DNA of 60,584 nucleotides from Bacillus sp. CGMCC 1.16541 (lineage in GTDB: Bacteria; Bacillota; Bacilli; Bacillales; Bacillaceae_H). Positions 1 to 60,584 of the stretch are shown one piece after another. The notes under the pieces are model-generated. The model did no database searches. It worked only from the letters and a program-made list of their open reading frames with translations, and was not told where the DNA came from. Each line of letters opens with the position of its first letter. Positions within the stretch are counted from its first letter, which is position 1. The position numbers were made by a program, and so were the translations under genes. Location of the stretch: assembly GCF_003184905.1 (NCBI RefSeq), contig NZ_KZ821208.1, positions 34,253 through 94,836 on the forward strand, written 5' to 3'.

Positions 1-1
1 A

Positions 2-595
2 AAAGATGTTGCGATTCTTTCAACAGGTGAAGTATTTAGCAATCCTAAATGGTTTCGCAAACTAGAAGAAACATTAGCCAAAGCGCAGCGTGTTCTTTCG
101 AGACGACAGGAATTAGCATTCAAACGAAACTGTCAACTGGAGGAAGCAAAAAACTATCAAAAGCAAAAACGTAAAGTAGCTCGTCTCTATGAGAAAATCA
201 CGCATGCAAGAACAGACTACTTGCAAAAAATCTCTACTGAAATCATCAAAAACCACGATGTAATCGGTATCGAAGATTTGCAAGTGTCAAATCTGTTGAA
301 GAATCATAAGTTAGCGAAAGCAATTAGTGAAGTATCGTGGTCGCAATTTAGAACGATGTTAGCGTACAAAGCAAAGTGGTATGGGAAACAGGTAGTCACG
401 GTGTCTAAAACCTTTGCAAGTTCTCAATTATGTTCAATTTGTGGCTACCAAAACAAAGCCGTTAAAAATCTCAACCTCCGTGAATGGGATTGTCCTTCTT
501 GTGGCACCCATCATGATCGAGATATTAACGCAGGACAAAATCTTAAAAATGAAGCAATAAGACTTCTAACCGTAGGGACTACGGGGATCGCCTAA
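2..595 (+). CDS. tnpB: IS200/IS605-family TnpB (C-terminal part, cut by window edge)
   Basis: The frame is open from the window edge to a TAA at 593-595, leaving about 197 residues of the C-terminal half of an RNA-guided TnpB nuclease, the ancestor-type relative of Cas12. Visible features are the RuvC-II type motif GIEDL, a four-cysteine zinc ribbon (C-x2-C, then C-x2-C about 17 residues later) and the RuvC-III type motif DRDINAGQN. The first RuvC motif lies outside the window, as would any tnpA. The TTG at 221 is internal, because the frame continues upstream without a stop. Three hairpins typical of the element's right end follow directly. Activity cannot be judged from this part alone. Confidence 0.93.
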
Positions 596-680
596 TCAAT
601 AACTAACCGTTAGGTTAGTGTTCTTAGGAATCGCCCACTTCAAACAGCTCGTAAGAGTGTTAAGTGGGAGTAGTTCAAAG
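545..680 (+). ncRNA. Right end of IS200/IS605 element, predicted omega-RNA (reRNA) scaffold
   Basis: Three successive hairpins overlap and follow the tnpB stop: CCGTAG-gga-CTACGG (570-584), CTAACC-gtta-GGTTAG (603-618), and CCCACTT paired with AAGTGGG (634-668). The last is followed by AGTAGTTCAAAG. This arrangement is typical of the right end of IS605-group elements, which also encodes the 3' scaffold of the TnpB guide RNA. The guide would be the host sequence just after about position 680, which is the start of the truncated glycosyltransferase gene. The exact element boundary (near 677-680) is inferred. Confidence 0.7.
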
Positions 681-1088
681 ATGTTAATTACAATGCTTTC
701 AACAGGTACAAGAGGAGACACACAACCCTTTATTGCGTTAGGACTTGCGTTGAAAAAGAAAGGATATCGCGTGCGTATTGCTGCTTCTGAATCGTACCAA
801 CAGCTTGTTGAAGGGTATGGATTTGAATATGCGAAACTTCGTGGAGATGTCACGAAAATTATTGAGAGTGGAATCGTGAAAGAAGCAAACGGTCCTCTTA
901 AATTTTTCTCAAGTTTAAATTTTAAAAACGATGAGTTGAATGAACTTATCATTGGTGGGCAAGAAGATATGCATAAAGCGTGTGAAGGTTCAGATGCGAT
1001 TGTGTATCATCCTGGTGCAACCATTGGTTACATGGAAAGGAGTTGGCTTGATGAAATGTTTACTAGTAGGAGAAGAAGCCAAAATTGA
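681..1088 (+). pseudogene. Truncated GT1/GT28-type glycosyltransferase, N-terminal fragment
   Basis: The ATG at 681 opens a frame beginning MLITMLSTGTRGDTQPF, the N-terminal nucleotide of the Rossmann fold of sterol/UDP-glycosyltransferases (family proteins are about 400 residues). Homology-like sequence runs for about 115 residues to YHPGATIGY near 1030. The frame then runs into the start of the immunity-like gene at 1051 and stops at 1088. The donor-binding C-terminal half is missing, so this is a remnant. The gene begins immediately after the right end of the IS element, so it has also lost its native upstream region. The fragment cannot be catalytically complete. Confidence 0.8.
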
Positions 1089-1485
1089 GATTGATTTAAT
1101 CCATCGGAGTTACCCGACATCAATGGATTATTGGGATGGGAATTGGGTTGACTCTAGAATAAAAGTAGAGATACCAGGATATGTCGCTCACTTTGATTCG
1201 TATCTTCGAACGGATGAACTACAAGACTTTTTCTCTCAACTAAAGAAAATGAATGATACGCTAACAGGAAAAGCTGCACTTCATAATTTAGATAACTATA
1301 TACAAATTGAAGGTGAAATGACGAAAACCGGTATGATTCACTGGACAGCTGAAACGTGCTACCCCGCAGGATATGGAGCGGTTTTAACGTTTGAATTTGC
1401 TTCTGATCAATCGTATTTGAATGAGTTAATAGAGCAACTAGATGAGCTGTTACTGGCTTATCCCGTCGTTGGCACACCAGAGTAA
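1051..1485 (+). CDS. WapI-family-like immunity protein (144 aa)
   Basis: The ATG at 1051 has a good Shine-Dalgarno (GGAAAGGAG at 1034-1042) lying inside the glycosyltransferase remnant. The protein is small and soluble, with no signal peptide or membrane segment. The central pattern DYWDGNWVDSRIKVEI, followed by a strand-rich region and a C-terminal FEFASDQSYLNELIEQL helix, resembles the WapI-type immunity proteins that neutralise contact-dependent WapA/Rhs toxins. No wapA-like toxin gene is in the window, so it would be an orphan immunity gene. The family call comes from pattern recognition only. A terminator follows at 1488. Confidence 0.65.
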   Translation: MKCLLVGEEAKIEIDLIHRSYPTSMDYWDGNWVDSRIKVEIPGYVAHFDSYLRTDELQDFFSQLKKMNDTLTGKAALHNLDNYIQIEGEMTKTGMIHWTAETCYPAGYGAVLTFEFASDQSYLNELIEQLDELLLAYPVVGTPE

Positions 1486-1522
1486 AGAAGGGGCTATGTC
1501 AATATTAACAGCCCCTTTGTTT
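1486..1522. terminator. Bidirectional terminator
   Basis: AAGGGGCT (1488-1495) pairs with AGCCCCTT (1510-1517), followed by TGTTT. It sits between the convergent immunity-like and GNAT genes. Confidence 0.75.
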
Positions 1523-1976
1523 ATACAGACTTTTCATACACTTTCAACACGTTCCCGCTTAAACCGATTGCTTCTGTTGAATGTGTCCAACCATACTTTT
1601 CATAATAGTTTTCGAGGTCGGTGGTTAAATAGAGTTGCGAATAGCCTTTGCGTCGTGCTTCGTTAAGGGCATGCTGCAGCAATGTCGCTCCTAGTTGTTG
1701 ACCTCGATAAGCAGGGTCCACATATAAGCAAGCAAACCAAGGGAATAAATCTTGGCGACTATTTAAATCATTGCGAAGAAGAGCATATGTACCAACGATT
1801 TTTTCTTGATCTAACGCAACATAAAAGCGGGGCAGTTCATCTTTAGCGGTACAAGAATGTCGCATGCAGTCTTCGTAAAATGCTTTGTTGTCATCGCTTC
1901 CCCACTGTCCCCAAAACGCTTGTAGGGCATCTTCGAATAACGCTACTTTTGTACTTAATTCGTGAATCGTCATCAT
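1521..1976 (-). CDS. GNAT family N-acetyltransferase (151 aa)
   Basis: A compact acetyltransferase fold. The central acyl-CoA-binding signature is VDPAYRGQQLGATLLQHAL, followed by LYLTTDLENYYEKYGW, the usual beta5/alpha4 region. The substrate is unknown. I start it at the paired ATGs (1976) because GGAGGT lies seven bases upstream; the longer frame to 2069 would have no ribosome binding site. It ends against a shared terminator with the immunity-like gene and is transcribed alone. Divergent from the small membrane protein at 2145. Confidence 0.9.
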   Translation of the reverse strand: MMTIHELSTKVALFEDALQAFWGQWGSDDNKAFYEDCMRHSCTAKDELPRFYVALDQEKIVGTYALLRNDLNSRQDLFPWFACLYVDPAYRGQQLGATLLQHALNEARRKGYSQLYLTTDLENYYEKYGWTHSTEAIGLSGNVLKVYEKSV

Positions 1977-2144
1977 CTTTTGAACCTCCGTTTGTTTATC
2001 CATCTCATTCGAAACGAAGAGGACGAGTTTGTTGGACGTGTGAATGTCGTGGATATCAATTTTGTTCACTATCGTTGGAGTGTACGATAAGGGAAGTTTT
2101 TGTTATCATTCTTTTGAAAAATTAAAACGAAACGAGGGGTTACG

Positions 2145-2474
2145 GTGTATACATACGAGTCATTTGAAACGTTAGGTGCGTTTACATTGATGCGACCGAT
2201 TTTTATGTTCATGTTTGTTGCTTCGTTTGTACTATTTGTTCTTGTGCTGTTGCCACGATTTGAGCGTTACTTTAATGGCTTTTTACTTAGTTGGATTTCC
2301 ATTTTATCGATCATCATCGCCGTACAATTAATTTACTATGAAGCGATTATTGTCGATGAAATTGGCTTAGGTGGAGACGCGACACAAATGTATATGTTTC
2401 TTGCGATTTGTGGGTTAAATGTTTTAACACCTATTGTTTATCGCTTGAAAAAGAAAACAACCGAGCACGAGTAA
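2145..2474 (+). CDS. Small membrane protein, unknown function (109 aa)
   Basis: Starts with GTG after CGAGGGGT. The sequence shows three hydrophobic spans: about residues 16-38, 46-66 and 80-98. A short charged loop (VDEIGLGGDATQ) precedes the third and a lysine-rich tail ends the protein. I recognise no family. It stands alone between a divergent acetyltransferase gene and the convergent DUF1835 gene. Confidence 0.7.
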   Translation: MYTYESFETLGAFTLMRPIFMFMFVASFVLFVLVLLPRFERYFNGFLLSWISILSIIIAVQLIYYEAIIVDEIGLGGDATQMYMFLAICGLNVLTPIVYRLKKKTTEHE

Positions 2475-2621
2475 TCGTGTTCTTTTGCGTTTTATGTGCA
2501 CGATCCACCATTTACCACCCTTATAGCTTGCTTGACGTAGAGGCTTTTTTCGCAGTATGTAAAAAAGCTTAGAAAATGAGGCGACGATGTCCACCTAGTA
2601 GCCAAACCTTTCAACGTTCAC

Positions 2622-3644
2622 TTATCTATTTAATCGTACGTCATAATAGCGCATTGCTTTTAGTGATCCTTTCATCTCAAAGACACCTTTTTCAATCAGC
2701 ATTCGTAACCGATATTCTAAAAATTCGTCTCCGATGTATTGCTCGAGATGCCCGATGACTTCGCCAATGAGTCGAGCGGACTTCATAAAGTTAGTGTTTT
2801 GTCGCTTTTCGTGTAACGATTGAGCTGCACCGATTAGCACATTATCATAAAAGTGACAATCGACAGATCGAATGTGTCGGTCTTGCCAAATCCTAAGTAC
2901 ATGCTCTGTCATCGCAAGTTGTTCCCAATCTTGTTCAAGCGATTGACGTTCTTCCTTTGATAAAAGAATCGCGGTTTGTTTAGTTGAATAAAATTGCGCT
3001 AATTTCTCTGGAGGAAGTTCTCCCATATGACGAACGGTATAAAGAATGTCAGGTTTGGCTGCGAATGTTTCGTACGCTAAACTGGTGTTAATCGTATAGA
3101 TGGAATGCTTTTTTTCTTTTAACAAATATACCGCGAGTCGTAGTCCGATTTGTTCGTGTGCATTTTCACCCATCCAAATCATCACCGATTGATTTTCAGG
3201 AATGCTTTCAATGTCTTTGATTGATTGTTTGAAGCTCTCTTTAAACAGAACAATCTCATCTTGGTCTTCTTTTACAAAGTGCTCGTCAAACCAGTTAAAG
3301 CGCACCTCGATTCCGGATGGATTGTGTAAGTTAAAAAGCGGGCCAACAGAAAGAATCGTTGGAAGAGAAATGATTGGTTCTTTTCCATCTAACGCAATTC
3401 CTAGAGAGCCTTTTGGGGAGTCACCAAATACGATGTGGACGACATCACTAGTAATGGGTGTTGGCGTGTTCGTTTTCATCGAGATAAATCCCTCAGTTGT
3501 ATACTGTAAGCTTTTGATAACCTCATCGTTAGGATAAACAGGATCGTTAAACATTTTCACTCGGTATAGTAGGTGAAACAATAAGCTTTTTGCTTCGTCT
3601 TCTTCTAAGTCATTTACAAGTTTCTTTAGTTCATCAATCATCAT
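2622..3644 (-). CDS. DUF1835/DUF3658-like protein (340 aa)
   Basis: The N-terminal part carries VVHIVFGDSPKGSLGIAL and the later DEIVLFKESF, matching the DUF1835 pattern in which a short 'HIVFGDS.G' motif starts the domain. The C-terminal third (from about residue 210) looks like the accompanying DUF3658 region. No signal peptide or membrane segment is visible, so it is probably cytosolic. The molecular role is not established for the family. I start at the ATG pair at 3644 because GAAGGAG lies just upstream; the longer frame to 3683 lacks a site. Confidence 0.8.
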   Translation of the reverse strand: MMIDELKKLVNDLEEDEAKSLLFHLLYRVKMFNDPVYPNDEVIKSLQYTTEGFISMKTNTPTPITSDVVHIVFGDSPKGSLGIALDGKEPIISLPTILSVGPLFNLHNPSGIEVRFNWFDEHFVKEDQDEIVLFKESFKQSIKDIESIPENQSVMIWMGENAHEQIGLRLAVYLLKEKKHSIYTINTSLAYETFAAKPDILYTVRHMGELPPEKLAQFYSTKQTAILLSKEERQSLEQDWEQLAMTEHVLRIWQDRHIRSVDCHFYDNVLIGAAQSLHEKRQNTNFMKSARLIGEVIGHLEQYIGDEFLEYRLRMLIEKGVFEMKGSLKAMRYYDVRLNR

Positions 3645-3797
3645 ATTCACTCCTTCGCTGCTTATTTTAGCATAAACTTCCATATGTCAATCACTTGTTT
3701 TGGTAAAAAATCCTAAAATACAAACTTAATAGTTGAGTCATCTTCCATACAAGTCGTACACTAGAGATAAAGTCTAAACAAAGAGAGGGAGATTGCG

Positions 3798-4772
3798 ATG
3801 AGTCGTCACTTTCAAGCACTTGTGTTAAATAAGGAACCAGAAATCAAACAGTTATCATTGAATGAATTACCTGAAGGAGAGGTGCTCGTCAAGGTTCATT
3901 ATTCGGCTGTGAACTATAAAGATGGACTAGCTGTAACAGGAAAAGGGAAAATTGTACGCGAGTTTCCATTTGTACCTGGTGTGGATTTTTCTGGTGTCGT
4001 CGAAGAATCGAATTCAGCTTCTTATAAGCCTGGAGATAAAGTGATTTTAACAGGTTGGGGAGTCGGAGAACGCTATTGGGGTGGTTATGCACAATATGCA
4101 CGCGTGAAAGCAGATTGGCTTGTGCCGCTTCCAGACGGTCTTTCGTTAAAAGACGCGATGATTATCGGAACAGCGGGCTTTACGGCAGCACTTTCCATAG
4201 TTGCATTAGAAGAGCAAGGGGTGAAAACAGGAGAAGACGTCCTTGTTACAGGAGCAACTGGTGGTGTTGGAAGCTTTGCGGTGTATTTGTTAGCAAAGCT
4301 TGGCTACAAAGTCATCGCGTCAACAGGAAAAGAATCGTCTCATGATTACTTACGTCAGCTTGGTGCATCTGACATCATCGATCGAGCTCTTTTATCGGAA
4401 AAAGGTAAGCCGTTAGATGCGCAAAAATGGGGAGCGGCCATTGATACAGTCGGCAGTCAAACACTCGCAAACGTATTGAGTCAAACGAAGTATGAAGGAA
4501 CCGTTGCAGCATGTGGACTTGCAGCAGGAAATGACCTACCAGCAACTGTATTTCCATTCATTTTACGTGGTGTGAAGCTGATTGGAATTGAATCAGTCAT
4601 GGTTCCATACGAAAAGCGAGTGAAAGCATGGAAACAGTTAGCTCAGTCCGTCGATGCACCGGCGCTTGAGTCCATGGTCACTGAAATTACATTAACAGAT
4701 GTACCAGAATATGCTGAGCGTATTACAAATGGAGAGATTCAAGGGCGTACAATTGTGAATGTACAGTCATAA
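3798..4772 (+). CDS. yhfP: YhdH/YhfP-family MDR oxidoreductase (acrylyl-CoA reductase type, 324 aa)
   Basis: A zinc-independent medium-chain dehydrogenase/reductase. The N-terminal GroES-like domain has NYKDGLAVTGKGKIVREFP and PGVDFSGVV, typical of YhdH/YhfP/AcuI quinone-oxidoreductase-like proteins. The NADP-binding domain has VTGATGGVGSFAVYLLAKLGY. The length agrees with the family (about 325-330). Members reduce acrylyl-CoA or other activated alkenes with NADPH; the substrate here is inferred. Start ATG at 3798 follows GAGAGGGAG. It appears to be a single-gene unit ending at a strong palindrome. Confidence 0.9.
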   Translation: MSRHFQALVLNKEPEIKQLSLNELPEGEVLVKVHYSAVNYKDGLAVTGKGKIVREFPFVPGVDFSGVVEESNSASYKPGDKVILTGWGVGERYWGGYAQYARVKADWLVPLPDGLSLKDAMIIGTAGFTAALSIVALEEQGVKTGEDVLVTGATGGVGSFAVYLLAKLGYKVIASTGKESSHDYLRQLGASDIIDRALLSEKGKPLDAQKWGAAIDTVGSQTLANVLSQTKYEGTVAACGLAAGNDLPATVFPFILRGVKLIGIESVMVPYEKRVKAWKQLAQSVDAPALESMVTEITLTDVPEYAERITNGEIQGRTIVNVQS

Positions 4773-4810
4773 CAAACATGCTTCCCGCAAAGGTGGGAAG
4801 CATGTTTGTT
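4771..4810. terminator. Bidirectional terminator, 16-bp perfect stem
   Basis: AACAAACATGCTTCCC (4771-4786) pairs perfectly with its complement at 4795-4810. It overlaps the stop codons of both yhfP (+) and the FbpB-like gene (-). Confidence 0.8.
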
Positions 4811-4931
4811 ATACTTCATGCCTTTTTTCAATACGCTTTTCAATTTTTTCAATCGCTTGTTTGTCTTTTAATAATGCTTGCTTGTTTTCTTTGACAAGCT
4901 CTTTTAATGATTTTTTTAATTTGCGGCTCAT
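4809..4931 (-). CDS. FbpB-family-like small basic protein (40 aa)
   Basis: A 40-residue, lysine-rich helical protein starting MSRKLKKSLKELVKENKQAL and ending KRIEKRHEV. The pattern 'K.S..ELV.ENK..LL.D...IE.IE.R.E.RH' matches the FbpB-type small basic proteins of Bacillus. In B. subtilis FbpB is Fur-controlled and helps the sRNA FsrA in iron sparing. The start ATG has GTGAGGA just upstream. The A/T-rich upstream region (about 4940-4975) contains ATTATCTTATTATTT, at best a weak Fur-box match. Its stop codon lies inside the shared terminator stem. Confidence 0.75.
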   Translation of the reverse strand: MSRKLKKSLKELVKENKQALLKDKQAIEKIEKRIEKRHEV

Positions 4932-4990
4932 GTCCTCACAACTTTCTTAAAAGTATTTATCTAAATAATAAGATAATTCTGTCTATTTAT

Positions 4991-5036
4991 AAAGGTGAAA
5001 ATGTCACGATTGTGTGAACATTTTCACCTTTTTGTT
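4991..5036. terminator. Strong hairpin with T-tract upstream of the CBO0543 pair
   Basis: AAAGGTGAAAATGT (4991-5004) pairs with ACATTTTCACCTTT (5018-5031), followed by TTGTTT. It lies between the divergent fbpB-like gene and the 5102 gene. It may stop read-through toward 5102, or may be an attenuator. Confidence 0.6.
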
Positions 5037-5101
5037 TAATGAATGAATTTTACACAATCAACAGACGCTATAACAAGGATAAATGAGGAGTGATCCAAGC
5101 G

Positions 5102-5593
5102 TTGATAATTGATCGATGGATTTTAATCGTAATTTTGCTGTTTAGCGTGGTGTTGTTGTTTCTGTTTGTTCCGAGAAAGAAAGTAAGAGATGCTGTTATC
5201 ATTGCGATTTTTTTGCAATTTATCACATGGCCAGCGGGATTATTAGCGGTTGAAATGGAGTGGATACATTACCCCGTTCAGCTTTTTCCGAAAGAAAATC
5301 AGTTTAATCGATCAAGCTTTACTTTTGAATTCTTTTTATTTCCTGTTGTCGCTATTTTATTTAGTATTTATTATCCGAAGCAAGCGTCATGGTGGCGTAT
5401 CATGTTGTATACAATTGGCTTTGTGGGAGCTTTTACATTGATAGAGGTCATCGTTGAACAGACGACCAACCTTGTTCAATATGACGAATGGAAATGGTAT
5501 TGGACATTTATCTCTGTCACGATTGCCCTATTACTTAATCACATTTATTACCGCTGGTTTCAACATAAGTTCATTGATGGTGATCCCGTATGA
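5102..5593 (+). CDS. CBO0543-like membrane protein, copy 1 (163 aa)
   Basis: I choose the TTG at 5102 because GAGGAG (5085-5090) is then correctly spaced and the protein has the same length as its downstream paralog. Five hydrophobic spans can be seen. Conserved with the next gene are: a start segment with VPRKK/VPREK; 'QLFPKENQ..RSSFTFEFFLFP' versus 'REFPHATN.SFSFHYFVYP'; and a late ETTDLL/EQTTNLV..Y..W.WYW motif. This is the CBO0543-type family of unknown function. It overlaps the next gene by four bases (ATGA), implying coupled translation. Confidence 0.7.
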   Translation: MIIDRWILIVILLFSVVLLFLFVPRKKVRDAVIIAIFLQFITWPAGLLAVEMEWIHYPVQLFPKENQFNRSSFTFEFFLFPVVAILFSIYYPKQASWWRIMLYTIGFVGAFTLIEVIVEQTTNLVQYDEWKWYWTFISVTIALLLNHIYYRWFQHKFIDGDPV

Positions 5594-6081
5594 AATCAGA
5601 AGTCATTATTCTTCTTGTCGCATTGGCACTTATCATTGGATTACTCATTCGCATCGTGCCAAGAGAGAAGATAAAAGAAGCCCAGCTCATCTTTTGGTTC
5701 AGTCAAACATTAACGTGGCTTGTTCAGTTTTTACAAGTCGCATTTGACTTTGTGAAGTTTCCATTTCGTGAATTTCCACACGCAACCAATTTGAGTTTTT
5801 CTTTTCATTACTTTGTGTATCCAGGGCTCATTGTGTTCTTTATGTTCACGTATCCAACAAAAGGTCATCGTGTAAAAAGAGTCATGCATTACATCTTATT
5901 TAGCATAGGAACAGCTTTAATGAATGACGTCTTGTCTGAAACAACAGATCTTCTTACGTATACAGGATGGAAATGGTACATAGGAGCGATAATTAATGTA
6001 CTTGTTTTATTCCTTGTTCGGCAATTTTTTCGTTGGTTTATGAAGAAAACAACGAACCCAACCGGTGAATTACTAAATTAA
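5590..6081 (+). CDS. CBO0543-like membrane protein, copy 2 (163 aa)
   Basis: Paralog of the preceding gene, sharing the FP-N-FxFxxF-P segment and the ETTDLLTYTGWKWY motif near residue 120. About five membrane spans are predicted by eye. The start overlaps the upstream stop by ATGA, so the pair is very probably translationally coupled and may act as a heteromer. The function is unknown for the family. The second copy is the closer match to the pattern I remember (FHYFVYPGL). Nothing else in the operon hints at a role. Confidence 0.75.
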   Translation: MKSEVIILLVALALIIGLLIRIVPREKIKEAQLIFWFSQTLTWLVQFLQVAFDFVKFPFREFPHATNLSFSFHYFVYPGLIVFFMFTYPTKGHRVKRVMHYILFSIGTALMNDVLSETTDLLTYTGWKWYIGAIINVLVLFLVRQFFRWFMKKTTNPTGELLN

Positions 6082-6153
6082 ATGACAATTTTTTGAAACT
6101 TCTTTTTGTTTTCTTCGTATATACTAATAAGAAAACAGAAGGGAGTTGTTTAT

Positions 6154-6390
6154 ATGGAAACGTTTGCTGGTTTTATAATCATTGCTTTTATCATTATGAT
6201 AGGAATTGTTGTAAAAGAAACCATTTCACCATCTCCAAAAAAACGAATACGCTCAAAAAGTCAAGGGGCGGATAACTCTGCAGGTAGTGTGGGCTTTTTC
6301 GGTAGCGACAACAACTCCGACTGTCATGGTGGTGGCAGTTGGGGCGGTGGAGATAGTGGAGGAAGCTGCGGTGGAGGCGGCGGAGATTAA
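6154..6390 (+). CDS. Small membrane-anchored Gly/Cys-rich protein (78 aa)
   Basis: The start METFAGF at 6154 has AAGGGAG upstream. An N-terminal hydrophobic helix (about residues 5-22) is followed by a basic linker (KKRIRSKSQ). The tail is almost entirely Gly, Ser, Asp and Cys, with two short repeats of C-x-GGG (DCHGGGSWGGGD, SCGGGGGD). The two cysteines and one histidine in a glycine-rich context could bind metal or form disulfides, but this is inference. Similar low-complexity tails occur in short Bacillaceae proteins of unknown function. Confidence 0.6.
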   Translation: METFAGFIIIAFIIMIGIVVKETISPSPKKRIRSKSQGADNSAGSVGFFGSDNNSDCHGGGSWGGGDSGGSCGGGGGD

Positions 6391-6473
6391 AACGTATTAA
6401 GGAGAGGAAAAGTACGTGAGAGAAGTAAACGTAAAAAAGTAGCGTGCTTTCACAAAGATAGGGGGAGCTTCAC

Positions 6474-6923
6474 ATAAAAAAAATGATGTGGTTCGTCTTG
6501 TTTATAGCCATCTTACTGTTAACTGCTTGTTTAGAAAAAGAAACGACAACGTACGAGTATACATTGAAAGGTGAAAGTGAGCACTGGACAGGAGAGTATT
6601 CAGTAAAAGGAACGGAAGTATGGAACGAGAAGAATGGGCGTACGGGGTATGAGCATGAAAGTGAAGATGAGCTTATTTTGACATTCACTGGGATGAAGGA
6701 AGAGAAGAAATCGATAAAAGAGCTTGAGTATTCGTATGAAACAACAGTTGGAGCGGGAAGTGGAACGACAACCTTTGAATCTCCTAATGAAAACGACGAT
6801 ATTATCATCACGCATCGCGGAGCTTCTATAGGAGCAGCGAAAATGAAGGAAGATGAAGTGATAAAAATTACTGTGAAATGGAACGGACAAGAAGAAACAT
6901 TTCAGTTGCAGAATGGTGAGTAA
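6474..6923 (+). CDS. Predicted lipoprotein, possibly with an ATA start (146-149 aa)
   Basis: A type II signal peptide is clear: MMWFVLFIAILLLTAC, with lipobox LTAC and C+1 lipidated, followed by an acidic, strand-rich extracellular domain that I do not recognise. The Shine-Dalgarno GGGGGAG (6461-6467) is 15 bases from the first ATG (6483) but correctly spaced for an in-frame ATA at 6474. That start would give the usual lipoprotein beginning (M)KKMMW. The start is thus either a poorly spaced ATG or an unusual ATA. A terminator follows directly. Confidence 0.7.
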   Translation: MKKMMWFVLFIAILLLTACLEKETTTYEYTLKGESEHWTGEYSVKGTEVWNEKNGRTGYEHESEDELILTFTGMKEEKKSIKELEYSYETTVGAGSGTTTFESPNENDDIIITHRGASIGAAKMKEDEVIKITVKWNGQEETFQLQNGE

Positions 6924-6950
6924 AAAGGCGCAAGGAGCTCGCCTTTTTTC
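6923..6950 (+). terminator. Rho-independent terminator
   Basis: AAAAAGGCG...CGCCTTTTTT just after the lipoprotein stop codon. Confidence 0.85.
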
Positions 6951-6973
6951 GTTTTAGAAGGAAAGAGCGTATC

Positions 6974-7105
6974 TTGCCTAGAAAGAATGGATACATAAGC
7001 ATTTATAGAAGGAGTAGAAAGCTTCTTGATTTTTGTGAAGAACATAAATTGATATCAAAGCGTAATGAAACATATACGTACAATGATTGGGGTTTAGAAG
7101 AATAA
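6974..7105 (+). CDS. Short ORF, possible gene remnant (43 aa)
   Basis: A TTG at 6974 lies 8 bases after AAGGAAAG and opens a 43-residue frame, basic at first and ending YTYNDWGLEE. I recognise no family. The short length and its place next to a dispersed repeat suggest the tail of a decayed gene. A real small protein cannot be excluded. Confidence 0.25.
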   Translation: MPRKNGYISIYRRSRKLLDFCEEHKLISKRNETYTYNDWGLEE

Positions 7106-7119
7106 AACAGGGGGCATAA

Positions 7120-7235
7120 GTTAATATATTCAAAAAAAACTACGTTTACATGCAACCACCCTTACCTCTCTATCCATTGATATAATTGGATTCCGAGGCA
7201 AGGGTGGTTGCGGACTGAGTCAAACAGGGATGTTT
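7120..7235 (-). repeat. Palindromic repeat, copy A (inverted orientation)
   Basis: The arms are 7152-7168 (GCAACCACCCTT-a-CCTC) and 7195-7211 (GAGG-c-AAGGGTGGTTGC), with a smaller inner stem ATCCA/TGGAT. The flank before the left arm (TTTACATGCA) and the flank after the right arm (GGACTGAGTCAAACAG) match copies B and C when reverse-complemented. This defines a family of about 110 bp. It lies between the lipoprotein region (+) and the VOC gene (-). Confidence 0.75.
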
Positions 7236-7254
7236 TTTGCCCCGTTTGTTCATC

Positions 7255-7713
7255 TTACTTCTTACGCTTTTCCCACTCCTCTAACGACATCATCGGAAAG
7301 TCTTCTTTCACATCTAGTCGAAGCGGTGCGATGAATTCTAGTACGTTGCCATCAAGGTCTTCAAAGTAAATGGCTGCGTGCGCTTGAGGGTTGTTCGGTA
7401 GCACGAGTGGCTGTTTCTCTGGTGGAAAGCCAAATGTTTCGACCACGCGAATGTTCCGTTCTGCTAACCACTGCTTAGCGTTCTTGATATCTTCTAGTTC
7501 CACTTGAAGTGCTAAATGACGGACAGATGGGTGATACGGTGTATCAACAAAGTCTGTTTCCCACAGCACAATCCAGCTTTGCCCTTTCACAATCCAGAAA
7601 AATGCCGCTTGGTCATTTTGAAACGCTATTTCTAACTCTAGTTTTTTGTAAAACTCAATTGATTGTTTTAAATTCCGAACCGGTAAATGTGCTTCATATA
7701 ATCCTTGAATCAT
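7255..7713 (-). CDS. VOC family (glyoxalase/bleomycin-resistance-like) protein (152 aa)
   Basis: One VOC module of the glyoxalase I/dioxygenase fold. The N-terminal LPVRNLKQSIEFYKKLELEI and the C-terminal HAAIYFEDLDGNVLEFIAP are typical strand signatures. The final glutamate (in FLE/LEF) and the histidines (HLPV, RHLALQ) are the usual metal ligands. The substrate is unknown. Start ATG 7713 follows AAAGGAGGA; the longer frame to 7785 has no ribosome binding site. Single-gene unit. Confidence 0.88.
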   Translation of the reverse strand: MIQGLYEAHLPVRNLKQSIEFYKKLELEIAFQNDQAAFFWIVKGQSWIVLWETDFVDTPYHPSVRHLALQVELEDIKNAKQWLAERNIRVVETFGFPPEKQPLVLPNNPQAHAAIYFEDLDGNVLEFIAPLRLDVKEDFPMMSLEEWEKRKK

Positions 7714-7854
7714 AAAAAGTTCCTCCTTTTTCTTTCTTCCATTACTGTCATGATAGCACATGCTTATTCGTTGTACCTTCCCCAATGAGTAGGAAAAAGA
7801 CTCAGACTTTTGAAGGAGGAGGGCAGGAAGCTAAAGCTTCTATAACTTTTTAAT

Positions 7855-7902
7855 AAAAAACGACGCGTTGGCCTCAATGACAAGCCACGCGTCGTTTTTT
7901 CC
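7855..7902 (-). terminator. Terminator of the broken DedA-type gene
   Basis: AAAAAACGACGCGT-t-GGC pairs with GCC-a-CGCGTCGTTTTTT, giving a T-run on either strand. The stop codon of the remnant lies in its loop. Confidence 0.8.
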
Positions 7903-8172
7903 ATAAGTAGAGAATAGCTGCAATAACAATAATCATAACGACCATCCACTGTGATTGTTCAATAATCTGAATAATGTCTTGCTTGCTTCCGCCATAAAAC
8001 TGCCCAACGGTTAAAAAGAAAAACGTTGTCGGTGCGATGCCGATCATCGTTAGGAACGTATAAGGAAGCAACTTCATTTTTGTCATGCCTGCTAAAAAGG
8101 GAGTGCACTACCTTCTATAAATAATGAAAGAAAGACACCTAAAGTACCTAATTCATTTAATACTGTCATCAT
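7874..8172 (-). pseudogene. DedA/TVP38-type membrane protein, internally deleted and frameshifted
   Basis: From the ATG pair at 8172 (GGAGTG upstream) the minus strand reads MMTVLNELGTLGVFLSLFIE, then GSALPF, the start of DedA-type proteins. The frame then hits TAG. In another frame, the segment from 8086 reads MTKMKLLPYTFLTMIGIAPT, then a membrane span and a KKRR tail, which looks like the C-terminal third of the same family. Roughly 100 residues between the two halves are missing. The downstream piece alone would be 70 residues with two spans. I call this a decayed gene, not a real small protein. Confidence 0.7.
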
Positions 8173-8323
8173 GTTTGTCACTCCATTTTCTTTTCCATAC
8201 CCAAAGTATAATGACTTTTAAACGTATTCAATAGAAGTGGAAGCTGTAAAACCTTCTCGGTCTAGAGTCGTAGTTTACGAGTATTGATGAAGAGTTGATG
8301 GTACATGTCTTTTAAGATAAAGG

Positions 8324-8360
8324 GGTGGGGACATAAGTTAGCACAATTTCCCCACCTTTC
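8324..8360. other. Intergenic hairpin GGTGGGGA/TCCCCACC
   Basis: An 8-bp perfect stem (8324-8331 with 8349-8356) with loop CATAAGTTAGCACAATT, followed by TTTC. The loop start GGGGACATAAGT matches the ends of the 300-bp repeat family, so it may be a solo end or a minimal relative. The rest of 8173-8400 shows no gene. Confidence 0.5.
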
Positions 8361-8402
8361 ATCTGTATTTTTACTTGAATTAAAAAAAGTAAGTTATTTT
8401 TG

Positions 8403-8430
8403 TAGACATTTTTGGAAAAATGGATATAAT
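8403..8430 (+). promoter_or_regulatory. Promoter of the NAD salvage operon
   Basis: The -35 TAGACA (8403-8408), a 16-bp spacer and the -10 TATAAT (8425-8430) form a good sigma-A-type promoter. Confidence 0.7.
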
Positions 8431-8432
8431 AT

Positions 8433-8458
8433 AATTAACAATTAACATAATGTTAATT
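8433..8458 (+). promoter_or_regulatory. Palindromic operator candidate for the NrtR-like regulator
   Basis: AATTAACATAATGTTAATT (8440-8458) is a perfect inverted repeat around one central base. A further half-site AATTAACA lies just before it (8433-8440). It sits between the -10 box and the ribosome binding site, the right place for repression of nrtR-pncA-pncB-nadD. The binding protein is inferred from proximity. Confidence 0.65.
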
Positions 8459-8474
8459 AAAAGGAGGCGGCATC

Positions 8475-9251
8475 GTGTCGAACGAAGAAGCATTAACACA
8501 ATACAACGTATCGAAATACAGAACACCAGACGGCTACACCTCTGATATCGCGGTGTTTACCATTGTCTCTGAAAAAGTAATGGAATACAAGCCACCAAAG
8601 ATGACGCTGAAACTCATGCTCATTAAACGCTCTTCGCATAATGCAGAAGGAGACGTGAACATTGAAGCAAACAAATGGGCATTACCTGGCGGATTTGTGC
8701 AAGAGAATGAATCTGCTTTTGAAGCAGCTCAGCGTGAACTAGAAGAAGAAACAGGTGTAAAAGGCATTCATCTAACCCATTTTGGGGTATATGACAAACC
8801 AGGGAGAGATCCGCGTGGATGGATTATCTCGAGTGCGCATTATGCGATTGTTCCTGAACGATTGTTAACAAAACGACAAGCAAATGATGATGCGGCAGAA
8901 GTCGAGTTGTTTTCACTAGAGGAAATAAACACACTGAACATAGCGTTTGATCATGCAGACATTATTCAAGCAGCTATTGATCGCATTACAAACGACTTAT
9001 TACAAACGACGGTGGCGAAGCAATTTTTACCAGAAACATTCACCTATTCAGAACTTCAAGCCGTACTTCTCACGGTCACGAATGATCCGGCTATCGCAAG
9101 TGATCAAGCCTTTGCTCGAAAAATTAAAACGTTGCCTTTTATCCAAGTGGTTGAAGGACAAAAAACACAACGTACATCTAAGATTCCAACACAGCTCTAT
9201 CAATTTGTTGAAATGAATGTGATTAAACCAATCTATACAGCGCGTTATTAA
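8475..9251 (+). CDS. nrtR: NrtR-like NUDIX transcriptional regulator of NAD metabolism (258 aa)
   Basis: An N-terminal NUDIX domain (about residues 20-160) has an intact box, GGFVQENESAFEAAQRELEE then ETG, so hydrolase activity on ADP-ribose-like ligands is possible. The C-terminal part (about 170-258) is a winged-helix-like region (FTYSELQAVLLTV, RKIKTLPFIQ), as in NrtR regulators, which sense ADP-ribose and control NAD synthesis. GTG start at 8475 after AAAAGGAGG. It is the first gene before pncA, pncB and a nadD-like gene, and a palindrome covers its leader, suggesting autoregulation. Alternative: a plain ADP-ribose pyrophosphatase. Confidence 0.8.
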   Translation: MSNEEALTQYNVSKYRTPDGYTSDIAVFTIVSEKVMEYKPPKMTLKLMLIKRSSHNAEGDVNIEANKWALPGGFVQENESAFEAAQRELEEETGVKGIHLTHFGVYDKPGRDPRGWIISSAHYAIVPERLLTKRQANDDAAEVELFSLEEINTLNIAFDHADIIQAAIDRITNDLLQTTVAKQFLPETFTYSELQAVLLTVTNDPAIASDQAFARKIKTLPFIQVVEGQKTQRTSKIPTQLYQFVEMNVIKPIYTARY

Positions 9252-9350
9252 GATGTGAAGATGGTTTCATGATGTCAAGAAGAGATTGATTGTCGTGACT
9301 CCATGTGTGAAAGAATGACAAGTTAAAAAGGGATATGGGAGGAAAAAACA

Positions 9351-9899
9351 ATGAAAAAAGCATTGATTCATATTGATTATACGAATGATTTTGTCGCACA
9401 AGATGGAGCACTCACTTGCGGTGCGCCAGGGCAAGAAATTGAAGCAAACGTAGCGGAGATTACGAAGCAATTTATTGAAAATGACGAGTATGTTGTGTTT
9501 GCGATTGATCTTCACAATGAAAAGGATGCGTATCATCCAGAAACAACATTATTTCCACCGCACAACATTCAACATACAAAAGGACGTCACTTGTACGGGA
9601 GCATGCAAGCGATTTATGAACAATCAAAGGAACGTGCGAACGTCTATTGGATGGACAAAACAAGATACTCGGCATTCGCAGGAACTAATTTAGACATTAA
9701 ATTACGTGAACGAGGCATTACAGAGGTTCACTTAGTGGGCGTTTGTACCGACATTTGTGTGCTTCATACGGCAGTTGATGCTTACAACAAAGGGTTTAAG
9801 ATCGTCGTGTACAAAGATGCAGTTGCGAGCTTTAATCAAGCAGGACATGAATGGGCGTTAACACATTTTGAGGCGTGCATGGGTGCAACTGTTAAATAA
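9351..9899 (+). CDS. pncA: Nicotinamidase (182 aa)
   Basis: Converts nicotinamide to nicotinate and ammonia, the first step of the deamidating NAD salvage path. It is an isochorismatase-fold cysteine hydrolase. The catalytic triad can be read as Asp9 (HIDYTNDF), Lys103 (MDKTRYSAF) and Cys136 (GVCTDICV). The sequence follows the Bacillus PncA pattern closely (YHPETTLFPPHNI, LHTAVDAYNKGF). Start ATG at 9351 after GGGAGGA. Second gene of the NAD operon, about 100 bp after nrtR. Confidence 0.95.
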   Translation: MKKALIHIDYTNDFVAQDGALTCGAPGQEIEANVAEITKQFIENDEYVVFAIDLHNEKDAYHPETTLFPPHNIQHTKGRHLYGSMQAIYEQSKERANVYWMDKTRYSAFAGTNLDIKLRERGITEVHLVGVCTDICVLHTAVDAYNKGFKIVVYKDAVASFNQAGHEWALTHFEACMGATVK

Positions 9900-9932
9900 C
9901 GAACAGCTTTGGAGAAAAACGGAGGGTTTACG

Positions 9933-11384
9933 ATGAACGGGGATAGCTTAACATTACACACCGATTTGTATCAAATTAATATGGCAGAAACGTACTGGAA
10001 TGATGGCTTTCACAACCGAAAAGCGGTATTTGATGTTTCATTTCGAAAGTTACCATTTAACAATGGATACGGTGTTTTTGCAGGATTACAGCACGTCATT
10101 GAATACTTAAAAGAGTTTCGGTTCACAGACGATGACCTTGCGTATTTACGTGAACAAGGCTATAGAGATGAGTATCTTGCCTTTTTAAAAGAGATTCGTT
10201 TTACGGGAAACATTCGCTCGATGAAAGAAGGAGAGCTTGTGTTTGCGAATGAACCGATTTTACAAGTTGAAGCACCGCTTGTAGAAGCGCAGCTCATTGA
10301 AACAGCGATTTTAAATATCATTAATTATCAAACGTTAATCGCAACTAAGGCATCACGAATTAAACAAGTCATTGGTGATCAAGTGGCGATGGAGTTTGGT
10401 ACGCGCCGTGCTCACGAGTTAGACGCGGCTATTTGGGGAACGAGAGCGGCGTTCATTGGAGGATTTAGTGCCACATCAAATGTACGTGCAGGAAAGAAGT
10501 TTGGTATTCCGATTGCCGGAACTCACGCGCATTCCATGGTGCAAGCATATGGAGATGAATACACGGCGTTTAAAAAGTATGCACAATGTCATAAAGAGTG
10601 CGTCTTTTTAGTCGACACGTATGATACGTTAAAGTCAGGAGTTCCAAATGCGATTAAAGTCGCAAAAGAAATGGGTGATCACATTCAATTTAAAGGCATT
10701 CGCCTTGATAGCGGAGACTTGGCGTATTTATCAAAAGAAGCACGCAAAATGCTTGATGAAGCGGGGTTCACAGATACGAAAATCATTGCGTCAAACGACT
10801 TAGATGAACAAACGATCATCAACTTAAAAGCGCAAGGTGCGAAAATTGATAGTTGGGGGATCGGAACGAAACTTATTACAGCGTACGATCAACCAGCGCT
10901 TGGAGCCGTTTATAAACTTGTGGCCATTGAAAATGAACACGGTGACATGATGGATCGTATTAAAATTAGTGCGAATCCTGAAAAGGTGTCCACGCCAGGT
11001 CGCAAAAATGTGTATCGCATTGTGAATACAGTGAACGGTAAATCAGAAGGAGATTACATTACGCTTCACGATGAAAATCCGCAGCAAGAAGAGCGATTAA
11101 AGATGTTCCATCCTGTTCATACGTTCATTAGTAAATTTGTGACGAACTTTGAAGCACGTGCGTTGTTGCATCCGATTTTTGAAAACGGTCGATGTATATA
11201 CGACCAACCAGCACTGATAGACATTCAAGCATTTGCGAAACAAAACTTAGAGTTACTGTGGGATGAGTATAAGCGACCGATGATGCCAGAAGAGTACCCG
11301 GTCGATTTAAGTCAAGCATGTTGGGATAATAAAATGAAGCGAATTGCAGAAGTGAAAGAAAAAGTGAAACAGATGTCGCGATAA
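9933..11384 (+). CDS. pncB: Nicotinate phosphoribosyltransferase (483 aa)
   Basis: Joins nicotinate to PRPP to form nicotinate mononucleotide, using the product of the preceding pncA. Family signatures are TDLYQINMAETYW at the N terminus, EFGTRRAHELDAAIWGTRAA in the active-site region, and GIRLDSGDLAYLSKEARKML with the phosphate-binding loop. The length fits the bacterial PncB type-1 group (about 485). I start at ATG 9933, seven bases after GGAGGG; the in-frame codon at 9909 has no suitable site. Confidence 0.95.
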   Translation: MNGDSLTLHTDLYQINMAETYWNDGFHNRKAVFDVSFRKLPFNNGYGVFAGLQHVIEYLKEFRFTDDDLAYLREQGYRDEYLAFLKEIRFTGNIRSMKEGELVFANEPILQVEAPLVEAQLIETAILNIINYQTLIATKASRIKQVIGDQVAMEFGTRRAHELDAAIWGTRAAFIGGFSATSNVRAGKKFGIPIAGTHAHSMVQAYGDEYTAFKKYAQCHKECVFLVDTYDTLKSGVPNAIKVAKEMGDHIQFKGIRLDSGDLAYLSKEARKMLDEAGFTDTKIIASNDLDEQTIINLKAQGAKIDSWGIGTKLITAYDQPALGAVYKLVAIENEHGDMMDRIKISANPEKVSTPGRKNVYRIVNTVNGKSEGDYITLHDENPQQEERLKMFHPVHTFISKFVTNFEARALLHPIFENGRCIYDQPALIDIQAFAKQNLELLWDEYKRPMMPEEYPVDLSQACWDNKMKRIAEVKEKVKQMSR

Positions 11385-11400
11385 AACAAGGGGGATGACG

Positions 11401-12015
11401 ATGGGGAAAATCGGAATTTATGGATCATCATTTGATCCAATCACAAACGTACATCTTTGGACGGCAAGTACGGTTGCACACCGTTGCCGATTAGATCAAG
11501 TCATTTTTTTACCGTGTTCAAGCAAGCGAAAAGATAAACGACTTCATACAACCGATGAGCATCGCTGGAAGATGGTGCAAGTAGCAATCGAAGGAAACGA
11601 TACGTTCGTGGCTGATGATTATGAAATGAAGCAAGAAGCGTGGAAGCTATCAACCTACGAAACGTTGAAGCATTTTAAAGAAGCGTATCCACTGGACGAG
11701 ATTTATTTTATTATGGGGGCGGACTTACTTGTTGACATCGGCAACCAGAAGTGGGCATACGCAGAAGAGTTAGTGAAAGAAAACAAATTCATCGTGATGG
11801 CCCGAAACGGCATTGATATGCTAAAAGCGATTAGTCAATCACCGATTTTACGCAACAATGATTACGGCACATTCCAACTCATTGATAAAGGACTAGCAAT
11901 GGAAATTAGCTCTACGTACATTCGTGATGAGCTCGCACTTGGTGGTGAGCCGCGCTATTTGTTGCCTGACACGTGCTATGAATATGTAAAGGAGCATAAC
12001 CTATATAAAAGCTAA
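11401..12015 (+). CDS. nadD: NadD-like nicotinate-nucleotide adenylyltransferase with altered HxGH motif (204 aa)
   Basis: Would adenylate nicotinate mononucleotide to deamido-NAD, completing this operon's pathway. The nucleotidyltransferase fold is recognisable: GIYGSSFDPITNVHLWTAS at the N terminus and ISSTYIRDEL near the C terminus (the ISSTxIR motif). The usual GTFDPxHxGHL reads SFDPITNVHL, so the first histidine is threonine (accepted in the (T/H)xGH superfamily) and the glycine is valine. It therefore belongs to a divergent subgroup; a housekeeping nadD probably exists elsewhere. Start ATG 11401 after AAGGGGGATG. Confidence 0.82.
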   Translation: MGKIGIYGSSFDPITNVHLWTASTVAHRCRLDQVIFLPCSSKRKDKRLHTTDEHRWKMVQVAIEGNDTFVADDYEMKQEAWKLSTYETLKHFKEAYPLDEIYFIMGADLLVDIGNQKWAYAEELVKENKFIVMARNGIDMLKAISQSPILRNNDYGTFQLIDKGLAMEISSTYIRDELALGGEPRYLLPDTCYEYVKEHNLYKS

Positions 12016-12038
12016 CGTCTTTCAAAGGAGGAATTCGG

Positions 12039-12209
12039 ATGCTTGATCTTATACTAGGTGTTGTTCTTTTAGCGGCAGGTGGATGGTTGTTGGTGAAAGC
12101 CTTTCAGTGGTCACCAAGCTTAAAAAAACATGATGAAAACCATGTGAAGAATGAAATGGATGAAGCTAGTCTTCCACCAAACAACTCGTCGGACAGACCA
12201 GGTGTTTAA
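12039..12209 (+). CDS. Small single-span membrane protein (56 aa)
   Basis: ATG at 12039 with an excellent AAAGGAGG upstream. The N-terminal hydrophobic helix MLDLILGVVLLAAGGWLLV is followed by a hydrophilic tail ending SSDRPGV. It is the last gene before the operon terminator and sits 23 bp after the nadD-like gene, so it is probably co-transcribed with the NAD genes. I know no family; a link to NAD metabolism is only positional. Confidence 0.6.
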   Translation: MLDLILGVVLLAAGGWLLVKAFQWSPSLKKHDENHVKNEMDEASLPPNNSSDRPGV

Positions 12210-12217
12210 CGATACAC

Positions 12218-12265
12218 ATCTCTTTCTCATTCACTCTACGGATTGATGAGGAAGAGATTTTTTTG
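12218..12265 (+). terminator. Terminator of the NAD salvage operon
   Basis: ATCTCTT-t-CTCAT pairs with ATGAG-g-AAGAGAT, followed by seven T. Confidence 0.85.
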
Positions 12266-12344
12266 TGCATATTGTGAAACTTATCGGTCTCACTAACCGT
12301 AGTACATAGTAGAAGAAAACGATTTCAAGAAGGAGGGGATAGCT

Positions 12345-12668
12345 GTGGCTGGTGCTATCACGAATTTCATCATACTCATTCCATTTTTAGTGTTTGCAAT
12401 TATGTTACTAAGAGGAAAAGGTGCTTTCTTAATTGCTGGGTACAATACAAAGTCTGCAGAAGAAAAAGCGAAGTACGATGAAGTCGCGCTCTGCAAGTTT
12501 ATGGGAAAAGTGATGCTTGGCATTTGCGTGAGTATCTTTTTGTGGGGATTAAGTGACGTGTTTCACAACCAACTCTTGTTTATGATCGGTATGGTGTTGT
12601 TTACAGGCATTATTGTGTTCACGCTCGTTTACTCCAACACAGGTAATCGGTTTCGGAAGGAGAACTAG
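12345..12668 (+). CDS. DUF3784 membrane protein (107 aa)
   Basis: Three hydrophobic spans surround the signature FLIAGYNTKSAEEKAKYDEVALCKFMGK, the DUF3784 hallmark 'aGyNt...eekakyD...l...g'. The family occurs in many Firmicutes with no known role. GTG start at 12345 after GGAGGGG. Three bases separate its stop from the GNAT gene, so the two are likely one transcript. Confidence 0.85.
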   Translation: MAGAITNFIILIPFLVFAIMLLRGKGAFLIAGYNTKSAEEKAKYDEVALCKFMGKVMLGICVSIFLWGLSDVFHNQLLFMIGMVLFTGIIVFTLVYSNTGNRFRKEN

Positions 12669-12671
12669 CAC

Positions 12672-13217
12672 ATGACCTTCTCAACAATTGAAACAAAGCG
12701 GCTTCATTTTCGTGAACTCACGCTTGATGATGTAGATGAGTTGTATGAGTATTTTTCAAACGATCAGGTGACGCGCTTTTATGGAATGAGTACCTTCACA
12801 GGCATTTATCAAGCTGAAAACCTCATCGCTCATTTTCAACAAGTAACACGTGATGAAAAAGGCATTCGCTGGGGAATCACGATAAAGGGAACACAAAAGC
12901 TGGTGGGCACGATTGGTTTTCATTTAAAAAGCAATCTACATAAACGAGCAGAAATTGGTTACGAACTACACCCTGATTATTGGGGACAAGGGTATGCGTC
13001 TGAAGCGTTAGACGCCGCTCTTGAATTTGGCTTTCAACAATGGCAACTCAACCGAATTGGGGCGGTTGTGTTTGTTGAAAACGAAGCTTCACACCAACTC
13101 CTTCTGACAAAAGGATTTCAACGAGAAGGGATTTTGCGAGAATACATGATGCAAGATGGTGTGTCACATGATGCGGTTAGTTATTCGCTTTTAAAAACGG
13201 ATTGGCTAAAGAAGTAG
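12672..13217 (+). CDS. RimJ/RimL-type GNAT acetyltransferase (181 aa)
   Basis: The N-terminal TIETKRLHFRELTLDDVDELYEYF and the core EIGYELHPDYWGQGYASEAL are typical of ribosomal-protein-alanine acetyltransferase-like GNATs. RIGAVVFVENEASHQLLLTKGF is the usual C-terminal region. The natural substrate cannot be told from sequence; members acetylate protein N termini or small amines. It follows the DUF3784 gene closely and ends at a shared terminator. Confidence 0.9.
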   Translation: MTFSTIETKRLHFRELTLDDVDELYEYFSNDQVTRFYGMSTFTGIYQAENLIAHFQQVTRDEKGIRWGITIKGTQKLVGTIGFHLKSNLHKRAEIGYELHPDYWGQGYASEALDAALEFGFQQWQLNRIGAVVFVENEASHQLLLTKGFQREGILREYMMQDGVSHDAVSYSLLKTDWLKK

Positions 13218-13251
13218 GCTGCCCCATTTACGGAACAGCCTACTTTTTTAG
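13215..13251. terminator. Bidirectional terminator
   Basis: GTAGGCTG (13215-13222) pairs with CAGCCTAC (13237-13244), then TTTTTT. It separates the GNAT (+) and CLC (-) genes. Confidence 0.85.
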
Positions 13252-14543
13252 CTTTCTAGTTGTTTGTTCGTTTGTTTCATCGTACTCAATGTGTCTTCTT
13301 CATTCGCTTTTACAATTCGGCTTTTTGTGACAGCTACTTTTTGTGAGGTGTAAATACCTGTATGGCCAGAAAACAAATAGCTAATCGTACAAACTAAAAA
13401 TAAATAAATGCTCGCTTCTGCGCCAAAGAGTTCAATGCCCATAATGAAGCACGCAATCGGTGTGTTCGTTGCGCCGCAAAAGACACCAATAAACCCTAAT
13501 GCGGCTAAAAACGGAATGGAGACGTTAAGAAATTCACCGAGTGAGCTACCAAGTGTGGAGCCAATCACAAACAACGGTGTCACTTCACCGCCTTGATAAC
13601 CTGCACCGAGCGTAAGCGATGTAAACAGTAGTTTCGTAATGAAGGTAAACGGTGAAACATCTCCAGTGAATGCGTCATCAATGAGTGGAATTCCTAATCC
13701 TATATATTTACGTGTGCCAACGATGTACACAAGTGTAATAATGATGAGTCCACCTACGAAGCTTTTAATCATTGGGTTTGGCATAAGTTTTGTAAACTGC
13801 TTTTTAAGATGATGAGTCAACTGAGAAAAAAGCATAGCGGTTAAGCCGAATAACATGGCCGCAAATACAATTTTAGCTAGAAGTAACGTCGATACACCTG
13901 GAATAATTCCGATATCATAATGGTGATGATGCACTCCCCAAGCGGTCGTCACATAATCGCCTACAAATGCCGCAATAAAAGCAGGGAAGAGCGCTTCATG
14001 ACGAATAAGACCAAGTGCCAATACTTCTAAACCAAAAACCGTACCTGCAAGTGGCGTCCCAAACACAGAAGCAAATCCACTACTAATCCCGCAAATGATG
14101 ATGATTTTACGGTCAAAGGAATCAAGCTTGAATACCTTCCCGACAAGCTCTGAAAATGCGCCACCCATTTGCACGGCTGTTCCTTCACGACCTGCCGACC
14201 CACCAAATAGATGCGTTACAATCGTGCCAAACAGTACAAGTGGAGCCATTCGAAAAGGTATACTTTCACTTGCTCCATGCGCTTGTTCGATAAGCAGGTT
14301 GTTTCCTTTTGCAGCATTTAAGCCGTACTTCCAATAAAGAAAACTTACAAACATTCCGCCAAATGGAAGCAAAAATAAAAACCACGTGTACGTCTCACGT
14401 GTAGCAGCTGCCCACTCCAAACTTACTAAAAAGAAAGCAGAAGCGGACCCCGCAAGAATTCCGACAATTCCACCTAATAACGTCCATTTTACAAGGTAAA
14501 TCAGAAGATTGATATGTAATTGATGTTGAAGAAATGATTTCAT
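13248..14543 (-). CDS. CLC-family fluoride/proton antiporter (431 aa)
   Basis: A multi-span CLC channel/antiporter. The selectivity segments read GGSAGREGTAVQMGGAF and GYQGGEVTPLFVIGSTLG, the variants seen in the CLC-F clade rather than the chloride form GREGP / GxPGGxFAP. The gating glutamate of GREG is present. A fluoride riboswitch directly upstream on the same strand makes fluoride the expected ligand. The protein would expel fluoride in exchange for protons. I start at ATG 14543 (MKSFLQH) because AAGGAG is well placed; the longer frame to 14606 would run into the terminator platform. Confidence 0.92.
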   Translation of the reverse strand: MKSFLQHQLHINLLIYLVKWTLLGGIVGILAGSASAFFLVSLEWAAATRETYTWFLFLLPFGGMFVSFLYWKYGLNAAKGNNLLIEQAHGASESIPFRMAPLVLFGTIVTHLFGGSAGREGTAVQMGGAFSELVGKVFKLDSFDRKIIIICGISSGFASVFGTPLAGTVFGLEVLALGLIRHEALFPAFIAAFVGDYVTTAWGVHHHHYDIGIIPGVSTLLLAKIVFAAMLFGLTAMLFSQLTHHLKKQFTKLMPNPMIKSFVGGLIIITLVYIVGTRKYIGLGIPLIDDAFTGDVSPFTFITKLLFTSLTLGAGYQGGEVTPLFVIGSTLGSSLGEFLNVSIPFLAALGFIGVFCGATNTPIACFIMGIELFGAEASIYLFLVCTISYLFSGHTGIYTSQKVAVTKSRIVKANEEDTLSTMKQTNKQLES

Positions 14544-14598
14544 ACTAAACTCCTTTTTGTTCTTGTTATGAAGATAAGCGTTCACTAATCCCGCGTTT

Positions 14599-14700
14599 AA
14601 AAACAAAGAGACTCCTCCCAGGGACAGATCATTTCAGATCTTCACTGGAAGGAGTCATTAGCTCGTTGGCAGTTAGTGGCGAACTCCATCGCCTATTTCA
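14599..14700 (-). promoter_or_regulatory. Fluoride riboswitch (crcB motif) with terminator platform
   Basis: On the minus strand GGCGATGGAGTTCGCC (plus 14678-14693) is followed by CTAACTGCC, GAGCTAATGACTCC, the core of the crcB/fluoride aptamer. GGAG in the first loop can pair with CTCC downstream to form the pseudoknot. The same CTCC also lies in GACTCCTtCCAG, which pairs with CTGGgAGGAGTC (plus 14610-14656) in front of TCTTTGTTTTT. Fluoride binding should therefore prevent a terminator and switch on the CLC gene. Confidence 0.9.
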
Positions 14701-14708
14701 ATAATTTT

Positions 14709-14737
14709 ATTCTAGCAAAGAATAAGTGTGTTGCCAA
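14709..14737 (-). promoter_or_regulatory. Promoter of the fluoride riboswitch
   Basis: The minus strand carries TTGGCA (14732-14737), a 17-bp spacer and TAGAAT (14709-14714). Each hexamer has one mismatch to the sigma-A consensus. Confidence 0.75.
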
Positions 14738-14831
14738 CGTTTTTTTGATTAGGATCAAAAGTGATTGAAAAGAAAGGTATAATGAACGATTGTTTTTGGA
14801 AACATATGGTCGATGAAAGGAGATGATAAAT

Positions 14832-15134
14832 ATGAAATCAACATATGTAAAAGTTGCATCTGCATGTGTGGTAGCCACAACATTAACGTTTTCAGCTTTT
14901 TCAGTAGCAAGCGCTTCTACTTCTAATGTAGAGGTTACTCAAAGGCAAATCACTGAAGCGCAAGCAAAAGAAATCGCGCTTAAGCAAGTACCTGGTACAG
15001 TAGTAAAAGTGGAGCTTGATACAGAAAATGGTGTACAGGTGTATGAAGTGGATGTTAAATCACAAAACCAAGTATTTGAAGTAACGATTGATGCTTCTAC
15101 AGGCAAAGTGTTAAAAGTTGAGAAAGAAGACTAA
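14832..15134 (+). CDS. Secreted PepSY-domain protein (100 aa)
   Basis: A Sec signal peptide (MKSTYVKVASACVVATTL, cleavage likely after SVASA) is followed by a single PepSY domain: ITEAQAKEIALKQVPGTVVKVELD, then VYEVDVKSQNQVFEVTIDAS and a lysine-rich end. PepSY domains often act as peptidase-inhibitor or regulatory modules at the cell wall. ATG at 14832 after AAAGGAG. It is monocistronic and followed by a palindromic repeat. Confidence 0.9.
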   Translation: MKSTYVKVASACVVATTLTFSAFSVASASTSNVEVTQRQITEAQAKEIALKQVPGTVVKVELDTENGVQVYEVDVKSQNQVFEVTIDASTGKVLKVEKED

Positions 15135-15159
15135 TATGACAAAAGGATAGGGACAAAAG

Positions 15160-15275
15160 AGGAAAAAAACCTCTGTTTGGCTCCGTCCGGAACATCCCTT
15201 GCCTTTAAAATTCAGTCATAACAATGGACAGAGAAGCAAGGGATGTTGCATGTGGAAAAATTTTTTCTTCAGTTT
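15160..15275 (+). repeat. Palindromic repeat, copy B
   Basis: AACATCCCTTGC (15191-15202) pairs with GCAAGGGATGTT (15236-15247). The left flank CTGTTTGGCTCCGTCCG and the right flank GCATGTGGAAAAATTTTTTC match the family. A small hairpin AGAGG-aaaaaaa-CCTCT (15158-15175) lies before it. The remainder of 15276-15380 shows no gene. Confidence 0.75.
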
Positions 15276-15382
15276 ACGTCGATTTTATCCTCTTATACAC
15301 TCTATCAGATTCTATGAATTCTATTAAATAAGAAATGACATAGGTGAATTTGAAAAGAAAGAAAAAATTAGTTCTTATCTCT

Positions 15383-15410
15383 TTTACAGTCAATTTCGAT
15401 ATGATACGAT
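15383..15410 (+). promoter_or_regulatory. Possible promoter of the SEDS gene
   Basis: TTTACA (15383-15388), a 16-bp spacer and TACGAT (15405-15410). Partial consensus only. Confidence 0.4.
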
Positions 15411-15472
15411 GGGTGTTCGAAAAGGCCTACCGCTTTAGAAAAAATAAACACTCATGAAAAGGAGGTAATGAA

Positions 15473-16654
15473 ATGAAACCTACACAACGACACTCCTTCA
15501 CTGTTGACTCCGTATTACTTTTTATGCTTCTGTTACTGTTCATTTATAGCCTGCTTGCTGTATATAGTGGTTCTGGACAATATCAAGTACAAGACCCTTA
15601 TTTTTATGTGAAACGTCAATTTGCTTGGTATGTGATTGGCGGTATTCTTATGTATGTGGTGATGAAGTTTGATTATGAGCTTTTACCGAACCTTGCTTGG
15701 CCTCTTTATGGCATTGGCTTATTTCTGCTCATTTTAGTCCATTTTTTTGGTACATATAAAAATGGCTCACAGCGTTGGATCAATTTAGGAGGTTTTTTAC
15801 TACAACCCTCTGAATTTATGAAAATCTTTCTTATCATTCTACTTGCCACGATTTTAAGTAAACTGAGTAAACACCGCGCGACTCGTTTTTCTTTTAAACA
15901 AAGTATTTCCATTGTGTTGTTAGTAGGAGTTGTCAGCATTGTTCCCTTTTTTCTTATCTTGCAACAGCCTGACCTTGGAACGGCACTTGTGATAGGTTCT
16001 ATTGCATTAACCCTTATTCTTGTATCAGGTATCTCAATGAAGATGATTGGGTTAATCGTCGCAAGTATTGTTGCGGGCATTGGCTTTCTTGTATTCTTGC
16101 ACAATCATTATTTTGATGTATTTAGCAAAATCATCAAATCGCATCAGCTCGATCGAATCTATGGATGGCTCAATCCGCATGAACATGCGTCAAATTACGG
16201 ATATCAACTTACTCAATCGTTACTAGGAATTGGGTCTGGTCAAGTGAAAGGAACAGGATTTACAAACGGAATTCAAGTTCAAAGTGGACGTATTCCGGAG
16301 GCTCATACTGATTTTATTTTTGCAGTCATTGGTGAAGAGTTTGGCTTTGTTGGTGCAGCCGTTTTACTAGCTATTTATTTTATAATGCTGTATCGCATGG
16401 TTGTGATTGCTTTTGAGGCGAATACGCTTTTTGCTACATATTTAGTAGCGGGTGTCATCGGCCTATTGACATTTCAAATCTATCAAAATATCGCCATGAC
16501 CATTGGGCTTATGCCTGTAACAGGACTAGCGCTGCCGCTTATTAGCTATGGAGGAAGTGCTCTTTTAACGAATATGATGGCCATTGGCATTGTGTTAGGG
16601 GTTAGTATGCGTACGAAGCTTTATATGTTTGGAAATGAACAAAAGATGAGTTGA
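15473..16654 (+). CDS. SEDS-family cell-shape/division protein, RodA type (393 aa)
   Basis: An integral membrane peptidoglycan glycosyltransferase of the RodA/FtsW/SpoVE family with about ten spans. Signatures visible are NGSQRWINLGGFLLQPSEFMK (the conserved extracellular loop), LQQPDLGTALV, IPEAHTDFIFAVIGEEFG and LPLISYGGSALLTNMMAIGIVL. IPEAHTDFIF and the ending point to the RodA/YwcF branch rather than FtsW. It polymerises lipid II together with a class B PBP, which is not encoded here. Start ATG 15473 after AAAGGAGGTAA. Monocistronic, with a terminator at the end. Confidence 0.93.
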   Translation: MKPTQRHSFTVDSVLLFMLLLLFIYSLLAVYSGSGQYQVQDPYFYVKRQFAWYVIGGILMYVVMKFDYELLPNLAWPLYGIGLFLLILVHFFGTYKNGSQRWINLGGFLLQPSEFMKIFLIILLATILSKLSKHRATRFSFKQSISIVLLVGVVSIVPFFLILQQPDLGTALVIGSIALTLILVSGISMKMIGLIVASIVAGIGFLVFLHNHYFDVFSKIIKSHQLDRIYGWLNPHEHASNYGYQLTQSLLGIGSGQVKGTGFTNGIQVQSGRIPEAHTDFIFAVIGEEFGFVGAAVLLAIYFIMLYRMVVIAFEANTLFATYLVAGVIGLLTFQIYQNIAMTIGLMPVTGLALPLISYGGSALLTNMMAIGIVLGVSMRTKLYMFGNEQKMS

Positions 16655-16691
16655 ACAGAGCCGTTTGTTCTCTAGTTAACTCATCTTTTTA
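16643..16691 (+). terminator. Terminator overlapping the end of the SEDS gene
   Basis: AAGATGAGTT (16643-16652) pairs with AACTCATCTT (16678-16687), followed by TTT. Confidence 0.7.
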
Positions 16692-16760
16692 CTATGTAAC
16701 ATACTCCTTCTTTTAAACGAATACAATATAGACAGAGAAAAAATGAATGGAGGAAGTGAG

Positions 16761-18596
16761 ATGGAAAAGGAACACGTTCCACAACGAGAAGAAATGACTC
16801 AATCCATTCTTCATCTTTACAATCAATTGTCTCAAAAAATAACGAGCATGATGCCTTTTTCTTCGTCTGAAAAAGAGTCATGTAGTCGAGATAACTTACT
16901 GGCATTTTTAGCTTTAAGAGAGATCAATCTTTCTAGACTTCAACGTCTTCTACAAAAAGAAGGATTAGCAGATTTAAGTGCTGCAGAAACGAATGTGATG
17001 ACGTATTTTCATCAGCTTTCTCATCATATCGGAGTGAAATTATCACCTCCGTCTATATTTACTTGTCCAACAAACGATGAAGCTACTGCGGTGCTACGAG
17101 AGCGTACAATAAATATGTTTGGAAGCAGCGCTGCTCCGTTTATTATGGTTACAATGGATGCGACAATGGTAAGTGAACATGGATTAATGGAACGATTGCT
17201 TTTACACGGTATGAATGTCGCAAGAATTAACTGTGCCCACGATTCTCCATCAATATGGAAAGCGCTCATTGATCGCATTCGTGAAGCTGAACAAAATCTC
17301 CAACAAGACGGAAAGCATGTAAGCTGTAAAATTTACATGGATTTAGGTGGACCTAAAATTCGTGTTGGACCTGTTCGACAGACTACTGCGCCAGTTAAGT
17401 TATCCATTCCACGTGATGTTTATGGCCATAAGTTAGGTGCTGTCGAAGGGTATATTAATACAGAAGCGGAAAATACCATGATTCATGCACAATCAGATAG
17501 TCCCTTTAAAACGTTTACGCTTGCTGTGCGCGCAACGTCATCTCTTCAATACATAACAGAAGGAGATGAGCTGCACTTTGTTGACACACGAGGAAAAGCA
17601 AGGAGTGTGACAGTCGTTGAGAAAATCGATAAAAATTGCATCAAAGTGCATCTTCACGACATAGCCTATGTAGATGAAGGAACGATTCTTCATCATGATA
17701 CAGTTGAAATGGTGGTACGTTCTCTCGTCTCCGTTCCTGAAATCATTGAAGTGAAAAAGGGAGACACACTTCGTTTGCAATTATATGACTATCACTTTCA
17801 TCACTATAACAATGATAGTCCGACGGTAACAGTAACCTTGCCAAGTGCGTTTAAAAACGTAAAAGTAGGCGATCGTATTTTTATTGATGATGGAAAAGTT
17901 CACGGCATCGTTTCCTATAAAACGTCTGCTTTTATTGATGTAAACATTTTGCATCCATCTGTTAAAGCTCGAAAAGTACGTGAAGGGAATGGATTTAACT
18001 TGCCTGATTCGCTTCCTAGTTTAAATGTGACGGCTTTAACGAAAAAAGACATCGATGATTTACCGTTTATTGTGCAACATGCGGATATTGTTGGGCTTTC
18101 ATTTGTACATTCACCGAAAGACTTGATGGATTTGCGAGCAGAGCTTACTAAATTATCGGCTGGTCATTTGCCGATTGTCGCAAAAATTGAAACGAAAGAT
18201 GCCATTCATCATCTCGGCCGCATTTTATTAGAAGGACTTGATCACGAAAATTTCGGCGTGATGATTGCGCGCGGTGACTTAGCGGTCGAGGTCGGATTTG
18301 AACATTTAGCGTATGTCCAACAAGAAATTTTATCAATGTGCCGAGCTGCTCATGTGCCCGTCATCTGGGCGACTCAAGTGCTAGATCGGTTACTGAAAAA
18401 AGGAATTCCGTCCCGCGCCGAAATCACAGATGCAGTGATGGCGAATCATACGCAATGCATTATGTTAAACAAAGGTCCATACGTTGTAGAAGGTGTCTCG
18501 GTTCTTACTCGTTTAATTAACATGTACATTCGAGAAGGCGTGGATCGAAATAAGGTGGGAAAAGAGTTAACAACCCAATATGATGGATTGATGTAA
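16761..18596 (+). CDS. Pyruvate-kinase-like protein, long atypical form (611 aa)
   Basis: Pyruvate kinase fold pieces appear in order but altered: FIMVTMDATMVSEHGLMERL and GMNVARINCAHDS (usual GMNVARLNFSHG), YMDLGGPKIRVGPV, GDRIFIDDGKVHGIV, PSLNVTALTKKDIDDL (usual LT.KD..DL), VAKIETKDAI, MIARGDLAVEVGFE and PVIWATQVLDRLLKKGIPSRAEITD. A ~120-residue N-terminal extension and a long middle insertion make it larger than Pyk (470-590). The end lacks the SGETA-type signature and the C-terminal effector domain. It is probably not the main glycolytic enzyme. Start ATG 16761 after GGAGGAAG. Confidence 0.78.
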   Translation: MEKEHVPQREEMTQSILHLYNQLSQKITSMMPFSSSEKESCSRDNLLAFLALREINLSRLQRLLQKEGLADLSAAETNVMTYFHQLSHHIGVKLSPPSIFTCPTNDEATAVLRERTINMFGSSAAPFIMVTMDATMVSEHGLMERLLLHGMNVARINCAHDSPSIWKALIDRIREAEQNLQQDGKHVSCKIYMDLGGPKIRVGPVRQTTAPVKLSIPRDVYGHKLGAVEGYINTEAENTMIHAQSDSPFKTFTLAVRATSSLQYITEGDELHFVDTRGKARSVTVVEKIDKNCIKVHLHDIAYVDEGTILHHDTVEMVVRSLVSVPEIIEVKKGDTLRLQLYDYHFHHYNNDSPTVTVTLPSAFKNVKVGDRIFIDDGKVHGIVSYKTSAFIDVNILHPSVKARKVREGNGFNLPDSLPSLNVTALTKKDIDDLPFIVQHADIVGLSFVHSPKDLMDLRAELTKLSAGHLPIVAKIETKDAIHHLGRILLEGLDHENFGVMIARGDLAVEVGFEHLAYVQQEILSMCRAAHVPVIWATQVLDRLLKKGIPSRAEITDAVMANHTQCIMLNKGPYVVEGVSVLTRLINMYIREGVDRNKVGKELTTQYDGLM

Positions 18597-18641
18597 CGAA
18601 GAGGCCATGACGGTAGAGCTGTCATGGCCTCTTCGTTATAG
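18594..18641 (+). terminator. Strong terminator, 18-bp perfect stem
   Basis: TAACGAAGAGGCCATGAC (18594-18611) pairs with its exact complement at 18621-18638, overlapping the stop codon. Confidence 0.85.
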
Positions 18642-18775
18642 GTGAACCTTTGAAGGAGGGGATTGAGGAAGTGGGATATGCTCCGGAGTTTAATCTTTTA
18701 TCTTATTCCATGTTATGGTAGATTTGTTTAGTAGAGTTATATTGATGAAGTTTAGTAGTTTTGGAGGGGAAACAA

Positions 18776-20215
18776 ATGAGACGTGTAGTGAAATCACTTG
18801 CTATTTCAGCTGTTGCAACAGTTTGGTTAGCAGGTTCGACATTACCTGCGCAAGCAGCTAGTTTTACGGATGTGTCAACGAATCATACACATAAAGAAGC
18901 GATAGATCGTCTGACAGAGCGTGGGTTAATTAATGGATATGAGAACGGAACATTCCGTCCTGAAAACTCGATTACACGCGGACAAGTTTCAAAGATTTTC
19001 GCTCGCTATTTACCAGGTGACGGGAAAATGCAACAAGTGTTCGCTGACGTTCCAGCTAATGGCCAAGATTCGGAACTCGTAACAGCGGCGTATGAAATGA
19101 AAGAAAAAGGCATCTTTACTGGCTCAAATGGGGAATTAAAATGGAAAAATAATATTACGCGTCAGCAAATGGCGAAAGTGTTAGTCGAGACGTTTAAGTT
19201 AGAGAGAGTTTCTGGTGCGACAAGCAAAGTAACCGATTTACACGAAGCATTTGATGATGAGTATCGTCGCTATATTACGATATTATCAGAAAACGGTATA
19301 ACGAATGTGGAGAAGTTTAACCCAAAAGGAAACGTAACACGAGGTCAATTTGCGTCGTTTGTGGATCGTGCGATAAACAAAGGTTCTGTAAAACCGAATA
19401 CAAATCCATCTTATCAGCAAATCAATGCGTTATTAACAGAAGCAGCACTAAAAGAAAACATTCCACCTGAAGTAGTAAAAGCAGTTGCAACACAAGAAAG
19501 TGGGAAATGGACTCAATTTAATTCAGATGGCACGCCTGTCGCATCAGACGATGGTGGAATTGGCATCATGCAAATTACAAATCACCCTGGATACGATGAA
19601 CAGAAGTTAAAAACAGACATTCAGTATAACATTGAAGCAGGTATTGCGATTTTAAATGAAAAGTACAATTCCACTTCCTTACCTAAAGTAACAGGAGCAA
19701 GTCGTGATGACATGGAAAGCTGGTACTTTGCGGTGATGGCGTATAACGGCATTAAACCCGTCAATAGCCCAACTGAACAACTAACAGGTAATAAGAATAC
19801 AAAAGCGTATCAAGAACAAGTATTCGCGCGTATTTTACAAGATAGCTTATGGGGCAATCGAACGTTTGCAGATTTTGGCTTTACACCTGCGGACTTTGAC
19901 TATGACCGTAACAGTACAGAAAGCATTAAATTTGTGAAGAAAGCCTACACACTATCTCAACCGATGAACAAGACGACGTATAAGTTTAAAAAAGGCGATG
20001 AAGTGACGGTAACTGCTTCAGAAGTGAATGTGAGAAAAGAAGCCACGACAGAATCTCAAGCTGTCGGAAAACTTGCAAGTGGAACGAAATTGACGATTGC
20101 TGGTCCTTTTGTTTATGAAAAGAATGAACAAAAAGAAAACAAATTCGTTTGGTACCCAGTTCGTACATCAGATAACAAAGTAGTCGGTTATATTGCTTCA
20201 TCTTACTTAAAGTGA
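18776..20215 (+). CDS. Surface-anchored SLH - lytic transglycosylase - SH3 protein (479 aa)
   Basis: A signal peptide (to about AQA|ASF) precedes three S-layer-homology repeats (about residues 25-75, 85-140, 145-200; FTDV, RLTERGLINGYENGTFRPE, ITRGQVSKIFARYL). These bind secondary wall polymer. Next comes a lysozyme-like transglycosylase region (about 215-330; VKAVATQESGKW, GGIGIMQITNHPG, NIEAGIAILNEKY) with the expected catalytic Glu in QESG. A bacterial SH3 domain closes the protein (ASEVNVRKEATTESQAVGKL). It probably cleaves peptidoglycan glycan strands at the cell surface. Start ATG at 18776 after GGAGGGGA. Confidence 0.92.
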   Translation: MRRVVKSLAISAVATVWLAGSTLPAQAASFTDVSTNHTHKEAIDRLTERGLINGYENGTFRPENSITRGQVSKIFARYLPGDGKMQQVFADVPANGQDSELVTAAYEMKEKGIFTGSNGELKWKNNITRQQMAKVLVETFKLERVSGATSKVTDLHEAFDDEYRRYITILSENGITNVEKFNPKGNVTRGQFASFVDRAINKGSVKPNTNPSYQQINALLTEAALKENIPPEVVKAVATQESGKWTQFNSDGTPVASDDGGIGIMQITNHPGYDEQKLKTDIQYNIEAGIAILNEKYNSTSLPKVTGASRDDMESWYFAVMAYNGIKPVNSPTEQLTGNKNTKAYQEQVFARILQDSLWGNRTFADFGFTPADFDYDRNSTESIKFVKKAYTLSQPMNKTTYKFKKGDEVTVTASEVNVRKEATTESQAVGKLASGTKLTIAGPFVYEKNEQKENKFVWYPVRTSDNKVVGYIASSYLK

Positions 20216-20230
20216 TCAAAAACAAAAAAC

Positions 20231-20266
20231 ACATGGATGATTGTTACTCATTCATGTATTTTTTAA
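20231..20266 (+). terminator. Weak terminator
   Basis: ACATG-g-ATGA pairs with TCAT-t-CATGT, followed by ATTTTTT. Confidence 0.6.
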
Positions 20267-20286
20267 AAAAAGAAAGGGTTCGTTCT

Positions 20287-21039
20287 ATGTTTTTAAAACG
20301 AGTGACGTTACTAAAAGAAAAAATCTCCTCGTATTCCACATATCCATTTTCAATTCCGACCATTCAACAGTTTAAAGAGCTACAGTTTACAAAAAACGTC
20401 ACATTTTTTGTCGGAGAAAATGGTTCTGGGAAATCGACTTTACTTGAAGCGATTGCCGATCAGTGTGGATTTAATTTATCAGGTGGTAATCAAAATAATG
20501 TTTATGATGTGCATGCAAGTGAATCTGCGTTAAGCTCCTACATTCGCTTGTCATGGATGCCGAAGATAAAGAGTGGTTTCTTTCTCCGTGCTGAATCGTT
20601 TTATCACTTTGCCTCTTATCTTGATCAACTTCAAAAAGAAGAGCCAGGGTTCGATGTGTACGGTTCATATGGTGGTAAATCACTTCATGAACAATCACAT
20701 GGAGAATCTTTTTTATCATTATTTACAAATCGCTTTAACGAAAAAGCGATTTATCTATTAGATGAGCCCGAGGCCGCGCTATCACCAGCGAGACAGTTAG
20801 CCCTACTAAAAATCATTCACGACTTAACAAAGGGAAACAACGTCCAATTTATCATTGCAACCCATTCACCAATCTTACTTGGCTATCCCAATGCGCAAAT
20901 TCTAAGCTTCGATGACGGAGAAATTAGCGAAGTGCAGTATGAAGACACGGATCATTATCAAATCACAAAATATTTTCTTGAAAATAGAGAGCGAATGCTT
21001 CATCACTTGTTTCAAGACGATGAGGATTTGACGGATTAA
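20287..21039 (+). CDS. ABC-type/AAA ATPase of the COG3910-like group (250 aa)
   Basis: A soluble P-loop ATPase. Walker A GENGSGKS lies at residues 43-50. A signature-like SHGESFLSLF is followed by Walker B AIYLLDEPEAALSP and the switch region IIATHSPILLGYP. No transmembrane partner gene is adjacent, so it is not a classical transporter subunit; such ATPases resemble RecF/SMC-type or overcoming-lysogenisation ATPases. The substrate or partner is unknown. I start at ATG 20287 (MFLKRV) after AAAGGG; the upstream in-frame sequence belongs to the terminator. Confidence 0.85.
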   Translation: MFLKRVTLLKEKISSYSTYPFSIPTIQQFKELQFTKNVTFFVGENGSGKSTLLEAIADQCGFNLSGGNQNNVYDVHASESALSSYIRLSWMPKIKSGFFLRAESFYHFASYLDQLQKEEPGFDVYGSYGGKSLHEQSHGESFLSLFTNRFNEKAIYLLDEPEAALSPARQLALLKIIHDLTKGNNVQFIIATHSPILLGYPNAQILSFDDGEISEVQYEDTDHYQITKYFLENRERMLHHLFQDDEDLTD

Positions 21040-21099
21040 TTGATTTAGATACAATGAGAATAAGCACAATTTTTCATTACCGAAATTAAAGGAGTTAAC

Positions 21100-22764
21100 A
21101 TGAGCTTATTAGGAATCAATGAAGTAAAAGACGTGATTGTTCAGTCGAAGTTTGGGCAGTCATTAAAAAAGTATAGATTAATTCCTGAACGTGTCATTCC
21201 AAATGTAAGCCATTGGATGCTTTCATTTTTAGTATTTGTAAGTGGCCTCATTTTATTAGGGTCAGCTGCTACTCCAGGTGTAATTGAGCGCATCACGATT
21301 GCTGAAAAAGTATTATCAGAAACGATTTTAAATGTATCGAATCAATTATCCGTTACAGCGGGGATTTCGCTTTTACTGTTGTCACGAAGCATTTATTTAA
21401 AAGTAAAACCCGCTTACAAATTAACGTATATCGTATTACTAAGCGGTGCGGTATTTACGTTTTCGAAAGGATTAGACTTTGAAGAAGCGTTGTTTTTACT
21501 CGTCATCGCTCTTTTACTGCGATTTTCTAAGAAGCGTTTTTATCGAAAAAGCTATCCGTATTCATGGACTGGCTTTTTAACAATGAGTGCAGTTACGATT
21601 GCGTCACTTGTCTCGTACGTGGCGATTGGATATATAAATCAACCGAAGCGATTGTTACCACCACAAATTGAAAGTGTATTAGTGAAACAGCCTGCTGATT
21701 TAGTGATGACAGCGGTGATTGGGTTTGTTTTAGCACTTTTATTTAATCTTACAGGTTTTCGGTTTTTAATGACTAAAAAGCAAAAGCCTGATGCTAATGA
21801 AGAAGAACTTGTTTCGTTTTTAGAAAAAAATAAAGGAAATGTGTTAACACACTTTGCGTTTTTACGTGATAAAGAGTTTTTTTGGTCAAGTGATCAACAA
21901 GTGTTTTTTATGTTTTCGACAATCTCTAATAAATTAGTCGTGCTTGGCGATCCAATTGGAAATGAAAAAGCATTCCCAAAGGCCATTCGTGAACTGCATG
22001 AATATGCTGATGTACGTGGATTAACACCTGTGTTTTATCAAGTCGAAGCGAAACACCTACCGCTTTATCACGAAAATGGCTGTCAATTTTTCAAACTTGG
22101 TGAAGAAGCATATGTAGACCTTGATGAATTCACGTTAGTTGGTAAAAAGAAAACCAACTTGCGCACTGTGTTAAATAAATTCGCTAAAAGTGGCCACACG
22201 TTCACCGTTCACGACCCACCGTTTTCAAAAGAATTCATGCATCAGTTAAAAGTCGTGTCCGATGAATGGCTCGGCAATCGACGTGAAAAAGGGTTCTCAC
22301 TCGGTTTCTTTGACTGTAATTATTTACAGAAATCACAACTTGCGACGCTTTCAAATGAAGAGGGTGACATCATTGCTTTTATGAACCTTGTACCAATGTA
22401 TGATGAACACGAGACGATATCGGTTGATTTAATGCGTCATAAAAGTGAAACCCCAAATGGAACGATGGATATGATGTTTTTATCTGCCATTCAGTATGCG
22501 AAAGAGCAAGGCTATCGTGCGTTTCACTTAGGCATGGCCCCATTATCGAATGTAGGCCGCAATAAGTACGCCTTTTTAGATGAAAAGGTAGCCGCTAACA
22601 TTTATCGTCACGGTCATTACTTGTACCAATTTGATGGCATCCGACGGTACAAAGAAAAATTCGCAACGAGGTGGGAACCGAAATATTTAGCGTGTAGAAG
22701 AAGGCAGTCGCTCCCGATGACCGTCTTTCAATTGTCAATTTTAATTGCGAGGAAGCGAACGTAA
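21100..22764 (+). CDS. Short MprF-like phosphatidylglycerol lysyltransferase (554 aa)
   Basis: The C-terminal half (about residues 235-540) is the DUF2156/LPG-synthase catalytic domain: FLRDKEFFWSSDQQVFFMF, LGDPIGNEKAFPKAIREL, KKKTNLRTVLNKFAKSGHTF, FSLGFFDCNYLQKSQLA, FHLGMAPLSNVG and YKEKFATRWEPKYLA. The N-terminal half has about six membrane spans, fewer than the 14 of full MprF, so the flippase part is missing or reduced. It would aminoacylate phosphatidylglycerol and lower surface negative charge. A palindromic repeat follows. Confidence 0.87.
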   Translation: MSLLGINEVKDVIVQSKFGQSLKKYRLIPERVIPNVSHWMLSFLVFVSGLILLGSAATPGVIERITIAEKVLSETILNVSNQLSVTAGISLLLLSRSIYLKVKPAYKLTYIVLLSGAVFTFSKGLDFEEALFLLVIALLLRFSKKRFYRKSYPYSWTGFLTMSAVTIASLVSYVAIGYINQPKRLLPPQIESVLVKQPADLVMTAVIGFVLALLFNLTGFRFLMTKKQKPDANEEELVSFLEKNKGNVLTHFAFLRDKEFFWSSDQQVFFMFSTISNKLVVLGDPIGNEKAFPKAIRELHEYADVRGLTPVFYQVEAKHLPLYHENGCQFFKLGEEAYVDLDEFTLVGKKKTNLRTVLNKFAKSGHTFTVHDPPFSKEFMHQLKVVSDEWLGNRREKGFSLGFFDCNYLQKSQLATLSNEEGDIIAFMNLVPMYDEHETISVDLMRHKSETPNGTMDMMFLSAIQYAKEQGYRAFHLGMAPLSNVGRNKYAFLDEKVAANIYRHGHYLYQFDGIRRYKEKFATRWEPKYLACRRRQSLPMTVFQLSILIARKRT

Positions 22765-22784
22765 AGGAACTTGAGTCAAAAGGG

Positions 22785-22905
22785 GTAGAATGCCGCTGTT
22801 TGACTTAGCCTACAAAAGCCCGTGCCGACAACATCCATTAATAACAATGGATAGAGAGGCGCGGGCTTTTGCATGTAAATCTACTTTTTTGAAGTTTGTC
22901 TCTAT
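22785..22905 (+). repeat. Palindromic repeat, copy C
   Basis: CAAAAGCCCG-t-GCC pairs with GGC-g-CGGGCTTTTG, with an inner ATCCAT...ATGGAT type pair in the loop. The left flank CTGTTTGACTTAGCCTA and the right flank GCATGTAAATCTACTTTTTTGA match copy A inverted. The stem sequence differs from copies A, B and D on both arms at once. Confidence 0.75.
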
Positions 22906-22919
22906 GTTCCATTCTTTTT

Positions 22920-22955
22920 GTTTACATGTATACCTAAACAGGTATACATGTAAAC
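22920..22955 (+). promoter_or_regulatory. CstR-type operator with extended 16-bp palindrome
   Basis: GTTTACATGTATACCT (22920-22935), loop AAAC, then the exact complement (22940-22955). The centre ATACCTAAACAGGTAT fits the ATACC-N6-GGTAT motif repeated across this locus. Confidence 0.75.
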
Positions 22956-23005
22956 AAGACAGTATAAACTAAGCAAGGAAAATTCGATTGAACGAGGTGA
23001 AGGTC

Positions 23006-24130
23006 GTGGCAACTGTAAACCACATTTCAGTAAAAGAACTAACAAAAAAGATTTTAAACCATGAAAATCTGTTTATCTTAGACGTGCGAAATAAAGATGC
23101 ATTTGATGATTGGAAAGTCGAAGGGAAGCATGTTCATATTATGAATACACCGTATTTTGACTTAATGGAAGGTATTGATCCAATCGTAAACGACTTACCG
23201 AAAAGTGATCCGATTTATGTGATTTGTGCAAAAGGTGGATCATCGCAAATGGTAGCCGAGCAAATCGCAGAAGCAGGATATGACAACGTGTATTCAGTTG
23301 AAGGTGGGATGAAAGCATGGAGTGAACATTTAGAGCCTGTGAAAATTGGGCATGTCAAAAACGGAGCAATTTATCAATTTGTCCGTGTTGGAAAAGGATG
23401 TTTATCTTACATCATTGAATCAAATGGTGAAGGAGCAATCATTGATACGAATCGCATGTTGGATCAATACGAATCGTTTATTTCCCAACACAATATCAAA
23501 ATTAAACATGTACTCGATACACACCTTCACGCAGACCACATCTCAGGTGGCCGAGAACTAGCAGAAAAGATGGGGGCTATTTACTATTTACCACCAAAAG
23601 ATGCCGAAGAAGTTACATTTGAGTACACACCGTTACAAGATGGTGATGAATACAAAGTGGGAGATACGACCATTAAAGCGATTTATTCACCAGGGCACAC
23701 GATTGGTAGTACGTCATTTGTAGTGGATGATCAATATTTGTTAACAGGCGATATTTTATTTATTGACTCTATCGGTCGCCCGGACTTAGCGGGTAAAGCA
23801 GAAGACTGGGTGGGGGATTTACGTACAACCCTTTATAACCGCTACAAGGAACTAACTGATGATTTACTCGTGTTACCTGCCCACTTTATGACGAGCAAAG
23901 AAATGAATGCAGATGGCAGTGTAGGAGAGAGGCTTGGCATTTTATATCGTGAAAATCATGGTCTATCGATTGCAAGCGAAGGGGAATTTAGAAGTCTTGT
24001 GACCGAAAATTTACCGCCTCAGCCAAACGCATATCAAGACATTCGTCAAGTAAATATGGGGAAAATCAGTCCAGATAACGAAGAAAAGCGTGAAATGGAG
24101 ATTGGTCCGAATCGCTGTGCGGTACGCTAG
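23006..24130 (+). CDS. cstB: Rhodanese - persulfide dioxygenase fusion, copy 1 (CstB-like, 374 aa)
   Basis: The N-terminal rhodanese domain (residues about 8-110) has its active-site loop at Cys74, CAKGGSS. A metallo-beta-lactamase fold follows, of the ETHE1/persulfide dioxygenase type: [44 protein letters not shown] and VLPAHF. The end is [10 protein letters not shown] with a conserved Cys. The enzyme should oxidise persulfides to sulfite with the rhodanese passing sulfane sulfur. Domain order is rhodanese first, unlike S. aureus CstB, so the symbol marks function. The GTG at 23006 is chosen: GAGGTGAAGG precedes it and the length equals copy 2. Confidence 0.88.
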
Positions 24131-24137
24131 TTATGAC

Positions 24138-24178
24138 AAAAGTGTGAAAGTATAATAAAAAGACTTTCGCACTTTTTG
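24138..24178 (+). terminator. Terminator after cstB copy 1
   Basis: AAAAGTG-t-GAAAGT pairs with ACTTTC-g-CACTTTT, then TGTTT. Confidence 0.8.
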
Positions 24179-24191
24179 TTTATTTGTTATT

Positions 24192-24207
24192 ATACCCCTA
24201 TAGGTAT
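24192..24207 (+). promoter_or_regulatory. CstR-type operator
   Basis: ATACCCCTATAGGTAT, 26 bases before the start codon of the CoA-disulfide reductase gene. Identical to the site at 30128. Confidence 0.8.
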
Positions 24208-24232
24208 TTTTAGTTTCGAGGGGGATTATGAA

Positions 24233-25882
24233 ATGAAAAAGATTTTAATTGTTGGAGGCGTTGCAGGAGGGGCTTCTGCGGCTGCTCGATTACGTCGTTT
24301 AAGTGAAAAAAATCATATTGTGATGTTTGAGCGAGGAGAGTATATTTCATTCGCAAACTGTGGGTTACCTTATTATATTGGTGAAGTAATTGAGGAGCGA
24401 AGCAAGTTGCTTGTCCAAACGGTAGAGGGGATGTCAAAGCGATTCAATATGGACATTCGCAACTTAACAGAAATTGTTCGCATTAATCGTGATGAAAAAA
24501 CTGTGACTGCTCGTCATGTTGAAACAGGAGAAGAGTACGACGAATCATATGATATACTCATCTTATCACCAGGCTCAACACCAATTGTACCACCAATCCC
24601 AGGTCTTTCTGAAGCGAGCGCACTATTTACGTTACGCAATGTACCTGACACAGATCGAATTAAACACTACGTAGATAGCGAAAAGCCAAAGCGTGCAGTC
24701 GTTATCGGCGGGGGGTTTATCGGAGTTGAAATGGCTGAAAACCTAATAGAGCGAGGCATTGATGTAACACTTGTTGAAATGGCCAATCAAGTGATGGCAC
24801 CGATTGATGTGGAAATGGCACAAATCGTTCATACACATATGCGTGAGCACGGTGTGAATCTTGTATTAGAAGACGGTGTGCACTCATTTGAACAACAAGG
24901 AAAGATTGTTCGTTTAACGAGTGGTAAAGAGCTTGAAACGGATATGATTATTTTAGCAATTGGTGTTCAACCTGAAAATACACTTGCACGTGATGCGGGG
25001 TTAGACCTCGGCTTACGTGGTGCGATTAAAGTGAATGAGCATTTACAAACGTCGGATTCATCGATTTATGCAGTTGGAGATGTGATTGAGGTAAAAGACT
25101 TTGTGAATGGGTTTGAAACATTTGTGCCGCTTGCATGGCCAGCAAATCGCCAAGGTCGCCTCGTTGCAGATCATATTCATGGGAAAAACGTGCGTTATAA
25201 CGGAACGATGGGAACATCCATTGCGAAAGTTTTTGACTTAACGGTCGCAGCAACCGGTAACAATGAAAAAACGCTAAAACGAATTGGTGTGCCGTATGAA
25301 GTGGTGCACGTTCACCCGAATAATCATGCAGGGTATTATCCAGGTGCCTCTCAAATGACGTTAAAGCTTATCTTTAACAAAGAAACAGGCGAAATTTACG
25401 GTGCACAAGCGATTGGAAAAGAAGGGGTTGATAAACGAATTGACGTCATTGCGACCGCGATAAAAGGTGGATTAACGGTTCAAGCATTACCTGACTTAGA
25501 ATTAGCGTATGCACCACCATTCTCCTCAGCAAAAGATCCGGTTAATATGGCAGGGTATGTCGCAACGAATATCATTGAAGGCACAGTTGAAACCGTTCAA
25601 TGGCATGAAATTGATGAGGTTGTGGCAAATGGGGGCTATTTAATTGACGTTCGTGATGAAAAAGAAGTGGCACGCGGTGCTATCAGCGGCTCTGTTAATA
25701 TTCCCGTCAATGAATTACGCGAACGTTTAAGTGAAGTGCCTACCGATAAAGATCTTTATATCACTTGTCAAGTCGGCTTGCGTGGCTATTTAGCTTCACG
25801 TATTTTAATGGAAAACGGCTTTAAGGTGAAAAACCTAGATGGTGGCTATAAATTATATTCATCTGTGTTTCCAAAAAAATAA
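24233..25882 (+). CDS. cdr: CoA-disulfide/persulfide reductase with C-terminal rhodanese (549 aa)
   Basis: A FAD/NAD(P)-linked pyridine-nucleotide-disulfide reductase: FAD motif VGGVAGGASAAARLRRL, catalytic Cys43 (SFANCGLPYYIG), NADH motif VVIGGGFIGVEMAENL and FAD motif IYAVGDVIEV. Residues about 455-549 form a rhodanese domain with Cys512 (CQVGLRG). The length and fusion match CoADR-Rhd enzymes, which reduce CoA-persulfides and CoA-disulfide. It would return sulfane sulfur to H2S or hand it to the rhodanese. The start at 24233 follows GAGGGGGAT; the ATG five bases earlier is out of frame. Confidence 0.93.
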   Translation: MKKILIVGGVAGGASAAARLRRLSEKNHIVMFERGEYISFANCGLPYYIGEVIEERSKLLVQTVEGMSKRFNMDIRNLTEIVRINRDEKTVTARHVETGEEYDESYDILILSPGSTPIVPPIPGLSEASALFTLRNVPDTDRIKHYVDSEKPKRAVVIGGGFIGVEMAENLIERGIDVTLVEMANQVMAPIDVEMAQIVHTHMREHGVNLVLEDGVHSFEQQGKIVRLTSGKELETDMIILAIGVQPENTLARDAGLDLGLRGAIKVNEHLQTSDSSIYAVGDVIEVKDFVNGFETFVPLAWPANRQGRLVADHIHGKNVRYNGTMGTSIAKVFDLTVAATGNNEKTLKRIGVPYEVVHVHPNNHAGYYPGASQMTLKLIFNKETGEIYGAQAIGKEGVDKRIDVIATAIKGGLTVQALPDLELAYAPPFSSAKDPVNMAGYVATNIIEGTVETVQWHEIDEVVANGGYLIDVRDEKEVARGAISGSVNIPVNELRERLSEVPTDKDLYITCQVGLRGYLASRILMENGFKVKNLDGGYKLYSSVFPKK

Positions 25883-25894
25883 CCATCGATGAAA

Positions 25895-26187
25895 GAGGCT
25901 AGAACATAAGTGTTTCAGTCAATAAGACACCCGAACAATTTATAGTTCGGGTGTTTTTTGATTAAAACAAGTTTAAAAGAATAGTGGAATGGAGCGTAGG
26001 ACACTCGACTCCTGCGGGAAATAGAGGAAAGGCTGAGACCCCACAGGAACGAGGAGGCTCAGCTTCCTCCCCGCGGAAAGCGAGTGACAGGAGCGAAATG
26101 GAACGAACTTGTTGTTGTAACCTAACGATAATAGAAACGGCATTGTTCGTCTTTGAAAAGAAGTTATTTCATTGTGTCCCACCCTCT
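25895..26187 (+). repeat. ~300-bp dispersed element, copy E1
   Basis: Ends GAGGCTaGaACATAA... and ...TTGTGTCCCACCCTC are near inverted repeats. Inside are a terminator hairpin and then a GC-rich core containing GGAGCGTAGGACACTCG, GAGGAGGCTCAGC and CCCCGCGGAAAGCGAGTG. It fills the 379-bp gap between the reductase and ccdA genes. Similar cores are scattered in Bacillaceae genomes. Confidence 0.75.
25926..25959 (+). terminator. Terminator inside repeat E1
   Basis: ACACCCGAAC pairs with GTTCGGGTGT, then TTTTT. It would end the transcript of the CoA-disulfide reductase gene. Confidence 0.8.
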
Positions 26188-26261
26188 TTTTCTGTTCTTC
26201 ATCAAAATTTAACAATTGCGCTTTACAATCAAAAGAAGTAAAAAATAAAGAAGGTGAAGAG

Positions 26262-26978
26262 ATGGAACAATTATCGTTATGGATTGCATTAGGAGCAGGG
26301 GTATTATCATTTTTTTCTCCTTGTATTTTCCCTATTCTCCCTGCTTATTTATCGCACTTAACGGGTGGGAGTATTCAAGAACAAAAATTACACGTAGATC
26401 AAAAGGTGCTTCTTCAACGCTCAATTGCCTTTGTCATTGGCTTTAGCATCGTATTTATTTTAATGGGCGCATCAGCTACCTTTTTAGGGAAATTCTTTCA
26501 AATGAATCGTCAGCTTATTGAACATTTAAGTGGCATTTTAATTGTGGTGTTTGGAATGCAGATGCTGGGGGTGTTTCAGTTTTCATTTTTATTGAAAGAA
26601 AAAAAGTGGGATCATCGTCTTGAAAAACCAAAAAGCTGGTTTTCGTCTGTCTTACTAGGTATTGCATTCGGAAGCGGCTGGACTCCGTGCGTAGGATTAA
26701 CACTATCATCGATTTTACTGCTTGCGAGTTCAAGTGGCACGTTAAGCGAAGGAATGATGCTGTTAGTTGTGTATTCAGTTGGGATGGGTATTCCCTTTTT
26801 AACGATTTCGTATTTGATGACGAAGTCTGTTAAAATCATTCGAACGATTAATCGATACTTAGGAAAGCTTGCGATAGTGAATGGTTCGATTATGATTATT
26901 CTTGGATTGCTTGTGTTTACAGGACAAATGACAAAATTGAGCTCATATTTTGCAAGGCTTACGCCGTTTACATTTTAA
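26262..26978 (+). CDS. ccdA: CcdA-type thiol-disulfide electron transporter (238 aa)
   Basis: A six-span membrane protein of the CcdA/DsbD-beta family that carries electrons from cytosolic thioredoxin to extracytoplasmic thiols. The two redox cysteines are in the expected symmetric positions: Cys21 (FFSPCIFPILPAY) and Cys143 (GWTPCVG). Start ATG 26262 after AAGGTGAAGAG. Sixteen bases separate it from the thioredoxin-like gene, which is its probable partner. It is placed inside the sulfur locus and could keep periplasm-side sulfur-handling thiols reduced; this role is inferred. Confidence 0.92.
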   Translation: MEQLSLWIALGAGVLSFFSPCIFPILPAYLSHLTGGSIQEQKLHVDQKVLLQRSIAFVIGFSIVFILMGASATFLGKFFQMNRQLIEHLSGILIVVFGMQMLGVFQFSFLLKEKKWDHRLEKPKSWFSSVLLGIAFGSGWTPCVGLTLSSILLLASSSGTLSEGMMLLVVYSVGMGIPFLTISYLMTKSVKIIRTINRYLGKLAIVNGSIMIILGLLVFTGQMTKLSSYFARLTPFTF

Positions 26979-26994
26979 ACAGAGGAGTGAAGAG

Positions 26995-27573
26995 ATGAAA
27001 TGGAATGTGTCGTTACTTATGCTAATTGTGGCAGTGATCGGCTTCTTTCTATATAAAGAATATGGAGAACCGAAAGTGACCTTGAATGAGAAGAAAAAGG
27101 AAGAGCAACAACCATTTACGACAACGTCAGTGCAACCAGGAATGGGATTGTTAGAAGGACAACGACCACCAAATATTGAGTTAACGACTCTTGATGGTGG
27201 ATCTTTTCGCTTAAATGACTATCGTGGCAAGAAAGTCATCTTAAACTTCTGGGCAACGTGGTGTCCGCCTTGTAAAGCAGAAATGCCAGATATGCAGAAA
27301 CTGTATGAGAAGTACGGCAAAGAGAATGTTGAGATTGTGGCGGTTAACTTAACTCAAGCTGAAAAGAATAAGGAAGACATTCAACGGTTTAAAGAAGAAT
27401 ATGGGCTGACATTTATTATTCCACTCGATGAAACAGGTACCATAGCAAATCAATACAATGTGTATTCCATTCCAACAAGTTATATTCTTGATGAAGAAGG
27501 GTTAATTCAGCAACAGATAATAGGGCCAATGACGTATGAGTGGATGGAAGAGCAGATACAAAGCAAGCAATAA
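26995..27573 (+). CDS. Membrane-anchored TlpA/ResA-like thioredoxin (192 aa)
   Basis: An N-terminal uncleaved anchor (residues about 5-22) exposes a thioredoxin-fold domain outside the membrane. The redox motif WATWCPPCKAEMP has Cys90 and Cys93, and SIPTSYILDEEG carries the cis-proline. The length and the variable linker fit ResA/TlpA/YneN proteins, which accept electrons from CcdA. Start ATG 26995 after GAGGAGTGAAGAG. It sits between ccdA and a two-component system, as one operon with short gaps. Confidence 0.92.
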   Translation: MKWNVSLLMLIVAVIGFFLYKEYGEPKVTLNEKKKEEQQPFTTTSVQPGMGLLEGQRPPNIELTTLDGGSFRLNDYRGKKVILNFWATWCPPCKAEMPDMQKLYEKYGKENVEIVAVNLTQAEKNKEDIQRFKEEYGLTFIIPLDETGTIANQYNVYSIPTSYILDEEGLIQQQIIGPMTYEWMEEQIQSKQ

Positions 27574-27586
27574 GTAGGTGAAATTG

Positions 27587-28279
27587 ATGTCAAAAACATT
27601 ATTAGTGGTTGAAGATGATGCAATGCTTCAGCAACTTATGGTTATTTACTTTCAAAAAGCAGGTTTTCATGTCGTTACCGCTTCAACAGGGAAGGAAGCA
27701 ATCGCTGTTTTTGAACGAGAACATCCATGTTTTGTTATTTTAGATTTGATGCTACCTGAAATGTCTGGAGAAGAGGTGTGTCAATACATACGAGAGACAT
27801 ATCAAAGTGATGTACCCATCATTATGGTAACGGCTAAAATTGATGAACAAGACCGAATTAATGGATTGAAAATGGGGGCGGATGACTACGTCGTAAAACC
27901 ATTTAGCCCTGAAGAACTTGTAATAAGAGTAGAGACAGTGTTGCGGCGAGCGACTCACCATTGTCAAAAAATCGAGATAGGTTTACTTACTTTAAAACCG
28001 AGAAAGCATGAAATTTGGTTAGGTCATCACAAGCTTCAACTAACAGTCTCTGAATTTTTATTATTGAAAGAGCTAATGTTGAATGTAAATCAAGTGTTAT
28101 CAAGAGAGCAATTAATACAAGCAATTGATCCTCTTCATGAAAAAGAAATTTTTGAGCGAACGATTGATGTGCATGTGAAAAATATTCGTGAGAAGCTTAA
28201 ACAGAACGAGTTTTTTGGCGTGACAATTCAAACTGTAAGGGGAGTGGGATATAAACTTGATTCAAAAACCTCGTCGTAA
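27587..28279 (+). CDS. OmpR/PhoB-family response regulator (230 aa)
   Basis: The receiver domain has acidic residues (VVEDD), phospho-acceptor Asp53 (VILDLMLPEMSGEE) and VTAKIDEQDRINGLKMGADDYVVKPF. The C-terminal winged helix is of the OmpR type (TVSEFLLLKELMLN, REQLIQAI, IDVHVKNIREKL, VRGVGYKL). I start at ATG 27587 with TAGGTG upstream. It overlaps the kinase gene by 23 bases. Its stimulus is unknown; the operon suggests thiol redox or sulfur stress. Confidence 0.93.
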   Translation: MSKTLLVVEDDAMLQQLMVIYFQKAGFHVVTASTGKEAIAVFEREHPCFVILDLMLPEMSGEEVCQYIRETYQSDVPIIMVTAKIDEQDRINGLKMGADDYVVKPFSPEELVIRVETVLRRATHHCQKIEIGLLTLKPRKHEIWLGHHKLQLTVSEFLLLKELMLNVNQVLSREQLIQAIDPLHEKEIFERTIDVHVKNIREKLKQNEFFGVTIQTVRGVGYKLDSKTSS

Positions 28280-29342
28280 CGTGTGGAAAACAAAGATTTT
28301 TTGGGAATTAACGACAATTAACGCTATAGTTATTGCAATTGTTATTTGGATTGCAGGTGTGTCAGTGAAAGATTTTTCGTGTGTGTTAGCGAACGAACTA
28401 AATATGATTGGAGATCAGCGTCAAGCTTTTTTTAATGAAACGATGGACTTTTATTTGTTACGTGCGAGCATTCTTGCTTTCTTCGTCGCAGCTATCATTC
28501 ACTACATATGGATAAAGCGTATTGTCGTTCCGCTCCAAACTCTTTCGGAGGCAACAAAGCGGATGAGGGAGGAGAAAGATACAGATCTTATTCCTGTTGT
28601 CACACAAAATGAAATTGGTCAGTTAACAGAGCAATTTAATCACTTAATCATTAAAATGAAGCGTAGTGAGGCACTTCGTAAGCAAATGACCGCAGACTTA
28701 GCGCATGAAGTTCGTACGCCACTTTCAAACCTTACAGGGTATTTAGAGGCGTTGAAAAATGATGTAATCGAACCAGATAAACAAGTGCTGACATCGTTGC
28801 ATGCTGAAGCCGAACGATTAAAAAAAATGATTGAACAGCTTTATCAACTGTCAGAGCGTGAGTGGGCTGAGTATAAAAGGCATGACACAAATGAATCTTG
28901 TGCCATTAAACCTCTTATAAATGAAATGATTGACCTTTATACCATTCAACTTAAAAAGCAGAGTGTACAACTAAATAAATTAATTGAACCGGCATCCATT
29001 ATGGCCTCAAAAGATCGAATGAAGCAAGTGATTGGTAATTTACTGGACAACGCTATTCGTTATGCAGTTGAAGATACAACGATATTGATTAGCGGAAAAA
29101 AGAAAGAAGGTATCTATATAATCTGCGTTGCGGGTAAAGGTCAAGAAATTCCTCCTGATACATCCGAACAACTTTTTGAGCGATTTTACCGAGTTGATTC
29201 TTCACGTAGTCGAGCATCTGGTGGTAATGGATTAGGTTTAGCAATTGTGAAAGAATTAATGACCCAACAAGGCGGACGTGTATATGTAAAAACAGATGGC
29301 ATATATCATCAATTTTATCTTGAAATTCCTTTAATAAAGTAG
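28257..29342 (+). CDS. Sensor histidine kinase with unusual G1 box (361 aa)
   Basis: Two membrane spans (about 17-37 and 68-88) bracket a short extracytoplasmic loop. A HAMP-like segment, a HisKA dimerisation helix with His150 (ADLAHEVRTPLSNL) and a HATPase domain follow (N box MKQVIGNLLDNAIRYA, F box LFERFYRVD, G2 GNGLGLAIVKEL). The G1 box reads CVAGKGQEIPPD where kinases normally have DxGxGIP, so the adenine-contacting Asp is replaced by Ala. Autokinase activity may be reduced. TTG start at 28257 after GGAGTGGG. Probable partner of the preceding regulator. Confidence 0.88.
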   Translation: MIQKPRRNVWKTKIFWELTTINAIVIAIVIWIAGVSVKDFSCVLANELNMIGDQRQAFFNETMDFYLLRASILAFFVAAIIHYIWIKRIVVPLQTLSEATKRMREEKDTDLIPVVTQNEIGQLTEQFNHLIIKMKRSEALRKQMTADLAHEVRTPLSNLTGYLEALKNDVIEPDKQVLTSLHAEAERLKKMIEQLYQLSEREWAEYKRHDTNESCAIKPLINEMIDLYTIQLKKQSVQLNKLIEPASIMASKDRMKQVIGNLLDNAIRYAVEDTTILISGKKKEGIYIICVAGKGQEIPPDTSEQLFERFYRVDSSRSRASGGNGLGLAIVKELMTQQGGRVYVKTDGIYHQFYLEIPLIK

Positions 29343-29489
29343 AATGATTTTACAATTTTAAGCTATTTACAAAGAAATGAGAAATGAATATTGACCATTC
29401 TAGCACAACCATAAGCGGTAGTTTGCTGATACTTACAACGTCTCGATAGATCATCATGATCTGCGTATAAAAAGAAAGTAAAATAAGTA

Positions 29490-29576
29490 GTTGACATTAT
29501 ACCTATAGGGGTATAAAATAAACATTGTCAGCGATACTTCTTCTTACAAAAAGAAAGAAGATGTGCTTTATGAAAA
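29490..29576 (+). repeat. Direct repeat 1 of the cstR promoter region (~87 bp)
   Basis: Carries TTGACA, a 17-bp spacer with the operator, then a TAAAAT -10 and the hairpin-like CTTCTTCTTACAAAAAGAAAGAAG. It is nearly identical to 29614-29700. Confidence 0.85.
29491..29519 (+). promoter_or_regulatory. Distal cst promoter with embedded CstR operator
   Basis: -35 TTGACA (29491-29496), operator ATACCTATAGGGGTAT (29499-29514) filling the 17-bp spacer, -10 TAAAAT (29514-29519). Bound CstR would directly block RNA polymerase. Confidence 0.8.
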
Positions 29577-29613
29577 CAAAAGTAACTAACTTAAAAGGAA
29601 ATACAAATAAACA

Positions 29614-29700
29614 GTTGACATTATACCTATAGGGGTATAAAATAAACATTATCAGTAATACTTCTTCTTACAAAAAGAAAGAAGATATGCTTTATTAAAA
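29614..29700 (+). repeat. Direct repeat 2 of the cstR promoter region (~87 bp)
   Basis: Second copy, offset by about 124 bp, with only a few substitutions (for example GTCAGCGATAC versus ATCAGTAATAC). The rest of 29343-29832 has no recognisable gene. Confidence 0.85.
29615..29643 (+). promoter_or_regulatory. Proximal cst promoter with embedded CstR operator
   Basis: -35 TTGACA (29615-29620), operator ATACCTATAGGGGTAT (29623-29638), -10 TAAAAT (29638-29643), the same architecture as the distal copy. Confidence 0.8.
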
Positions 29701-29832
29701 AAGGAATTTTTTTAAAAAGGATTGCTTATAAAATAGGTAGAAAGCAATCATACGTTGCAATGTATTAAACAATAACGTGTAAAGAAGCATATAAAGCATA
29801 AACACAACCAAATAGAAAGGGGTCATTTAATT

Positions 29833-30093
29833 ATGGAATACAATGCGCAAGTAAAAAACCGATTAAAGCGTATGGAAGGTCAGCTTCGCGGTATTTTGAA
29901 AATGATGGATGAAGAGAAAGACTGCAAAGAAATCATTACCCAGTTATCAGCGGTTCGTTCAGCGGTTGATCGTACAGTCGGTGTCATTGTTAGTTCAAAC
30001 TTAGTCGAATGCGCACTAGAAGCGGAAAGAAACGGTCAACCAGCCGATGAGATGATTAAAGAGGCGGTTAACTTACTTGTAAAAAGTCGATAA
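29833..30093 (+). CDS. cstR: CstR, persulfide-sensing repressor (86 aa)
   Basis: A CsoR/RcnR-family four-helix repressor. The two sensing cysteines are at Cys31 (EKDCKEI) and Cys60 (NLVECALEAE). The copper-binding His of CsoR, expected at position 61, is Ala here, which distinguishes CstR from CsoR. Reaction with organic persulfides or polysulfide links the two cysteines and releases DNA. Start ATG at 29833 after GAAAGGGG. It lies in the middle of genes preceded by ATACC-N6-GGTAT sites and is the obvious regulator, including of itself. Confidence 0.93.
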   Translation: MEYNAQVKNRLKRMEGQLRGILKMMDEEKDCKEIITQLSAVRSAVDRTVGVIVSSNLVECALEAERNGQPADEMIKEAVNLLVKSR

Positions 30094-30100
30094 CAAAGTG

Positions 30101-30129
30101 TTGACAACTTTTTTTATAACTGGTAATAT
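30101..30129 (+). promoter_or_regulatory. Promoter of the tusA-dsrE operon
   Basis: -35 TTGACA (30101-30106), a 17-bp spacer, -10 TAATAT (30124-30129), with the operator overlapping the -10 and start. Confidence 0.75.
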
Positions 30130-30143
30130 ACCCCTATAGGTAT
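30128..30143 (+). promoter_or_regulatory. CstR-type operator
   Basis: ATACCCCTATAGGTAT, identical to the site before the CoA-disulfide reductase gene. Confidence 0.8.
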
Positions 30144-30172
30144 AAAACAAACAAAAACACGGAGGGATACAA

Positions 30173-30400
30173 ATGAATGTAGATAAAGTATTAGATGCAA
30201 AAGGATTAGCGTGTCCAATGCCAATTGTGAAAACAAAAAAAGCAATGAACGAATTAGAGTCAGGTCAAGTGTTAGAAATTCATACAACGGATAAAGGTGC
30301 AAAAAGTGATTTAACAGCATGGGCAAAATCAGGTGGCCATGAGTTATTACAACATGAAGAAGAAGGAAATGTATTTAAGTTCTGGATTCAAAAAGGCTAA
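30173..30400 (+). CDS. TusA-like sulfur carrier, copy 1 (75 aa)
   Basis: A SirA/TusA fold with the sulfur-accepting Cys14 in LDAKGLACPMPIVKTKKAM and the closing segment AWAKSGGHELLQHEE..FKFWIQK. These small proteins carry persulfide between rhodaneses, DsrE-type proteins and dioxygenases. Start ATG 30173 after GGAGGG. First gene of the main sulfur operon. A near twin is encoded at 34103. Confidence 0.93.
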   Translation: MNVDKVLDAKGLACPMPIVKTKKAMNELESGQVLEIHTTDKGAKSDLTAWAKSGGHELLQHEEEGNVFKFWIQKG

Positions 30401-30417
30401 TTTTTTTACAAACTTAT

Positions 30418-30433
30418 ATACCTATACAGGTAT
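30418..30433 (+). promoter_or_regulatory. CstR-type operator before dsrE copy 1
   Basis: ATACCTATACAGGTAT, a symmetric match to ATACC-N6-GGTAT. A TTTACA-like -35 lies upstream, but the -10 is unclear. Confidence 0.7.
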
Positions 30434-30460
30434 AAGTAAACACACCAAGGAGGACATACA

Positions 30461-30937
30461 ATGGAAAAGAAAAAAACAACAATCGTCTTATTTAGCGGTG
30501 ATTATGATAAAGCAATGGCTGCGTATATTATCGCAAACGGTGCAGCAGCTTACGATCACGAGGTAACGATTTTCCACACGTTCTGGGGATTAAACGCACT
30601 ACGTAAAGAAGAATTAGTACCAGTGAAAAAAGGTTTCATGGAAAAAATGTTCGGAAAAATGATGCCGCGTGGTGCTGATAAAATGGGCTTATCAAAAATG
30701 AACTTTGCAGGTATGGGTCCGAAAATGATTAAAGATGTGATGAAAAAGCATAACGCCGTTCCATTACCACAGTTAATCGAAATGGCACAAGAACAAGATA
30801 TTAAACTTGTTGCATGTACGATGACAATGGATTTACTAGGTTTACAAAAAGAAGAGTTATTAGACAACATTGATTATGCTGGAGTTGCAGCTTATTTAGC
30901 GGATGCTGAAGAAGGTAACGTCAACTTATTTATCTAA
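30461..30937 (+). CDS. DsrE/DsrF/DrsH-like sulfur carrier, copy 1 (158 aa)
   Basis: A Rossmann-like DsrE fold: IVLFSGDYDKAMAAYIIANGAAA at the start and KLVACTMTMDLLGLQKEEL near the end, in which the single conserved Cys is the expected persulfide site. A methionine/lysine-rich insertion (about residues 57-95, MEKMFGKMMPRGADKMGLSK) distinguishes it from the shorter copy at 32483 and could be a membrane- or partner-contact helix. Start ATG 30461 after AAGGAGG. Co-transcribed with the TusA-like and rhodanese genes. Confidence 0.9.
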   Translation: MEKKKTTIVLFSGDYDKAMAAYIIANGAAAYDHEVTIFHTFWGLNALRKEELVPVKKGFMEKMFGKMMPRGADKMGLSKMNFAGMGPKMIKDVMKKHNAVPLPQLIEMAQEQDIKLVACTMTMDLLGLQKEELLDNIDYAGVAAYLADAEEGNVNLFI

Positions 30938-30953
30938 AAAGGAGAGAGGCTCA

Positions 30954-31313
30954 TTGGAATACATTCAATACGTACTCTTTGGATTAGTCGCTTTCTTTTT
31001 ACTAAGACGTTTATTACCAACAAATGGTGTGCGAAATATTACAACAGCTCAACTAAAAAATGAGCTGAATGATAAAAATAAGCAATATATCGATGTTCGT
31101 ACACCTGGTGAGTTTAAAGGAAGAAACATTCGAGGATTTAAAAACATCCCGCTACAACAGTTGCCAAATCGAATAAATGAACTATCGAAAGAAAAAGAAG
31201 TCGTGGTTATTTGTCAAAGTGGCATGAGAAGTAATGCAGCAAGTAGACAGCTCGTGAAAAAAGGATTTAAGCAAGTTACAAACGTAAAAGGCGGCATGAA
31301 CGCTTGGCATTAA
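30954..31313 (+). CDS. Membrane-anchored rhodanese (119 aa)
   Basis: An N-terminal span (MEYIQYVLFGLVAFFLLRRL) precedes one rhodanese domain with active-site loop CQSGMRS and the terminal VKGGMNAWH. The sulfurtransferase domain would face the cytosol or the outside depending on topology; the positive-inside rule (RR after the span) favours a cytosolic domain. TTG start at 30954 after GGAGAG; a longer frame overlaps the dsrE gene. Confidence 0.9.
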   Translation: MEYIQYVLFGLVAFFLLRRLLPTNGVRNITTAQLKNELNDKNKQYIDVRTPGEFKGRNIRGFKNIPLQQLPNRINELSKEKEVVVICQSGMRSNAASRQLVKKGFKQVTNVKGGMNAWH

Positions 31314-31322
31314 GGAGGAAAA

Positions 31323-31622
31323 ATGATGAGAGAAATTTCACCAAAAGAAGTAGAACAATTGATCAATGAAGGAAAAAAATTGAACATGATTGATGTACGT
31401 GAAGTTGATGAAGTAGCAGAAGGGAAAATTCCTGGAGCAATCAATATTCCGTTAGGATTACTTGAATTTCGTATGAATGAATTAGACAAAGCAAACGAAT
31501 ATATTATGATTTGTCGTTCAGGTGGCCGTAGCGGTCGTGCATCACAATTTTTAGCATCACAAGGTTTTAACGTCATCAACATGACAGGCGGTATGCTTGC
31601 ATGGGAAGGACGTACTGAATAA
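31323..31622 (+). CDS. Single-domain rhodanese (99 aa)
   Basis: A GlpE/PspE-like sulfurtransferase: MIDVREVDEVAEGKIPGAINIPLG, active-site loop CRSGGRSGRA and final MTGGMLAWEG. The loop CRSGGRS is typical of sulfane-sulfur transferases. Start ATG at 31323 (a second ATG follows) after AAGGAGG. Gene gap of 9 bp from the membrane rhodanese. Confidence 0.93.
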   Translation: MMREISPKEVEQLINEGKKLNMIDVREVDEVAEGKIPGAINIPLGLLEFRMNELDKANEYIMICRSGGRSGRASQFLASQGFNVINMTGGMLAWEGRTE

Positions 31623-31638
31623 AATTTTTAGTGAACAT

Positions 31639-31654
31639 ATACCTTAGGAGGTAA
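31639..31654 (+). promoter_or_regulatory. CstR-like motif merged with a ribosome binding site
   Basis: ATACCTTAGGAGGTAA fits ATACC-N6-GGTAa, and its second half contains the AGGAGG of the next gene. Whether CstR binds it is unknown. Confidence 0.45.
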
Positions 31655-31658
31655 TGAT

Positions 31659-32222
31659 ATGAAAGCAAACGTAACGTTAGATGCAAAAGGATTAGCATGT
31701 CCAATGCCGATTGTGAAAACAAAAAAAGCGATGAATGATGTAGAAGCAGGGCAAGTATTAGAAGTGCAAGCGACTGATAAAGGGTCAAAAGCAGATCTTC
31801 AAGCGTGGGCTGAACGTACAGGTCATCAATATTTAGGCACGATTGAAGAAGGCGACGTGTTAAAGCACTTTTTACGTAAATCATCCAATGATGAAGCAAT
31901 TGAGAAAAAGCATCCACACGTTGTAACTAACGAACAATTAACAGCGAAGCTTGATGCTAATGAAGACATTGTTGTGTTAGATGTACGTGAAGAAGCAGAA
32001 TATGGATTTAATCATATTCCAAACGCTGTGAATATTCCATTGGGTGAGTTAGAGGCTCGTGTGAATGAATTAAACAAAGACGCAAATATCTTCATTGTAT
32101 GTCGTACAGGAAGCCGCAGTGACTTAGCAGCGCAAAAACTAACAGAGCAAGGCTTTAAAAACGTGTTGAACGTTGTACCTGGTATGAGTCAATGGACTGG
32201 ACAGACAACGAGCAAAAACTAA
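31659..32222 (+). CDS. TusA-rhodanese fusion (CstA-like, 187 aa)
   Basis: The N-terminal TusA domain (about 1-75; LDAKGLACPMPIVKTKKAM with the carrier Cys) is joined by a short linker to a rhodanese domain (about 88-187; VLDVREEAEYGFNHIPNAVN, loop CRTGSRSD, VVPGMSQWTG). Fusion lets sulfane sulfur pass directly between the two cysteines, as in S. aureus CstA, although the domain set differs. Start ATG 31659 is spaced from AGGAGG by 5 bases. Confidence 0.93.
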   Translation: MKANVTLDAKGLACPMPIVKTKKAMNDVEAGQVLEVQATDKGSKADLQAWAERTGHQYLGTIEEGDVLKHFLRKSSNDEAIEKKHPHVVTNEQLTAKLDANEDIVVLDVREEAEYGFNHIPNAVNIPLGELEARVNELNKDANIFIVCRTGSRSDLAAQKLTEQGFKNVLNVVPGMSQWTGQTTSKN

Positions 32223-32236
32223 AAGGAGTAAGTGAT

Positions 32237-32470
32237 ATGAAGTCTATAACCGTTTATACGACAACAAGATGTCCGTATTGTGTAATGTTAAAAAACTTTT
32301 TATCCGATCAAGACATTCCATTTAACGAAGTGAATGTTGAGCGTGACCCTGCCCTAATGCAAAAGCTTGTCAATACGACAGGACAAATGGGTGTGCCACA
32401 AACAAATGTAAACGGCACATGGGTTATCGGCTTTGACCCACAACAAATTATGATAGCACTACAAAACTAG
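32237..32470 (+). CDS. Glutaredoxin-family protein (77 aa)
   Basis: A thioredoxin-fold glutaredoxin with CPYC in TTTRCPYCVMLKNFL and the cis-Pro loop MGVPQTNVNG. It could reduce persulfides formed on the neighbouring carriers using low-molecular-weight thiol. Start ATG 32237 after AAAAGGAG; the upstream in-frame region belongs to the fusion gene. Fifteen bases downstream of it and 12 bases before the second dsrE-like gene. Confidence 0.92.
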   Translation: MKSITVYTTTRCPYCVMLKNFLSDQDIPFNEVNVERDPALMQKLVNTTGQMGVPQTNVNGTWVIGFDPQQIMIALQN

Positions 32471-32482
32471 GAGGCATTTAAC

Positions 32483-32875
32483 ATGAGCAATAAAGTAGCA
32501 ATTATCGCAAGTAACGGTGGATTATTCGATGCATACAAAGTATTTAATATCGCAACGGCAGCAGCAGCTACCGAGCAAGAAGTAGCGATTTTCTTCACAT
32601 TTGAAGGATTAAACTTAATTCATAAACAAGCAAACGCAAATCTTCCAATGCCAGAAGGAAAAGAGCATTTTGCAGAAGGATTTGAAAAAGCAAACGTACC
32701 ATCCATTCCTGAACTAGCAGCAATGGCACAAGAAATGGGCGTGAAATTCATCGGTTGTCAAATGACAATGGACGTAATGGGTTTAGAAAAGGACGCGTTT
32801 GTCGATGGAATTGAAGTTGGCGGAGCGGTTACCTTTTTAGAGTTCGCCAAAGATGCTATGACATTAACATTTTAA
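32483..32875 (+). CDS. DsrE/DsrF-like sulfur carrier, copy 2 (130 aa)
   Basis: A short DsrE-fold protein: VAIIASNGGLFDAYKVFNIATAA and KFIGCQMTMDVMGLEKDAFV with the conserved Cys, ending GGAVTFLEFAKDAMTLTF. It lacks the Met/Lys-rich insertion of copy 1. DsrE-like proteins pass sulfur to TusA-type carriers. ATG at 32483 after GGAGG. It precedes the second persulfide dioxygenase fusion by 41 bp. Confidence 0.9.
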   Translation: MSNKVAIIASNGGLFDAYKVFNIATAAAATEQEVAIFFTFEGLNLIHKQANANLPMPEGKEHFAEGFEKANVPSIPELAAMAQEMGVKFIGCQMTMDVMGLEKDAFVDGIEVGGAVTFLEFAKDAMTLTF

Positions 32876-32894
32876 TATTTTTTTAACTACTTAT

Positions 32895-32910
32895 ATACCG
32901 TGGGGGGTAA
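32895..32910 (+). promoter_or_regulatory. CstR-like motif merged with a ribosome binding site
   Basis: ATACCGTGGGGGGTAA fits ATACC-N6-GGTAa. Its G-run is the only available ribosome binding site for the ATG at 32917. Confidence 0.45.
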
Positions 32911-32916
32911 TTTAAA

Positions 32917-34044
32917 ATGGCAGTAAAACCAATGACAGCGAAAGAAGTAACGAAAAAGGTTATCAACAAAGAATCATTCTTTATTTTAGATGTTCGTAAC
33001 GAAGATGCATTTCAAGATTGGAAAATTGAAGGTGAAAACTTCAACTACTTAAACGTTCCCTATTTCGACTTATTAGACGGCGTGGAAGAAATCATGGATC
33101 AACTTCCGAAAGATCAAGAGATTTTAGTTGTGTGTGCAAAAGAAGGTTCATCCATTATGGTGGCAGAGATGCTTTCAGATGAAGGATTGGATGTTGCTTA
33201 TTTACAAGGCGGTATGCGCGCATGGAGCGAGTATTTAGAGCCAGTTAAAGTAGGAGATTTAAAAGATGGCGGTGAGATGTACCAATTCGTACGTATCGGT
33301 AAAGGCTGCTTATCGTACATGGTTGTTTCAAATGGAGAAGCAGCAATCATCGACTCTACACGTATGACAGATGTATACATTGAGTTCGCTAAAAGCATGA
33401 ATGTAAATATCACGCACGTATTTGATACACACTTACATGCTGACCATATTTCAGGTGGCCGCGTAATTGCCGAAAAAACAGGTGCAACATACTGGTTACC
33501 ACCTAAAGATGCAGAAGAAGTTACATTTGAATATGAAGCGTTAGAAGACGGTCGTGATGTGACAATTGGAAACACAACGATTAACATTCATGCATTGTAT
33601 TCACCAGGTCACACAATCGGTTCAACATCATTTATTGTTGATGAGAAGTACTTGTTATCAGGTGATATTTTATTCATTGATTCAATCGGTCGTCCTGATT
33701 TAGCAGGTATGGCAGAAGATTGGGTTGGTGACTTACGCGAAAGCTTATACAAACGCTACAAAGCATTATCAGATGAGCTAGTCGTGTTGCCTGCACACTT
33801 TATGATTATCGAAGAGTTAAATGAAGACGGAAGTGTTGCGAAAAAGTTAGGGACACTTTATGCGGAAAACCACGGTTTAAACATTGAAGACGAAGAAGAA
33901 TTCCGCAAACTAGTGACAGAGAACTTACCACCACAACCAAATGCATATCAGGAAATTCGTCAAACAAACATGGGGAAAATCACACCAGATGAAGATAAAC
34001 AACGTGAAATGGAGATTGGTCCAAACCGTTGTGCAGTTCGCTAA
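32917..34044 (+). CDS. cstB: Rhodanese - persulfide dioxygenase fusion, copy 2 (CstB-like, 375 aa)
   Basis: Collinear with the 23006 gene: N-terminal rhodanese (Cys73, VVCAKEGSS) then an MBL-fold persulfide dioxygenase ([42 protein letters not shown]) and the same ending [10 protein letters not shown]. The rhodanese loop is CAKEGSS rather than CAKGGSS, so the two copies may differ in sulfur acceptor. It should oxidise persulfides produced by the TusA/DsrE/rhodanese relay to sulfite, which TauE could export. ATG at 32917. Confidence 0.9.
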
Positions 34045-34053
34045 ACCATAACA

Positions 34054-34079
34054 ATTGGAGGGATGAAGCTCCCTCCAAT
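34054..34079 (+). other. Intercistronic hairpin
   Basis: ATTGGAGGG (34054-34062) pairs perfectly with CCCTCCAAT (34071-34079) and has no T-run. It may adjust expression between the dioxygenase and the last tusA. Confidence 0.6.
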
Positions 34080-34102
34080 GAATGAATACTTAGGAGGTTT
34101 TA

Positions 34103-34333
34103 ATGATGGAAGCAACAAAAGTATTAGACGCAAAAGGATTAGCATGTCCAATGCCAATCGTACGAACAAAAAAAGCAATGAATGAATTACAGTCAGGTGA
34201 CGTCTTAGAAATTCACGCAACAGATAAAGGGGCAAAAAGCGACTTAACAGCTTGGGCAAAATCGGGCGGTCACGAATTAGTGAAGCACGAAGAAGCAGGC
34301 GATGTGTTTAAATTCTGGATTAAGAAGGGCTAA
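34103..34333 (+). CDS. TusA-like sulfur carrier, copy 2 (76 aa)
   Basis: Nearly the same protein as the 30173 product: KVLDAKGLACPMPIVRTKKAM with the carrier Cys and AWAKSGGHELVKHEEAGDVF. Start ATG 34103, five bases after AGGAGG. Its leader ATACTTAGGAGGTTT resembles a degraded version of the operator/RBS hybrids at 31639 and 32895. Last small carrier of the operon. Confidence 0.93.
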   Translation: MMEATKVLDAKGLACPMPIVRTKKAMNELQSGDVLEIHATDKGAKSDLTAWAKSGGHELVKHEEAGDVFKFWIKKG

Positions 34334-34340
34334 TGAGAGA

Positions 34341-34450
34341 GAGCTTTCTCGATGAGAGTGGACAACGTCTCATTTGAGAAAGCTCGCAACATCCCTTGCC
34401 TATTGATCCGTAAAAAAAGTGGATAGATAGGCAAGGGATTTTGTTTGAAT
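34341..34450 (+). repeat. Palindromic repeat copy D, preceded by a second hairpin
   Basis: First hairpin: GAGCTTTCTC-g-ATGAGA with TCTCAT-tt-GAGAAAGCTC (34341-34385). Then copy D: CATCCCTTGCCTAT...ATCC pairs with GGAT...ATAGGCAAGGGAT, ending TTTTGTTT. It probably helps end the sulfur operon. Confidence 0.65.
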
Positions 34451-34510
34451 AGTCTCTTTGTTTCGTCTTGAACTGACATATGATCTGCTTAGATTAAAGG
34501 AGGGCTTATC

Positions 34511-35287
34511 ATGGATTTTGCATTTATTATGACTATTTTCTTAATCGGGTTTATCGGCTCTTACATTTCAGGAATGCTTGGAATTGGTGGTTCTATTATT
34601 AAATACCCAATGCTTTTATACATTCCGCCATTATTTGGCTTAGCTGCGTTTAGTGCGCATGAAGTATCAGGGATTAGCGCTGTGCAAGTGTTTTTTGCGA
34701 CAATCGGTGGTGTGTGGGCATATCGTAAAGGTGGCTATTTAAACAAAAGTCTCATTGCCTATATGGGTGTGAGTATTTTAATTGGTAGCTTTATCGGTGG
34801 ATTCGGCTCACGTGTCATGTCAGAAAGCGGCATTAACGTCGTGTACGGAATTTTAGCGTTAATTGCAGCGGTGATGATGTTTATACCGAAAAAAGGCATC
34901 GACGACATCCCGCTTGATCAAGTGACGTTTAACAAATGGTTAGCGGCTGTGTTAGCATTAATCGTCGGAGTTGGTTCAGGTATCGTTGGAGCAGCAGGAG
35001 CGTTTTTACTCGTACCGATTATGCTCGTTGTGTTAAAAATTCCAACGCGCATGACAATTGCTTCATCGCTTGCGATTACATTTATTTCATCCATTGGCGC
35101 AACAATCGGTAAAATCACGACAGGTCAGGTTGACTACTTCCCTGCACTGATTATGGTTGTTGCAAGCTTAATTGCATCGCCACTAGGTGCGATGGCAGGT
35201 AAAAAGATTAACACAAAAATTTTACAAGTTGTTTTAGCTTTATTAATCTTCGCAACAGCGGTGAAAATTTGGATGGATATTTTATAA
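34511..35287 (+). CDS. tauE: TauE/SafE-family sulfite/sulfur-anion exporter (258 aa)
   Basis: A membrane protein with about eight spans and the two inverted half-repeats of the family: [21 protein letters not shown] near the start and [20 protein letters not shown] in the second half. In the cst context TauE most likely removes sulfite or another anion made by the persulfide dioxygenases. ATG at 34511 after GGAGGG. It follows the repeat region rather than a clear CstR site, so its control by CstR is uncertain. Confidence 0.92.
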
Positions 35288-35294
35288 GCAGTTG

Positions 35295-35326
35295 AAAAGC
35301 AATCTACATAGGTAGGTTGCTTTTTG
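35295..35326 (+). terminator. Terminator after tauE
   Basis: AAAAGCAA-t-CTAC pairs with GTAG-g-TTGCTTTTT. Confidence 0.85.
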
Positions 35327-35396
35327 TATCCAAAGAAGGAAAACGAAGCGCTTGTCTAGAAGTGTAGCGTTATCTACAGCTAAAGGAGACTATGAC

Positions 35397-36218
35397 ATGC
35401 AACGACGGCTATATTTAATAGAAGGATTACCAGGGTTCGGAAAAACAACAACGGCTCAACTAGTTTACGACATTTTACAAGAAAAAGGTATTCCTTCAAC
35501 ATTGTTTTTAGAAGGAGATGTGCATCATCCTGTTGACTTTGAAAGTGTGGCTTGTTTAACCGAAAAAGAACTCAATCAACTAGTAAACCAACATAAATGT
35601 CCAAAAGAGTTAATCTTAAAACAAGCAATCCACAAAGAAGAAAATGTGTTTGTGCCTTATGGAAAACTTAGAAATGAGTTGTCGGAAACGTTATATGATT
35701 CTTTTGCACAATATGATGTGTATGAGCTTCCGCTAGAGAAACATATGCAAGTCATAAAAGCGCAATGGAAAGAATTTGTGAACAAAGCAAATAAAACGTC
35801 TATTTTTGAGTGTTGCTTTATTCAAAATCCAGTCACCATTGGTATGATGAAATATGATGCACCTCCTACGCTAATTAAACAATACATAAAGGAACTAGCA
35901 GAAATCATTGAGCCGTTACAGCCTGTTTTGTTTTATGTAGAGCAAGTCGATTTGACGTACTCATTTGAAAAAGCGATGCGTGAACGTCCAACAGAGTGGC
36001 TAGATGGGTTTGTATCTTACTACACTGGTCAACAGTACGGAAGAAAACGAGGTTATGAAGGAATCGAGGGCACACTTCAAATCTTAAAAGAGCGACAAGC
36101 GCTAGAGAGTGAGATTGTAAAAGAATTATCACTTAAAAAAGTAAAAGTTAACAATTCTCACTATGATAAAAACACATACAAAGCTCTTTTATCAGAAATG
36201 ATGAAGAGCTATAAATAG
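35397..36218 (+). CDS. P-loop nucleotide-binding (kinase-like) protein (273 aa)
   Basis: Walker A EGLPGFGKTTTAQLVYD lies near the N terminus, and the fold looks like a small-molecule or nucleotide kinase. The rest (VLFYVEQVDLTYSFEKAMRERP, WLDGFVSYYTGQQYGRKRG) has no motif I can assign to a substrate. It is cytosolic, with no signal or span. Start ATG 35397 after AAAGGAG, with a better-spaced site than earlier codons. Monocistronic, ended by a terminator within repeat E2. Confidence 0.75.
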   Translation: MQRRLYLIEGLPGFGKTTTAQLVYDILQEKGIPSTLFLEGDVHHPVDFESVACLTEKELNQLVNQHKCPKELILKQAIHKEENVFVPYGKLRNELSETLYDSFAQYDVYELPLEKHMQVIKAQWKEFVNKANKTSIFECCFIQNPVTIGMMKYDAPPTLIKQYIKELAEIIEPLQPVLFYVEQVDLTYSFEKAMRERPTEWLDGFVSYYTGQQYGRKRGYEGIEGTLQILKERQALESEIVKELSLKKVKVNNSHYDKNTYKALLSEMMKSYK

Positions 36219-36247
36219 GGTGTTTTGATGCCAATTCTCATCAAAAT

Positions 36248-36544
36248 GAGGCTGAGACATAAGTGTTTCAGTCGATAAGAAGAGGATGTCCCAAAAGGTA
36301 TAAACTTTTGGGCACCCTCTTTTTAGGTTAGCTTCTAAAATTAGTCCGTTGATTTCCGTTCCAGGCGCTTCGCTTTCCGCGGGGCTGGCGCTGAGCCTCC
36401 TCATCGCTTCGCTCTTGCGAGGTCTCACCTGACCAGCTGCGCCCGCAGGAGTCTTCGCGCTTTCCACTTCAATCAACTCAGCTTACGATATTTTTTTGCG
36501 CAAAAAATACAAGAAAATCCCTTTTTCGTTATGTCCTACTCTCT
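36248..36544 (+). repeat. ~300-bp dispersed element, copy E2 (core inverted)
   Basis: The left end GAGGCTGAGACATAAGTG and the right end TTCGTTATGTCCTACTCTC are in the same orientation as E1 and E4. The GC-rich core (CGCTTTCCGCGGGG, GCGCTGAGCCTCCTC, CCGCAGGAGTC) is the reverse complement relative to those copies. It fills the 329-bp gap between convergent genes. Confidence 0.75.
36281..36326 (+). terminator. Terminator inside repeat E2
   Basis: AGAGG-at-GTCCCAAAA pairs with TTTTGGG-ca-CCCTCT, then TTTT. Confidence 0.75.
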
Positions 36545-36547
36545 TTC

Positions 36548-37549
36548 TTATTTTGTTAATTGATTACGATCTTCAGTTCTTGGAGGCTGTTCCATCCATC
36601 CGTTTTTAGCCATGATTTTCCCACCATCTTGTGCGTAGGTTAGCACATCTTTTGCGGTTGCAATCAATTTAAGTGGCAAGTCTGTTCTGAAACTAAAAGC
36701 GGTTCCTAACGCATTACTTCCTAAACTAAAGCTGCAAAATAAACTTGTGCAATACATCATCAGTTTATCCGAAAATGGTGCAACTTTAGAATCCGTCGCT
36801 TTTGCTCCCCATGTTGAAGGAGGCTGAATGTCGCTTTGAAGTAACACTTGTGTATAGTCAGCTACAATTTTTTTCGATAATTCTTTTCCGCGAATAAAAT
36901 ACTTCTTTACTTCTGTCTCATTTGCGACTTGTGCAAAACCCGTCATTAATTGCATTCCGAAGATATTCGATTCAATCGCAAAATAAATGTGAGCAAGTTC
37001 CACTGTATTTAACGATCGTTTGTCAGAAAATAAGTTGAGCCCTGACATGTAGCTTGGTCCTTCTACAAACTCAACGACTTTTGGCATTGTGACAGATGGA
37101 GAACTAGGTAACACATCTTTTTCTTGTAAAAAGTCCACACATCGATCGTACACACTTTGTGTAAAGGCAGTTAGCTCCTTATAAAAAAGAATGATGTCTT
37201 TTCGATAAGCCATTCCAATGTGTAACGTATGAAGTCCCATGCTAATTTCTTTCAGTAAACGAAGGAACATAATATCAAAGTGATAATCATACAGCTTTGG
37301 TACACCTTTGTTTACATCTTCTTCTGTAAAACCAACGGGAATGACGGCTCCTTCATTTGTGAAAATGTCTTTAATTCGCGCGATGTATTGTATCACTTGA
37401 CTGTGAGTATCTTGTAAAATCTCTTTTGCTTGTTCATCGTCTGCTACTTCAATGAAATAGTCTAAAATTCGCTGCATCATTGTCTTTTGTTGATACGTCA
37501 TCCATAATGTAGCGAGTTCACTTCCACTAATTGATTTTTGCTGTGACAT
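36548..37549 (-). CDS. DUF3231 family protein (333 aa)
   Basis: Two tandem helical repeats of the DUF3231 type, distantly like spore-coat CotF/ferritin-like helix bundles. Repeat one carries SELATLWMTYQQKTMMQRILDYF; repeat two begins near residue 175 with LNTVELAHIYFAIESNIFG. The family is common in endospore formers; its function is unknown. Start ATG 37549 follows AAGGGTGAAAAGC. Single-gene unit, divergent from the acetyltransferase gene at 37730. Confidence 0.87.
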   Translation of the reverse strand: MSQQKSISGSELATLWMTYQQKTMMQRILDYFIEVADDEQAKEILQDTHSQVIQYIARIKDIFTNEGAVIPVGFTEEDVNKGVPKLYDYHFDIMFLRLLKEISMGLHTLHIGMAYRKDIILFYKELTAFTQSVYDRCVDFLQEKDVLPSSPSVTMPKVVEFVEGPSYMSGLNLFSDKRSLNTVELAHIYFAIESNIFGMQLMTGFAQVANETEVKKYFIRGKELSKKIVADYTQVLLQSDIQPPSTWGAKATDSKVAPFSDKLMMYCTSLFCSFSLGSNALGTAFSFRTDLPLKLIATAKDVLTYAQDGGKIMAKNGWMEQPPRTEDRNQLTK

Positions 37550-37729
37550 GCTTTTCACCCTTTTCATCGTTGCTTCGTACACGTTTAAGTTCAAACTTTT
37601 AGCTAGTAAAAAGTATGTGCTAAATAGGGTAGAAAGATACGAATGAGAAACAGAAAGCTTTTTGTTACTGTTTTACCTTTTTATATGATACACTGTTTGA
37701 AATTCATTAAAAAGGTGGCGAATCTTACA

Positions 37730-38308
37730 ATGACGGAAAAAGAGAAAATGTTAAACGGAGAAAATTACAACACAAGAGATGCTGAGATTTCAGCGATGAA
37801 TCAAAAAGCTCGAAAGTTACTACATACATTAAATGTCACATCATCCGGTGATCCAACTGATATATTAAAGGAGTTACTAGGTGAAATGGGAGAAGGTGTT
37901 TGGATTGAACGTCCTTTCTTTTGTGACTATGGTGAAAACATTTCGATTGGAAAAGATACATTTATTAATTTCAATTGTACGTTTTTAGACTGTAATAAAA
38001 TTACGATTGGTCAAAGTGTACTGATCGGTCCTGGAACACAAATTTACACAGCAACCCACCCACTTAATCCAAAAGAGCGCATTATTTCCTCTCCCAAAAA
38101 AGGAGAAGCACCTTATTTAACGAGTGCCATCCCTGTTTCAATTGGTGATAACGTGTGGATTGGCGGCAATGTCTCCATTATGCCAGGTGTGACCATTGGT
38201 GACGGTAGTGTCATTGGCGCAGGAAGTGTCGTCACAAAATCCATTCCAAGTGGCGTGGTGGCAGTAGGAAATCCGTGCCGTGTTGTGAAACGAGTAGATG
38301 AGGAATAA
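37730..38308 (+). CDS. Maltose/galactoside O-acetyltransferase-like protein (192 aa)
   Basis: A left-handed beta-helix (hexapeptide-repeat) acetyltransferase. The N-terminal Mac domain MTEKEKMLNGENYNTRDAEI leads into IGKDTFINFNCTFLDCNKITIGQ, THPLNPKERI with the catalytic His, and the repeats IGDNVWIGGNVSIMPGVTIG. It acetylates sugars with acetyl-CoA. The start at 37730 is the typical N terminus of the family and has AAAGGTGG upstream; the longer frame to 37643 is not needed. Confidence 0.93.
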   Translation: MTEKEKMLNGENYNTRDAEISAMNQKARKLLHTLNVTSSGDPTDILKELLGEMGEGVWIERPFFCDYGENISIGKDTFINFNCTFLDCNKITIGQSVLIGPGTQIYTATHPLNPKERIISSPKKGEAPYLTSAIPVSIGDNVWIGGNVSIMPGVTIGDGSVIGAGSVVTKSIPSGVVAVGNPCRVVKRVDEE

Positions 38309-38347
38309 GGACAAGATAGGTGTTCTAATTGTTTTTATTTAAAACGT

Positions 38348-38550
38348 TTATTTTCCAATACTAGTTACAGGTTCAGAAGTAGATGACGCCATTTTCTTTG
38401 TGTGGTCGACAAGCTTCATAAGATTAGCATAACTTTGTTTTGTATCTAAAACTAAGAGTGGAACACCAACAGATTGTAAGCGCAGCTTTTGTGATGAATG
38501 AATCCAAATCAGAATGAACACGCTAACCGTAAAAACATGAGAAGGAGTTC
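38348..38550 (-). pseudogene. Possible remnant of a minus-strand gene
   Basis: The minus strand is open over this stretch and reads a plausible protein tail, including LRLQSVGVPLLVLDTKQSYA and NLMKLVDHTKKM before a TAA. There is no start codon with a ribosome binding site. I cannot name the family. It is probably the C-terminal end of a deleted gene. Confidence 0.3.
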
Positions 38551-38557
38551 AATCGTC

Positions 38558-38752
38558 ATGAAAAAAGTGTTTGCGTTTATCACGTTAATTGGTTATATTT
38601 GTGCCCTTACTGCTTGTGGTCCGCCAAAAGAGGAGTCAAAAAAGAAGGAAGAGCCAACAGAGCAGCAGTCGAAACAAGAAAAAGAAAATGAAGAAAATAT
38701 GCATATTGAAATGGGAAATGAAGAGGAAGATAAAAAGGAAGAAGAGAAGTAA
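38558..38752 (+). CDS. Small lipoprotein with Lys/Glu-rich tail (64 aa)
   Basis: A type II signal MKKVFAFITLIGYICALTAC has lipobox LTAC and is followed by a highly charged low-complexity segment (KEEPTEQQSKQEKENEEN, EEEDKKEEEK). No globular domain is visible. The AAGGAG upstream supports ATG 38558. Its stop is three bases before the next gene, so the two are co-expressed; the pair may form a small envelope module of unknown role. Confidence 0.7.
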   Translation: MKKVFAFITLIGYICALTACGPPKEESKKKEEPTEQQSKQEKENEENMHIEMGNEEEDKKEEEK

Positions 38753-38755
38753 CAG

Positions 38756-39043
38756 ATGACAGAGTTTCCTATTATTCACACGAATATATGGGATGCGGTG
38801 CTTGCCGTACCTGTTACGATGATTCTTACCCAACTCATTAAAAGCATCTTTCCAATTAAACGTACGTTTGTTCCGACGATTGCGAACCTGATTGGCCTAG
38901 CCATTTCCCTTTTTTACAGCCATCCTGATCATTTGAGTGCGGGACTGTTTATGGGCTTTGTGTATGGAAGTGCTGCAGTGGGGATGTATGCATCTTTAAA
39001 AACAACAATTACGGCGTTTCGTGATGGAAAGAGCGACAATTGA
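38756..39043 (+). CDS. Holin-like small membrane protein (95 aa)
   Basis: Three hydrophobic spans (about residues 13-33, 41-58, 64-83) with a short charged C terminus, the size and layout of phage-type holins. No endolysin or phage gene is nearby, so a phage role is not supported. It is directly downstream of the small lipoprotein gene. The start lacks a strong ribosome binding site and may be translationally coupled. Confidence 0.55.
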   Translation: MTEFPIIHTNIWDAVLAVPVTMILTQLIKSIFPIKRTFVPTIANLIGLAISLFYSHPDHLSAGLFMGFVYGSAAVGMYASLKTTITAFRDGKSDN

Positions 39044-39187
39044 ACTGTTTGAAAAAAATCTACATAAAACTTCTACCTATTTACAAAAGACAAAGTTTAG
39101 TCGTCACTGTAAAGGGAATGTAGAGTAGAAGAAATCGTTTCTTCTATAAAAAATGAAACGAAGAAAATTTCTCAGGGAGGACCATAT

Positions 39188-39793
39188 ATGAACAAGAAAC
39201 TAACATTAGCTATGACATCTGCCTTTTTAGCTTTCGCTTTAACTGCTTGTGGAGGAAACAATGAAAACACGCAAGAGCCAAACAGTGAGGAACAACCAAG
39301 CTCTGAAGAGAGCATGGAAGAAGGTCATGAAGGACATGAGGGAATGGATCATTCTGGAATGGACCATTCAAGTTCAGGTGAAGTGCCAGAGGGATTAAAA
39401 GAAGCAGAAAATCCAACGTACCCAGTTGGAAGTCAAGCGATGATTGAAAAAGGTCATATGAAAGGGATGGAAGGTGTTGAAGCGACGATTGTCGGAGCTT
39501 ATGACACAGTTGCCTATGTCGTTTCGTACGATCCAACAAACGGTGGAGAGCGCGTAAAAGACCATAAATGGATCGTTCATGAAGAAATCAAAGATGCAGG
39601 TGACAAGCCGTTTGAACAAGGAGAAGAAGTGACGTTAGAAGCGAATCATATGGAAGGAATGAACGGTGCAAAAGCCACAATTGAGTCGGCGGAGGAAACA
39701 ACCGTTTATATGATTGACTACACGTCTACTGATGGCGAAGAAGTGAAAAACCATCAATGGGTAACAGAAAGTGAATTGTCAGCCAAAGAATAA
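39188..39793 (+). CDS. ydhK: YdhK-like DUF1541 lipoprotein (201 aa)
   Basis: Type II signal with lipobox LTAC, then a His/Met-rich segment (HEGHEGMDHSGMDHSS) suited to copper binding, then two DUF1541 repeats of about 55 residues (KGHMKGMEGVEATIVGAYDT; ANHMEGMNGAKATIESAEET). Both repeats carry a VxYxxDxTxxGxxVKxHxWxxxxE pattern. YdhK-type proteins are often linked to copper or envelope stress. ATG 39188 after GGGAGG. Monocistronic with its own terminator. Confidence 0.92.
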   Translation: MNKKLTLAMTSAFLAFALTACGGNNENTQEPNSEEQPSSEESMEEGHEGHEGMDHSGMDHSSSGEVPEGLKEAENPTYPVGSQAMIEKGHMKGMEGVEATIVGAYDTVAYVVSYDPTNGGERVKDHKWIVHEEIKDAGDKPFEQGEEVTLEANHMEGMNGAKATIESAEETTVYMIDYTSTDGEEVKNHQWVTESELSAKE

Positions 39794-39798
39794 GGATA

Positions 39799-39829
39799 GA
39801 AGCTTGCCGAGTTCGGTAAGCTTTTTTTC
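39799..39829 (+). terminator. Terminator after ydhK-like gene
   Basis: AAGCTT-g-CCGA pairs with CGG-t-AAGCTT, followed by TTTTT. Confidence 0.8.
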
Positions 39830-39898
39830 AATGAACAAAACCAGAAAGAGGGGAAATTTGTTAAAATAGAAACAGAAATAAGAAGAAGGAGAACGTTC

Positions 39899-40183
39899 AT
39901 GTATCAATTAGCATTTGAAGCAAAACGAAACGAGAAAAAAGCAACGATCTATCACATCGTATTTGGTTTCGTCGTCATCTTTAACATGGTTCCCTTTTTT
40001 ATGGAGGAAGAATACATAAGAGGCTTCATTAGTTTACCGATTTTATTGCTTATTTTCTGGTTTGCGAAACGAAAAAAAGGGTGGGCACAATTTGTACTGA
40101 AAATGTTCGTTTGGATTCATGTTTTGATGGTAGGGGTTATGGCCTTTGTGTCACTTATTCAATGGATAAAGTCATATGTTTAG
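39899..40183 (+). CDS. Small membrane protein, unknown function (94 aa)
   Basis: Three hydrophobic stretches follow a basic N terminus (about 17-35, 42-57, 67-90). AAGGAG supports the ATG at 39899. No recognised family. It sits alone between the ydhK-like gene and repeat E3. Confidence 0.6.
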   Translation: MYQLAFEAKRNEKKATIYHIVFGFVVIFNMVPFFMEEEYIRGFISLPILLLIFWFAKRKKGWAQFVLKMFVWIHVLMVGVMAFVSLIQWIKSYV

Positions 40184-40233
40184 ACGATGTAGACTCGATT
40201 GTTACTAAAAGAAAAGTGGTTTAGGAGGTGAAA

Positions 40234-40530
40234 GGAGACTGAGGCATAACGAGATGATTCCCTCTCAAAGACGAGCCATCACTTTTCTATAATCGTTAGA
40301 TTGTAAAAGAAAGTTCATTCCATTGCGCTCTAGCCACTCGCTTTCTGCGGGGAGAAACCTGAGTCTCCTTGTGCCTGCGAATCTCCTCAGCTTTTCCTCT
40401 ATTTCCTGCAGGAGTCGAGTGTCCTACGCTCCATTCTACTATTCTTTTCAAAGTGTTTTTCGAACCAACAAAAAAGATAACTCACAATACTTCAAATCGA
40501 TTATTTACTAAGAAACTGATGTCTCAACCT
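40234..40530 (-). repeat. ~300-bp dispersed element, copy E3 (whole element inverted)
   Basis: Read on the minus strand it has the E1/E4 order: GAGACATCAG-type left end, core GGAGCGTAGGACACTCGACT ... CCCCGCAGAAAGCGAGTGG, then GTTATGCCTCAGTC. It fills the 348-bp gap between convergent genes. Confidence 0.72.
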
Positions 40531-40531
40531 T

Positions 40532-40786
40532 TTATACTTTTTTCTTAAATGCGTAGACAGCTACGATAATTGGTAATAAAAGGGGAATGAATACAAAAAA
40601 TGAAGCGGTCCACAATGTGCTAAAGATAAAGGAAAGGTCACTACAGCCCATCGTTCCGCATTCGGTTGCACGTAAGCCTTTTTGTTGAACAGATTCTACA
40701 TAACCAATTAATCGAAATCCAAAAAAGAACAGCCAAACAACAAGAATAACAGCAAGCGTCAAGAAAAGGCGAATCGTCTGTTTCAT
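40532..40786 (-). CDS. Small membrane protein (84 aa)
   Basis: Two hydrophobic spans (about 5-27 and 58-80) flank a loop with two cysteines (ATECGTMGCSDLS), which could form a disulfide outside the cell. ATG 40786 with GGGGAT upstream. Eighteen bases downstream of the DUF4181 gene, so probably its operon partner. No recognised family. Confidence 0.6.
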   Translation of the reverse strand: MKQTIRLFLTLAVILVVWLFFFGFRLIGYVESVQQKGLRATECGTMGCSDLSFIFSTLWTASFFVFIPLLLPIIVAVYAFKKKV

Positions 40787-40804
40787 CACATATCCCCGAT
40801 CATA

Positions 40805-41173
40805 TTAAGTGAAAAAAAGAAATATAACTACAAATAAGATGAGCATACCGGCTGAGTTGAAAAACGAAACAAAATGACGTCTTTCTTCTCTTTTATAGAC
40901 ATACTCCATTATTCCTCGGATAAAGTCTTTTAAAGCAAAAAATGAAAAAAAGACAAGGAGAAAGTGCTGTTTTGCAGAGACAACAAAGAAGATGGCAGCG
41001 AGAAACGCAACAAAGAGTGTAAGTTCCCATACAGTATGTAGTCGGTTAACAGGCCGATAAAACCAAGTTCCTTTCGGTTGATGAATATGAAAGCGATTTC
41101 TTATCCAGAGTTCTCCTATTAAAAGAACGCCAAAAGAGATCAAGAAAAAAATGAGTAATGAATTATCGAACAA
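40805..41173 (-). CDS. DUF4181-like membrane protein (122 aa)
   Basis: Four hydrophobic spans and the segment RNRFHIHQPKGTWFYRPVNRLHTVWE resemble the DUF4181 proteins found in Bacillus. TTG start at 41173 after AGGAGGTAATTAAG. First gene of a two-gene minus-strand operon. Function unknown. Confidence 0.7.
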   Translation of the reverse strand: MFDNSLLIFFLISFGVLLIGELWIRNRFHIHQPKGTWFYRPVNRLHTVWELTLFVAFLAAIFFVVSAKQHFLLVFFSFFALKDFIRGIMEYVYKREERRHFVSFFNSAGMLILFVVIFLFFT

Positions 41174-41360
41174 CTTAATTACCTCCTAACAATCTATTTA
41201 AATATTACCATATTTAGTAAGGTTCGAACAGGTTGTGAATGCTTTTGCTTATTGTGAACGACAAATTGAACAACGAAATGAAACATTCGTTAAAAATCCT
41301 TCATTTCTTGCAACGAATTTCATCATTCAAACGACTACTAAGAAAGAAAGGAGCAAAGAG

Positions 41361-41891
41361 ATGATAATTTCAGAATTAGTAAAGCGCGCACAAAAAGGAG
41401 ACGATAAAGCCTTTGAACAGCTTATAGAGAGTGTTCGTCATCGACTGTACAAAACAGCTTACCTTTATGTGCGAAACGAACAAGATGCGCTCGATTTATA
41501 TCAAGATGCCATCTATCAAGCGTACATATCTCTAAAAAAACTTAAGAACCGGGAGCATTTTCAAGCTTGGATTGTCAAAATCGTTGCAAATAAAGCGATT
41601 GATTTTATTCGCAAGTCATCCAAGCAGTTTATTGCAGACTCAGATTCATTCTCTCATTTATGTTCAGTGGATATGATTCGTCATGTTGAACATTCACTTG
41701 ATGTAACAACGGCTTTTGCAGCGCTAGATCACGAGCAAAAAACGCTCATCTTACTTCGCTATTATTACGACCTACCTGTAAAAGAGATTTCGAGACTCAC
41801 AAACAGTCCTGAAGGAACAATTAAGTCGAGTTTACATCGAGCGAAGAAAGCGATGCGTCCCATTTTAAAGGAGGGGTATTTACATGGATAA
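41361..41891 (+). CDS. ECF RNA polymerase sigma factor (176 aa)
   Basis: Region 2 (ELVKRAQKGDDKAFEQLIE, RNEQDALDLYQDAIYQAY, FQAWIVKIVANKAIDFIRK) and region 4 (AALDHEQKTLILLRYYYDLP, VKEISRLTNSPEGTIKSSLH) are complete. It resembles the sigma-V/ECF30-type factors. ATG 41361 after AAGGAGC. It overlaps the next gene by eight bases, and that gene is a DUF4179 anti-sigma-like protein, so both form a stress-sensing pair. The signal is unknown. Confidence 0.93.
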   Translation: MIISELVKRAQKGDDKAFEQLIESVRHRLYKTAYLYVRNEQDALDLYQDAIYQAYISLKKLKNREHFQAWIVKIVANKAIDFIRKSSKQFIADSDSFSHLCSVDMIRHVEHSLDVTTAFAALDHEQKTLILLRYYYDLPVKEISRLTNSPEGTIKSSLHRAKKAMRPILKEGYLHG

Positions 41892-42915
41892 AGGTGAATT
41901 TAATCAGTTAATGGATGAAATTATTGTTCCAGAACAAAAATTAAAAGAGCGTGAATCAATGGCGATGATGAAAGCAAAAAAGAAAAAGCGAAGCGTTAAA
42001 AGGATCGTATCGGGTACGGTCGCATCAGGACTTTTACTTACAACGATGCTAGGAGCCGGGTTTTTATCACCTGCTTTTGCTCAAACGTTAACACAAGTGC
42101 CAGTGGTCGGCTCTATTTATCTAGAACTTTACGATATTGCAGGAAAAGACATTGAACAAAAGCAACTAGCAGATCCAATTGAAAAAGAAGTGACGACAAA
42201 TGGGATTACAATGAAAGTAAAAGAAGCCGTTTACGATGGAAATCGTTTAGTTGTAACCGTTGAATATACAGGAAAGGATGGTGTACTAATTGGTGAAAAA
42301 GGAGAAATTGACCAAGGGTTTCGCTACCTAACCATTAATGGACAAGAACCAGAGGTGGCACTCGGCGGGGTGAGTTCAGATGCAATCGATGAACGTACGG
42401 TCATTGAATCTCATCAATATACATTGAAACAACTCGATCAGTTCGGTGACAACATTGATGTAACGGTTCACGGAGAAAACATCTTCGGTCAAAAAGGAAC
42501 ATGGGAAGTCGCATTTCCATTAGACAAGAGAAGTGAGCAACGAGTCGTTGTTCAACCAAATGAGCGAGTAGAAACAAATGATAAACAGTATGCAATGACG
42601 GTAAAGAAAATCGCTTTTATGACACTTGGAACGCGCATTGATTTAGGAATGGAGTATCCAGCAGAACAAGACCAAAATGATACGTGGTCCATGTTTCGTT
42701 ATAAGGTTACCGACGATCAAGGGAAGGTGTATCGAGACTTAAAGTTGCAAGTCGGAACAACAGGACATAACGGCCGTGAAATCATGTTACTTCTACCACC
42801 ATTTAAAGAAGTACCAAAATCTTTAACCATTCAACCTTATAATGATCGTGACGGAACGACTCATTGGGAAAACAATCCGGTGACAGAACTACAAATAAAA
42901 GTGACATTGCCTTGA
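41884..42915 (+). CDS. DUF4179-domain anti-sigma-like protein (343 aa)
   Basis: A short cytoplasmic N terminus (about 35 residues, MDKGEFNQLMDEIIVPEQKL), one membrane span (about 38-60), then an extracellular DUF4179 domain (VVGSIYLELYDIAGKDIEQK) and a DUF5643-type beta domain. The layout is that of RsiV/anti-sigma proteins that hold an ECF factor at the membrane until the outer domain senses damage. Overlap with the sigma gene supports the pairing. A terminator at 43041 follows. Confidence 0.87.
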   Translation: MDKGEFNQLMDEIIVPEQKLKERESMAMMKAKKKKRSVKRIVSGTVASGLLLTTMLGAGFLSPAFAQTLTQVPVVGSIYLELYDIAGKDIEQKQLADPIEKEVTTNGITMKVKEAVYDGNRLVVTVEYTGKDGVLIGEKGEIDQGFRYLTINGQEPEVALGGVSSDAIDERTVIESHQYTLKQLDQFGDNIDVTVHGENIFGQKGTWEVAFPLDKRSEQRVVVQPNERVETNDKQYAMTVKKIAFMTLGTRIDLGMEYPAEQDQNDTWSMFRYKVTDDQGKVYRDLKLQVGTTGHNGREIMLLLPPFKEVPKSLTIQPYNDRDGTTHWENNPVTELQIKVTLP

Positions 42916-43040
42916 TTATCTTTAATGAGAAAGAGTTGCATGAAAAGCATTATAACGTGCTAAAAAAGCAGTACCAAGCAAAATTAGGTGCGATGGAGAA
43001 AGAGATTGAAAATAGAGTAATCATCAAAAAGAAGGTGCTC

Positions 43041-43081
43041 AAAAAAGAGCAAAGACATTCATCGTCTTCGCTCTTTTTTTA
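43041..43081 (+). terminator. Terminator, identical to the one at 44553
   Basis: GAGC-a-AAGAC / GTCTT-c-GCTC flanked by A-run and T-run. The 38 bases 43041-43078 recur exactly at 44553-44590. Confidence 0.85.
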
Positions 43082-43120
43082 AAAACAAGACAAGTCTACT
43101 TATACATGTTCAACACGTCA

Positions 43121-43429
43121 TTAAGAATCTAGCCATTCTTGCGACCATTTCTCTATATGTCTCATAAGTGGTTCTAAGGCTACTCCTTTTTCAGTTAAGG
43201 AATACTCAATTCGAACAGGGGTTTCGGGAAATACCTGCCGATTCACAATCCCTTCACTTTCTAAATCCTTTAACCTTTCTGAGAGAACTCTTCCACTTAT
43301 GCCAATTGATGATTCAATGGTACAAAAACGCTGAGGCCCTGATAAGAGCTGGTAAATAATCATGCCAGCCCACCGTTGACTTAATAACCCCATAGCTTTC
43401 TCAAATCTAGGACAAATCGATTTATCCAA
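43121..43429 (-). CDS. catR: HxlR/DUF24-family regulator, CatR/YodB-like (102 aa)
   Basis: Winged-helix repressor: CPRFEKAMGLLSQRWAGMIIYQLL, RFCTIESSIGISGRVLSERLKDLE, EYSLTEKGVALEPLM. Cys6 (MDKSICPRF) is at the place of the quinone/thiol-sensing Cys of B. subtilis YodB and CatR, which control catE and related detoxification genes. It is divergent from catE across a 142-bp region with a palindrome, strongly suggesting it controls catE. TTG start at 43429. Confidence 0.85.
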   Translation of the reverse strand: MDKSICPRFEKAMGLLSQRWAGMIIYQLLSGPQRFCTIESSIGISGRVLSERLKDLESEGIVNRQVFPETPVRIEYSLTEKGVALEPLMRHIEKWSQEWLDS

Positions 43430-43499
43430 CTGAACCCAGTCCTTCCTTTTTATGATCCCTTTGTATTTTAAAATGAACGTCCTTTTTAAAAGTAAATGC

Positions 43500-43550
43500 T
43501 TGATAATTTTTAATTATAATTATATAGTTACTTACATAAAGTAATCAACT
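43500..43550 (+). promoter_or_regulatory. catE promoter with overlapping palindromic operator
   Basis: -35 TTGATA (43500-43505), a 17-bp spacer, -10 TATAGT (43523-43528). AGTTACTT-acat-AAAGTAATC with outer AGT...ACT (43526-43550) overlaps the start site and is a good CatR-type operator candidate. Confidence 0.6.
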
Positions 43551-43571
43551 AACAATTTGGAGGTGCTTGAA

Positions 43572-44423
43572 TTGGATTTTCACACAAAGCCTATTACATT
43601 TGTAAAGAGTGTCACGATTAAAGTACAAAATGTAAAGCAATCCATCACGTTTTATCAAGAACTAATCGGTCTGAAGGTATTGAAAGAGACGGAGCGGACA
43701 GCTCATTTAACAGCCGATGGAACAACGATCTTATTGTCCATCGAACAGCCAGATCATGTGATACCAAAACAACCACGCACAACAGGTTTGTACCATTTTG
43801 CGCTTTTGTTACCTAGTCGTGCAGATTTAGGTGACATGCTAAAACATCTTATTCAAAGCGGGTATCCTTTACAAGGTGCATCCGATCATTTAGTAAGTGA
43901 AGCGATTTATTTAGCTGACCCTGATGGCAATGGAATCGAAATTTATACAGATCGTGAAGCATCCGAATGGGAGTGGAATAATGGTGAAGTCTTAATGGCA
44001 ACGGAACCATTACATGTAGAAAGTGTTTTATCAGAAGGGCAAGCTGATTCTTGGAGTGGGCTTCCTGCACGTACATTAATGGGACACATTCACTTACATG
44101 TATCAGAACTTAAAAAAACGAAGGAGTTCTATACGAAAGGGCTTGGCTTTGAATTGGTGAATCAGTACGGAACTCAGGCACTTTTCATCTCTTCTGGAAA
44201 CTATCATCATCACATTGGATTAAACACATGGAATGGTATTGGTGCACCTACCCCTTCAGAAAATAGTGTAGGATTGAAGTCATTTACATTAATGTATCCG
44301 AGTGAGGAAACAAGAGCTAACGTCGTAAATAATGTAAGAAAGATAGGGGCAACTGTTTCAAAAGAAACTAACAGCTTTGTGACGACAGATCCATCTGGAA
44401 ATCGTATTTATTTAAACGTTTAG
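43572..44423 (+). CDS. catE: CatE-like catechol-2,3-dioxygenase/glyoxalase (283 aa)
   Basis: Two VOC modules in tandem (about 12-130 and 165-283): VKSVTIKVQNVKQSITFYQELIGLKVL and GHIHLHVSELKKTKEFYTKGLGFEL. Metal ligands match the pattern of extradiol dioxygenases (HIHLHV, NYHHHIGLN, final glutamate pattern). In B. subtilis CatE opens catechol rings and relieves quinone stress. TTG start at 43572, since GGAGGTG is six bases upstream and the upstream codons would start at the Shine-Dalgarno itself. Divergent from the CatR-like regulator. Confidence 0.87.
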   Translation: MDFHTKPITFVKSVTIKVQNVKQSITFYQELIGLKVLKETERTAHLTADGTTILLSIEQPDHVIPKQPRTTGLYHFALLLPSRADLGDMLKHLIQSGYPLQGASDHLVSEAIYLADPDGNGIEIYTDREASEWEWNNGEVLMATEPLHVESVLSEGQADSWSGLPARTLMGHIHLHVSELKKTKEFYTKGLGFELVNQYGTQALFISSGNYHHHIGLNTWNGIGAPTPSENSVGLKSFTLMYPSEETRANVVNNVRKIGATVSKETNSFVTTDPSGNRIYLNV

Positions 44424-44552
44424 TGTTTCTAAAGCGTACTTATTTCGGGATTAATATCTCGAATTGATAATTCTTTAATTAATTAAAAATGACAGATACG
44501 TAGTGAAACATTTATTCATTTGTTGCTGACTAGAAAAAAACGTGTTGGCATA

Positions 44553-44592
44553 AAAAAGAGCAAAGACATTCATCGTCTTCGCTCTTTTTCTT
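44553..44592. terminator. Terminator, identical to the one at 43041
   Basis: Same 38-base hairpin. It lies between catE (+) and the MerR gene (-) and can serve both. Confidence 0.85.
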
Positions 44593-45356
44593 TACGATTT
44601 CATCCCTGTGTAGATGAGAACCGCATCACGTAAAAACGCTGCTGTGCCAGGTTGCTTTTTGTCATAGAAAGAGGTAAAGCGCTCATCGTCGACATACATT
44701 TGAGCAAGGCCTGCGTGTGCTTCTTTAGAGTATTGATCCCAATAAAAACTTAGCCATTGACGGTGTAAATCCGCTGCTTTTTGTGCTACTTCACTCGCAG
44801 GATCACCCGTTTGAAGCGCCTCGTGCAACACATTCAGTACTTCTTCACCAAGCTTTTCCGCTTCTGAAAATTGTGCTTGTGACATGCCTTTTAGCTTATC
44901 GTTTGATTTGTTTATTTGCTCTTCCCCATATTTTTCACGGACTTCTTTTCCGTATTTTTTCTCGTTTTCATCAATGAGTTGTTGTTTAAAACCTTCAAAT
45001 TTTTCTTGGTCAGTCATAGTCATTCTCCCTTCTTTTGCGGCTAATGTTTGATTTACGTTTTGAATTAATAAATCTAATTGTTTCCGCTTTGTCAGAAGTT
45101 TTTCACGATGTTCTTCTAATGCTTTTACATGATCGAAAGTAGGGGAGGACAAAAGGTTGCGAATCGTTTCTAAGTCTACATCTAGCTCTCGATAAAAGAG
45201 AATTTGTTGAAGACGATCGACTTCTGCTTCTCCGTAAATGCGATAACCTGATGAATTGATTCTAGCCGGCTTTAGAATGTCAATTTCATCGTAGTACCGC
45301 AATGTACGGCTCGTCACTCCAGCCAACTTCGCCAGTTTTTTCACTGTATATTCCAT
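44592..45356 (-). CDS. MerR-family regulator with TipAS domain (254 aa)
   Basis: The MerR DNA-binding domain (MEYTVKKLAKLAGVTSRTLR, then YYDEIDILKPARINSSGYRIY) is followed by a dimerisation coiled coil (about 75-110) and a TipAS antibiotic-recognition domain (from about 135; FYWDQYSKEAHAGLAQMYVDDERFTSFYD). Resembles B. subtilis Mta and TipAL, which turn on multidrug defence when they bind ligand. ATG 45356 after AGGAGGTGAACTC. Its promoter has the 19-bp spacer typical of MerR targets, so it probably activates itself. Confidence 0.93.
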   Translation of the reverse strand: MEYTVKKLAKLAGVTSRTLRYYDEIDILKPARINSSGYRIYGEAEVDRLQQILFYRELDVDLETIRNLLSSPTFDHVKALEEHREKLLTKRKQLDLLIQNVNQTLAAKEGRMTMTDQEKFEGFKQQLIDENEKKYGKEVREKYGEEQINKSNDKLKGMSQAQFSEAEKLGEEVLNVLHEALQTGDPASEVAQKAADLHRQWLSFYWDQYSKEAHAGLAQMYVDDERFTSFYDKKQPGTAAFLRDAVLIYTGMKS

Positions 45357-45379
45357 GAGTTCACCTCCTGACAATTTCA

Positions 45380-45410
45380 ACTATACAGGTTGACGTTGCG
45401 TGAATGTAAA
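45380..45410 (-). promoter_or_regulatory. MerR-type promoter with 19-bp spacer
   Basis: On the minus strand TTTACA (45405-45410) and TATAGT (45380-45385) are 19 bp apart, the long spacing MerR-family activators twist into shape. Confidence 0.7.
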
Positions 45411-45534
45411 GGGGTTTTGAAAAAGAATTTCTATGAACATTGACTTAATTTTTAAAAATGACAAAAAATCCCTAACGTTATGGAGCTCAAACCTTTACAA
45501 TAATAATACAACTAGATAGGGAGAGTGATGAGTT

Positions 45535-46197
45535 GTGAAACACGTTTATACATATAGTGTTCTACTGGCATTTATAGCATTCGCCATATGGACAAATTCA
45601 ACAACCCTTGAAATGCTAGCTTCATTAACGGGGTTAATATGCGTGTGGTTAAATGCGCGGGAAAACATTTGGAATTATCCTGTAGGCTTTATCAATGTCG
45701 CATTGTTTGCCTACATCTTTTACGAAGCAAAATTATATGCAGATATGATTTTACAAGGTTTTTTTGCTGTGTTAATGGTGATTGGTTTATACGTTTGGTT
45801 GACAAAACGTCAAGGTCAAAAAGTGCGTCCAACAAGAAAAATGACAAAAGCTGAAGTGATTGGAACGATTGTGTTCATTCCGATTCTCGGGTTTGCTTGG
45901 GGATTTGCGTTACATCAATGGACCGATGCGAGCATCCCTTATATCGATGCGACGGTTGCAATCACAAGTGTAGTCGCACAATATTTCTTATCGAAAAAAG
46001 TGCTCGAAAACTGGATTTTGTGGATTGCAATTGATGTCGTATCCATTGGAATGTACGTGTACAAAGATTTATTCATGATTGCATTTACGTATGTTGTGTT
46101 CTTGATGATCGCCATTTATGGATGGATTACATGGAAACGAGAATACAAAACTGTAACGGAGGTGAGTCACAATGAAACGTGGAGTAGTACTAGGTAA
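45535..46197 (+). CDS. pnuC: Nicotinamide riboside transporter PnuC (220 aa)
   Basis: A seven-span transporter. Family signatures NARENIWNYPVGFINVALFAYIFYEAKLYADM and NWILWIAIDVVSIGMYVYKDL are present. It imports nicotinamide riboside, which the adjacent NadR phosphorylates, trapping it. GTG start at 45535 after GGGAGAGTGATGAG. It overlaps nadR by 26 bases. No obvious match to the palindrome found before nrtR is visible upstream. Confidence 0.93.
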   Translation: MKHVYTYSVLLAFIAFAIWTNSTTLEMLASLTGLICVWLNARENIWNYPVGFINVALFAYIFYEAKLYADMILQGFFAVLMVIGLYVWLTKRQGQKVRPTRKMTKAEVIGTIVFIPILGFAWGFALHQWTDASIPYIDATVAITSVVAQYFLSKKVLENWILWIAIDVVSIGMYVYKDLFMIAFTYVVFLMIAIYGWITWKREYKTVTEVSHNETWSSTR

Positions 46198-47200
46198 ATT
46201 CATGCCGCTTCACTTAGGACATGAGCATTTAATTAAAACAGGAGTGACTCAATGTGATGAGCTTACCGTTGTGGTTTGTACGTTATCTACCGAGCCTATC
46301 GATGGAGAGTTGCGCTTTCAGTGGATGAAACAGCGCTTCAAACATGAAATCGCAGCAGGTCGGTTGCGTGTTTTTCACTTGAAAGAAGATTGGATTCCAC
46401 AAGAACCAAGCGATTGTTATTCGAGGGAAGTGTTTTACGGGACGTGGGCTGGCGTATTAAAAGCCATTGTCGGAGCTAAAATCGACTACATGTTTGCATC
46501 GGAAGAATATGTCTATCCGGTCTCTCATTACATAGCGTGTGAACCTGTGCTAGTGGATGTAAAACGAGAAACAGTACCCGTGAGTGGTACGATGATTCGA
46601 ACACAGCCGTTTAAACATTGGAACTTTATGAATGAACAGGTGCGAACGTATTTTTCTAAAAAGATTTTAATTATTGGTGGGGAGAGTACAGGAAAATCTA
46701 CACTCACTACCCATCTAGCAGATCACTATAAAAAGCTAGGTTACTTAACATCTGACATACAAGAGTATGCTCGTGACTGGATTGATACGAATCTTGATGG
46801 TGACATGGAGAAGCTAACATTTGACCACATTACTCATTTTGGCGTCACTCAAAACCAACTCGTCGAAAAGCAAAAAGAAAATCCGAATGTCCAACTCGTT
46901 TTTTCAGATACAGATGCCATTGTCTCTAGTATTTTTCAAGAAATATATTTTGGGAGAGTAAGCAAAGAGTTACGACAAGTTATCGAAAACGAACAGTGGG
47001 ATTGTGTCTTGTTTACCCAACCAGATGTTGACTGGATCGATGATGGTCAGCGTAACTTGTTTCATCGTCGCCTCGCATTTCGAGATCGTGTTCAAGAAAT
47101 TCTTTTGGAGCAAAAGATCGAGTATATCGAGGTAAAAGGAACGTGGAAAGAACGATTTTCACTTGCGACAAAAGCGATAGACTTATTAATAGGTAGGTGA
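46172..47200 (+). CDS. nadR: NadR-like bifunctional NMN adenylyltransferase / ribosylnicotinamide kinase (342 aa)
   Basis: N-terminal nucleotidyltransferase domain: GKFMPLHLGHEHLI (HxGH motif intact) and VSGTMIRTQPFKHW. The C-terminal kinase domain has Walker A GGESTGKSTL (about residue 168) and SDTDAIVSSIFQEIYFG. The HTH of enteric NadR is absent, as usual for Firmicute forms. Together with PnuC it makes NAD directly from nicotinamide riboside, a route that bypasses pncA-pncB. Its start lies inside pnuC, implying coupling. Confidence 0.93.
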   Translation: MKRGVVLGKFMPLHLGHEHLIKTGVTQCDELTVVVCTLSTEPIDGELRFQWMKQRFKHEIAAGRLRVFHLKEDWIPQEPSDCYSREVFYGTWAGVLKAIVGAKIDYMFASEEYVYPVSHYIACEPVLVDVKRETVPVSGTMIRTQPFKHWNFMNEQVRTYFSKKILIIGGESTGKSTLTTHLADHYKKLGYLTSDIQEYARDWIDTNLDGDMEKLTFDHITHFGVTQNQLVEKQKENPNVQLVFSDTDAIVSSIFQEIYFGRVSKELRQVIENEQWDCVLFTQPDVDWIDDGQRNLFHRRLAFRDRVQEILLEQKIEYIEVKGTWKERFSLATKAIDLLIGR

Positions 47201-47205
47201 AGAAG

Positions 47206-47655
47206 ATGCACATACGTCTGCTAGCAAAAAACGAACAACCTCCTATGCAACTACTCCTTCTAGCCGATCCGTCTGAAAAGCTAGTTAGCGACTACGTGAA
47301 ACGAGGGCAGTGTGTGGTGATAGAAGAAGAGGAAGTGGTTGGTGTTTATGTCCTCCTTCCGACAAGACCTGAAACTGTCGAACTTGTAAATATCGCAGTT
47401 TCTGAACACCAACAAAACAGAGGGATTGGAAAGAAATTGATACAAGATACGATTTTAAGAGCGAAAGAAGCAGGATACAAAACGATTGAAGTGGGCACGG
47501 GAAACTCCAGCATCGGACAGCTCGCGCTTTATCAAAAATGTGGTTTTCGTATTGTTAGCGTAGATAAAGATTTCTTTCTTCGTCATTATGAGGAAGACAT
47601 TTATGAAAACGGTATTCAATGTATGGACATGATACGGTTGTCACAAGATGTGTAA
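47206..47655 (+). CDS. GNAT family N-acetyltransferase (149 aa)
   Basis: Core acetyl-CoA signature VNIAVSEHQQNRGIGKKLIQDTILRAKEAG, then IEVGTGNSSIGQLALYQKCGF. The substrate is unknown. I use ATG 47206, just after nadR (five bases), with GGTAGGTGAAG serving as ribosome binding site. Third gene of the pnuC-nadR operon, ended by a terminator. Confidence 0.9.
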   Translation: MHIRLLAKNEQPPMQLLLLADPSEKLVSDYVKRGQCVVIEEEEVVGVYVLLPTRPETVELVNIAVSEHQQNRGIGKKLIQDTILRAKEAGYKTIEVGTGNSSIGQLALYQKCGFRIVSVDKDFFLRHYEEDIYENGIQCMDMIRLSQDV

Positions 47656-47659
47656 GGAG

Positions 47660-47693
47660 AGGGAGAACGGAATGAATCGTTCTCCTTTTTTGT
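47660..47693 (+). terminator. Terminator of the pnuC-nadR operon
   Basis: AGGGAGAACG pairs with CGTTCTCCT, then TTTTTT. The rest of 47694-47938 is AT-rich with no recognised gene and probably holds the promoter of the next sigma factor. Confidence 0.8.
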
Positions 47694-47938
47694 GTAAATA
47701 AATGGATGTTTGGTTTTCATTATATTAGTAGAATAGAAGAGGTACAATTTTTTTCTTATTAGCCAGCAACCAATCATCATTCATAATCGTTTTACATACG
47801 AAAAGATCTAAATCCTACCTGAAAAAAGCAGGGAATAAAAAGTTTACATTTTTTTGCGTTTTTTAAAACTATATCGACCTTTTTTACGACTATAGAAAAT
47901 GAACGAGCAAACAACGAGCTAGAAATGGACGAGATAAC

Positions 47939-48496
47939 ATGTTGAACAAAGAGAAAAAGTGGATCAAGCTGATTCAGAAAAAAGCAGATGAACAGGCGGC
48001 GAACGAGCTAGTGTCGATGTATTATTCCCAAATGTATGCGTTTGTGTACAAGCAAACGATGAACAAAGAGTTATCACTCGATTTGACGCAAGAAATTTTT
48101 ATAAGCATGCTTCAGTCGATTCACCATTTTGAAGGAAAGCGCGCGTCCTTTAAAACGTGGCTGTATAAAATTGCGACGAATCGAATTGTCGACTACTATC
48201 GTTCAAAGCATTACAGATACGACCGAACATCTGATGAGATCGAAGCGTATAAGGTGTCAGACGAAGAAGATTTTACAGTAACCTTGGAGCGAAAAGAAGA
48301 AGTGGAGGAAGTGATTGCTCATATTAATGAGTTAGATTCATATCCTCAACAAATTCTCCGTTTAAAGCTCTTTGCTAATCATACGTTTGCGGAAATTGCG
48401 ACAACGCTTGATGTACCTGAGTCGTCTGTGAAAACGAAATATTACACGACCATTCGAACATTAAAACGAAAGCTAACTGGAGGGGGAAAACAATGA
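47939..48496 (+). CDS. ECF RNA polymerase sigma factor (185 aa)
   Basis: Region 2: QAANELVSMYYSQMYAFVYKQ, SLDLTQEIFISMLQSIHHFEG and FKTWLYKIATNRIVDYYRSKHYR. Region 4: SYPQQILRLKLFANHTFAEIAT, TLDVPESSVKTKYYTTIRTLKRK. It is first in an operon with a membrane protein and a three-part ABC transporter, as in the B. subtilis sigma-Y type locus. Start ATG 47939. It overlaps the next gene by four bases (ATGA). Confidence 0.92.
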   Translation: MLNKEKKWIKLIQKKADEQAANELVSMYYSQMYAFVYKQTMNKELSLDLTQEIFISMLQSIHHFEGKRASFKTWLYKIATNRIVDYYRSKHYRYDRTSDEIEAYKVSDEEDFTVTLERKEEVEEVIAHINELDSYPQQILRLKLFANHTFAEIATTLDVPESSVKTKYYTTIRTLKRKLTGGGKQ

Positions 48497-49251
48497 AAAA
48501 AGAAACGTGGAACATTGACTATCCAGATGAACAAACGATGAAGTCACACATTCGTGAAATCGTCGCAAAAGGAGTGAAAAAACCACGCTCATTTCCCGCT
48601 CATTTAAAAGAAATGTACAAGCAAGTAGGAGTGCGCTACTTGTTTCATGATGCGACGGACGTATTGTTTGTGTTTTTCATCGGTCTTTCTCTTCTTGGAT
48701 TAGGGTGGTTTTATACGGCTGAGCAACTACATTCCATGAATGAACTGTATTCGGTTCTATTTATTTCATCTCCGATCCTTTATTTAGTGCTGGCTGTTTT
48801 ATTTTTCGTCCGAGCGAGTGAGCAACGTACATTTGAAGTCGAAATGACATGTAAATATCACGTGTTTCAATTAGCAGCTTTTCGCATGCTTGTGTTTGGA
48901 GTAGGAGCAATTGGATGCAACGGTCTACTCATTGTCGTTCTATCAAGTTTCTATCCAGCTCTTCACGTTTTAGAAGCACTATGTATGTCAATGAGCTCGC
49001 TTAGTGTATTTGCTACAAGTTTTTTATATCTATCACAAAAAGTTAGAAGCAAATGGGGAAGTTATGCGTTTATCGGAGTGTGGGTGATAGGAAACATGAC
49101 GGCAGCTGTCTATAGCGAAGAGTTGTATACCCTCATTCTTCGTCATATCCCGATGTATGTCTATATGCTGATCTTCATTCTTTTTGCGTATGGGTATGTA
49201 CTACGTTTAAAAAATATGATGTTCCATCAACAAGTAAAAGGGGTTTTGTAG
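48493..49251 (+). CDS. Membrane protein, probable anti-sigma partner (252 aa)
   Basis: A cytoplasmic N terminus of about 55 residues (with KSHIREIVAKGVKKPRSFPA) precedes six hydrophobic spans. Position directly after the sigma gene with an ATGA overlap makes it the likely anti-sigma or signal-input protein; no zinc-finger or known anti-sigma motif is visible, so this is inference. The ABC ATPase gene follows without a gap. Confidence 0.65.
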   Translation: MKKETWNIDYPDEQTMKSHIREIVAKGVKKPRSFPAHLKEMYKQVGVRYLFHDATDVLFVFFIGLSLLGLGWFYTAEQLHSMNELYSVLFISSPILYLVLAVLFFVRASEQRTFEVEMTCKYHVFQLAAFRMLVFGVGAIGCNGLLIVVLSSFYPALHVLEALCMSMSSLSVFATSFLYLSQKVRSKWGSYAFIGVWVIGNMTAAVYSEELYTLILRHIPMYVYMLIFILFAYGYVLRLKNMMFHQQVKGVL

Positions 49252-50124
49252 ATGTTAGTTGTACAACACGTATCAAAAAACTTTGGATCGTTTCAAGCGT
49301 TACACGATGTGAACCTTGAATTTCATCACGGCGTATATGGTCTTCTTGCGCCAAATGGGGCGGGAAAAACGACGTTAATTAAAATGCTTACGACACTTTT
49401 ATTTCCGACAAGTGGTGAAATTTTGTACGAAGGAGAAGACATTCGTAAGTTAGATGAACGGTACCGAGACGTACTTGGCTATTTACCACAAGAATTCGGG
49501 TACTACAAGCACTACACACCAACAAAGTATTTACTTTATCTAGCTGCGTTAAAAGGAATCAATCGTAAAGAAGCCAACCCTCGTGTTGTGGAGCTTTTAA
49601 AGCTGGTGGGCTTAGAGGATGTAGCACATAAAAAGATGAAGAAATTCTCCGGTGGAATGATTCAACGTGTTGGGATTGCTCAAGCGATGTTGAATGATCC
49701 GAAAGTGTTAATTTTAGACGAACCAACAGCAGGACTAGATCCAAAAGAGCGGGTTCGCTTTCGGAATTTAATTACAGAATTAGCACGAAACCGCATTGTT
49801 ATTTTATCGACGCATATTGTTTCGGACGTGGAGTCGATTGCGAATGAAATCATTATGATCAAAGACAAACAAGTACTATATAAAGAGACGGTGTCGAACA
49901 TTTGTCAAAAAATCAAAGGTCTTGTGTATGAAACAGAAGTGGCGTTTGATGAGGTAGCTTCTTTTCGTAAAATGTATCTTTCTCTATCCGAAAAACAAGA
50001 AAACGGAAAGATGCACGTGCGTTTTTTAACGAATGAGCCCGCACAACCTCATTGGAAAGCCGTATCTCCGAACTTAGAAGATGTGTTTCTACATCTTTAT
50101 CAGGACGAAGTGTTATCGTCATGA
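49252..50124 (+). CDS. ABC transporter ATP-binding protein (290 aa)
   Basis: Complete ATPase: Walker A LLAPNGAGKTTLIKMLTTL, Q loop YLPQEFGYYKHYT, signature FSGGMIQRVGIAQAML, Walker B VLILDEPTAGLD and H loop IILSTHIVSDVE. ABC-2-type drug or peptide exporters carry this subfamily. Its stop overlaps the first permease by four bases (ATGA). Exports an unknown substrate together with the two large permeases that follow. Confidence 0.93.
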   Translation: MLVVQHVSKNFGSFQALHDVNLEFHHGVYGLLAPNGAGKTTLIKMLTTLLFPTSGEILYEGEDIRKLDERYRDVLGYLPQEFGYYKHYTPTKYLLYLAALKGINRKEANPRVVELLKLVGLEDVAHKKMKKFSGGMIQRVGIAQAMLNDPKVLILDEPTAGLDPKERVRFRNLITELARNRIVILSTHIVSDVESIANEIIMIKDKQVLYKETVSNICQKIKGLVYETEVAFDEVASFRKMYLSLSEKQENGKMHVRFLTNEPAQPHWKAVSPNLEDVFLHLYQDEVLSS

Positions 50125-51392
50125 TTACGTGGCTAGAGTTGAAGAAAATCGCAAGGTCACCAATTGTATGGGTGCTGTTGCTTTTGTTTACCGCTTTTAA
50201 TAGTTATCAAATTTATTTACATGCGCCGATGAAAGACAGTATGCATCTATTAAACGCGATCATCGACGAGCATGGGGTTGTAATGGACGAGCAGGGACGA
50301 GCTAACTTAAAAGCAGATTACCTTGAAGAGCTGCAAGCGTGGAATGAGCTGTCAAAAGAGAAACATGGACAAACCTATGAGTCAATGGAAGCTTTCTTTA
50401 AACCAGAAAACTACTATTCAATCATGGAGAAAAAGGTGTACACCGAAAACGAGCTCGTTCAAGCAAGTGAGTTGGCGGTGAAAGAATCGTATGTTTTTGA
50501 GGCAGAAGACATTGTTCAACGATACAATGATCTCAATTTAGAAGAATTAGCCACGATGTATATTCGCCTGTATGGATTGAGTGGGGAAGCGGCTGAGTTC
50601 GTGAAAAAGCAATACCATTCGTTTCAACCACGATTAGATGAACTAAAGCAGAATGATGAGCATTTGTCCCTTTTTTTCAATGGAAAAGCCTATGAAACTC
50701 ATAACTTATTGTTTCAGACCCTTTTTCTTTCTGTGATGATTGAAGCAGTATTGCTCATTGCGCTGGTGACCGCCTTTATTGTGAACTATGAGTTTGATCA
50801 GCGGACATCACTTGTTACGTACTCGACAAAGCGAGGAAGAAAAGTCGTCAAAGATAAATTACGCGCGGCGATCATCGCATCCATGACAATGGTTGCTTTC
50901 TTATTAAGTAGTACACTGATTACGTATTTTCTTGTATTCGACTATTCAAGACTGTGGCACGTTCCAATCTCTTCAGGCTTTTTAACAGAAAGCAACAACA
51001 TGGCATTGATGAGTTGGTGGAAGTTGTCGTTCCTTCAGTATGTAGTATTGAGTTGTTTGTTTGTATTTGTTTGTCAGTTTCTCGTCACATTCATGACATT
51101 TGTGTTGTCGATGTGGATTCGAAATAGCTATGTGGTCTTCTTTCTTTTTTTAATCGTCGTTGGACTGTTTATTCTTTTGCCAGGAGAGTTACCACGAGAT
51201 AGCCAGTGGATCATTTATGCGCATTACACACCGTTTACACTTATGCTTGGTGCAAAAAAGTGGTGGATGGAAAGCGGAGCATTTACGACGTTTCGCTATT
51301 ACGAACTCGTAACCGTTAGCTTATGGCTCGTGTTACTTGTAACCACAAGTCTCGTTTGCATCAAACGTTTTTATCAACAAAATTTATCATAA
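50121..51392 (+). CDS. ABC-2-type permease subunit 1 (423 aa)
   Basis: An N-terminal span (about 12-30) is followed by a large extracytoplasmic helical region of some 180 residues, then five or six spans (from about residue 210). This is the layout of ABC-2 exporters with an extra-cellular domain, as in bacteriocin or antibiotic systems. The ATG at 50121 is within the ATPase stop (ATGA). Paired with the next gene. Confidence 0.8.
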   Translation: MITWLELKKIARSPIVWVLLLLFTAFNSYQIYLHAPMKDSMHLLNAIIDEHGVVMDEQGRANLKADYLEELQAWNELSKEKHGQTYESMEAFFKPENYYSIMEKKVYTENELVQASELAVKESYVFEAEDIVQRYNDLNLEELATMYIRLYGLSGEAAEFVKKQYHSFQPRLDELKQNDEHLSLFFNGKAYETHNLLFQTLFLSVMIEAVLLIALVTAFIVNYEFDQRTSLVTYSTKRGRKVVKDKLRAAIIASMTMVAFLLSSTLITYFLVFDYSRLWHVPISSGFLTESNNMALMSWWKLSFLQYVVLSCLFVFVCQFLVTFMTFVLSMWIRNSYVVFFLFLIVVGLFILLPGELPRDSQWIIYAHYTPFTLMLGAKKWWMESGAFTTFRYYELVTVSLWLVLLVTTSLVCIKRFYQQNLS

Positions 51393-51405
51393 GGAAGCGA
51401 AAACA

Positions 51406-52548
51406 ATGATGATTTGGAATGAGTTAAAAAAGATGTTCACGCTTAAAACGGTCATCCTTCTCGGCCTTGTTACGTTTGTATTTTATCATTTATTTATCAT
51501 GTTTGATTTTGATCATTTCCCAAATGGTCGCCCTGCTACAGATGAATTTAACGTAGCGAAACAAATGATTGATGAGTACGGAGAGTGGATGGATGAAGCA
51601 GAGTTTGAGAACTTTAAGCGTATCTATGAACAACAAAAGCAAGAAGCAGAAACCTACATCGATTCACAAAAAGAGCTAGTAAATGCAGGGATTGATTCTT
51701 ATGAGAAGTTTAGAGCGTATGAAAGAGACGATCAAACCGTTAATAAAGTTCGAGACCGCATTCTTTTTGAAGAAGAAGTGGATGTATTTTGGGAGATGCA
51801 AGCAAGAGAGGGGATCATTACACAGTATGAACATCCAGAACGTTTCGGTCACGCTATGTCAATTGATCCGTTAACTGAAAAGCAGAAAAGTCGCATTGAT
51901 GAACTACTGGAAGAGAAGCAACATACCTCGACAATGAGCTGGGTTGTGTATGAAAACTACAACAACCTCATCGGAAATGTTGCCTTGCTTATTTTCTTAA
52001 GCATCATGACGATGGTCACCCCACTCTATTTACAAGATCGAAAAAACAACGTCATCTTGCTTCAATATACGTCAAAAGTAGGAAGAAGATCGTTTTCGCA
52101 CAAGTTCGTTGCGGCATTGATCGCAACGACAGCTGTTATCACGTTACAATTGCTTCTGTTCTTTGTGCTATATAAAGGAAACGGAACATCGATGTTTCTA
52201 CCGTTACACATGAACTCTATTTTTAATTACTTACTATCATGGTACGATCTCACGTTTTTGCATTACATCCTCTTAACAATTGTCGGAATTTACATCGTCG
52301 GATTTTCTTTGTTATTGCTTGTTGCTTACCTTTCAAGTATGACGCCAAACTACATGACGAATATTGGTAGTCAAATTCCGGTTATGTTTTTACTAATTGT
52401 CATTGGTATTGATTACATAGTAAAAGACGTAACAAGTGTCTTTTTGCCACAGCACCTTTGGCCGGTTTTACTACTTAGTCTCGTAGGCCTAACAGCCGCT
52501 TTATTTATTATCAATTTGAAAAAAGAACGCATAAGAGACGTCTTATAA
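51406..52548 (+). CDS. ABC-2-type permease subunit 2 (380 aa)
   Basis: Same architecture as the preceding subunit: first span about 14-32, a soluble region of about 140 residues, then six spans. Sequence similarity between the two is low but visible at the start (WxELKKM / WLELKKI) and in the long loop. The pair plus the ATPase forms the transporter that accompanies the sigma factor. Start ATG 51406 after GGAAGCG. A weak terminator follows. Confidence 0.78.
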   Translation: MMIWNELKKMFTLKTVILLGLVTFVFYHLFIMFDFDHFPNGRPATDEFNVAKQMIDEYGEWMDEAEFENFKRIYEQQKQEAETYIDSQKELVNAGIDSYEKFRAYERDDQTVNKVRDRILFEEEVDVFWEMQAREGIITQYEHPERFGHAMSIDPLTEKQKSRIDELLEEKQHTSTMSWVVYENYNNLIGNVALLIFLSIMTMVTPLYLQDRKNNVILLQYTSKVGRRSFSHKFVAALIATTAVITLQLLLFFVLYKGNGTSMFLPLHMNSIFNYLLSWYDLTFLHYILLTIVGIYIVGFSLLLLVAYLSSMTPNYMTNIGSQIPVMFLLIVIGIDYIVKDVTSVFLPQHLWPVLLLSLVGLTAALFIINLKKERIRDVL

Positions 52549-52550
52549 AG

Positions 52551-52583
52551 ATGGGCCCTTTAGGAAGAAGGGGCTCTTTTTCA
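52551..52583 (+). terminator. Probable terminator of the sigma-ABC operon
   Basis: GGGCCCTT pairs with AAGGGGCTC (one bulge or wobble), followed by TTTTT. Confidence 0.6.
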
Positions 52584-52666
52584 GTTATGAAAGGAACAAT
52601 AGGTGCTATTTAATAGAAAAGATACATATATAATATTACAAAAAATGGAATAAGAAGGAGGCGTTT

Positions 52667-53620
52667 ATGGTAAAAAAAGTACTGCTTTTTTGTGATCCGG
52701 GTATTGATGATGCGATTGCGATTATGTATGCTTTGTTAAGCCCTGATATAGAACTCGTTGGTGTCGTTACTAGTTTTGGAAACGTGACGAAAGAACAAGC
52801 AACTCGTAACGCAGCTTATTTATTGCAGCTAGCTGGACAGCCAAATGTCCCAGTAATTCCAGGTGCTGCTCAACCCGTTCAACAAGAAGATGTCATTTAT
52901 TATCCACAAATTCACGGTGAAAATGGCATTGGTCCAATTCAGCCACCAGATGATCTCGTCTATTATGTATATCCGTTTGATACAATTCGAGTCCTCATTG
53001 AACATTATAAAGAAGAATTAATCATTGTGGATGTGGGACGTTCAACGACACTAGCATCTGCGTTTATTTTATTTAATGAACAAATTCAAAAAGTCGGAGC
53101 ATTTTATGTAATGGGAGGCTCTTTCTTTAAACCAGGAAACGTCACCCCACTTGCTGAAGCGAATTTTCACGGAGATCCGACTTCCTCTAATTTCATCTTA
53201 AAATTTGCCCATAATTTAACGATTGCACCATTAAACGTCACCAATGAAGCATATTTAACACCTGAAGTGATTGATGAAATTGCTAGAACAGTGAAAAACC
53301 CTTACTATTTCATGGTTCGACCGATTTTCCAATATTATTTTCGCGCCTATCAAGAGTTATCGCCAGGCATTGTCGGTGCGCCAATTCATGACATTGTGCC
53401 ACTTGTTATGATTGTTAATTCAAAGGTTGCTGACTACATTTACTATGACGTAAAAGTAGTTGAACAAGGAGATGTTAAAGGACTTTCCTATATTGACTTA
53501 CGACCAAAAGGCGTCACTGGTCAAACGAGAATTGGGATTAAACTGAACTATGATGTGTTTTTAGCTGAAGTGAAAAAGGTGATGCAAATGTCGAACGGAA
53601 TGGAAAGATCACCATACTAA
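52667..53620 (+). CDS. Nucleoside hydrolase (inosine-uridine-preferring type, 317 aa)
   Basis: The calcium- and ribose-binding motif appears as FCDPGIDDAIAIMYALL, where the usual first residue of DTDxGxDD is shifted to CDPGIDD. The family's other parts are IVDVGRSTTLASAF, FYVMGGSFFKPGNVTPLAEAN and a conserved histidine region (GAPIHDIVPLVMI). It splits ribonucleosides to base and ribose. Start ATG 52667 after GGAGG. Single-gene unit with its own terminator. Substrate preference cannot be read from sequence. Confidence 0.85.
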   Translation: MVKKVLLFCDPGIDDAIAIMYALLSPDIELVGVVTSFGNVTKEQATRNAAYLLQLAGQPNVPVIPGAAQPVQQEDVIYYPQIHGENGIGPIQPPDDLVYYVYPFDTIRVLIEHYKEELIIVDVGRSTTLASAFILFNEQIQKVGAFYVMGGSFFKPGNVTPLAEANFHGDPTSSNFILKFAHNLTIAPLNVTNEAYLTPEVIDEIARTVKNPYYFMVRPIFQYYFRAYQELSPGIVGAPIHDIVPLVMIVNSKVADYIYYDVKVVEQGDVKGLSYIDLRPKGVTGQTRIGIKLNYDVFLAEVKKVMQMSNGMERSPY

Positions 53621-53632
53621 ATCAGGAACGTA

Positions 53633-53694
53633 AAAAGAGGACTGAATTAAGCAGGAGCGTTCTTCGTGCCTTTTGTTTCAGTCCTCACTTTTTA
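53633..53694. terminator. Terminator between convergent genes
   Basis: GAGGACTGAA (53637-53646) pairs with TTCAGTCCTC (53677-53686), with ACTTTTT after. Confidence 0.75.
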
Positions 53695-53702
53695 TCGTTC
53701 AT

Positions 53703-54566
53703 TCACTTTCTCTTTAACAGACGATAAATGGCATGCGCTACACCATGCTCATCGTTTTCTTTCGTTACAAATGTTGCGATGTCTTTGATTTCTTGGCGAG
53801 CATCTCCCATTGCAATACCTGTTTTGACAACAGAGAGCATCGAGTAATCGTTCATACTGTCGCCAATAGCAGCCGATTCATCTAACGAAAGTTGTAAGTG
53901 GTCAGCTAATCGTTTTAACGCGTTTCCTTTTGACGCATCTTTATGTTCAAGCTCAAAGTTATGGTTTGCTGATGTAACAAGTGTAAGATCTTGACGGTCC
54001 TTAAAGCGATTCCAGCCGTTTGTGAGTTTCTCTTCATCAAATGAGAACGCTAAAATGTTGTAGATTGGTAAGGACTGATTTTCGAGTTCTGTATAAGATG
54101 GGATAAACGCAAAACCTGACTGACTGAACTGTTTAGAAGCAGCCAGTTGTAACGACTCTACATCTAGTTCTGGGTTTGCGCTTTTTAAACGATCCATTTC
54201 AATTGCAATAAGCTCTCGACCATTTTGTGGTGTATAAATTGCTTCATCACTAAACACTTCATAATAATAGTCGTTTTCTTCGAGCCACTTTAAAATAGCA
54301 AGCGCTTCTGTTTTTTCCATCGGAACCGATACGTATTGCTCACCCGTTGGTTCGTGAATGGTTGCTCCGTTTGCAGCGATGATCCACGTTTTTACATCTG
54401 TTTTGGCAAAAATCTGTTTCACATCAAACGCCGCACGACCTGTCGCGACAACCACTTCCACACCTTGTGCTTGAGCGTCTTTTATCGCTTGTAGATTTTC
54501 GTTGCTAATTTCATTTTCGTTGTTCAATAGCGTTCCATCTAAGTCAATCGCAATGAGCTTTGTCAT
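53703..54566 (-). CDS. Cof-type HAD phosphatase (287 aa)
   Basis: HAD motif I IAIDLDGTLLN, motif II VVATGR, motif III Lys (KDASKGNALKRL) and motif IV IGDSMNDYSML are all present, with a C2-type cap (about 85-190). These enzymes dephosphorylate sugar phosphates or related metabolites. ATG 54566 after GAGGAGGACG. Stands alone, with repeat E4 upstream. Confidence 0.93.
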   Translation of the reverse strand: MTKLIAIDLDGTLLNNENEISNENLQAIKDAQAQGVEVVVATGRAAFDVKQIFAKTDVKTWIIAANGATIHEPTGEQYVSVPMEKTEALAILKWLEENDYYYEVFSDEAIYTPQNGRELIAIEMDRLKSANPELDVESLQLAASKQFSQSGFAFIPSYTELENQSLPIYNILAFSFDEEKLTNGWNRFKDRQDLTLVTSANHNFELEHKDASKGNALKRLADHLQLSLDESAAIGDSMNDYSMLSVVKTGIAMGDARQEIKDIATFVTKENDEHGVAHAIYRLLKRK

Positions 54567-54733
54567 GTTTATCGTCCTCCTCTATTCAAAAAAATATGTA
54601 ATCAACTTCTTCGAGTAAAGCCATAACTTTGCAGTGTAACGATTAGTTATTCATACCATGACTATAAGGGATTTGTATGACAACATGCAAATGTTTCAAG
54701 TGTATATCCTTCTAGGTCATAGCTTTTTCAATC

Positions 54734-55041
54734 GAGGCTGGGACATAAGTGTGTCAGTTGATAATAAATCCGAACTATTTATAATATACTCTATTTATAG
54801 TTCGGGTATTTTTGGTTAAAAAACCAGTTTAAAAGAATAGTGGAATGGAGCGTAGGAAACTCGACTCTTGCGGGAAATAGAGGAAAGACTGAGACCCCGC
54901 AGGAACGAGGAGGCTCGGGTTCCTCCCTGCGGAAAGCGAGTGACTGGAGCGAAATGGAATGAACTTGTTGTTGTAACATCACGATGACAGAAACGGTATT
55001 GTTCGTTTTTGAGAAGGAATCATTTCGTTATGTCCCACTCT
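54734..55041 (+). repeat. ~300-bp dispersed element, copy E4
   Basis: Starts GAGGCTGGGACATAAGTG, has a CCGAACTAT/ATAGTTCGG hairpin, then the core GGAATGGAGCGTAGGAAACTCG, GAGACCCCGCAGGAACGAGG and CTGCGGAAAGCGAGTGACTG, and ends TTATGTCCCACTCTC. It lies between divergent genes; the rest of 54567-55184 has no gene I can see. Confidence 0.78.
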
Positions 55042-55184
55042 CACGAAGGCAAGGGTGGAAAGGAAAGGCGTGAAGTGATAAGAAACACTGAAGTTGTACA
55101 CGTTATTTTTTAGAAAAATAGCGTCATAAAAAGAGAGTCCGTGCTATAATCTTCTCATAGTTTAGTAGAAAGAGGAGAAATAGG

Positions 55185-55634
55185 TTGAAATATACAGTTG
55201 AAGTTGTCATTAACGCACCACAAGAAGAGGTATTTGCGGCGATTAACGAAGATGAGCAGATTAAACAATGGAATAGTCTATTTGTTGAAAATCGCTACGA
55301 GTCAGAGGAAGACCGACATACCTATAAGCCTGGAACGAAATACACGAGTGTGACAAAAATAGGAAAGAAAGAATACGCATTTGAAGGAACGTTACTTGAA
55401 TATGATGCGCCGTATAAGACGACGGCTCAGTCTAATACAAAAGAAGGAGTTAACAAAATAACATACATTTGTGAATCACTGGCAGCAAACCGCACACGCG
55501 TCGTGATGCATTTAGAAGTAGAGCCAAGTAACTTCTATTATAAAATCATGATCAAACTATTTGGCTGGCTAACAAAAGGGCTTTACATGGAACAATTTGA
55601 ATCGTTAAAAGAGTACTTAGAGTCACGCGATTAA
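55185..55634 (+). CDS. SRPBCC/START-like protein (149 aa)
   Basis: A helix-grip ligand-binding fold. The N-terminal VEVVINAPQEEVFAAINEDEQIKQWN is the typical polyketide-cyclase/AHSA1-type opening, and the C-terminal helix LTKGLYMEQFESLKEYLE closes the cavity. The ligand is unknown. TTG start at 55185 after GAGGAG; convergent with the FusB-like gene and separated by a hairpin. Confidence 0.88.
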   Translation: MKYTVEVVINAPQEEVFAAINEDEQIKQWNSLFVENRYESEEDRHTYKPGTKYTSVTKIGKKEYAFEGTLLEYDAPYKTTAQSNTKEGVNKITYICESLAANRTRVVMHLEVEPSNFYYKIMIKLFGWLTKGLYMEQFESLKEYLESRD

Positions 55635-55643
55635 AATAGAAAA

Positions 55644-55680
55644 TGGACATCACATCGTCTTCTAACTGATAGGATGTCCA
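55644..55680. terminator. Hairpin between convergent genes
   Basis: TGGACATC (55644-55651) pairs with GATGTCCA (55673-55680). The T-tract is poor on the plus strand. Confidence 0.5.
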
Positions 55681-55690
55681 CTTCACATAC

Positions 55691-56329
55691 TCACTTTTTA
55701 AGTAATTCTACAAATTCCTCAATTTTCTCAAGTGACGTCACTTGTGAGCTACATGTTTGTGCGTCATAACAAATGTAATTGCCTCGTTTTGTGAACGTTC
55801 CAGGTTCTTTTCCTTTTTTCTCGTACAAAAACATCCCAAGATCTTCGTATTTATGACAGAGCGTACACATTCCTTTTTGATTCATTTTTGTAAATGTCCC
55901 GTGTAGACCTGTCAGTTTTCCTTTATAGGGAGCAACGATGTATCTACGACCTGAGCCTTTGTCGTCCCAGCCTAAAAATGTCGTTTCTTTTAAGTCTAAG
56001 TCAGGAAACGAAGGAAGTTTGAGTTTTTTTGCTTTTGGAAAAAGCTTTTGAAGCGTTTCACTTTTAATCATCTGAAACGGAATGACAGAAGACTTTAGTT
56101 GTTCTAATGCTTTATCAGCCTCTAGTCGATCTGTGATATCCATAATCGTGTGAATAAGTGGCGCTTGGGCGTCTGTTAGCGCTGAAAATTGATTTTCCAC
56201 TTTTTCAATCGTGATTGCTTTTAATGCGTTTAAAACGTGAGCTTCATTCACCGTACTATGGGCGTTGATTAGTATTTGCGCTTGTTCTTTTATGAAATTG
56301 TACTGATCACTTCGAATAAAAGGTTCCAT
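55691..56329 (-). CDS. FusB/FusC-family EF-G-binding protein (212 aa)
   Basis: An all-helical N-terminal domain (about 1-75) is joined to a treble-clef zinc-finger domain with cysteines in GMCTLCHKYEDLG and NYICYDAQTCSSQ. The order and spacing match FusB-type proteins, which bind elongation factor G and free it from fusidic-acid-stalled ribosomes. Chromosomal homologs occur in many Bacilli without proven resistance. ATG 56329 after AGGAGTGATAAAA. Confidence 0.9.
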   Translation of the reverse strand: MEPFIRSDQYNFIKEQAQILINAHSTVNEAHVLNALKAITIEKVENQFSALTDAQAPLIHTIMDITDRLEADKALEQLKSSVIPFQMIKSETLQKLFPKAKKLKLPSFPDLDLKETTFLGWDDKGSGRRYIVAPYKGKLTGLHGTFTKMNQKGMCTLCHKYEDLGMFLYEKKGKEPGTFTKRGNYICYDAQTCSSQVTSLEKIEEFVELLKK

Positions 56330-56455
56330 TTTTATCACTCCTGCTTTTACTTTACCTAATGGGAGGTGATGATTCAATGGCGACAATCATTTAGAATGAA
56401 ACTCGGCATATCGATACAAAAAGGCACAAATGAAAGATCATCCGTGCCTTTACAG

Positions 56456-56722
56456 TCATTTCGAGTATACAATTTTCTTGATCGTTTCAGTAGACAGGAA
56501 ATGCTCATCTGCTAGCCTTGTAATGGATGTTCCATTTCGAAATGCTTGCTTAATCGCTGCGTTTCGTTCATCTAACCGCTTCCGTTCACCTGATTGCGAT
56601 CCCCATTTTTGGCGAGTAGCTTTCGGCTTCGGAATGTAGATCGTTTCACCTTGTATATACTTTTGAATTTCAGTTAGTAGCTGTTCTGGTAAAACAGCAG
56701 TTGCTTTTACGTATTTCATCAT
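56456..56722 (-). CDS. CD3324-like helix-turn-helix protein (88 aa)
   Basis: MMKYVKATAVLPEQLLTEIQ then KYIQGETIYIPKPKATRQKWG is the CD3324-type signature. The second half GERKRLDERNAAIKQAFRNG and TSITRLADEHFLSTETIKKIVY has the look of a homeodomain-like/sigma-4 helix-turn-helix. It is probably a DNA- or RNA-binding regulator. ATG 56722 after AAGGAGCGAGCA. Its 5' leader folds into a complex RNA structure. Confidence 0.85.
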   Translation of the reverse strand: MMKYVKATAVLPEQLLTEIQKYIQGETIYIPKPKATRQKWGSQSGERKRLDERNAAIKQAFRNGTSITRLADEHFLSTETIKKIVYSK

Positions 56723-56744
56723 TGCTCGCTCCTTATTTTTAATC

Positions 56745-56920
56745 ATCTTAAATAAGGTGCAAAGCCTATGATCAATGAAACGTCATGTCGGTAGGCGATT
56801 AATGATTTCTACCTCATGCAAAGAATCGCCCGATTGATGCTAGGCTTTGCATGAGCTGCTACTAACTCTGGCACTCTCCTTATTGCCACACCATCACCCC
56901 CTCAAATTACAATTGATTCT
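56745..56920 (-). ncRNA. Candidate structured leader RNA of the CD3324-like gene
   Basis: Given in plus coordinates. P1: 56751-56760 with 56871-56884 (AATAAG-GTGC / GCAC-tctc-CTTATT). Long stem C: 56759-56768 and 56771-56776 with 56833-56838 and 56841-56850 (GCAAAGCCTA..ATCAAT). Inner stem B: GGCGATT 56794-56800 with AATCGCC 56824-56830. Alternative stem A: CTCATGCAAAG 56813-56823 with CTTTGCATGAG 56845-56855, which excludes C and conflicts with B. A TATAAT box on the minus strand (56927-56932) could start it. I know no matching RNA class. Fold only; function unproven. Confidence 0.55.
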
Positions 56921-57081
56921 ACACTTATTATATTCGAAATCCTTCATCATTGCATCATATGTAACTAGGTGTAAAGAACTAGTGACTTTCTGATAGAGTG
57001 GCATTTTATACTCTATTAAACTAGTAAACTCACCATGTTTCTCAATACCTGACATTCTACCTCTATGATAAGATAGATTAC

Positions 57082-57099
57082 AATCTAAATTTTTAGATT
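57082..57099 (+). promoter_or_regulatory. Palindrome upstream of the subtilisin gene
   Basis: AATCTAAA-tt-TTTAGATT, 29 bp before the start codon. It could be an operator or a leader hairpin. The remainder of 56950-57080 shows only a weak promoter-like CTGACA. Confidence 0.4.
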
Positions 57100-57127
57100 T
57101 TTCAAACTAGTTAAAGGGGGAAAAGGT

Positions 57128-58378
57128 ATGAAAAAGGTAAAAGTAGTCAGTAGTTTAGTTATGGGCGCGATGATTGCAATGCCAATGTATGCATCGACAG
57201 CAACAGCTCAAGTAGACGAAGGGAAAACGGTTCGTGTGTTAATTACTTCAACAAACGAACACGCAGCTCAACGTGCAAAAGCTAACTATGAAGTGCGGTC
57301 GGATTTTGGTAAAAAAGGATTTACAACGGAAATGAACCAAAAACAATATGAGGCGCTTCAAAAAAATAAAAATGTTAAAGTAGAACTTGTTGACATCGTA
57401 ACAACAGCGGCAAAACCAGGAGGTGGCACGACGACTCGTACAACACCGAGCGATCAAACTCCGTGGGGAATCGAAGCAATGTATCAAAATAAATCCATTG
57501 CGACCACATCAGGTGGAAGTGGCGTAGCAGTAGCGGTATTAGATACGGGTGTGAACATAGCTCACCCAGACTTAGCGGGAACGGCTAATCAATGTAAAGA
57601 CTTTACACAGCGTAAATCTCCGCTTGTTGATAACTCGTGCAGTGATAAAAATGGTCACGGTACACACGTAGCGGGAACTGTGTTAGCAAACGGTGGATCT
57701 GATGGGAAGGGCATTTACGGTGTTGCGCCAGAATCAAAACTATGGGCATACAAAGTACTTGGGGACCGTGGATCAGGTTATTCTGATGATATTGCCAATG
57801 CGATTCGTCACGCGGCTGATGAAGCCACACGTTTAGGACAAAAAACAGTCATCTCCATGTCATTAGGTGCTGCATCTAAAAATACGTTAATCTCTGATGC
57901 AGTTACGTATGCGAAAAATAAAGGGGTGCTCGTTGTCGCAGCGGCTGGTAACGAAGGACCAAGTGAAAACACAATCGGCTATCCAGGTGCATTAGTGGAT
58001 GCGATGGCAGTCGCTGCATTAGAGAACGTACAAGAAAATGGGACGTACCGTGTGGCGGATTTCTCATCTCGCGGTGTATCTTCAACTGATGGCGACTATG
58101 TCATTCAAGAACGTGATGTAGAAGTGTCTGCTCCTGGTCGTGCAATCGAATCAACGTGGTTTGATGGATCATATAACACAATTAGTGGAACGTCTATGGC
58201 GACTCCACATGTATCAGGTTTAGCAGCGAAAATTTGGGCATCCAATCCGAGTTTAACGGCTGATCAACTTCGTACTGAAATTCAAAACCGTGCGAAAGGT
58301 AACGACATTTTAAGTGGAAGTGGGGCAGCTGCGGGTGATGATTACGCATCAGGTTTTGGCTTCCCGACTGTGAAATAA
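57128..58378 (+). CDS. Subtilisin-family serine protease, secreted (416 aa)
   Basis: Signal peptide (to about TATA|QV), a short propeptide (about 30-105; VRVLITSTNEHAAQRAK), then a peptidase S8 domain. Catalytic triad: Asp139 (VAVLDTGVN), His177 (NGHGTHVAGT) and Ser356 (ISGTSMATPHVSG). Cys156 and Cys171 in the loop before the histidine may form a disulfide, as in some thermostable subtilisins. Calcium-site-like DGTYxxAN features are not obvious. ATG 57128 after AAAGGGGG. Monocistronic with a strong terminator. Confidence 0.95.
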   Translation: MKKVKVVSSLVMGAMIAMPMYASTATAQVDEGKTVRVLITSTNEHAAQRAKANYEVRSDFGKKGFTTEMNQKQYEALQKNKNVKVELVDIVTTAAKPGGGTTTRTTPSDQTPWGIEAMYQNKSIATTSGGSGVAVAVLDTGVNIAHPDLAGTANQCKDFTQRKSPLVDNSCSDKNGHGTHVAGTVLANGGSDGKGIYGVAPESKLWAYKVLGDRGSGYSDDIANAIRHAADEATRLGQKTVISMSLGAASKNTLISDAVTYAKNKGVLVVAAAGNEGPSENTIGYPGALVDAMAVAALENVQENGTYRVADFSSRGVSSTDGDYVIQERDVEVSAPGRAIESTWFDGSYNTISGTSMATPHVSGLAAKIWASNPSLTADQLRTEIQNRAKGNDILSGSGAAAGDDYASGFGFPTVK

Positions 58379-58383
58379 GAAAT

Positions 58384-58425
58384 AAAAAGCAAGCTAAGCA
58401 ATTTTTTGCTCAGCTTGCTTTTTTA
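58384..58425 (+). terminator. Terminator of the subtilisin gene
   Basis: AAAAAGCAAGCT-a-AGCAA pairs with TTGCT-c-AGCTTGCTTTTTT. Confidence 0.88.
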
Positions 58426-58529
58426 TATTGATGGTATTTGTGTTAGCGAGAGTGCTTTGCTTTTTAAACAGTATCATCGTTCTTCTTTACAGTAACTTGA
58501 AGTCGAACAAGTGATCAGTCAACAAAGTG

Positions 58530-58577
58530 AAAAAGACGAGGTGTACGCATGATTCGTCACGCTTGTCTTCTTTTTTT
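58530..58577 (-). terminator. Terminator of the NUDIX gene
   Basis: On the minus strand AAGACAAG-c-GT pairs with AC-a-CCTCGTCTT, then TTTC. It may also stop plus-strand transcripts, which have a T-run on the other side. Confidence 0.65.
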
Positions 58578-59193
58578 AATCGATCGTTACAGGTTTGTTA
58601 GGATTTCGCCCATAATCAAACAGCATGTGAAGTTGCGAAAGGGTATTTCGTGATGTTGAAAGAGTAGGTAGGTTCGTTTCAGAGAAAAAGTTTACATCAC
58701 TCGTTTCGGTTCCGATGAGTGCTTCTCCTCCGACAATGTCGCATTGAATAAAGAACTTATAATAATGATAAAGTTGTGGTGGATGAGGGTGCTTGTTCAT
58801 ATCGAGTATAGCTAGTAGTTTCGTTGCAACAACGTCATAGCCTGCTTCTTCTTTTATTTCTTTTACAACATTTTCACTAGGAGATAGTCCAACTTCGCAA
58901 AACCCTCCAGGCAGTGCCCACTTATGATCATGTTTTTCTTTTACTAATAATAGCTTTCCATTTTGAAAGACGACGCCACGCACATCTACTTTTGGAGTTT
59001 GATAACCTTTTTCTTGCTTAAATAGGTCCATAATTTGATGCGGTTTCATATTTGTATAAGAAGCCATGATTTCAGCACTTAGTTTCTGAAGCTCCTCATA
59101 GCGCTCAATATCAAACACATCTTTTGAGAACGTCAGACCAGCCTGCGAAATCGACTGAATTCGCCTTGCCCATTCTAACCATTGATTGCTCAT
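58576..59193 (-). CDS. NUDIX hydrolase with N-terminal helical domain (205 aa)
   Basis: The N-terminal about 60 residues (WLEWARRIQSISQAGLTFSK) are the Nudix_N-type helical extension seen in YjhB-like ADP-ribose pyrophosphatases. The NUDIX box reads GGFCEVGLSPSENVVKEIKE then EAG; the first Glu of GX5E is Leu and the Arg of RE is Lys, so the box is imperfect though the EE pair that binds metal remains. ATG 59193 after AAAGGAGAGG. Substrate unknown. Confidence 0.85.
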   Translation of the reverse strand: MSNQWLEWARRIQSISQAGLTFSKDVFDIERYEELQKLSAEIMASYTNMKPHQIMDLFKQEKGYQTPKVDVRGVVFQNGKLLLVKEKHDHKWALPGGFCEVGLSPSENVVKEIKEEAGYDVVATKLLAILDMNKHPHPPQLYHYYKFFIQCDIVGGEALIGTETSDVNFFSETNLPTLSTSRNTLSQLHMLFDYGRNPNKPVTID

Positions 59194-59314
59194 GTTTCCT
59201 CTCCTTTAAGATGTAAGTTGATCCTTTCATCTAGTATACTATATGTAGGAATTGATAGAAACGGAACGTATCGGGTTAATTTTGTCTCTAGTAAAAGAAG
59301 GAGTGAACAGTAAA

Positions 59315-59830
59315 ATGATAACCATTCAGTGGGGTGTATTAAAAACAGATGAAATAACTGTTTATCTTGCTAAAACAGAAAAAGGACTTTGCTATGTTGG
59401 ATCACCAGGAGAAGACGTAGAAGCGTGTATGACTGCTGTTAAAAAGCGGTTTCTAGGTGCGGTCTTTGAAGAAAATGAGTCTGCACTTCAGCCTTATATA
59501 AAAGAGTTACAACAATACATAAGCGGACAAAGAAAAACATTTTCACTTTCAGTTGACGTGAATGGTACGGCTTTTCAAGAAGAAGTATGGCTTGCGTTAA
59601 TGGATATTCCGTACGGTGAAACGTGTGCGTATTCAGATATTGCGGAGAAAATCGGCCGCCCTTCATCCGTTCGTGCAGTCGGAGCTGCCATCGGTGCAAA
59701 CCCAGTTATGATTGCCATTCCCTGTCATAGAGTCATAGGGAAAAGCGGGAAAATCACAGGCTATCGCGGTGGTCTCGATATGAAAAGAATGTTATTGCAA
59801 CTAGAAGGGATTTATTATGTGGAGGAATAA
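59315..59830 (+). CDS. ogt: Methylated-DNA--protein-cysteine methyltransferase (171 aa)
   Basis: Direct reversal repair of O6-methylguanine. The N-terminal ribonuclease-H-like domain is followed by the DNA-binding domain with RPSSVRAVGAAIGANPVMI and the acceptor Cys137 in IPCHRVIG, then GYRGGLDMKRMLLQLE. Start at ATG 59315 (MITIQW) because AAGGAGTG precedes it; the frame open to 59252 overlaps a non-coding region. Single-gene unit next to the DUF6944-like gene. Confidence 0.93.
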   Translation: MITIQWGVLKTDEITVYLAKTEKGLCYVGSPGEDVEACMTAVKKRFLGAVFEENESALQPYIKELQQYISGQRKTFSLSVDVNGTAFQEEVWLALMDIPYGETCAYSDIAEKIGRPSSVRAVGAAIGANPVMIAIPCHRVIGKSGKITGYRGGLDMKRMLLQLEGIYYVEE

Positions 59831-59910
59831 AATCGGGTTATCACTGTTACATGCACATCTTCCCTAAACTGAATACACTAACATATGTACACGTGAACGG
59901 TGGGGATAAA

Positions 59911-60498
59911 ATGAATCAAGAAATAGGTAGCGACGAAGAGTTAATTATTGCAGGTGCGATTCTTTTAGTGGTGGGTACGGTGATTGCAGCAGTCGGACAA
60001 ACAAGAGAATCCATTTATAATGAGGAAAGTGGAAGAGTCTTGGTTATTCAAGGGAATGGCGTTGAAGCCGTTGCGAATACGCTTCAAGCCATTGGACGGA
60101 CAAAACAATTTGAAAAAGAGCGATTTCAACCCGATCTTTATACGATTATCGGTTGTTGGATTCAAGCAGCAGGTAACACGACAAACGCAGTGGCGACAAC
60201 CTTAGAGATTCAAGGAAATGAAGAAGAAGGCACACCTTTAAATGCATTAGGAAGTGGCGTTCAATCCGTAGGAGCAGGGTTTGAAGCTGTTGGATTATCT
60301 GCAAGGCCAACAAGAAGAGGGAGAGTAGAAGTGCTAGGAAATGAGTTTATCGCAGTCGGTTCAGCTATTGAGTCATCCGGACATATATCAAGGATTAACG
60401 AGCAAGAAACGACAGGGAAGATCCTTTTATTTGTTGGTAGTTGGGCTATTGTCGTGGGTGCCTTGCTTGAATTGTATGGGTTTACAATTAATGACTAA
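59911..60498 (+). CDS. DUF6944-like repetitive membrane-associated protein (195 aa)
   Basis: A glycine/alanine-rich protein made of repeating units with the pattern 'GNxxxAxGxxxxAxG': QGNGVEAVANTLQAIG, GCWIQAAGNTTNAVATTL, ALGSGVQSVGAGFEAVG, GNEFIAVGSAIESSG. Hydrophobic spans lie at each end (about 10-27, 165-190). It matches the DUF6944 group of repetitive proteins of unknown function. ATG 59911 after GGTGGGG. The last 86 bases of the window hold no gene I can recognise. Confidence 0.75.
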   Translation: MNQEIGSDEELIIAGAILLVVGTVIAAVGQTRESIYNEESGRVLVIQGNGVEAVANTLQAIGRTKQFEKERFQPDLYTIIGCWIQAAGNTTNAVATTLEIQGNEEEGTPLNALGSGVQSVGAGFEAVGLSARPTRRGRVEVLGNEFIAVGSAIESSGHISRINEQETTGKILLFVGSWAIVVGALLELYGFTIND

Positions 60499-60584
60499 TC
60501 GTTGGTTGACGAGCTGATCAATTTATTATTTCAGTCGAGAAGACCCCCACCTCAAGGAATGAGAAAGGCCAAGCCCAATGAGTA

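Follow-up and report, generated by a model that had tools for sequence, protein, structure and literature searches.

How might a Gram-positive bacterium sense reactive sulfur species both inside and outside the cell? The sensing of external sulfur and thiol stress in Gram-positive bacteria is, to our knowledge, poorly known, and the locus described here raises the question directly. It lies at 22920-35287 of a 60,584 nt stretch of DNA from Bacillus sp. CGMCC 1.16541 (GCF_003184905.1, NZ_KZ821208.1, positions 34,253-94,836), hereafter the window, and is a large form of the known Bacillus yrkD/CstR reactive-sulfur detoxification cluster; homologues of yrkD, yrkE, yrkF, yrkH, yrkI and yrkJ, judged by domain content, are clustered in it. 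Every domain named in the original prediction, which had described a CstR-controlled sulfane-sulfur locus, is supported by Pfam, with which 20 window proteins were scanned. Its inventory was incomplete, having overlooked four genes at 26262-29342 that encode CcdA, a TlpA/ResA-type thioredoxin, an OmpR-type regulator and a histidine kinase. It is this embedded module that adds value beyond the known sulfur cluster.

The sulfur genes, like the module genes, the six operator-like sites and the box given below, lie on the + strand. pdo1 (22988-24130) encodes a rhodanese-metallo-beta-lactamase protein resembling the persulfide dioxygenase YrkH, as judged by domain, structure and alignment matches; by eye, translation might instead begin at a GTG at 23006. 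A second YrkH-like protein of this type is encoded by pdo2 (32917-34044; Pfam and alignment), in which Cys73, Cys131 and Cys372 are invariant among 47 aligned sequences. Both fit the metallo-beta-lactamase (MBL) metal motif HxHxDH with the sequence THLHADH, THxHADH being present in 146 of 158 sequences, and the PDB kin include ETHE1 and BpPRF. pdo1 and pdo2 are thus putative persulfide dioxygenases (PDOs). The CoA-disulfide (persulfide) reductase, which has a rhodanese domain at its C-terminus (24233-25882), is supported by domain and solved-structure matches, the best being the 3ICR/3ICS set (879 bits) and 8A56, titled CoA-persulfide reductase (615 bits). Pfam further identifies tusA1, encoding a TusA carrier (30173-30400), the YrkE-like dsrE2 (30461-30937; also a curated profile), a rhodanese with a hydrophobic N-terminal segment (30903-31313), a single-domain rhodanese (31323-31622), a YrkF-like TusA-rhodanese fusion (31659-32222), a glutaredoxin with CPYC (32234-32470), a second DsrE-like carrier (32483-32875; also an NCBIfam scan), a third TusA (34103-34333) and a YrkJ-like TauE/SafE exporter (34511-35287). 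sqr was not found among the 20 locus-region proteins scanned with Pfam. Genome-wide there are 32 Pyr_redox_2 matches; three of those outside the cluster were scanned with NCBIfam, and two are SQR-like at 81 and 62 bits, against a cut-off of 525. A neighbouring 5'-nucleotidase was considered as SoxB and dropped, as the profiles gave metallophosphatase/5'-nucleotidase domains only.

The cstR gene (29833-30093), YrkD-like, encodes a DUF156/CsoR-family protein (PF02583, 86 bits). Its nearest solved chains, 7mq1 and 7mq2, bear the PDB title csoR, and 7MQ2 is named CstR in PMC9774590 (in part). The protein has two putative sensing cysteines, Cys31 and Cys60, as originally predicted, together with Asn56 in the column that holds the metal-binding His in the aligned CsoR, InrS and 6ahx chains and in the genome's own CsoR-like protein; Ala61, to which the prediction had also pointed, merely follows Cys60 and is not in this column. 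A second CstR-type protein is encoded in the genome and could share or own the sites described next.

Exact copies of ATACC-N6-GGTAT occur at six places in the window. All six had been predicted and all are real, the first beginning at 22930 rather than 22929. Shuffling gives 0.01 expected exact copies per window, and six were reached in none of 100 shuffles. All exact copies in the 3.97-Mb genome fall inside the locus, and the reversed pattern, used as a control, has zero matches genome-wide. Relaxing the motif to two mismatches returns roughly the chance number in the window (23 found versus 14.9 expected). Three sites with one mismatch were discounted as operators, that at 28727 falling within the kinase gene and those at 31639 and 32895 coinciding, by eye, with ribosome-binding sites. 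Site 1 (22930-22945), ahead of pdo1, is the centre of a palindrome with 18 bp arms and fills the 16-base spacer between TTTACA and TATACA. Sites 3 (29499-29514) and 4 (29623-29638) lie in the two copies of a duplicated cstR promoter, each TTGACA-17-TAAAAT. The motif is therefore clearly held in a sigma-A-like promoter spacer at three of the six sites. Site 2 (24192-24207), ahead of the CoA-disulfide/persulfide reductase, and site 5 (30128-30143), ahead of tusA1, are without clear promoter hexamers, and those at site 6 (30418-30433), ahead of dsrE2, are weak; promoters at these three score four to five mismatches, a level matched by many random places. The motif scan of the window found no exact site upstream of ccdA.

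A genome search for the same gene set with the 16-bp motif, proposed as a check on the original prediction, found the motif in 76 of 80 related Bacillales loci. These contain 190 exact sites, compared with two for the reversed control. A promoter with three or fewer mismatches surrounds 113 of the 190 sites versus 56 of 2400 random places, and one common promoter register is shared by 89 of the 141 sites with four or fewer promoter mismatches. An exact site lies within 400 bp upstream of cstR in only 40 of the 67 loci with an aligned cstR. Motif counts across whole genomes were dropped as proof; in some genomes of the same genus the motif is no more frequent than its reversed control (8 versus 8 in one example), so that only the enrichment at CstR loci is relied upon. 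With this enrichment, the CstR-type cysteines and the shared register, CstR control of a sulfane-sulfur locus holds up in silico, and ATACC-N6-GGTAT is probably the CstR operator. What does not hold is the notion that the locus is unusually expanded. The yrkD cluster is known (PMC9918477, in part), 76 of the 80 loci share the motif and five of the 80 exceed the window in sulfur-gene number; thus, the sulfur cluster is not new. Instead it illustrates the wide spread and modularity of CstR-type loci in Bacillales.

In S. aureus, the cst operon combines sqr with a fused CstA. Compared with this fused protein, the window has separate carrier genes, the sole fusion being TusA-rhodanese, and its locus is split into several transcription units and lacks sqr. 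The rhodanese domain is N-terminal to the MBL domain in the window PDOs, whereas it is C-terminal in the solved S. aureus chain 3r2u. Common to both systems are CstR, a persulfide dioxygenase-rhodanese and TusA/rhodanese carriers (PMC5480029, PMC9774590, PMC9918477, each in part). The nearest known system is the yrkD-yrkEFHIJ-ydfQ-nreBC-sqr-pdo cluster of Bacillus licheniformis MW3, which shares with the window a CstR-like YrkD, a DsrE homologue, rhodanese/TusA carriers, a YrkH-type PDO and TauE, and in which YrkD-repressed promoters flank yrkD on both sides (PMC9918477, in part). A two-component system lies inside the cluster in both species. However, that of B. licheniformis is NreBC, with a PAS domain, while that of the window is of the OmpR/HAMP type with a cysteine in an outer hairpin. 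Relative to the same partial description, the window has a second PDO as well as genes for a glutaredoxin and the CoA reductase, and ccdA and TlpA are attached; the downstream arrangement of NreBC with sqr-pdo is not seen in it. In Enterococcus faecalis, CstR controls a CoA-persulfide reductase-rhodanese (CoAPR) and the rhodaneses RhdA and RhdB, a set that resembles the window in these functions but is smaller, PDO and DsrE being absent from the available part of its description (PMC9405070). The order of the sulfur relay in Allochromatium is cited as rhodanese to TusA to DsrE (PMC9918477, in part), as against the original prediction, in which it starts at DsrE and passes through TusA and rhodanese before reaching the dioxygenase.

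The embedded genes encode a DsbD_TM/CcdA membrane thiol-electron conduit (ccdA, 26262-26978; Pfam and curated profile), a TlpA/ResA-type thioredoxin with WCPPC and a hydrophobic N-terminal segment (26995-27573; Pfam and curated profile), an OmpR-type response regulator with Response_reg and Trans_reg_C domains (27578-28279; Pfam) and a histidine kinase of the HAMP type, whose Cys42 lies in a short outer hairpin (28257-29342; Pfam, alignment and structure model). Among 64 related kinase loci, the thioredoxin is near the kinase in all 64 and ccdA in 62; neither is found near any of 16 control kinases. The CcdA-TlpA-regulator-kinase genes are thus a recurring module. A fifth gene, for a 216-aa membrane-like protein, is present in 60 of the 64 loci and was not found in this genome. 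At least two core sulfur genes lie within 10 kb of 24 of the 64 modules, compared with none of the 16 control kinases, and each of the four best plasmid kinases has a pdo gene within this distance. The sulfur-neighbour label switches 13 times on a tree, at least 10 gains or losses being forced by well-supported branches. Nevertheless, 38 modules have no core sulfur genes within 10 kb, so the module cannot serve sulfane sulfur only. Pfam detects HAMP, HisKA and HATPase domains in the kinase and no PAS domain. The outer-hairpin cysteine is conserved in all 74 kinases aligned, with a profile seeded by six sequences that each carry it. In a low-confidence model (mean pLDDT 62.8), relied on solely for the helical hairpin, Cys42 sits close to the end of the helix spanning residues 6-47. 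Being highly conserved and predicted to face outwards from the membrane, this residue may serve the cell in detecting sulfur or thiol stress in its surroundings.

Many modules are preceded by a direct repeat of the type TTTCAT-N5-TTTCAT, found with at most one mismatch at 26 of the 64, where shuffles give 0.3. The window has a diverged copy, CTTCATCAAAATTTAAC (26197-26213), which scores second-best within the window and lies 48 nt upstream of the ccdA ATG and 10 nt upstream of TACAAT (26224-26229), a -10-like hexamer at the spacing typical of the family. In 25 hand-picked genomes there are 25 exact boxes, of which 21 are at the start of a module and one at an OsmC gene adjoining the kinase; of the three unlinked boxes, one precedes another TlpA-like gene, and no thiol gene is found at the other two. 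The response regulator probably binds the box at 26197-26213. An identical box is kept with ccdA in M. iocasae, despite diverged flanks, and no such kinase was found there; thus the kinase may have been lost recently, or the box may be read by a different regulator.

The gene set, the operator-like sites, the linkage of the module, the conservation of its cysteine and the box, all found by sequence, point to two circuits side by side, namely CstR control of sulfane sulfur and a cysteine-based CcdA-TlpA two-component module. We give this reading a probability of about 0.65. The CstR/YrkD repressor would sit on ATACC-N6-GGTAT ahead of pdo1, the CoA-persulfide reductase, cstR (two sites) and the genes from tusA1 and dsrE2 to tauE, filling the -35/-10 spacer at pdo1 and both cstR promoters. 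Judging from characterised homologues, sulfane sulfur would cross-link Cys31 and Cys60, freeing the promoters; both persulfide dioxygenases would receive the sulfur by way of cysteines in TusA, DsrE and the rhodaneses, CoA persulfide would be reduced and sulfite would be exported by TauE. This circuit would cover cytoplasmic sulfane sulfur and the two-component system the outer face. The kinase may read the external thiol/reactive-sulfur state through Cys42, and the regulator, on the box upstream of its own operon, would raise the CcdA/TlpA conduit, which may in turn reduce disulfides, polysulfides or persulfides at the outer face. A more tentative suggestion, which we would not favour by itself, is that the module is an undescribed family of cysteine-based two-component systems, in which a kinase without a folded sensor domain reads outside reactive sulfur or thiol redox through one hairpin cysteine and drives its own CcdA/TlpA conduit, the cysteine possibly being paired across the kinase dimer by analogy with Cys31 and Cys60 in CstR. 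Beside a CstR locus, such a system would provide the outer and CstR the inner of two paired sensors of reactive sulfur species. No CcdA/TlpA two-component module is described in the titles and abstract openings searched, which does not prove its absence from print. The module offers a single conserved cysteine and a single DNA box in a short operon, so that external sensing can be tested directly by point mutation and reporter.

Might the module instead be an unrelated copper- or metal-responsive unit that co-travels on resistance islands, its kinase cysteine binding Cu(I)? A model for this is P. aeruginosa DsbRS, which regulates the disulfide-bond genes dsbDEG upon copper (PMC10141476, in part) and which is like the module, by description, in being a two-component system governing envelope thiol-disulfide genes; DsbRS itself is from a Gram-negative species and has a copper signal. 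Arsenic or copper genes are also close to two plasmid copies of the module. However, neither the N-terminal 383 aa of the genome's copper-ATPase-like protein nor its 68-aa chaperone-like neighbour matched any of the 64 module loci (tblastn, E 1e-6), a test that is limited, above all for the shorter query. Furthermore, the association with sulfur genes recurs through many tree changes, and the single unlinked box with a plausible target fronts a TlpA-like gene rather than a metal pump. We regard this explanation as unlikely.

An ordinary cytochrome-c or spore-style CcdA/ResA pathway under a housekeeping regulator, with its proximity to CstR meaningless, seems doubtful to us. Among curated families the thioredoxin does come closest to ResA and StoA, with scores under their cut-offs, and fewer than two core sulfur genes lie near 40 of the 64 modules. 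Set against this are the repeated placement next to CstR-type genes, seen for none of the control kinases, and the retention of the kinase cysteine throughout the alignment. It is improbable that the entire span, module included, is one CstR regulon served by read-through from the CoA-reductase promoter: ccdA comes after the reductase gene on the same strand, but the 379-bp gap ahead of it contains a repeat element and, by eye, a terminator-like hairpin, and the module has its own box and -10-like hexamer.

A pairing of CcdA with an extracytoplasmic thioredoxin beside sulfur genes is also seen in Sox clusters, as SoxV and SoxW. The window shares this pairing, with a dedicated two-component system attached to it; Sox genes, including SoxYZ, are not among the Pfam matches of the 20 window proteins. 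In Thermus, SoxW and a CcdA gene are at a Sox locus with a CsoR-family regulator in charge (PMC10318464, in part).

The sulfane-sulfur cluster at 22920..35287 is confirmed, and clusters of this kind are already known; it is an overlooked module within it, made up of ccdA, a thioredoxin, a response regulator and a kinase, that turns it into a new variant worth testing. The domains named in the original prediction are all supported by Pfam: two rhodanese-MBL persulfide dioxygenases (PDOs), a CoA-disulfide reductase-rhodanese, CstR, TauE, a glutaredoxin, three TusA carriers (one a rhodanese fusion), two single rhodaneses and two DsrE-like carriers. Against solved structures, the reductase scores 879 bits with the 3ICR/3ICS set (CoA-disulfide reductase) and 615 bits with 8A56 (CoA-persulfide reductase); 3ICR/3ICS is the B. 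anthracis CoADR-RHD, according to PMC9405070. The six candidate ATACC-N6-GGTAT operator sites named there are present at 22930 (given there as 22929), 24192, 29499, 29623, 30128 and 30418. The window contains exactly these six, against 0.01 expected from shuffles, and they are the sole exact matches in the 3,966,524-base genome, in which the reversed pattern has none.

Alignment bears out Cys31 and Cys60 of CstR. Its Asn56 occupies the column of a His in aligned CsoR, InrS and 6ahx; a His also fills it in the genome's own CsoR-like protein, whose neighbours are ORFs judged by eye to be chaperone-like and ATPase-like. A second CstR-type protein without this His is encoded at locus L117 (C21:48103-48336 of the same genome, G000), next to a rhodanese-like membrane protein (by eye) and downstream of a one-mismatch operator, ATACAGGTAGGGGTAT; it could act at the six window sites too.

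In B. licheniformis, according to PMC9918477, YrkD binds sites upstream and downstream of its own gene, mutated sites are not bound and elemental sulfur abolishes binding. By domain content, the cstR-to-tauE run of the window is the yrkD cluster described there, with additions. CstR control of a CoA reductase is already known in E. faecalis (PMC9405070). The TusA-rhodanese fusion was searched in 84,980 named genomes and 80 loci were kept from 91 relatives. By tblastn with window proteins these hold PDO (80/80), DsrE (79), TauE (75), CstR (67), single rhodanese (67), CoA reductase (17) and glutaredoxin (13), contig ends cutting some loci. The window has 13 sulfur genes, tied with two other loci, where the median is 9 and the maximum 22. 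Given the yrkD cluster, the known CstR-reductase control and these gene counts, the sulfur cluster is a large but ordinary member of its kind; its description as expanded stands as to size but not as to rarity, since 5 of the 80 loci hold more sulfur genes. L016, L086 and L012 are among the relatives' loci with two tandem clusters, reaching 21-22 sulfur genes in one locus, and two haloarchaeal plasmids (L261, L262) carry TusA, DsrE, homologous MBL-rhodanese and YeeE-type transporters together.

The operator motif recurs with the gene set in other genomes, in 76 of the 80 loci. There are 190 sites over 1.56 Mb, compared with 2 for the reversed control and 0 to 4 for each of seven other dyads; the genome-wide count in relatives is not informative alone. 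A promoter pair (TTGACA/TATAAT, spacing 16-18) with at most three mismatches accompanies 113/190 sites, against 56/2400 random places, and is found on the opposite strand at 32/190. One common register, in which the operator fills the 17-base spacer, is seen in 89 of 141 sites (at most four mismatches). In the window the pair is clear at 29499 and 29623 (one mismatch) and fair at 22930 (three), while 24192, 30128 and 30418 score 4-5, a level reached by many random places. An exact site lies within 400 bp before cstR in 40 of the 67 loci having an aligned cstR. The window's cstR promoter region (29480-29720) is a tandem duplication of two similar copies 124 bp apart, both carrying TTGACA and the operator; M. 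iocasae has a single copy. Around site 1 the palindrome extends to arms of 18 bp (22918-22957; TTGTTTACATGTATACCT...), longer, as read by eye, than at the other five sites.

The module lies between the CoA reductase gene and cstR. Its first gene, ccdA, is at 26262-26978; next comes a TlpA/ResA-type thioredoxin (26995-27573) that has a WCPPC motif and a hydrophobic segment at its N-terminus, then genes for an OmpR-type regulator (27578-28279) and a HAMP kinase (28257-29342). A profile of the kinase sensor half, searched against 299 genomes of the order, gave 65 places at 73.8 bits or more, followed by a fall to 52 bits and mostly HAMP-only matches; in the wider phylum, one of 118 other genomes had the kinase at E 1e-15. 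Linkage was compared between 64 family members (window left out) and 16 control HAMP kinases taken from the weaker matches. Within 10 kb, contigs permitting, family kinases have thioredoxin in 64/64, ccdA in 62/64, at least two core sulfur genes in 24/64 and the motif in 26/64, whereas the controls have 0/16, 0/16, 0/16 and 2/16, a single core sulfur gene lying near one of them. The difference in core sulfur genes (24/64 against 0/16) gives p = 0.002 by Fisher's test, and an estimate of placement by size would put only about 1/64 modules beside sulfur genes. On a kinase tree of 65 rows, with the window scored as beside sulfur genes, the sulfur-neighbour label switches 13 times, and well-supported branches force at least 10 of these; thus the association has been gained or lost repeatedly. 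The label is also clustered (shuffled mean 20.1 changes). On plasmids, the four best of 3917 records with a kinase match all have a pdo gene within 10 kb, and CcdA, TlpA, regulator, kinase and sulfur genes are co-located in three annotated stretches and, by tblastn, one more.

A 216-aa membrane-like protein without a Pfam match accompanies 60/64 modules, the commonest order (30/64) being 216-aa protein-CcdA-TlpA-regulator-kinase; a search of the window's genome, run without a positive control, did not find this protein. When modules with at least one core gene (26) are set against the other 38, OsmC genes occur near 11 and 2, 5'-nucleotidase/metallophosphatase near 10 and 2, and DUF302 near 10 and 6, respectively.

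Identity to the window kinase is only 28-33% for five such kinases taken from other CstR loci, yet all six have one cysteine right after the first membrane helix. It is kept in 74/74 aligned kinases (64 members, the window, five loci and four plasmids), a count to be read with caution as all six profile seeds carried it; across residues 21-130 the only equally constant residue is Pro92, in the HAMP part. In a low-confidence AlphaFold model (mean pLDDT 62.8) two long helices (6-47 and 53-104) are joined by a short turn, and Cys42 falls close to where the first one ends.

Upstream of the module's first gene, TTCA-N7-TTCA is found in 31/64, against 8-11 for the top dyad of five shuffles. The fuller box, TTTCAT-N5-TTTCAT, occurs with at most one mismatch in 26/64 (0.3 expected by shuffling) and at most two in 37/64 (3.3 expected), counted in the same 64 sequences from which it was derived; 1/16 control loci has a scoring box. 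Second boxes turn up in a few family loci, two of them before an OsmC gene. The strict box, TTTCATNAAAYTTTCAY, occurs 25 times in 25 hand-picked genomes (reversed control, 1), three of which lack it: 21 at module starts, one at an OsmC gene beside the kinase and three elsewhere. Of these three, one lies ahead of an unlinked TlpA-like gene encoding WCPPC, which faces an OsmC-like gene (both by eye); the other two have no thiol gene. A hexamer within two mismatches of TATAAT lies 10 bases past the box in 18/25 and 8 bases past in 10/25, compared with 0-4 at seven other distances.

The window box is diverged (CTTCATCAAAATTTAAC, 26197-26213) and is the second-best scoring place in the window, with TACAAT at the family's 10-base spacing and ATG 48 bases downstream; allowing one mismatch, it is single-copy in the genome. 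M. iocasae has an identical box in diverged farther surroundings, but has no such kinase and, at its ccdA locus, neither thioredoxin nor regulator, both of which count against a simple reading of the box. There (L007, 6831-7666), ccdA is kept and MerR-like and SRPBCC-like genes (by eye) replace the other three. A G+C-rich repeat of ~103 bp, with copies 86-93% alike, lies at 25984-26086, in the gap upstream of ccdA, at 40335-40436 and at 54840-54942, with a fragment at 36370-36402.

The sequence itself shows which genes are present, where the operator-like sites lie, that the module genes are linked, that the kinase cysteine is conserved and that the box recurs. In the proposed mechanism CstR would bind the six sites and be released by polysulfide, with a putative direction of sulfur transfer among the cluster proteins. 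Cys42 may act as the kinase sensor, the regulator would bind the box, and CcdA-TlpA may reduce disulfides, polysulfides or persulfides outside the cytoplasm. The CcdA and TlpA pair is like SoxV/SoxW in function, and the module resembles DsbRS-dsbDEG in logic. At a Sox locus, PMC10318464 lists SoxW and a CcdA gene, the latter outside the control of the CsoR-family regulator there. The main rival is a copper signal for the module: copper genes lie ~10 kb from one plasmid copy, whereas a limited search near the 64 modules found no copper ATPase or chaperone.

At the C-terminus of the YrkH-type dioxygenases (22988-24130 and 32917-34044), GPNRCA is followed by just a few residues. The cysteine of this motif occurs in 158/158 proteins passing length and identity filters, both window PDOs included, and is possibly a third sulfur-carrying cysteine; three haloarchaeal relatives have GPNNCAA.
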